This document shows, in pieces, positions 1 through 28,580 of a stretch of DNA of 28,580 bases. The position numbers and the translations under genes were made by a program. Below the pieces are notes generated by a model. That model was not told the DNA's origin and did not search any database. It worked only from the letters and a program-made list of their open reading frames with translations. Source of the stretch: Hysterium pulicare CBS 123377 (lineage: Eukaryota > Ascomycota > Dothideomycetes > Hysteriales > Hysteriaceae); the NCBI GenBank assembly GCA_000467715.1, contig AJFK01000170.1, positions 1-28,580 on the forward strand. Direction: 5' to 3'. Position 1 is the stretch's first letter; each line of letters begins with the position of its first letter.

Positions 1-140
1 GTTGGTGCATAGGTATAGTATAAGGCTCCTGGATTTAATCTTGGAGGACTGATATATTCAACGGCATTGTCCAACCGAGAGTCCCAAGGCTCATTAACAT
101 TCGTTCTATTATGTATTCTTGAAGCATGTAGGGCAAAGCC

Positions 141-1561
141 TTAAGGGACAAACCAAGTCCGCTCATCACACGTTTGGTCCATATCGCGGACAAAGCTCTT
201 GATTCGTTCCACCATCCAACCTGACTTCATCCCTTTACCCCTAGTATCCTTGTTGCCCAATTTAACAGCTCTGGATGCCATGCACCTTCCTTGATAGTAC
301 GAGTATTGAAGACAATCCTGGATAGCGTCGCAAGCAGCTCGGCAATGTTTAAAAGATAGGGGCGCATTCCTCTCGACTTCACTTGAGCCTTCTTGCGAGG
401 TGGTTCGGTTATCGTATTCAACCTCAGAGGAAAGATTATCCCATTGGTCGAGCTCGGGTACAGTCCGAGGTTGAATGTAGTACTTGAAGATATCGCTATA
501 GCGGAGTAAGGACGAATTCTGGGACAATAAGTCAATGTCGCTAATCGCAAACGGAGAAGGGGCTGTGTTACCCGACGATGCCAATCTTGCTCAAAGTCCC
601 ACAGGCTTTGGATTTCATCGGGCGGAACATGATGGAAAGAGATTGCGGGGAAACACCACACCGTCCTATCAATCTTTGTAGTTTTAGGATCCAACGCTGA
701 CGGTGGATCACCCTGCAGATGTGGAAAGGCCCAGGACAAAGGCACGCCGACATCGTTCAATGCCTTCCCAAGGACGCAATCTCCTGCCCAATGCTCGTTG
801 GTATATTTGTCATATTCCGCAATCCGCGTGGCCCGATGTTCCGAGAGTTTCCGCATCGCAGGGTTAGAAATCGCAAGTCCGGCGCCTCCGTATGCAAACA
901 CCACGTCCCCGATATACATGTGCTTGCCCAAGTAATACGGTTGGCTTGCGTCGATCTGACCAAGGTACTCCAAGAGATTGGACCATATGAAGTAGGTATC
1001 CGCCTCGACGAAGAAGAACCATTTCGAGTCGGGTCGGTGTTGGAGCGCTTTATCGATCATGGGGAGGAACTTCCATTTGTCTAGTTTCCATCCGGGATTC
1101 TCTACGTTCCCTACTCCGCCTGCGCTGTTGCCGGTCTGGATGGAGAGGTTTGTTTGGAGGGAGCCTCTGCCTTGGGATCGGATCTGGTTGTATAGCTGGA
1201 AATCCGGATTGGTCTGCTTGATTTCGTCGTTGACTCCATCAAGCACGTCGTGAACGTGATGTCCATCGATGTCTTCGTCGTAGTCGGAGTAGATAACGTG
1301 ATTAGGGACACACTGTAAAGTGGTCTGGAAGTGGACAGGCAACTTTAATCTCGCTTCGGTTGCTCCAGTCCGAAGGACGACGAGAATATCTTCGGCGATT
1401 GAGGCTTGTGGGCAGGCGACCTGCTCGGATTCATCTGGTTTATTTTCTCTCATAGACTCGCGATGGGTCTCTTCCCATAACATGTGAAATACGAAGAGAG
1501 TCATGATGAACATGACCGAAGCTAATAGTCGCCATATACGTCGATGCCGCATGGGACACAT
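141..1561 (-). CDS. GT31-like type II membrane glycosyltransferase, two exons
   Basis: The exons are 1561..572 and 518..141. The intron at 571..519 (53 nt) starts GTAACA, ends CCCAG and restores the frame, giving 455 residues. A short basic N-terminus is followed by one hydrophobic segment (about residues 12-29), the layout of a Golgi type II transferase. The catalytic region carries WFFFVEADTYFIW (about 181-193), in which EADTY takes the place of the DxD nucleotide-sugar motif, then YLGKHMYIGD and FAYGGAGLAIS, both typical of fungal GT31/Fringe-type enzymes. The second exon adds a Cys-rich PAN/apple-like segment (about 385-412, with CRAACDAIQDC and GRCM). The family transfers sugars from nucleotide donors onto glycans in the secretory pathway; the actual substrate is unknown. 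The gene looks intact. The frame open beyond 519 in exon 1 is intron read-through. Confidence 0.85.
519..571 (-). other. Intron of the GT31-like gene
   Basis: The intron runs from GTAACA to CCCAG on the minus strand (53 nt). A TTGAC/TGACT branch-like stretch lies about 13 bases before the acceptor. Splicing joins the WDFEQDW part in phase 0 to the NSSLLRYSDIFKYY part in another frame, and both parts fit the family. Confidence 0.8.
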
Positions 1562-2122
1562 TTTGTCAATATGTGAAGGTAATCATCAAGGGACTTTTGC
1601 TAATAAGGGACGCTTCAAAGTTCATTTCTCTCTGCATGTTAGTGGATATGGCGAAGGGAAAGTATCCTAAAAGATCGGGAGTCTTGCATCCAGTATCCCC
1701 AAGCCCTGCGGCGTAGTGATTTCTAAATACAGAATGGGGAAGACCAGGATGTCAGCTCAAAACCCTGGCTAAGTATATATCCAACCAATGGAAACTGGGC
1801 CGTCACTTGTTGGTGCGGCGCGGAGATTCTTCTGGTCTCCATTTGGGATGACATCGTGCAAATGAAAAGGGTATGGCACAGCAAGCGCTTAGGGATCGCC
1901 GACAGAACGGTACTGCCAGCAACATTATCATATCCTTGACAATTCCAATACATACAAACGGTGTATATTAAGTTTGCTTCCACATCAGGCCATAGCAAGA
2001 TAACGTTGAGCCAACATTCAGGGAGTTGAAGAGAGACGTAGGATATTTGAAAGCGAGGTTGGGAATGAGAACGTCCTGTAACCCGATATAGTCAAGCGCC
2101 GGTTTGCAGAATACCTACCTGA
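1562..2122. other. Intergenic stretch, 5' region of the GT31-like gene
   Basis: This stretch must hold the promoter of the minus-strand transferase and whatever remains upstream of the plus-strand fragment at 2123. I see no convincing gene. The small open frames lack family features. A CCAACCAATGG block near 1776 is a plausible CCAAT element, and the same words recur near 7737. Confidence 0.5.
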
Positions 2123-2904
2123 CGCGTCTCTTCGATCAATATCTCGTGGACCACAAAGTATCCCGGCATCAGTTTGTACTACTATCAGAACGACAAAGTA
2201 TCCAACTTAATTCAAGCAACAAGTGAGTGGCGAAAGTCTCCATATGTCCCAAGTTAAAGCGTTCAAACGAAGCATAGCGAACTTTTCCCAATATGGTATA
2301 TCTATAGCAGGTCCAAACCACAGGTCCAGCCCTGACAGATCCATTCGTCTTTCAAATTGTCAATGCCGAAGGTACCGCAGACGAACAATTCGACGGCGGT
2401 TTTTGGAGTGCTGGCTGGTACATCCTTCACTTTCAAGCGTCTGCTCCCACTACCTCGGGAAGCTCGTCGACGACGACAACTTTGTCCTCCAGCTCGATAG
2501 CTTCTCCCCTGACAGCAACATCCTCGGACATTAGGACATCAACTTCTTCCCCTGCCGTCATCGCCATCATCGCTCCGGCTGCTCCAGCCACCACACCAGC
2601 TTCTCCAAGCGGAAATAAACGCAAGTCTAGAGGAGGAGATACCGGACTCGGTGTTGGTTTAGCGGTAGGGCTAGTCGTCATCGGAATCGCTCGCTTTCTG
2701 CTTTTCCGCATCCGACGGCGGAAGAAAATACAGGAAATGTCGTCCACACCGTCTACTACTCCTTACAATGCCGAGTCGGCGATAGGTGCCTCGTTCGATC
2801 CGACAGGTCATCCAAAGTCTCATGAAATGGGAGCTGCTACACCTAAGCCCCCCTCGCCTCAGGAAATGATCGCCTTTCGACTGAGATATAAGCTCGCGTC
2901 ATGA
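2123..2904 (+). pseudogene. 5'-truncated single-pass cell-surface protein (Kre9/Knh1-like N-domain plus Ser/Thr stalk)
   Basis: Coding signal starts abruptly at 2123 just after an in-frame stop, with no ATG. The first part contains INISWTTKYPGISLYYYQ, resembling the beta-sandwich N-domain of fungal Kre9/Knh1-like proteins. An intron with donor GTGAGT at 2223 follows; its acceptor is 2323, 2329 or 2338, all in the same phase. Exon 2 continues with LTDPFVFQIVNAEG and FDGGFWSAGWYILHFQ, a Ser/Thr-rich stalk, one transmembrane segment (GLGVGLAVGLVVIGIARFLL), a basic RIRRRKK stop-transfer stretch and a short cytosolic tail ending at 2904. The signal peptide expected for this layout is missing. Either the 5' end was lost, or an upstream exon is joined in a way I cannot find. 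Cell-wall sensing or binding would be the guess from the layout. The domain assignment is only a resemblance. Confidence 0.55.
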
Positions 2905-3451
2905 CCCAATCGGTATGATCTAGAACAACGTCTTCGGTGCCACCTGAGAGTTCAGATAGTTGAGTATTTAATCAAAGTCCATTTCTTGTCTGCATTGCCA
3001 TAAACTTAGGATATCAAACGAATACATCGCCCTTTGCGACTTCACTTTGGGTCATTTTTGTGGGTGGTAAATCTCGAAGATGAAAGAAGTAACTTGCACC
3101 TCATTGGGATCCTGTAGCATTACTCCATGTAAGTTAGAAGCATATAGTATCATTTTATCCCCTTTGCATTAGCTGAAGTATGATGACTTAGCTACATTGG
3201 GGGCTGAACAACCTCTGCTACGTGAATCCCTCAAACCCTGATGTCTAATACTTCCCCTCACCATTTCGGTCTACTCCTAACTGTCCTGGGACTGGCCGAA
3301 CTTCATTCAACAGTCTCTAACAATCCGAGGCTTCCGTCCTTCTCTTTAGTAATGCCATGAGCCATGGATTCCACCAGCACAGCGACAAACCAGCCAGCCC
3401 CAACTCTCCAAGCCACTCCCACTACCCATCTGATCTGTGAAAAATGACGAT
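2905..3451. other. Intergenic stretch between convergent genes
   Basis: This is the 3' region shared by the plus-strand fragment ending at 2904 and the minus-strand gene ending at 3452. It is moderately AT-rich. I found no gene, repeat or RNA in it. Confidence 0.5.
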
Positions 3452-6400
3452 TCACCAGCAGAACCACAAAAAGCATATCAGAGGAGGTGGTGGCTTAGCT
3501 GGAGGTGCCGACAAAGTGTGAGGTGGCGGCATAGCGGGAGGTGGTGGCCAATTGGGAGGTGTTGTCGTAGCGGGACTATTACTGGTTGAAGGATCAGGTG
3601 GACATTGAGCTGAGGCCGGTTGCGTGGCATAATTGCAATCTTTAGTGACGGACCCAGAAATCGTTGAGGTAAGCAAGGGTGCGACGGTACCGCCACAGTT
3701 GCAGTAGTTGGATTTGCATAGTGCACCATCGCGGAGATCGGCAGCTATTATGTAGGCACAGTCTGGCGCGCCGCCTTGTCCAGGTACGATAACAGTTGGA
3801 ATCTCCACTGTGCTGGAAGTTGTGGTGCTGGTTGTAAGAAGAGAGTCGCTGATCGTCGATGTTGTTGTCACCCGGATGATAGTGATAGACGAGGATACGG
3901 AGGCAGGCCCACTGGACGAAACAACGGTGCTTTGAGTCATGGTGGATGATGCGACCTGCGCTATGGAAGTCGAGCTGTTCAAAGCGCATGAATCCGATCC
4001 GCAACCGCAGTCTTCCACGAGGGGGCAAGCAGTGCCATCGAGGCCAAGTTGATTTCCGGCTTGCCCAGATGAGCCAGCTTTTAGTTGGCATTGTAGTGCT
4101 TTCCACCAGATTTGAAACTTGGGAACGAGCGAGTCCGCAACCCAAAGTTGTACCGCCGCCCATTGGACTTTCTCACAGCCTTCCACGCCCGAAGCCACAA
4201 CGCGATCCCTTGGGTCATATTGCAGAAGTACTTTTCCTTCTGGAAACGTGTAAGGTGGTTCACCCCCGGTCCCAGGCGGTTTAGCTTTCGGATCTGGGCC
4301 AAATGGAATGTAATCCAACACCTTAGGAGGGTGTATGGAGTCAATTACTCCGGTCAGGCTTTTCACTATACTTTCCACTTGCGTGGGATATCTTAGATCT
4401 CCCTTAGCAGGAACATCTTCGGCATGTTTATGTCGTCTCCTAGGCGTAATAATTATGGCTTGTGGATCTGAGTCTGCATCGAGCAAGTCGCCGGGCCATG
4501 TGTAACAGGCGAGTCCGTGATTGAGTTCCGAATTAAGTTCCATTGAACAATCACCTTGCAACACATCAATTACATCCTTCTCGAATTGGGCTTTGTCGAA
4601 ATAGAAGGATTTTCCGTCTAGGCTCTTCTTTGTGAAGGATGGACCTTCCCAGAAATGGGACATCCACACCCCGCGTTGGGAGGCGACAATCACAGAAGTA
4701 CAACCATAAAGGTTAATGACGCCCATTCTGATTGTCACATCCTTAAATCGCCGGGTTATTGCTGTCGAGCTTTTTCCGTGGGGAACAAAGTTTTGCTCCC
4801 CCGATGACTCCTGATTGGCCTGCGCTGCCCTGAGCTCATTGGATAGAAGTATTGATATTGTTGTTATAATTGGAGGGATTCGGCAAAGCACGGGCGGTGA
4901 TATTGAGCGATTTCAGCGCATCAGCTGAGAGATTTCCGAAATTCAAAAGAGGTAGTGCACGTTTCTCTGCGGTTACCAAATCGTCTGGAAACGACCATAC
5001 TTCCTTGCTGGCTGGTTCGGTAGTACCGGGCTCTGTGCTGTAATAGCCTTGGCTGTCCTTAGTACAGCCTTTGCATTCCTCCATCTCACCCTGGGGTGGG
5101 TCGAAGTTGTCACTACGACATGCTTCGCATGAGTAATCGCATATGAACTTATCCATGCCGCAGCTGCCGCCTTCTTGTCCCGGACCTCCAGGATCTTCTC
5201 CAAGTTGGCCTGAGATGGAAGTTGGAGATGTGCCACAAGAAGTTGATGAGATTGACGGTGTGGTGGATATGTCTGAAATAGACTTAATACTAGTTCTAAA
5301 AGACGTGTCTGATTGACTAGATCTAGTGGAAGTGCTAGAAGTCGGTTGAGTGGTTTTCTCCCCATTTGTTACACTACTGCCAGCATTGGACTTATGGTTG
5401 CCGTCGTAAGGGTCGTCGGGGTCATCCGGATGTGCCATAGACTCCACTAAGGGCTTCATTTCTGCAAGATCCGATACAACGTCTTTGACAGCGGACTCAA
5501 TCGTTTTCTCCGCGGCGTCCGCAATGGTAGATCGTACTTTCATCGCCATACTAGCTATGCAATTGGCAGCATGAAATAGATCACCAATGAAGTGCCGTAG
5601 GCTTCTTGCATGCACTGCTCTACGTTTGTCGCTCGTTGTGCATGAAGAGGAACCCCCGCTGCCCGTTCCACCTTGAGCCGCAAAGCTAATAGCGAAGGAA
5701 ACAAATCCGTCAATCCGATTGAGGGCAGGGGTCTTTTGGGCCGGTGCGGGATTTTCGTTCCATCTATTGATAATATCAACAGCTGCCATCCATTGTGCTG
5801 AGAGCGAGAGAGCACTCTGGGATGCTTCTGTTCCGGAGGGATCAAGGGTTCTGGTCAATGGGAAAGGATCAAGCACGGTAACAGGTGTCATAACTACGCC
5901 TCCTATAAGAACCACAAAGAGTTTCGTGATGCCGTCTTCGACAGTTATTATTGTTTCCAACGCTGGGCCCAAGAAGGATTCTGCAAAGGTAGTAACGCCC
6001 GCGGCTGTACTTGTTGATGTTGAACCACTGCGAAATGATATGGTATGAGGCATGGGTACTTCTGTGGACGGCGAACCGCTTTGTGACGCTGTGATCTGAT
6101 GGGAAGATATACTCGACGAAGTTTCCATTCCTCTCGAAGCGCTCAGTGTGGTGGTTGTGACGGAAGACCCCAGTGGCGTTACGTGGATCGAAGTATGTTC
6201 AAAAGCATTTGTGGTTGGTGTTTCACTAGATATTTCCGAAAGGAACACAGACGTAAGAGCCATCGATCCGGCGGTAGATGTTTCTCCAGAGGGCTTAGTA
6301 GTCTCACTCATAGCGGCCGTAGACGAAACATCGCTGCTGGAAATTTGGGTTTGAGCAACTCCAGACGTGGGCAATTGGCTTGAGTAGGTAGGGTCAGATG

Positions 6401-7043
6401 GTTCCGAGGTTTTGATTTGAGTCGAGTTGGTCCATAACGAGGTATAGGTAAGCGAACTTTGAGAAAGACTGCCGGTTTGGGGCTGCGGACTTTCGGGAGA
6501 AATTGCAGTGCGATGCGAAACAGTGTCCGTGTAGTTCGGAGTCATTGAGAGCTTTACTACGCTAGAATCTGAAGCGACATAAGGGTAAGTGGTACTATTT
6601 TGCGGACTCTGAAATGTAGAAATTTGAATCGATGTGTGAGTCGCATTGATCGGCTGCGGATGGGAGCTCGGGAGTGACAGTGTATAGGTGTAAATCAAGG
6701 TAGTCAACCGCACAGGCACACTTGTCGTGGAACCAACAACGCCACCGGAAATGTTGCGTGAGGTCTCATGTTGGAGAGCCTGGCTAGAAAGAGAGGTCTG
6801 GTTGCCGACTTGGAATATGCTTGATGAAGGTGACGTAGTATCGTAGGATAAAGTGTTCAAGTAGTTCGACCAGTGGAAGGTTGAAGCTTGAGTAGAAGTG
6901 GAGGATGGAATTGAGGTACTATCCCAGGCAAGTAATGTGCTGTTCATTAGACCTGCACTAGTTTGATTGATGGAATACTGAGCGTGCACAATTAGAGCGA
7001 ACTGAAGCACGAGCCATGCCGCGGTGTAGAAGAGCTGACGCAT
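3452..7043 (-). CDS. Mucin-like secreted protein with a conserved C-terminal domain; frame changes near 4836-4891
   Basis: Two long minus-strand frames follow each other: 7043..4836 (735 codons) and 4891..3452. The first starts with a hydrophobic signal peptide (residues 1-21), then several hundred Ser/Thr-rich residues expected to be heavily O-glycosylated, a Cys cluster (CGMDKFICDYSCEACRSD) and a TAEKRALP Kex2-type site. The second carries a conserved block with INLYGCTSVIVASQRGVW and MSHFWEGPSF, a block I associate with fungal secreted proteins, some of them chitinase-like. A Thr/Ser stretch with paired Cys motifs and a Pro-rich C-terminus ending PPPPLICFLWFCW follow. The two frames are clearly one gene but differ by one base over 56 shared bases. 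No ordinary intron falls there. A 157-nt intron 4976..4820 (GTAACC to GCGCAG) would restore phase but would remove sequence that looks coding. It may be a lesion, a base error or an unusual intron. The function is unknown. Confidence 0.7.
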
Positions 7044-8705
7044 CGTTAATCAGAAAAGGGAGTATGTTTTTGAGCAAGTTGGTAAACTGAACACGGAATG
7101 GTTTCAAACAAGTGAATGTAGAACTTGAAGGAATGAGGGTGGCAGACATCGTCCGTCTACTTATAGACGGTCAATAGCAGCACACAAAGATCATAAGCCC
7201 TCGGGCCGTTTGACGAAAAGGGATTTATAGAAAATGGAATCAATATACTACAGGATAACACTGTCCTACGGACGCTACTCACAAAATAGTTGTTGGAACC
7301 ACTCCTTACTCAAAAATCTTCCCCTTCTCCATTCGCTCGTGCGCCTACCAAAGATGGTGCACAAGGCTATGCTGATGTTGAATACATAGTTCAACATGCG
7401 GCATACAGAGACACCAGCTGCCTCGTGAACAGTGTTCGAATCGGCTCACAAAGGGTAATGAGGTTGCATCAAAGCTATTACCAGAGCCAAGCCCCAGGCT
7501 GGGACCACAAAGGCTCATTGGGTCGAGAGTTTCCTGCTGATGCAGCAGTACTGGGTGGTTTCTGTGTAATTGAAAGACAATAGAAATGATACAGTATTGG
7601 TCGATATCGAACTTTAAACATGGACAAGCGAGCTTGATCTCTTTAGGTCTCGTCGAAAGATAAAGATGGCTCTAATAACTGCATGAGTGTCTAACGAAAC
7701 CCAACACTTACCAACTAGCATCGCAACCGTTTAATCACCAACCAATGGACACTGAAAAGGGAAGCTGCATTATTCACTCAATTGCACAAGATACTCAAGA
7801 GCGATTTTTGGCCAACTCAGAAATGTTTGCCATCGTTCTATTTATGCATCTAGATGTTACCCAAAAGTCGTATAGTTAATTATCCGTGTAGCGGGTTGCT
7901 GATAGGTGGCGGGAGGTCGGTTCCACCACCAGAGCTGTATTTGTGGTCGAGCACGTGATCGGCCCGACGTGCGTTCCCGAATGTAGGTCCCTGCCATGCA
8001 GTAATCGAATTCAAATGTACACCTATGGACTGCTGAATGAAACAACCAGAAGCCGGCCAGATAGGCCGAAGATGTCACTGCGCTCGGTTCTTGCAGCATA
8101 GATGGGTCCGTCTGGAGCCTCGGTCGCTGCATGACACGACTCATGTAAGCGGTTTCGATGCTTCGGGACGGGGTTCGAGGGTAAGTAAGTTGTCTGACAT
8201 GACGATAGACAATGGCCGAGAGAGGGGCCAGCTGTAGTGGATTATGTTGCTCGAGGAAAGGAATTTGACCGGATGACTACATGCCGTACCTAGTTGGTCG
8301 ATCGAATGCGGAAGCATACCGTCAGACAGTTAGTGAACGCTGCTGCATGCAGAGGGTGCTGTGACATGAAGGCGTAAGGGAGAACTGTTCACGAAGAGAA
8401 AGTTAATGTTGAAAGACCTATCGTTTGGAGTGAATCTAACGTCTCTGGCGATGAGTGAAAGATGTGTGATGGATGTTCGGAAAGTAACTGGGTGACGTCG
8501 CGCTTAAAGCACGACAGCCGCGACAGGCTTACGACCACCCCCGATCGCCGGTATCCGCCACCCGCCAAGACTTCCAGCTGCGGCGAGTGCGTCCAAGCTA
8601 TGATTACTCCCGTGCGAGGCTGAGTTAGGCATACGCAACGAAACAGCCAGCTGTCACCTCCATCACCAAACCTCCTATACTCACTCTCCGACCTCCCTAT
8701 GCATC
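7044..8705. other. Divergent promoter region between the mucin-like gene and VPS10
   Basis: This holds the 5' regions of two diverging genes. On the minus strand a TATAAGTA box (7158..7165) sits inside a perfect hairpin about 115 bases before the mucin-like start. On the VPS10 side a TGACGTCG half-palindrome (8492..8499) and a pyrimidine-rich leader (about 8655-8700) are visible. Open frames at 7290-7583 and 7857-8144 show no recognisable family and are probably chance. Confidence 0.5.
7153..7170. promoter_or_regulatory. Perfect hairpin CCGTCTA-CTTA-TAGACGG overlapping a TATA box
   Basis: The two 7-base arms are perfect and separated by four bases. Read on the minus strand the centre gives TATAAGTA, placed where a TATA box for the gene starting at 7043 would be. 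CGG half-sites facing each other also suit a dimeric Zn2Cys6 regulator, but that is inference. Confidence 0.4.
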
Positions 8706-11700
8706 ATGAGATTCCTTAAGGGCATTTTGCTGCCCGCCCTACTGCTGGCAATAGGACCCTTCGCCTCCGCCAAGAAGGACGCCCCCGAAGTGAAAGAGAC
8801 CGCCTTCAAGTCTCAGACCGCGAACCTATTCTATTTCGACGATTCTGAGGTTGTCATCGTCGGCGAGGTCAATACTGGATACATTTGGCGATCAGAGAAT
8901 GCAGGTCGTGACTGGAAAAGGGTCGAAGACATCCGCACCATTCGCGTGCTCAAGAATAATTACGACAACAAGGTCGCCATCGCGCTTGGGTCCGAGTTGA
9001 AGCATTGGATCACCTATGATCGAGGGGAAACATGGAGGACATTTGAGACCGCCGCCCCCGTAGCCGTGGCCAGCGCCCCCATCAGTTGGCATGCCAGAGA
9101 TAGTAAGAAGATAATATTTAATGGACAAGAAGATTGTTGGACTGCACCATGTCTTGGAGAGGTCAGTACCTGGATGCAAGCGGAAGGACTGCTGCAAGGC
9201 CGAGTCTTGGATTAGAGGCTAACATGAACCGCCAGTCATGGTACACCGAAGATGGTTTCGAGTCAAAGCCTAAGCCTCTGACCGATGGGAGGAGGATGTG
9301 CATCTGGGCAAAAAGCACTGATCGGTTCTTGATGGACGAAGACAAACACGATAACCGCATTCTATGCATAGTCAAGGGCAAATACTCAACAGCCTCAAAG
9401 GACTTCAGGTTGTTGATCACAGACAAGTGAGTCCCTAACCCTTGAGGGCACTTCAGATGCTGACCGAACAAGCTACTTCAATGACGCAGAGGAGCCGGTC
9501 ATGGCCTCCGGTCGAACAGTCTCGGGAATGGCAAACATGGCTTCCGTGAAAGGTTTCCTTGTCGCCGCTGCAAAAGCCCAAGGCTCGAACGAATTGGCTC
9601 TCTATGTGACCGATGACACGGAAACTTGGCATAGAGCAGAATTCGGGGACCACAAGGTTGAGGAAGATGCGTATACAATATTGGAGTCGACAAACTATAG
9701 CATTCAGGTGGATGTACAGACCTCCAAATATGCGAGCGTCGGTGCTCTGTTCACGAGCAACTCGAACGGAACCTACTTCACGAAGAACATCGAACATACG
9801 AACCGCGATATGGAGGGATTCGTCGACTTCGAGAAGATCTCAAATATACAGGGGATAGTTCTGGTGAATGTAGTTGACAACTGGAAAGAGGCGGAGCGGG
9901 GTGCGCCAAAGAAAAAGAAATCACAAATCAGTTTCGACGACGGAAGGACATTTGAATCTGTCAAAACCGACGAAGACAAGGACCTCCATCTACACTCGGT
10001 TACAGATCTTCATAACAGCGGACGAGTATTTTCTAGCCCTGCGCCTGGACTGGTGATGGGTGTCGGTAATACCGGCAAATATCTCAAGGACTACAATGAT
10101 GGCGACCTCTATGTGTCCGACAACGCCGGCTTGACTTGGACGCGAGCTCTTAAGGAAGCGCACAAATACGAATTTGGCGACGCCGGTGCTGTCTTGGTGG
10201 CTATCTTCGATGAAGGCGAAACCAACAAGATCATGTACTCACTTAAGCATGGTAGACCTGACACCTGGGAAGAGATCAAGTTGGATTACAAGTTTAGAGC
10301 TTATGAGTTGACCACAATCCCCGACTCTACCGGCTTGCAATTCATCCTCCCTGGGACGAGACGCTCGGATGATGGGACTCCGGAACACATCATCATTGCT
10401 GTAAATTTTGCAGAACTTCATGAAGGCAAATGCAAGAAGAGTGATTTTGAAGACTGGAACGCTCGGGTCGATGATAAAGGCGATCCAATCTGTGTCATGG
10501 GTCAAAAACAATCATTCCTTAGGCGGAAGTGGGATGCCGATTGCTTTGTCGATGAGGAATTCAAGGATCCCGTAGCCGAGTTTGAGCAGTGCGACTGTAA
10601 CGAAGATCTGGATTACGAATGTGACTTCAACTTCGTGCCAGAATGGGACGACAAGAAGAAGAAGAAATGCGTCCAAGCCACTGCCTTGACTCCTCCCGAC
10701 GGGGAGTGTAAAGGTAGTCAAGAAAAATACAAGGGGAGTTCTGGTTGGCGAAAAATCCCTGGTAACCAATGCAAAGGCAAAACGAAGAAGGATGAACCGA
10801 TTGAACGATCCTGCAGCGACACTAAAACGCCCCCCGCAAGTGGAAAGATTACCCACGTACAGACTCCCTTCAAAGGAAAAGAGTTCCGGGAATGGTTCTA
10901 TCTCGAACGCGGCGAGAAAAGTAGGGAGAAAGATGAGACAGTTGTCATGCTCACAGATGAGCGCGACGCCCATATCACTCGCGATCATGGAAAGACTTGG
11001 AAACGGGCTGTCGACGATGAGATCCTCGCCATTTACCCTCACCAATACAACCACGACTATGTATACTTCATCACCGCCTCCAAAAAAGTTTACTATTCGG
11101 ACGACCGCGGGAAAGACAAGACCATACATTCTTTCAATGCACCGACAGTTCCTAATCGCGATGGGTACCAAGTCCTAGGATTTCACCCAGAAAACTCGGA
11201 TTGGCTTCTCTGGATTGGCGCTGAAGGTTGCCGCGCTGGGAGCCCAGGCTGTCATGCGACTGTTTCCTACACGAAGAAAAACGGAATAGCGTGGGAAGAA
11301 ATGCTTAGTTATGTCAAAAGGTGCTCCTTTATCTGGCGCGAAGCAGGCAGACGAGTCAACGAGAACCTTGTCTACTGCGAGCAATATGCCAAAGAGGAGA
11401 TTGGTGCTGCAGTCCAGCTCTTGTCAAGTGAGGATTACTTTGATCACAAGGAGATGAGATTCAGTGAGGTTGTGGATTTTGCAACCATGTCGGAGTACAT
11501 TATTGTGGCTTCAAAAGCTGAGGATGGTAAATCATTGAAGATAGACGCCAGTCTCGATGGAAAGACGTTCGCTGATGCCAAGTTCCCTCCAAAATTCAAC
11601 GTCGGTCACCAACAGGCTTTTACGGTCCTCGATAGCTCCACCCACTCCATCTTTCTACATGTTACTGTCAACCCCGTCAGGGAGCAAGAGTACGGATCAA

Positions 11701-13274
11701 TCGTTAAGAGCAACAGTAACGGAACATTCTATGTTCTGAGCATCAATGATGTCAATAGGGACACGGCTGGCTACGTCGATTTCGAGAAGTTGTCAGGTAT
11801 AGAGGGCGTTGCTATTGTCAATGTTGTTGCGAATCGAGAAGCTGTCGATAAGGGCTCGAAGAAGCAGAAGAAAACAAAGATCACGCACAATGATGGCGCC
11901 GACTGGGCACTGCTCACACCTCCTTCAAAGGACTCTGACAACAAAGCATATAAATGCGACACGAACAATATCGAGAAATGTTCATTACACCTTCACGGAT
12001 ATACCGAACGAAAGGATCCCCGCGAGACATTTTCCTCTCCCACTGCCGTTGGATTGGTGATGGGTGTTGGAAATGTTGGCGAGTACCTGGAGAATTTCAA
12101 TGACGCAGCGACCTTTATGTCCCGGGATGCCGGTGTTACCTGGACTGAAGTCAAAAAAGGAACGTATGCATATGAGTATGGCGATCAAGGTTCTGTCATT
12201 GTTATTGTGAGGAGAGGCGAAGACACCGATCACGTCTACTACTCTCTCAATGAAGGCAAGACCTGGGACCAATACAAATTCAGCGACAGGGCAATGCGGG
12301 TCGAATCTATTACCACGGTGCCAAGCGATACATCGCTCAACTTCCTCTTGTGGGCCAAGGATGGTAGTAAACTTGTCGCAGTCAACCTCGACTTCTCCGG
12401 TCTCTTCGGCGACCAATGCAAACTCGACGAAAAGAACCCCTCCTCTGGTGACTATGACCTCTGGACTCCAGAACACCCACTTCAAAAAGACCAGTGCCTG
12501 TTCGGCCACGTAGCTGAATATCACCGCAAGAAAGAAAGCGCTCAGTGTTTCAACGGAAGAAGAATTGATCATCTACACAACATTGCTAAGAACTGCTCTT
12601 GCACCCGAAGGGACTTCGAATGGTGAGTTTTGAAACATGTTCAGTGATGAGAATTGCAACTAACATGCCACAGTGACTACAACTTCGAACGTACAAGCGA
12701 CGGCAACTGCGTCAAAATCTCTGGCCTCGAACTCCCAGATCCAAAAGAAGTTTGCAAGACCAAAGGCGTCAAAGAATATTGGGAGATCACCGGCTACCGC
12801 AAGATCCCCCTCTCGACCTGCGAGGGCGGCGTTGAATTCGATCACACCAGCCAAGTGCACCCGTGTCCAGGCTTCGAAGAGGAATTTCAGAAGAAGCACG
12901 GCATCTCTGGCTTTGGACTATTCATGGCTATCCTCATTCCCTTCTTGGCGGCTGGTGGGATCGGATACTACATGTGGAGGAATTGGGATGGTAAATTCGG
13001 CCGTATCAGGCTCGGAGACGGGACAGCTGGGTTTGATGGCGAGAGTCCATGGGTCAAATGGCCTGTTGCTGCTATCTCCGGACTAGTTGCAGTCGTCGCT
13101 GCTATTCCTCTACTAATCGGCTCCTTATGGCGCATGGCCTCGAATAGATTTGGTGGATACGGTGGTCGGACGTACACTTCTAGAAGCTCATTCGCGAGAG
13201 GGAGGGGAGATTACGCTGTTGTGGATCCGGATGAGGGCGAATTGTTGGGTGAAGATAGCGACGAAGACGTGTAA
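8706..13274 (+). CDS. VPS10: Vps10 vacuolar sorting receptor, four exons
   Basis: The exons are 8706..9161, 9236..9426, 9473..12622 and 12674..13274, giving 1465 residues, the usual fungal size. Introns of 74, 46 and 51 nt start GTCAGT, GTGAGT and GTGAGT and keep the frame. The protein has a signal peptide (1-22), two Vps10 propeller domains each followed by a Cys-rich 10CC module, and Asp-box repeats such as SENAGRDW, TYDRGETW, SDNAGLTW, TRDHGKTW, SRDAGVTW and SLNEGKTW. A transmembrane segment lies at about 1345-1367, with a second hydrophobic segment at about 1395-1418 as in many filamentous fungi. The short tail holds YAVV and an acidic ELLGEDSDEDV end, fitting endosome-to-Golgi sorting signals. 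The family carries carboxypeptidase Y and other hydrolases from the late Golgi to the vacuole. The gene is intact; the start is the only ATG before the signal peptide. Confidence 0.96.
9162..9235 (+). other. VPS10 intron 1
   Basis: The donor is GTCAGT after the CLGE codons and the acceptor is CGCCAG before SWYTEDGF. The length is 74 nt and phase 0 is kept. Reading through would stop the protein within 17 codons. Confidence 0.85.
9427..9472 (+). other. VPS10 intron 2
   Basis: The donor is GTGAGT and the acceptor ACAAG, 46 nt, phase 2. A TGCTGAC branch-like site lies just upstream of the acceptor. It joins LLITD to NYFNDAEEPVM, a conserved continuation. Confidence 0.85.
12623..12673 (+). other. 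VPS10 intron 3
   Basis: The donor is GTGAGT and the acceptor CCACAG, 51 nt, phase 2. The split codon becomes Cys, giving DFECDYNFER inside the second Cys-rich module. Confidence 0.85.
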
Positions 13275-15179
13275 ACATTTGCATAGGGGTGTTTTCTGGG
13301 AAGACGGATGCCTGCAGCGTTGCGTGTTTGCGTGCGGATAGAACTTTCATTACCTATTGGACGAAACTGTATATTCTTTCTTTGTTTCTGGGCTTGCTGG
13401 ACTTGTAGCGGGCATTGGGAATTGGATCTTTCGCTTTTACCAACATTGTATGTCTAGTCGTAGGACGGGATGCGAATGAAGCCTGTACAATTTCCCCACA
13501 TATCTTTCCCCGGATTCTAGCCTTTCCGTGCTACGTATCGACTGCCCTACTTGCCTAAACAAAAGCCTTTGTTCTCCCAAAGGAAGTATCGCGAGAGGTC
13601 CTCGGAACCGCGGTTTTCTAGGCTGTCACGCTGTGTCGCTTCGCCGCACGCAGTACGTACCGAAGACGTCTGCAACCGCCCTCCGCAATCTCCCCTCCTG
13701 CGTGACGATAACCCATCTCTTGGAACACTTATTCTAGGTACAGCTCAACAACCACGTGTTGGGCTTCTAGGAGCAGTCTCGAAGGAAATATTTCTCCGGT
13801 TCTGTGGAGAAGAATGGGACAGCTGAGTTGTAAAAACTAAACACGTCCTGCATGCCTGATTGGCCGATCTTGAAACTTTTCAAAAGTTTTCTTCCCCGAG
13901 GACTCAGATTGGATGCATTGAATAGCTAGCGCAGCCTCCCCCTTAAACGCGCACGAGATTTCCTGTGCCTAGAGAATTCGAGATGCCAGTGGTGGGGATT
14001 CATGCAGGGCGTCGCGCGCAAAATGGAGTGTCAGCCTCTCTTCGTTCTTGGGCTGGCTTTGTTTGATTCAAGTGGTGTGTTTCAGATCTGGGCCGCCAAT
14101 CGGAGGGTGCGGAGAGGAGATGCCGAGAAGAAGTTTGAACCTTTCATTTTTCGCCGATTGGAGATGGAGGCTGCAATGTTTCTGGATGGGCTGCGAAAGC
14201 CAGTTGTTATGATGGGGATGCTGGCGCCGAGACTGCTTTTGGAGGCCATGGCCAGCGATGACTCTTGGGCGGTAGGGAGAGTTGCGCACCGAACCGACGC
14301 TTGCTCGCAGGGTTCCATCTGAGGCACTCTGCTGAGCCGTGGCTCTGGGCGGCGCCGGCGAGAAAAGTGAATTGAGAATAGCAGCCCACCAGTGCCGAAA
14401 TGGATAGCTACAGGCGCCAAGCTGTTTCAAATGCGGCTATTTGCGCTGACGTCTTGGTGTTTACGACTTCGTGGGACCAGGCAGAGTACATCAGCCAAAC
14501 CTCCCCCTGGTTATCTCGACTCCACGCTCGCTGAACCTACAGCAACACCGGCCTTTCGTTCCTTCCTTTTTCCTTTCGACCTTCATTTAGAGAGACAGTC
14601 GCCCTACGGAATGACATTCGTTTTCTAAAGAACCCTTCATTCATTCTCTTCTCTTCTTCACCTAAACCTTAGGCCGGCCATCCTTATCGCCTTTACCTTT
14701 GCGTGCTGGCACGTCTGTCCGACGCGCATTCTATCTCAGATCCGACGTCATTAACCTGAACATCTCTTCCATTCACCCTATTGATTGCGCGTTGAAGTGA
14801 GTATTGGTGAAGGTTCGCTTAATTAAACAATGCATTGTTCCCTCACTCTACTTGAACTTCTCGGCTCGCTTCAACTACATACAAACCCTTGTCTTCTCTT
14901 TCAACTCTTCACAATGGTCGTCGTGACCACATAATTCTTTCCTTTCATATATCTTCAGACCCTCTGTCACTCCTTCAGATCTCAGATTCCCAATCATTTC
15001 ACTTGCGCATCCATTTGTTGCTAACAAAAAGCAGCGACTCATTTCTTCACTCGTGACCTACACAGACGGCCACACGCTCATTTCTCCTCCTTCAGCAGTA
15101 TCGGGGCGTGAAATCCTCGAGTACCCCCAAGGCACCTATCTCCTGTGGAGAACTATCAAGCTTCTACTTTCCTTAAATC
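13275..15179. other. Long intergenic region: VPS10 3' end and subtilase promoter and leader
   Basis: There is no recognisable gene in these 1.9 kb. An ATG-started frame at 14002-14322 (106 codons) has no family features. A perfect hairpin AAACTTTT-C-AAAAGTTT lies at 13873..13889. From about 14520 to 15170 the plus strand is strongly C/T-rich, as in leaders of well-expressed filamentous-fungal genes. A candidate leader intron is listed separately. Confidence 0.5.
14797..15034 (+). other. Candidate 5' leader intron of the subtilase gene
   Basis: A perfect donor GTGAGT at 14797 pairs with a textbook branch site CTAAC (15021..15025) and acceptor AAAAAGCAG (ending 15034), removing 238 nt of leader. 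A six-codon open frame, MVVVTT then stop, begins at 14914 in a good context and would be removed by splicing. If the intron is retained, this frame could lower translation of the protease. This is predicted only. Confidence 0.4.
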
Positions 15180-16604
15180 ATGAGGGTCACTTTCGCCTTC
15201 GCCACTCTTTTGGCAGCATGGACCAGTTCCGTCATCGCCGCACCGTCACCGCAGGATACCGGTTTCATTTCCAAAATCCCAAGTGGTCACCAATCTGGAG
15301 GCGATGAGTACATCGTCATCTTCAACAGCTCGCATCCGGCTCCACCCCACGTCGCCGAAGTCCTCGACCGTATCCAACTCTCCACCAACCACTCAGATGT
15401 CAAATACACGTTCAACAACACCGTCTTCCGCGGTTTCGTCGCTAATATGCAAACCCACTGCATCGACGCCCTCAATGCCATGTCCGATGTCTCCCACGTT
15501 GAGCAGAAACTCTCCATCGAATCCTTCGCTACCCAACGTTCCGGTTCTCCATGGGGTCTCCAGCGCATCTCCAGCTCGCAGCCCGTCTCCGGCGATGCCA
15601 AATCCCTCGACTTCACCTACTCTTTCGACGACACTAAACTCGGCGCTGGGGTCGACATCTACGTCGTAGACACCGGCGTCCGCACGACACACGCCGTCTT
15701 TGGCGGCCGCGCGCAAGTAGGTTTCTCCTACGACACCACCAACACAGCCGATGGCGACGGCCACGGCACCCACGTCGCCGGCACCGCAGCCGGATCCGTC
15801 TTCGGCGTCGCATCAGCCGCCAACATCTTCGCCGTCAAAGTCCTCGACGACAAGGGCTCCGGCGCCACGACCGACACAATCGCCGGCATGGACTGGGTGA
15901 TCCAAAACCACAACAAACGCAAATCGCAGCCCAGCTTCGTAGGCTCCGTCATGAGCATGTCGTGGGGTCTGGGCGGGACATCGGACGCCATCGACTCGGT
16001 CATCAAATCCGCCACTGAAGCCGGCATCCACGTCTCCGTAGCGGCCGGCAACAGCGGCAAAGACGCCTGCTCCTTCTCGCCCTCGGACAACGGCGGGTCG
16101 CGGAGCGCGGCGGTCTCGGTAGGCAGTATCGGGATCGGCGACGCGATTTCAAGTTTCTCGAATACGGGGCCTTGCACGGATGTGTATGCCCCCGGTGAAA
16201 ACGTCCTTTCGGCTTGGAAGGATTCTGATACTACGATTCAGTATCTTAGCGGGACCAGCATGGCGTGTCCGCATGTTACGGGCGTCATGGCGTATATGAT
16301 GGCGCAGGACACGTCGCTGGGTCAGGATCCGGCAGCGCTGAAAGCGAAGCTTGTGAATGCGGCGCTCGAATCTCAAGTTACTGGGTCGACGACTAGTGGG
16401 GATGCGAAGAAGTTGTTGAACAACGGGGTCACGGATGGGGTTGCGAGGATCTTGAGGAGGTGGGTCAAGGAGGATATGGAGAAGAGGGAGATGGAGAAGA
16501 AAACGGTTACTGGGGCGCCTGCGAGTTGGGTCAAGGATCTCGGAAACCAGAAACTCGGCGCTAGGTGGGAGATCAGCGGCGCCGAGACGCAGCTCAGGTA
16601 TTGA
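15180..16604 (+). CDS. Secreted subtilisin-like serine protease (S8A, proteinase K type)
   Basis: A single exon encodes 474 residues: signal peptide about 1-20, an I9 inhibitor propeptide about 43-117 (starts EYIVIFNSS), then the catalytic domain. The triad is Asp164 in VVDTGV, His195 in DGHGTHVAGT and Ser360 in GTSMACPHV; the oxyanion-hole Asn is Asn291 in AAGNSG. The propeptide folds the enzyme and is then cut off. The mature protease would act outside the cell or in the vacuole. After LLNNGV, where proteinase K-like enzymes normally end, there are about 58 more residues, charged and basic (RRWVKEDMEKREMEKK) with no known domain. Third codon positions change from mostly C to mostly G/T near 16100. 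The upstream leader is pyrimidine-rich. Confidence 0.93.
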   Translation: MRVTFAFATLLAAWTSSVIAAPSPQDTGFISKIPSGHQSGGDEYIVIFNSSHPAPPHVAEVLDRIQLSTNHSDVKYTFNNTVFRGFVANMQTHCIDALNAMSDVSHVEQKLSIESFATQRSGSPWGLQRISSSQPVSGDAKSLDFTYSFDDTKLGAGVDIYVVDTGVRTTHAVFGGRAQVGFSYDTTNTADGDGHGTHVAGTAAGSVFGVASAANIFAVKVLDDKGSGATTDTIAGMDWVIQNHNKRKSQPSFVGSVMSMSWGLGGTSDAIDSVIKSATEAGIHVSVAAGNSGKDACSFSPSDNGGSRSAAVSVGSIGIGDAISSFSNTGPCTDVYAPGENVLSAWKDSDTTIQYLSGTSMACPHVTGVMAYMMAQDTSLGQDPAALKAKLVNAALESQVTGSTTSGDAKKLLNNGVTDGVARILRRWVKEDMEKREMEKKTVTGAPASWVKDLGNQKLGARWEISGAETQLRY

Positions 16605-17078
16605 GGCTTCCTTGCTCCTCGCCCTGCATGAGGCCTCAATTTTCGTTTCGTGTACCTCTTTTCCTTCTCTTTCTTTCTTCTTCTGGTATGTGTGTACGTG
16701 TTGTACGCACATCACCCTACCTTAATTTCTTGCATAACATGGCGTCGGCATTTTCATTTCCCTTCCCCCTTCTTCCTGCCCTTTGTTGAAGGCCAGATGT
16801 GGTGGTAGAAGTAATTAAAAAAAAAGGCAGTGTTGATCTTATAGAAAGATCCACGATTCTCCATAGAACAGAAAGATGCGACATCCAAAATTCAATACTG
16901 ATAATACTCCAATTCATCCCGATGAATTCTTCAATGTGCTAAGATGTTTTTTCGTGAGAGGGACCAACTTCGACACAATTCTCCAGTGCAGCGTCAGCTT
17001 ATTTCTACGCATCCTAAAATATTTTCGAGTCATGGCGCCTTCTCAGCTTGTCGGTAGACGGATTGAGGAAACATGCTT
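16605..17078. other. Subtilase 3' region
   Basis: A C/T-rich stretch directly after the stop and an A-run near 16820 may belong to the 3' UTR. A hairpin AATTCATC-CC-GATGAATT (16911..16928) has perfect 8-base arms and could lie near the transcript end. I see no gene. Confidence 0.45.
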
Positions 17079-17530
17079 TCACGTGATACTTGGTCGTAAT
17101 CGCAAAATGACCAATCCCTTACTCATCCATCGCCTTACCCTACCTCCTCATTTCCCCCCTCCCGCTCGTCTATAAAAACTCCTTCTTCTACTCTTCCAGC
17201 TTGTTTTCTATCTACGTCACACTCCACCGCGGAATCCGTGAGTGGGTTTCAACAGGCGGATGTGCTTTTCACAACGTCTTCGAAACCTTAAGCAGCTGTA
17301 GGTGTTCATGTTGTGGATTGGCTTTCTTCTTCTGTTATCGAAAGCAGTACCAGCAGTATATGTGCGGAGTTGGCTGGCTTGGGGGTATGCGAATCAGACG
17401 GTCGATGAGAAAGACAGAATATTGGTGGGTGGGTTTGGAGCAAGTACTAGATGGGGGTTATGGTGGCTGGGTGGGTTGATGGGAGATGGAGAAGGGAACG
17501 GCAATGGCGATCAGCATTATATATTTCTAC
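17079..17530 (+). repeat. Detached copy of the array unit (unit E)
   Basis: This copy lies 4 kb from the array but carries its ordered landmarks. They are CCAATCCCTTACTCATCC (17111), TATAAAA (17171), a TACGTCACACTCCACCGCGG box (17213), a GGCTTTCTTCTTCTGTTATCG stretch resembling unit B near 23418, and a tail near 17505 with GGCGATCAGCATT. A perfect TCACGTGA palindrome (17079..17086) stands just upstream. A frame open across 17201-17479 includes VTLHRGIREW and MCGVG, which match peptides encoded by unit B, but it has no ATG start. The copy may be a relic or a member of an unknown small-gene family. Confidence 0.5.
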
Positions 17531-18089
17531 TAACATCCCCCACTATATACCGAGAACCACACCGTAGCGAGAAAAGTCATAGGTACCTCAACTTCAAAAT
17601 GAAACAAAATCTTTCCACATCGAGTTTTCTCCATAGTGATGCCTGCGCCAGACACTACTGGTCTTCCTCGGCCTTCCAACTGCTACTACTACAAAAATTA
17701 CTAGCCTTGTCGTTAATGTCGCGCTTAGAACGAGAGTGCCTGATTTCACGATTCTAGAGCACACCCACTGCAGCTTCAGCGCCAGGCGTTTCGAGCTTTA
17801 AATGGTCATAATTCAACAGTATTCCAGCTTCGGCGCCTTGTAATCATACTAGCCAGTCACTGCTAACCTTGTGGCGGGAATGTAAGGACGATTCAATCGG
17901 TACCTCTCTATCTAAGCCCTGGTCATCGCCAGTCGCGACCTGCACGCTCACATAATAATTTCAATGTAATATAAGCCTCAGTGGTGAGCAAGCCAAGACT
18001 GTGGCTAGTAAGTCTGTGGCACGGCGCCCCGCCCAGATGCAGCGATAGTGTATCAGTAGTTTGAGGATCTTGCACACTCGTTGTCTGAC
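17531..18089. other. Intergenic stretch without recognisable genes
   Basis: This is mixed-composition DNA between unit E and an AT-rich patch. Open frames here are short and show no family signature. Confidence 0.4.
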
Positions 18090-18330
18090 TCCCTTATTTA
18101 ATAAGCGCAACCGCTGCGCCTTATAGCAAAATCGCTCTCCTATCGCCTAGAGATAGCCATGCAAGAGCTAAAAAGGTTGCTAAATGTTAAACGAACAGTT
18201 CGCGTTAGGTTTCGGTGCAAGTCTTAGTTATTATTAGCTTTATATATACTATAGAGTACTGTTTTGTATAGCACTACCCTATTAATTAGTACTTTTAATA
18301 GAAGCAAATTACTAATCTAGGCTAATGCAA
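18090..18330. repeat. AT-rich patch, possible decayed transposable element
   Basis: The patch is clearly richer in A and T than its surroundings, with many TA steps (for example GCTTTATATATACTATAGAG near 18238) and little coding potential. In ascomycetes such islands are often repeats altered by repeat-induced point mutation. I recognise no element family or terminal repeats, so the origin is inference. Confidence 0.3.
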
Positions 18331-18413
18331 GATAACCCCTCCTATCCATCTGCGGGTATTTTATGGTGAGGCGTGTGGCAGTGCTGATTCCCGGAATCTG
18401 ATCAAGTTAGGCT

Positions 18414-18779
18414 ATGGATAGGGAGCAGTGCCAAGACCCGCTTGGCTCTGACGCTCTTTATTCAATCAACGCGTTTCCAGCATTGAAGGCAGCTGCGACA
18501 CGGCTATCGTACAACTTCGAGTTGCAGTCCAACGTGCACCAATACTCACAATTCGGAGAGCTACCATCACCTCGCCCTCAGGCGCCGAAATCCGTCGATA
18601 CCCCCTCCGCTGACCTACGGAAAGACCTGCTCGAGCCACCAAATCCTCATCCATCACACCCGATTCATACCGAGTGCCACAGGTGGGAGATAGGAGTGCA
18701 TTGGGCAAGGCCAGTGGGAGGCAGAGCGCTGTCGCTGCAGGCATATACAAAGGTGGAAAGGCTTCGCATCTTCTGGTGA
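18414..18779 (+). pseudogene. Fragment of an unidentified protein, paralogous to 20926-21249
   Basis: An open frame of 121 codons includes FELQSNVHQYSQF, PSADLRKDLLEPPNPH and SHPIHTECHRW. The minus-strand frame at 21249..20926 encodes a matching order: LEMQSNVQRYLPSRRPSEPI, then PSADRWNDLIEPSTPS. Two independent frames with matching words show that the sequence was once coding, but I do not recognise the family. Neither copy has a convincing start region or a full domain, so both look like pieces of a duplicated gene. Confidence 0.45.
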
Positions 18780-19105
18780 TACTGTTACGTGGTCGAACGA
18801 CGAGCGGCCTCCCACATGAGCACTGCATTCTATAGGGTGTTGAAGAAGATTTCCACTAGTAGATGTCTACGGGCACCAAGTAAGGCGCGGTAGAGATGCG
18901 GTGGGAGCTATGCTTGGCTAGGTATCATGCTATCTAGGAATGCATCAATCATCGCCTTCAGCGCAAACCCTATGGTCGGAGCGGGGCGGCCGCCCTCCCT
19001 GCTAGTGCGCCACCTATAGTATGTTAAGTATTGGCAGAACTGCTAACGTACATACATTCCATTCATATTTGATTCAAATTTGTCTCCCCAAAGTGGCACC
19101 TTAAA
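18780..19105. other. Intergenic stretch
   Basis: I found nothing recognisable here. It ends at the outer copy of the 15-base direct repeat that flanks the SINE-like element. Confidence 0.4.
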
Positions 19106-19120
19106 CGACCCTTATACATG
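19106..19120 (+). repeat. 15-base target-site duplication, outer copy
   Basis: CGACCCTTATACATG occurs here and again at 19298..19312, exactly bordering the inserted segment. The second copy holds the last codons and the stop of the adjacent minus-strand gene, so this copy was created by the insertion. Confidence 0.7.
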
Positions 19121-19297
19121 TTTTGTCGTCAACGGTGACGATAGCGTGTAAACCAGAACCAAAGAAACCAAATCAACGAGAACTCAACGCAAAAAATCAA
19201 AGCAACACCGCTACATCATTCAATGAAATCAACCATAAATGAGAGCTTTAAATATAATAACCGCTTACGCGTGGTTGAGCTTAATCAAACTCTTTTT
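19121..19297 (-). mobile_element. SINE-like element, copy 1
   Basis: A 177-base segment is bordered by identical 15-base direct repeats. Read on the minus strand, its first 74 aligned bases (19291 down to 19218) match the plus strand at 26231..26304 at 71 of 74 positions. The second half is also related but more diverged, with a gap of about 16 bases. The minus-strand read ends in a short ACAAAA tail. Flanking repeats of different length at the two copies (15 and 9) fit reverse-transcription-coupled insertion rather than a cut-and-paste transposon. A TAAGCTCAACC stretch and a GGTTGATTTC stretch weakly resemble pol III A and B boxes. Confidence 0.6.
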
Positions 19298-19312
19298 CGA
19301 CCCTTATACATG
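19298..19312 (+). repeat. 15-base target-site duplication, inner copy
   Basis: This second copy of CGACCCTTATACATG overlaps the stop codon (19304..19306, minus strand) of the membrane-protein gene. Confidence 0.7.
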
Positions 19313-20340
19313 GGGCTGACCTGGGTCGTTTTTCACATTTACCGAAACCGGAATATTGTTTCGAATGTCACCTCCGTAGCTTTGATGAGATAGCAATTCA
19401 AAATGCACTGGAACAGCCGGCACCTCTGACGGAAACTGGAAACTAGCCGGCACCTCTGCCTGTGACTGGGATCCGTACAACTCGTGAGTCGGCGGGTATC
19501 TTTGCTCATACCCATTGCGTTGCACTTCTCGTTTCTGTCTTCTCCGGCGAAAAAAGAGATAAGATCCAACCAAACAGGCTCCAAGGATAACGGCCATCCC
19601 TGATCCAACCCCGATCCCAGCAGCAGCGCTACTTGACAATCCGTCGCCACCATTCTTGCTTCCCGTTGTAGGCGATGCTGACGATGTCATCGAGTCCGTC
19701 ACAGTAGAGCTTGTCGTATATGTAGACTGAATCTCGGTACTAATCGCAGAGAAACCTAATGTCGGTATTATGAAGAGTGTTGCAAGCGCCGAGGGTGCTG
19801 GAGCGTTAAATAGCTCAATCGTCGGATCGCTGCAATTCGGATTGCCATCGCTAGTCTCACCACAACAAGCCCAGAGCCCGGGGCCAGAAAGGAATGTAAC
19901 GTCTGGTGTCTCGCGGTCGGCTGTTTACCACCAGTTAGTGGTTATCGGTCCCGTTATGACATGAGGCTGGAGCACTTGCTGCATAGGTCATCTGGACAAC
20001 CTTGGCCTTCTCCCGTGCTAGTCGTACAACCCGCAATGTAGTATCCGCTCGCGAGCTGCTGGGAATGCGTGAATTTACATAGTCCATCTGAGAGACATTG
20101 GTCGCCTGGAACGCAGCACGGGACATTGGGAGTTGTGGAGTTAATATTTCCACATGGATCTCCCCAGGGTGTTGGACCAGAGTTCTTCGTTCGATAACAG
20201 GTGATGTTCATGCTTAACGGTGAAGTACTGTTTAATGGGAAGCTATAGCCTCCAAAAAGGCCACATAGGTGAGAGGAAAGTGTATTCAGTACGATCAGGC
20301 TGAAGGTGTTGAAGGGTGGGCTGCGGCTGAGCTCTGGCAT
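19304..20340 (-). CDS. Cys-rich single-pass membrane protein, at least two exons
   Basis: The first exon begins at or after 20340 with a hydrophobic leader (NTFSLIVLNTLSSHLCGLFG), then an extracellular domain with the spacing NITCYRTKNSG, DPCG, VPCCVPGDQCLSDGLC and GYYIAGCTT. The last exon (about 19919 down to 19304) continues with GPGLWACCGET and NPNCSDPT, a Ser/Thr stalk, a membrane segment GVGSGMAVILGACLVGSYLF and a basic RRRRQKR start of the cytosolic tail. This layout is common among fungal surface proteins of unknown role. The acceptor TAAACAG before 19919 is good, but no donor with consensus bases fits its phase; GTTGTC near 20022 fits the phase but would remove two Cys residues. A SINE-like element inserted directly after the stop codon. 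Confidence 0.65.
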
Positions 20341-20925
20341 ATCGACATCACGAGCATAGCCTTGCTTGGTCTGTAAGCGCCACAGAACGGAGGGTTAATT
20401 AAGATTTGAACATCGTAAAATATGGACATATTGTCACTTAATTAGCGGTATTTACAGGCAGACAATCCAGGCTCAGTGCACTTCAGTTTGTCACCGCTTG
20501 CAGGGAGTGCGGCCGAGCCGCACCGGCCGGAGGGTTGCGCTGGAGGCGACGGTTTGTAGATATGGCCAAAGAGAAGAGTGCTGTATGCAGCTCTAGTGGT
20601 GTAGAATCTTGCCAAGCATGGCCACCACCACATCTTTGCTAGTACTCCTCCCTCACAAACATGGACGATCCAAGCTCCCCATGTCCCTCAGAAGTCAAAC
20701 TGAAGCACCTCTCCATGGCCCTAGAGATTGCATTGCTCATGTAAAGACCCGTTGATTGTTTGACCGTACGACAGCTGTATCACCAAGACATGTCGAGCCT
20801 TTCCATCTTCGTATGCGCTTGCAACGACAGCGTTTTGCCAGTAACGCTCAGCTGAACCCACATGCCGAAGCGCAGGGTTCGATTTCCAGGCCCACCGCAC
20901 TCTAGTTCAACTTCTATCCTTCCCA
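20341..20925. other. Intergenic stretch upstream of the membrane-protein gene
   Basis: This is presumably the promoter of the minus-strand gene. A 27-codon frame from ATG at 20661 and a minus-strand frame at 20633-20442 show no recognisable features. A GGTTCGATTTCC stretch near 20877 looks like a tRNA B box, but no tRNA can be folded around it. Confidence 0.4.
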
Positions 20926-21249
20926 TTACATCGGATTTCCCTTCAACGAGCCGAGACTAGAGCTCGCTGCGGCTTGGTCTAGGAATCGGCGCGGTGGTGG
21001 ACTCGAGAAGCACGAGGGCGTGGAGGGCTCGATCAGGTCGTTCCATCGGTCAGCGGAGGGGACAATGGCGGATATTGGCTCTGAAGGGCGGCGCGATGGT
21101 AGGTATCGCTGTACGTTGGACTGCATCTCGAGGAGTGTGGGGGTTGCGGTGTCGAGGCCGGTTTCGACGCTGGAAGCGCGTTGGCTGACTAAACAAGCAC
21201 CGGGCCATGCCTTATCAATGCTCCAAATCCAAGTCGGATTTAATAACAA
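20926..21249 (-). pseudogene. Second fragment of the unidentified protein, opposite orientation to 18414-18779
   Basis: The frame on the minus strand contains LEMQSNVQRYLPSRRPSEPI, PSADRWNDLIEPSTPS and RFLDQAAASSSLGSLKGN. The first two blocks match the plus-strand copy at 18.4-18.8 kb. It ends at a stop right after GNPM and has no clear promoter or start. It lies just before the tandem array. Confidence 0.45.
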
Positions 21250-21279
21250 TCCGGACGCTTAGGCGACTGGCACAGCCAC

Positions 21280-21650
21280 ATATCTTGCAATAAATTACCC
21301 ACCAGGCATTTCCATCGAACTTAAATACAAACATGGCCAGAAAATCTTGTCTCCGAAAGGTCGAATCGGCAGCTTTTATGTCGTGAGTTGGGTTTCTCGC
21401 TCCAATCGTCACAAGATGTGGAGATAGAATCTTTACAGAGGCAGATCGATGTCGGGGTCATTGACTGGAAGAACAAGAAATCAATGACTGTGCTTATGGT
21501 AGGATCAGTACGCGTTCTTGGCCGACCAAGATGGTTTTGGGGATGGAAAATCTGGGGTTAGGTAAGGCTGGAGGAGAGAGGGGCCGGAAGTAGAAGCGGA
21601 AGGGGTGATGATGAGTATTATTGCGAGTTATGGTGATAATCATTAGATTT
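21280..21650 (+). repeat. Array unit A0, 5' part diverged
   Basis: The tail GGTGATGATGAGTATTATTG (21604) followed by GAGTTATGGTGAT matches the tails of units B and F. Further up, GTCTCC (21349) is followed 23 bases later by ATGTCGTGAGTTGGGTTTCT (21378), against GTCTCC, 24 bases, then ATGTCGTGGGCCGGCTTTCT in unit A (near 21994). The box and TATA region upstream are not clear. A 70-codon frame without ATG spans the centre. Confidence 0.4.
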
Positions 21651-21827
21651 CTTATAATGGTCTTCGTTCTCACGATTGAGTGTGTCAATCTTTACTTTCC
21701 TTCATCCCATGCCTGCCCGCCCTAAACACCCTTGATTTCACTTTCTGTTGTTCTAAGTCTCGTGCCGCACCATACCTATCACTGCTCCATAGCTTTCCCC
21801 ACGCGAATGTCTTGGACGGAGGGAGTA

Positions 21828-22320
21828 CTAATATCTTACTAACCCATTTCTCCCTATCTCCTCACATATATAAACACGCCTTTTCCCTCCTCGATTCTAA
21901 TTTCTCACTTCACCACGGCCCTTTCCTAGAGCAATTTTCAACAGCAACGATCGTGAACACCTATGTCTCCAAATTCCACAAGTCATTTCAACCGATGTCG
22001 TGGGCCGGCTTTCTTCTTTCAACAAAAAGCAATGTGCACGTTTTGAAACGGTGGGAAGAATAAGATATTCACACTTTGTCAATGGATGCTCTATATGGAC
22101 CTTTTGGTATTGGAGATTTAAGGCATGTGCGGAGTTTGCTGGGTCGGCTGTCCGGGCTGATGACCAGAACCTGAAAAAAGCTGATCCGATGGTTGTGGTG
22201 GTATCAGCACTAGACAGCTGAAGGTATAAATGGGAGGAGGGGGGACGTTCCGGATCTGGAGAAGAAGCTAGGTGGTGATGAGCATCAGTGTTTATTGTGT
22301 CAATGGAGTTTCTCGTATGA
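21828..22320 (+). repeat. Array unit A
   Basis: In order: CTAATATCTTACTAACCC (21828), TATATAAA (21867), CTCACTTCACCACGG (21904, five bases shorter than in other units), ATGTCTCC (21963), GGCCGGCTTTCTTC (22003), GGGGGGACGTT (about 22236) and the tail GGTGGTGATGAGCATCAG (22272). The ATG at 21963 opens only 27 codons. A second frame with GTG at 22000, ending at 22221, encodes a longer peptide; upstream of it in the same frame lies DREHLCLQ, similar to EEYERLCLQ of unit B. No single complete gene is evident. Confidence 0.5.
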
Positions 22321-22455
22321 TCCTCATTTTCACTTTTCAAACATAATAACCCTCGTCACTACGTCAACGCCATTCTTCCCACACTCTCCTCTTCTCGCGT
22401 TTCTGATTTCTCCCAACGTTCTCGTGTCGATCACTGCCCCATTGATTTTCCCATT

Positions 22456-22955
22456 TGATTACTTTACTCACCCTCGCTCCCTTCTCCCTTCCTCCTCCTT
22501 GCCTATATAATCTACCATCCTCCTTTACTTTCCCAACTCTTGCTTCACACTCCACACTTCCCTAGGAAGCGGAACCCGGGAAGGCATCACCCACCTGAGC
22601 TGCAGACGTTCAATGTCTCTTAAACCCGAGCTTACACCATGGTTATGGCTCCAGAATCCTGAAAGGGCCCTGACTGATGTCATGGACTTGTTGTGCTTCT
22701 CTTATTGTACAAGACCTCTATACACCACCGAAGTGATGCGCGGAGAGTGGTGGTTGGAGCCTTGAGTCTTGGCCAAAAAGCAGTTTGTGTGGTTTTGATG
22801 GTGGTGTTGGAACCAGTACGAATTTTTGGCCCATCGTGAGGGTAGGGGATGGGTGATCCAGGGTTATGTGAAGGTTTGGCTTCGAATAAGATGAGAAAGA
22901 GAGAAGTGATGAGAAGTAGCGTCGTGAGTTGTAGTGAAGATCATCATATACCGTA
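22456..22955 (+). repeat. Array unit F
   Basis: In order: TGATTACTTTACTCACCC (22456), TATATAA (22504), TGCTTCACACTCCACACTTC (22541), ATGTCT (22613) and a tail AAGTGATGAGAAGTAGCGTC (22906) followed by GTGAGTTGTAGTGAAGATC. The leader is C/T-rich. This unit has the longest ATG-started frame placed at the shared ATG position. Confidence 0.5.
22613..22765 (+). CDS. Small hypothetical protein of unit F (50 residues)
   Basis: The frame starts at the conserved ATGTCT position 109 bases after the unit's TATA box and runs 50 codons to TGA. The peptide starts MSLKPELTPWLWLQNPER and ends VMRGEWWLEP. It is rich in Trp and Leu, with two Cys, and has no signal peptide. The frame is too short to be sure of, and no other unit encodes a matching peptide in this frame. 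Confidence 0.25.
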   Translation: MSLKPELTPWLWLQNPERALTDVMDLLCFSYCTRPLYTTEVMRGEWWLEP

Positions 22956-23232
22956 TGATGATGTTTTGGTCGGGTATTTTGATGATCTTTCATACTGCTC
23001 CAGAGTCGATTCTCTCACTCTTGAGCCCCTAATGCTCAAAAAGCAACCTAGTCCACCGCGCATGGCACGCTACCACTTCTTGCTTTTGCACTGACACCGC
23101 ACCAAACATTACTTTCTAGACCATTCTTGTTTGTAATCCTTTCATTTCGGGATTGTGATTCCAGCTTTGCTTTCGTTGTGGAGTTTTGTCATTTCACTAA
23201 GTGGGTTGTTATATGATATTGACAGAGGGTGA

Positions 23233-23830
23233 GTAATATCTTACTCACGCTCTCTCATTTCTCGTACCCCTCGCCTATAAAAGCACTTCTCCTCTCCTCG
23301 TTCAAGCTCTTACTTCACACTCCACCACGGAAACAGCGAGTGGCTCTGGACAGCGGAAGAATACGAACGTCTATGTCTTCAGAACTGTGGAGAAGCTTTT
23401 TGTGATGAGGCTGGTGGGCTTTCTTCTCCCATCATCGAGACCAGGCACGAGTCAATGTGTGGTGTTGGCCGGCCATCGGGCTATTTACCAAAAAAGGAAT
23501 ACGATAGAAATCGGAATCAATCTCATGAACTGGAAGAGATTGATGCCTTCGGCTATGTTCTTCTCCTATCACCACAAGAACAAAGACCACTGTGTCATAC
23601 ATGGACGAAAGTCGTGGGGATGGTGAGATTTATGTGGCTCAGGAAGGTTGCGCTGGTATCAAGAAAGATGAAGGTGATATGATGGTTTTGGATCAGATTG
23701 GGAAACGAAAAAGCATTTATTGGGGGGGGGGGGACGTTGGGGGTTGGAGGAATATAAAGAAAGAAAGAGAGAGAGGATGATGAACAGCGTCTTGAGCTAT
23801 AGTGAGGATTCTTCTCGATTCTATAACAAT
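23233..23830 (+). repeat. Array unit B, best-preserved frame
   Basis: In order: GTAATATCTTACTCACGC (23233), TATAAAA (23276), CTTCACACTCCACCACGGA (23313), ATGTCTTCAGAA (23373), GGGCTTTCTTC (23417), a run of about 12 G then GACGTT (about 23724) and the tail GGATGATGAACAGCGTCTTG (23776). The frame 23281-23682 is open for 133 codons with its first ATG only at 23455. It encodes FTLHHGNSEW, EEYERLCLQNCG and GGLSSPIIETRHESMCGVG. Short matches to these peptides occur in units A, C, D, E and G. Confidence 0.5.
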
Positions 23831-23879
23831 CTTTACTTCCATAGTAAGTCTCTTTAATACTGCAGAATTAATCCCAGCT

Positions 23880-24153
23880 CCTAAGTCTAGGAAATAAACC
23901 CCGCTTACTGCACATGCTGCTTTATTGCTTCATGTTTCTGTACTAATGCTGTACCGCATATCATTTTCCACTTCCTGAGGTATGGTAACCCACACTTGGA
24001 GGCTATTGAATCTCAATCCTTTGCATGCGCTTGCGTATATATACCCTTTCTTTAAAGCAATTATATTCATAACAATCTCCTTCCGTGGTGTAATTGTGAT
24101 CTCGGCTTTATGCTAGCTACACATTTTAGCTTCTACCTAAAACCAGAGTGTTA
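23880..24153. other. Spacer between units B and C
   Basis: The spacer is also partly conserved. AATTGTGATCTCGGCTTTATGC (about 24090) resembles GGATTGTGATTCCAGCTTTGC upstream of unit B (about 23150), so the repeating unit extends some 80 bases above the first box. Confidence 0.4.
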
Positions 24154-24640
24154 CTAATATCTTACTTACCCTCTCCACTTCCCTTTCTCTCTTCCTCTTG
24201 TATAACTCCTCTATCCTCGTTTCCTTATCCGATTTTTCCTTCGCAGAATCCAAGGATAGGGCTACATGGGAAGGACATCAACAACCGACTCAAACTCTGG
24301 CAATGTCTCCACACGCCGGCAATGAGCTGGACGATGTCTCAAAAGAATTCACTGGAAGGATCTGATGTTCTTGGCTGTGTTCTTCTTCGCACGCTCCTCA
24401 ATGAATGCATTGGGTCTACATGTCATATATAACCAGAGGTTGTGACTAAGTGTTGAGGTAGAAGTGCGTGAGCTTGAAAGGCATCGAAGAGGTTTACGAT
24501 TGTCCGTTCTGGGATCACAGTTCACGAAGAAGAATCAATTATGGTGAAGAGGGGTTGTATGAAATGGAGAAAGTGGGAGGTGATGAAGAGTGTTCTCACT
24601 CCTTTTAGTAAAGATTGCCAAATGCCCTATAACATTCTTC
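24154..24640 (+). repeat. Array unit C
   Basis: In order: CTAATATCTTACTTACCC (24154), TATAACT (24201), ATGTCTCC (24303), CACTGGAAGGATCTGATG (24349, like AACTGGAAGAGATTGATG of unit B) and a tail GGAGGTGATGAAGAG (24577). The Box 3 copy is not recognisable. A frame open from about 24148 to 24432 without an early ATG encodes LHGKDINNRLKLWQCLHT, comparable with the LHHG to CLQ segment of unit B. Confidence 0.45.
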
Positions 24641-24757
24641 AACAAATATTCTGATGATTCTCTTCACTACTCCAAACTCAACGTTTGCCCTCGGATTCTT
24701 AAACATACTGTCTTCTCTCCAGCACTATTCCCAAATAATGACTAGCTTAAGGGATAA

Positions 24758-25330
24758 CTAATATCTTACTTATCTACTCTCCATTTCCCTCTTTCCGTCG
24801 TCTATAAAATCTTCATCCTCTTCTTCTGATTTCAATTCTTACTTCACACTCCACCTTGGACCCGGAGCGGTGTTAAGGAGTTTGAGCGCTCAACGCCATG
24901 TCTCCAGAAGTGGTACAACAAGACATACATGTCGCCTGCTAGTCGTGCTCCTCCCATCACTACAAGATAACGAGCGCGTGTATGTTATACATGATTGCAA
25001 AGAACGAGTCCATGCCTGGAGGTGGTGTTTGGGCCAGAACAAAGACGTTACTTTCTGCAATGCTTGTGCTGGGACTGGGAATACGTACTTGGCAATGCCT
25101 TGTGGTGGGAGAGGTAATTATAAGCATCTTCCATTATTAATGAAAAAGATCACCCCTTCTAAGCCTGGAACCGATTCTTATTGTCGTGTCTTCTTGATGC
25201 TTCAAAGTGTCTTTGATGACTCTTTATCTTTCCGAGACTGCTACCCACGTAGGTTGGAGTGAGAAATAAGAGAAATTGTGATCACAAACAGCGTTATGGG
25301 GTTAGCTTCACCGCTATGAGTATCCTTTTT
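24758..25330 (+). repeat. Array unit D
   Basis: In order: CTAATATCTTACTTATC (24758), TATAAAA (24803), ACTTCACACTCCACCTTGGA (24841), ATGTCTCCAGAAG (24898) and a weaker tail near 25276 (TGTGATCACAAACAGCGTTA). The ATG opens 14 codons. Another frame there reads VKEFERSTPCLQKW, like EEYERLCLQNCG of unit B. A third frame is open to 25262 and includes FCNACAGTGN. Confidence 0.5.
24870..25262 (+). CDS. Uncertain open frame in unit D with a CxxCxGxG motif
   Basis: The frame is open for 130 codons but has no ATG near its start (the first codon that could serve is TTG at 24870). It contains CNACAGTGN followed by PCGGRGN, which looks like half of a DnaJ-type zinc-binding module. The required second Cys pair is absent. 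It may be a chance frame or part of a spliced gene. Confidence 0.15.
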   Translation: MLRSLSAQRHVSRSGTTRHTCRLLVVLLPSLQDNERVYVIHDCKERVHAWRWCLGQNKDVTFCNACAGTGNTYLAMPCGGRGNYKHLPLLMKKITPSKPGTDSYCRVFLMLQSVFDDSLSFRDCYPRRLE

Positions 25331-25769
25331 CCGGTCTCTTATGATGATCTATTCATTATTATTTAAGACATCAACTTGGAGTCTATCCTTTCAACCTTCC
25401 CAATACAGGACACGAGGCACCCCCAGCGCACAAAGAAGCTAGTGAAGATGCTTTTTGGCACCCATTCCACCTCCGCACATCATTTTTTTTCACCCATGTT
25501 TTTGGCGTCCGGAAGCCACTCCATAGTAGTTTGGGTCTGCTGCGTTGGAACCCAATCAAGAGACTATGGTCACTTTCCTCATCGCGTTCTGATTCTAGTT
25601 TTTCAAATCACAAGAGGTACACCATGGTTTCCAGGCCTTTGTGAGGAGGAAAGAGTGGTATTGTAGGTTATAATTTCGGAGAGGGGAGCAGAGGCTTATA
25701 TCTGCTTCCGGGCGCACTACGCCTATCACGGGGGTTACGCAGCCACATAAGGAACATGTGAGTGATAGC
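25331..25769. other. Spacer between units D and G
   Basis: This is the longest gap in the array. A frame open from 25376 to 25666 (96 codons) shows no recognisable family. It may be a further decayed unit, but none of the boxes is recognisable. Confidence 0.3.
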
Positions 25770-26200
25770 TGACATAATCAACGTTTCATTATTATATATA
25801 TTCGCGACCTTTTTTTCTCGCCTTCCACTTTCGCGCTGTACCGCGGGAGCCGAGAGAGCGTATTACTTACGCACAGTTCTTGAATGCAATGTTTCCAGAA
25901 TCACAGCAACAGTACCGATGAACTCGGCTCGTCTTTCTTCCTCCGATGATTATAAAAGGTCGACAGGAACCTGCATGACATAGACGATTTGCTGTCGTGA
26001 TTATACTTGGTGTGGTTCGGCCAGTAAGGACGATACCGCGGTATTGATGGTGTTAGTGGTTTTGGAGTTCATGTCAGATTGCACCGATGGTGCAGAAAGA
26101 GGCTTAGAAAAGAGTATTGGAGGTAGAAGGGAAAGGGGGAACAATGATGACTAGCATCGTTGTTAGAGAAGGTGAAGGGTATCACGCATTCTTTCCAAGA
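25770..26200 (+). repeat. Array unit G, weakly preserved
   Basis: A TATATATA run (25793) is followed at about 96 bases by ATGTTTCCAGAATC (25889), which matches the ATGTCTCCAGAA box, and then by a tail ACAATGATGACTAGCATCG (26141). The surrounding frame includes ARLSSSDDYKRSTGTC, comparable with GGLSSPIIETRHESMC of unit B. Box 1 is not clear. Confidence 0.35.
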
Positions 26201-26221
26201 ATCTTGTTTGGGTATCAAATA

Positions 26222-26230
26222 TAGAAGAAG
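26222..26230 (+). repeat. Direct repeat TAGAAGAAG, left border of copy 2
   Basis: The same nine bases occur at 26402..26410, so the distance between them matches the size of copy 1. This is a possible target-site duplication. Confidence 0.45.
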
Positions 26231-26401
26231 AGTTTGATTAAGCTCAACCACGCGTAAGCGGTGATTATGTTTAAAGCTCTCATTCATGGTTGATTTCATT
26301 GAATAATTTATTCGCCTTTCTTTGATTTTGTGTTGACTTCTCATTGGTTCTGGTTTTGATAGAGAGTGGAAGTTGAGAATATTGATTTAGAACTCAGAAG
26401 C
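26231..26401 (+). mobile_element. SINE-like element, copy 2
   Basis: A 171-base segment starts AGTTTGATTAAGCTCAACCA and is the inverted partner of 19297..19121. It is bordered by TAGAAGAAG on both sides (26222..26230 and 26402..26410). The border repeat is short and simple in sequence, so it is weaker evidence than at copy 1. Over the first 74 bases three differences separate the copies, two of them transitions. Confidence 0.55.
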
Positions 26402-26410
26402 TAGAAGAAG
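26402..26410 (+). repeat. Direct repeat TAGAAGAAG, right border of copy 2
   Basis: This is the partner of 26222..26230. Confidence 0.45.
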
Positions 26411-26887
26411 TGAGGGTTGAAGAGCGGTATCAATGTCAGTCTTTAGTAAAGTTCATCATTGTTGTGCTTTATACTCAATATCTCATCGTCTCTTCGTAGT
26501 ATTTTTCTTTCATCCTGCACCTATCTACTCAGCTCTCCGCAAAATTGCCGAGTATTGTATTAGCTTAAGGGCAAAGAGCTTTGACATAGGAGCCATGCCA
26601 TTCGCCCAACTTCCTTTCTTTATTATAGAAACGTAGCCTCTACCATACATACCCTCCACGTTTTCCTCTCTTAGATGTATGCTTCTCTCTCCCTTTTCTT
26701 TCCTCCGCATCACAACACCAGCAGTAAGAATAGATACAATGATGTCACACTCGACGAAACTGCTTGACAACCCGCAGTCCTCAACAATAAACCCAATCTA
26801 GATACGGGAGCTGGGTTGCCCTCGATTATCCGACGGCATAACCTTGAGGTACTTCTGCAGAAGGGGCGTAGGCACGCCGGTGAAGGA
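26411..26887. other. Intergenic stretch downstream of the FAD monooxygenase
   Basis: This is the 3' region of the minus-strand monooxygenase. I found no gene or repeat in it; the short frames show no family features. Confidence 0.4.
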
Positions 26888-28139
26888 CTACTCCCCGAAT
26901 ACGACACTAAACTCGCTCGTAGATTTAGCATACTCCAGGGAATTCTCCTCCCATTGAGCCAGAGAAGCTTCTCCTTTGAAGACTTTGCCAAGGGCTAGTG
27001 CTTGTCTCGCGCCCTGGTTCGTACTCAAGCCAACATGGGGTCGAAAAAGGGCGAAGGCGTCTCCGACAAGAAGGACTTTCCCATCGTGGAAGGCTGATTT
27101 TGGAGAAATGCACTCCCTGATAGCAGATATGAAAGGTTCCGTAGTCTTTGCAAGTAATTCCGCTAATGGAGGACTTAAAGCTGTTTGACCGTATTCCTGT
27201 CTTTTTTCCCAGATCCGTTCTTGCATTCTGCCTCGAGGAATCGTAGTAAAATGCCGTATTCCGTCACGGTCCATGAAAGTATCCCTGAACTCGTCCGAGT
27301 CTTCGGACGCGAACATATCATACCAAACCCAAATGAACTGCGTCTCGCCCGGCTCAGTACTACCAGTATCCGAGGGAGGATTGTAGCTGAGACGTTAGTG
27401 TCGAATGCTAGGGAGGATATGACAGGAATTTGTTTACCATACTACATAGCCTCTCTTCTTTGGTCGAAATATGATTACCTTCTTCAAAAGCAATTCCTTC
27501 GTCTTCTCAGACACAGCGCTCTCCGGCACTGATCCTCGCCATGTGACGTATCCAACATATTTGGGGCGAACTTGAGGCATTAGTATCCTGCGAACAGTAG
27601 AATGGCCACCATCAGCCCCTAGGACCAAATCAGCCTGAAGGACCTGAGGCGCCGAGGCGCTATCCGTTTTGGAGTACGTGACTGCAAGTCTTTTCCCGTC
27701 GTACTGGACATTTTGCACCAGTGCACCGGTATGGTACGTGGTTCTTGGTCCACCTTCGTTCTTGAGAAGCTCAGTCTTGAACATGTTGTGCAGATAAGAC
27801 CATGTTGTCAGATGCATTGGGTCGTTAGCAGGACGCGTACTCGACACGTGACCTTCGGCGTCCAAGTATGTCACCATCTTCACCGTGATAGCGTACGGTT
27901 CGTATTTCGGGATGTAAGTTTCAATGAAAGTTTGCACATCGGGCCCAGCACGCAGTCCGGCTGCTTGGTTTTTGAGCAGTGATGATGGAGACTTCTCTAA
28001 GATATGAACTACATGGCCGAGTCTTTTAAAGAAGATGCCATGCATCAAGGCAGTCAAGGAGCCGCCGACCTGTGAGTTGGAATGATTAAAGTGTTTTAAC
28101 ACAACTGTAGGTCAGGCTTACTATAACAACTTCCATCAT
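26888..28139 (-). CDS. FAD-dependent aromatic-ring monooxygenase, three exons
   Basis: The exons are 28139..28122, 28069..27438 and 27386..26888, giving 382 residues. Introns of 52 and 51 nt (GTAAGC to CACAG, GTAAAC to CTCAG) both hold the frame. The first exon encodes only MMEVVI, which joins VGGSLTALMHG to make the N-terminal FAD-binding fold (residues 7-17) with the GGSL variant of GxGxxG. Next come ILEKSPSS, the GADGGHSTVRR motif (157-167) that contacts FAD and NAD(P)H, and the VLLVGDAFALFRPHVG motif (321-336) that binds the FAD ribityl chain. This is the class A flavoprotein hydroxylase layout of salicylate or 2,6-dihydroxypyridine hydroxylases. It would hydroxylate a small aromatic compound using O2 and NAD(P)H; the substrate is unknown. 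The gene appears complete. Confidence 0.9.
27387..27437 (-). other. Monooxygenase intron 2
   Basis: It starts GTAAAC and ends GTCTCAG on the minus strand (51 nt, phase 2), with a CACTAAC branch site. The joined frame continues YNPPSDTGSTEPGETQ into the conserved second half. Confidence 0.85.
28070..28121 (-). other. Monooxygenase intron 1
   Basis: It starts GTAAGC and ends CTCACAG (52 nt, phase 0). It lies inside the nucleotide-binding motif, so the first exon is only 18 coding bases. Confidence 0.8.
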
Positions 28140-28580
28140 GTTGTTCTGGATGCTTAGATGTCTTTCAAAAGGACTGATGATCATCTACTACGACGCAGGA
28201 GACCTTGAGACCAAGAACGGCCGCTTTTCCAAACGAAATAGAAGTGGGTTTAATGCGACGTGTCACAGCTAAATGCACTGTTAGTAAATGAGGTGGTGGA
28301 ACTCATGTCGTGAGATTGAGGCGTAGTCAAGCTTTGACCTCGGTCCTTGGACCACAATTACAATGAGACAATCAATAATCAAAGCAACGACGAATTTAGA
28401 GTTATTGTTGCGCAACTACCTAACATAGCAGAACTATAAGTTAATTAAATCCTTCTAACCTTTATTCCTAGCAGCTTCTTCTACTTTTTTCTACCTTAAT
28501 TCTATATAAGTACTACTACTAGTTAATTATTATTAAAAAAGTTTATATATTTATAAATATTTTTTAAGTATATTATTTTT
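28140..28580. other. Monooxygenase upstream region grading into an AT-rich tract
   Basis: The first 290 bases are ordinary upstream DNA. From about 28430 to the end the sequence is almost only A and T (for example TTTATATATTTATAAATATT) with no coding signal. It looks like the edge of an AT-rich block, as formed by mutated repeats in ascomycetes; the window ends inside it. Confidence 0.45.

Follow-up and report, generated by a model that had tools for sequence, protein, structure and literature searches.

Head-to-tail copies of an old, strongly diverged unit with a shared promoter-like start in a fungal stretch without recognisable genes

The stretch of Hysterium pulicare CBS 123377 DNA analysed here (contig AJFK01000170.1, 28,580 nt, referred to as the window) contains, in a part without recognisable genes, about eight head-to-tail copies of an old unit. 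An earlier note, made from the sequence alone, had proposed a tandem array of diverged plus-strand units (A, F, B, C and D) at positions 21280–26200, and these five units are indeed homologous, collinear and located on the plus strand, as borne out by profiles built without the unit in question, which gave E-values of 2e-11 to 7e-23 for the heads. This tandem family of diverged units fills a gap between genes, as had been suggested. The units within the proposed range are real, but the range was too narrow, as a sixth full unit (Z), overlooked previously, lies outside it. The units, with borders set by us, are as follows, where left-out E-values come from profiles lacking that unit.

Unit Z, 17105–17545, plus strand: TTACTCA at 17119, TATAAAA at 17171, leader at 17214, module 3 ATG at 17308; left-out head E 4.4e-18, tail not significant (E 1.8, full profile).
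Unit A0, 21347–21674, plus strand: no intact box or TATA, 3′ half like unit F; left-out tail E 1.9e-5.
Unit A, 21818–22340, plus strand: box 21822–21845 (TTACTAA at 21836), TATA at about 21868, leader at about 21898, module 3 ATG at 21995; left-out head E 8.2e-15, tail E 0.5, which is not significant by itself.
Unit F, 22457–22984, plus strand: TTACTCA at 22464, TATATAA at 22504, leader at 22542, module 3 ATG at 22677, tail 22883–22984; left-out head E 4e-12, tail E 1.2e-10.
Unit B, 23223–23841, plus strand: box 23224–23250 (TTACTCA at 23241), TATA at about 23277, leader at 23312, module 3 ATG at 23405, tail 23754–23841; left-out head E 7.2e-23, tail E 2.8e-7.
B′, 23521–23582, plus strand: partial second copy of module 3 within unit B; E 5e-5 to 0.71 in 6/6 left-out head runs, 0.0035 with the full profile; 81% identical to unit C over 37 nt.
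Unit C, 24144–24656, plus strand: box 24145–24171 (TTACTAA at 24151, TTACTTA at 24162), weak TATA (GTATAAC) at about 24200, module 3 ATG at 24365, tail 24559–24656; left-out head E 2e-11, tail E 1.1e-5.
Unit D, 24749–25338, plus strand: box 24749–24775 (TTACTTA at 24766), TATAAAA at 24803, leader at 24841, module 3 ATG at 24929, tail 25254–25338; left-out head E 2.7e-18, tail E 1.4, which is not significant by itself.
Unit G, 25794–26204, plus strand: TATA-like start without box, diverged module, clear tail; left-out tail E 1.2e-4.

A self-comparison with shuffled controls, of the kind suggested earlier, showed that the self-matches of the array exceed chance: 21240–26240 had 7 same-strand and 0 opposite-strand matches at E≤0.01, while each of 30 block-wise dinucleotide shuffles had none on either strand. 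With the limit set at E≤1, the numbers were 11 and 3, and no shuffle exceeded 2 and 2. Two mutually overlapping control stretches (1–5000 and 3000–7999) had no self-matches (0 and 0), and a third (16700–21699), which overlaps the start of the array, had 0 same-strand and 3 opposite-strand matches, the latter originating from a different repeat. TRF listed no ordinary tandem repeats in the array. Profiles of the unit, also suggested earlier, were used in a leave-one-out nhmmer search, in which each head or tail was searched with a profile built without that unit, and these recovered six heads (A, F, B, C, D and the extra unit Z) and 5/7 tails. The tails of A0 and G, previously listed as probable units, are significant, but their heads were found by some profiles only: a head fragment of A0 appeared at E 0.0004–0.039 in 5/6 left-out runs and was not listed with the full profile, and the full head profile, which did not include G, found the head of G at E 1.1e-8, as did one of six left-out runs at 5.4e-5, with the other five lacking it among their best non-unit matches.

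When the six complete units (Z, A, F, B, C, D) were compared pairwise, no more than one in 200 dinucleotide shuffles did as well as the real sequences in 13/15 pairs, with Z-C (48/200 shuffles as good) and A-F (31/200) not above shuffles. A0 stands out against F (0/200) and against G (3/200), and G was above shuffles with none of the other six units (26 to 89 of 200 as good). The shared landmarks do follow the same order, as previously described, although they represent a consensus and are not exact in every unit: AATATCTTACTNACC is exact in A and C, CTTCACACTCCACC in B and D, ATGTCTCC in A, C and D, GGCTTTCTTCT in A, B and Z, and GATGATGA in A0 and B.

Similarity between the units varies along their length: the spacers show none, the promoter-like part is strongly similar, the section from the leader to module 3 has good similarity, and the centre and the tail have weak and moderate similarity, respectively. 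Across all 15 pairings of the six complete units, the mean z was 0.20 before the box, 5.68 in the promoter, 3.84 from leader to module 3, 0.89 in the centre and 1.75 in the tail, with ≤1% of shuffles as good in 1/15, 10/15, 7/15, 2/15 and 3/15 pairs and summed scores (real vs shuffled) of 242 vs 234, 517 vs 274, 361 vs 234, 303 vs 268 and 262 vs 200, respectively; the shuffle counts here and in the box and pattern tests below are flattering, because the motif, the unit borders and the TATA positions were picked after inspection of the alignment. Motif sampling also returned a TGG.ATCAG-type motif in the centre (83.7 at width 18, vs at most 80.9 among 25 shuffled sets; not above shuffles at width 14), which we did not build on because it is weak and was obtained with 30 restarts for the real set versus 10 per shuffled set.

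The gradient bears on the suggestion in the earlier note that these are decaying copies, in this case of one duplicated gene, which we consider unlikely. Under this reading the landmarks would persist through chance or recency, and hardly any of the units, or none, would still work. Broken reading frames, the absence of the box from A0 and G, the partial internal duplication in B and the G+C content of the array (0.448, below the 0.484–0.590 of the other stretches measured) are consistent with such decay, but the promoter-like part is much better kept than the centre and spacer, which is unexpected under neutral decay, and the six boxes retain the kind of site known for bZIP factors of yeast. 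Simple decay is thus disfavoured because the conservation peaks at the promoter-like part, while gene conversion could be another cause of the promoter likeness. Repeat-induced point mutation was also considered and rejected, as the array has dinucleotide ratios (0.74 and 1.23) near those of the other stretches measured (0.46–0.85 and 1.02–1.22).

The sequence TTACT[A/C/T]A (TTACTHA) is present upstream of the TATA box in all six complete heads, and for this motif, defined post hoc, a location ≤60 nt upstream of TATA was found in 6/6 units, compared to at most 3/6 in 5000 shuffles. Within the window, 7/10 plus-strand TTACTHA sequences are inside unit boxes, and the ordered pattern of TTACTHA, TATA and leader occurs at five places on the plus strand, all of them units (C was missed), and at none on the minus strand, with ≤1 in 300 shuffled windows. 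Exact matches to motifs experimentally characterised for yeast Yap1 in the available text of PMC3111461 are present in 5/6 complete units (TTACTAA in A and C, TTACTCA in Z, F and B), and are the same sites as in Yap1/AP-1 response element promoters of yeasts, whereas the TTACTTA of unit D is absent from the Yap1 motif list in that text (PMC3111461). The predicted Yap response elements are positioned near a TATA box, as would be expected of Yap/AP-1 regulated promoters, and factors other than Yap1 could also read the TTACTHA site.

The earlier note also offered fast-evolving small proteins, possibly secreted, as an explanation. Worked out on the units found here, module 3 would supply the start and signal peptide and the centre the diversified mature part, with the promoter and untranslated ends conserved. 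The candidate signal-peptide parts in module 3 are MLWIGFLLLLSKAVPA in Z, MRLVGFLLPSS in B and MFLAVFFFARSS in C, and introns not seen here would join the frames. The module 3 ATG is aligned in 7/8 units and followed by a hydrophobic stretch in Z, B, A and C, and 44/91 pairwise gaps between leader and module 3 are divisible by three in six units (58/157 in eight units), with lower proportions in heads (42/139) and tails (9/38). However, no open reading frame (without introns) shared across the units was found, with the frames from the aligned ATG being 149 codons in Z, 73 in B, 26 in C, 22 in A, 19 in F and 13 in D, and stopping after 2 in A0. Only Z and B exceed 30 codons, F and D are out of register, a purine at position -3 is found in B only, and the frame of Z extends beyond its presumed tail.

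Coding was further assessed on both strands by calling a codon-specific signal from permutations which keep match positions and clustering, compared with simple column permutation. With match positions kept, the codon-substitution test on leader to module 3 in eight units had 34/200 (plus) and 5/200 (minus) permutations as good, and a meaningless complement reading had 0/200; with six units, the minus strand had 20/200. No coding signal was detected in heads (156/200 plus, 79/200 minus) or tails (153/200, 122/200) with match positions kept, nor in the centre by simple permutation (235/300, 66/300). Simple column permutation of leader to module 3 was the one test to reach significance and appeared coding-like on both strands (plus 3/300, minus 0/300). 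It was set aside solely because of the match-position test, in which the plus strand was not significant, the minus strand was borderline and the complement reading scored best. The codon-usage model is weak, as a probable minus-strand gene (19307–19924) scores -0.026, within the range of the unit frames, and the array frames 24141–24362 and 23544–23777 score like real genes (0.07–0.09). In a translated all-against-all comparison lacking a null, in-frame-looking matches among the best 45 of 68 frame pairs scoring ≥33 were found on the plus strand (F-B tail 59, A0-F 37, A-B 37) and on the minus strand (A0-B tail 61). Pfam gave nothing above cut-off for 10 plus-strand frames, and single-sequence structure models of the Z and B frames (mean pLDDT 51) carry little weight either way. 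Protein coding on either strand was set aside, as unlikely, on the permutation tests, the fate of the open reading frames, codon usage, Pfam (plus-strand frames), translated comparison and open frames running through tails.

A known system with the same anatomy is the SSSGP-1 family of the Hessian fly, a gall midge, which, in the available text of PMC2955719, forms a 15-kb cluster of seven genes, of which six are in tandem and one is inverted, with conserved promoter, UTRs, signal peptide and intron, and a diverged mature part. SSSGP-1 and the array both consist of short, mostly tandem units separated by short intergenic gaps; in both, the middle is diverged whereas promoter, leader and 3′ end are conserved (PMC2955719), and this organisation is observed here in collinear units on one strand. 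In contrast, the SSSGP-1 genes as described in that text come from an insect, share an intron and encode cDNA-backed proteins whose signal peptides hardly differ (PMC2955719), whereas the array, known from sequence alone, has no shared frame that we could find and far lower similarity throughout. The candidate signal-peptide parts are not near-identical and the open reading frames are not intact, as reading from the aligned ATG without splicing gives between 2 and 149 codons. Taken together, we think it improbable that the units are small-protein genes, and the tests above do not support shared coding.

Searches for an RNA product were likewise negative for structure. Rfam gave 0 matches at gathering score in the whole window and three matches in 16700–26400 (E up to 5), all far under gathering, in line with the failure of the earlier note to recognise a family. 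Folding was no better than for shuffled sequences (z of B -0.34, A 0.51, D 0.01, F -1.21, C 0.83, Z 1.29), and the leader to module 3 alignment of six units contained 0 consensus base pairs, hence the six units do not show the folding or covariation of a structured noncoding RNA. The tail alignment of seven units has six weak consensus pairs, two of which are changed on both sides. T-runs of four or more, which would be unexpected inside the body of a Pol III gene or SINE, are present in 5/7 bodies and lacking in C and D, and no tRNA was found in the search. The sequence GATGATGA resembles snoRNA box C, but a snoRNA-like reading was dropped, as Rfam support was absent. Of the possibilities raised earlier, noncoding RNA remains the best fit, but the RNA-structure tests do not contribute to this.

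A different type of element is very improbable, whether a repeat derived from a transposon, an element with terminal repeats or an array of promoters only that would act at the DNA level. Inverted repeats adjoin the array (18457–19005/20497–21193 and 19165–19298/26224–26356) and the box of B is a near-palindrome (23220–23257), but 8/8 units are in tandem on one strand. Head leaders of A and B (by blastn) and D (by eye) looked complementary to the tail of D, but head-tail pairing or terminal inverted repeats were rejected, as duplex energies within the eight units were no better than with shuffled tails (26 to 192 of 200 shuffles as good). No relatives were found of the Vps10 protein in a genome contig collection or of the subtilase in a viral contig collection, and the B head had no phage match, which says little because the collections consist mainly of prokaryotes and viruses. 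A 15-base pattern matched 23 viral contigs, which we take as chance.

The units look like a family of co-regulated transcripts, because they have a promoter-like start in common and similar ends, whereas their middles are different and we found no protein common to them. We tentatively propose, with somewhat less than even confidence, that they are short Pol II transcription units belonging to an old tandem family, in which the promoter and the ends would be under constraint and the body, probably noncoding, would diverge freely. A complete unit would open with a box of one or two AP-1/Yap-like sites (TTACTAA, TTACTCA or TTACTTA), followed by a pyrimidine-rich stretch, the TATA box and the CT-rich leader CTTCACACTCCACC, in which transcription would probably start. 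The unit would end about 0.33–0.52 kb further, at a purine-rich tail (GTGATGA) and a stretch of the form TATRA..ATCTTT, the latter looking like a fungal 3′-end signal. A bZIP-type activator may turn the whole array on together, with promoter and ends held by selection and the body drifting because no particular protein would be made; the product would most likely be a noncoding RNA, or else being transcribed would in itself be what counts. The sequence directly shows the homology of the units, their order and strand, the gradient of conservation, the sites in common and the lack of a common intronless reading frame, and from these features we infer the promoter function, the binding factor, the RNA start and stop positions and the noncoding product. 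It is possible, though doubtful, that these are co-regulated noncoding transcripts in which a stress-type promoter and both ends are selected and the body is not, with a function in being transcribed or in the birth of new small proteins rather than in one product.

The lack of a conserved unspliced open reading frame is consistent with an unstructured long noncoding RNA. The long noncoding RNA loci of Zymoseptoria tritici similarly lack a conserved protein, and these regions are transcribed (PMC10711317), but a tandem family with one promoter is not described in the available text, with the words 'tandem', 'paralog' and 'promoter' absent from the main text (PMC10711317). Our literature search found no description of a comparable fungal array, which is not proof of absence, as subscription literature was thinly covered. 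If the units are transcribed, they would provide a natural set of about eight paralogues with a common promoter and divergent bodies, and it would become testable whether gene-free clusters maintain transcription itself, noncoding RNAs or fast-evolving small proteins. They would also illustrate how promoter-bearing families can stay blank in annotation when no reading frame is shared.

Self-BLAST of 21240-26240 (E≤0.01) gave seven same-strand and no opposite-strand matches, and 30 block shuffles of the region gave none, showing that the tandem repeat claimed in the earlier note is real and that the array is a repeat of homologous units. Pairwise alignment of the six full units, those with complete heads (Z, A, F, B, C and D), outscored at least 199 of 200 shuffles in 13/15 pairs, with Z-C and A-F below this mark. 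Left-out profiles recovered all six heads (E 2e-11 to 7e-23) and the tails of A0, F, B, C and G (E≤1.2e-4), while the tail matches for A, D and Z lacked significance. Unit borders and motif were picked from the same data used to test them, except in these leave-one-out searches, in which the profile was blind to the unit recovered. The two incomplete units that had been thought probable, A0 and G, rest mainly on their tails, since their heads were detected by some profiles and missed by others. The analysis concerns one locus, and no relatives were found in the collections searched (mainly prokaryotes and viruses).

By its gene content, the window appears to come from a filamentous fungal chromosome. 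Unit Z (17.1 kb), overlooked previously, lies directly downstream of the subtilase among the surrounding genes:

227-1561, minus strand: Fringe-like gene (Pfam E 4.6e-7)
15180-16604: subtilase (Pfam E 1.5e-37)
26.9-28.1 kb, minus strand: FAD-binding gene in two pieces (Pfam E 5e-15 and 5.8e-7)
Also in the window: Vps10/sortilin gene (Pfam E 3.8e-256)

Minus-strand frames at 19304-20340, without a Pfam match, look as if they encode an extracellular part with cysteines, a single transmembrane segment and a short tail, a layout that we take to be like that of fungal wall-sensor-like proteins. They are flanked by a diverged inverted repeat (18457-19005/20497-21193, three pieces of 68-81%), whose outer end adjoins A0, and which therefore may have split Z from the array. 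A second inverted pair (135 nt, 86% identity) has one copy just past the 3′ end of these frames (19165-19298) and the other directly after the tail of G (26224-26356).

The shared ordered landmarks described earlier hold as consensus motifs and not as exact strings, each exact form occurring in two or three units. A unit comprises, in order:

1. box around AATATCTTACT
2. pyrimidine-rich stretch (C+T 77-97% over the 30 nt preceding TATA)
3. TATA
4. CT-rich stretch (79-82%)
5. leader CTTCACACTCCACCACGG
6. ATGTCTCCAGAA, between leader and module 3
7. module 3, ATGTCGTGG..GGCTTTCTTCT
8. diverged centre
9. purine-rich tail with GTGATGA
10. TATRA..ATCTTT, the last element, presumably resembling a fungal 3′-end signal

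Mean alignment z-scores over the 15 pairs of full units were 0.20 before the box, 5.68 from box to leader, 3.84 from leader to module 3, 0.89 in the centre and 1.75 in the tail. The units are considered old because spacer similarity is no longer detectable, and the promoter-like part appears to have been held back from divergence while the spacers lost similarity, a contrast on which the case for function mainly rests. Alternatively, the promoters could have been kept alike by gene conversion.

TTACT[A/C/T]A was present in 6/6 complete heads, 32-52 nt upstream of a TATA start chosen by the analyst, and in at most 3/6 heads in 5000 shuffles, a count that overstates the case because the motif was defined after the sites were seen. 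Independently of this count, TTACTAA (A and C) and TTACTCA (Z, F and B) are experimentally characterised Yap1 motifs according to PMC3111461, so that five full units carry a listed Yap1 motif; D has TTACTTA. Over 38 nt (23220-23257) the box of B is nearly palindromic (84%), and each strand carries a TTACTCA site.

The module-3 ATG is aligned in 7/8 units, with a purine at -3 in B only, and opens unspliced frames of 149 (Z), 73 (B), 26 (C), 22 (A), 19 (F), 13 (D) and 2 (A0) codons; in G an ATG lies a few bases off and opens a 21-codon frame. Gaps were multiples of three in 42/139 pairwise cases in heads (promoter included), 9/38 in tails, and 44/91 (six full units) or 58/157 (all eight) from leader to module 3. 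Heads, tails and centres showed no sign of coding under simple column permutation; leader to module 3 appeared coding-like on both strands (3/300 as good on plus, 0/300 on minus), but the conserved positions in that part are clustered, which this null does not take into account. With match/mismatch positions kept, the plus strand was no longer unusual (34/200), the minus strand was borderline (5/200), and the biologically meaningless complement reading was stronger than either (0/200), so that nothing coding-specific emerges, at modest power. Translated comparisons, which had no null, gave 68 frame pairs scoring at least 33, led by 61 (minus strand) and 59 (plus strand). When the frames of Z and B were modelled with AlphaFold2, mean pLDDT was 51. 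Pfam gave two matches at E≤1 for ten plus-strand unit frames (0.17 and 0.084), both far under curated cut-offs. Unit A also has a 152-codon minus-strand frame without a stop (21900-22355). At sequence level no protein common to the units was found, and introns may be present. Fast-evolving small proteins are rather unlikely, and still stand because the gall-midge SSSGP clusters, as described in PMC2955719, likewise pair conserved ends and a diverged middle, yet encode real proteins.

Folding of the six full units was no better than that of shuffles; consensus folding gave no pairs from leader to module 3 and six weak pairs in tails, and Rfam gave no matches at gathering thresholds. T-runs in five bodies make Pol III less likely for these. 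Decay of copies, which still stands because frames are broken, as are A0 and G, we likewise consider rather unlikely. The reading we tentatively prefer is that of an ancient tandem family whose members, Pol II units, share an AP-1-like promoter and have a body that is free to diverge and therefore probably noncoding.
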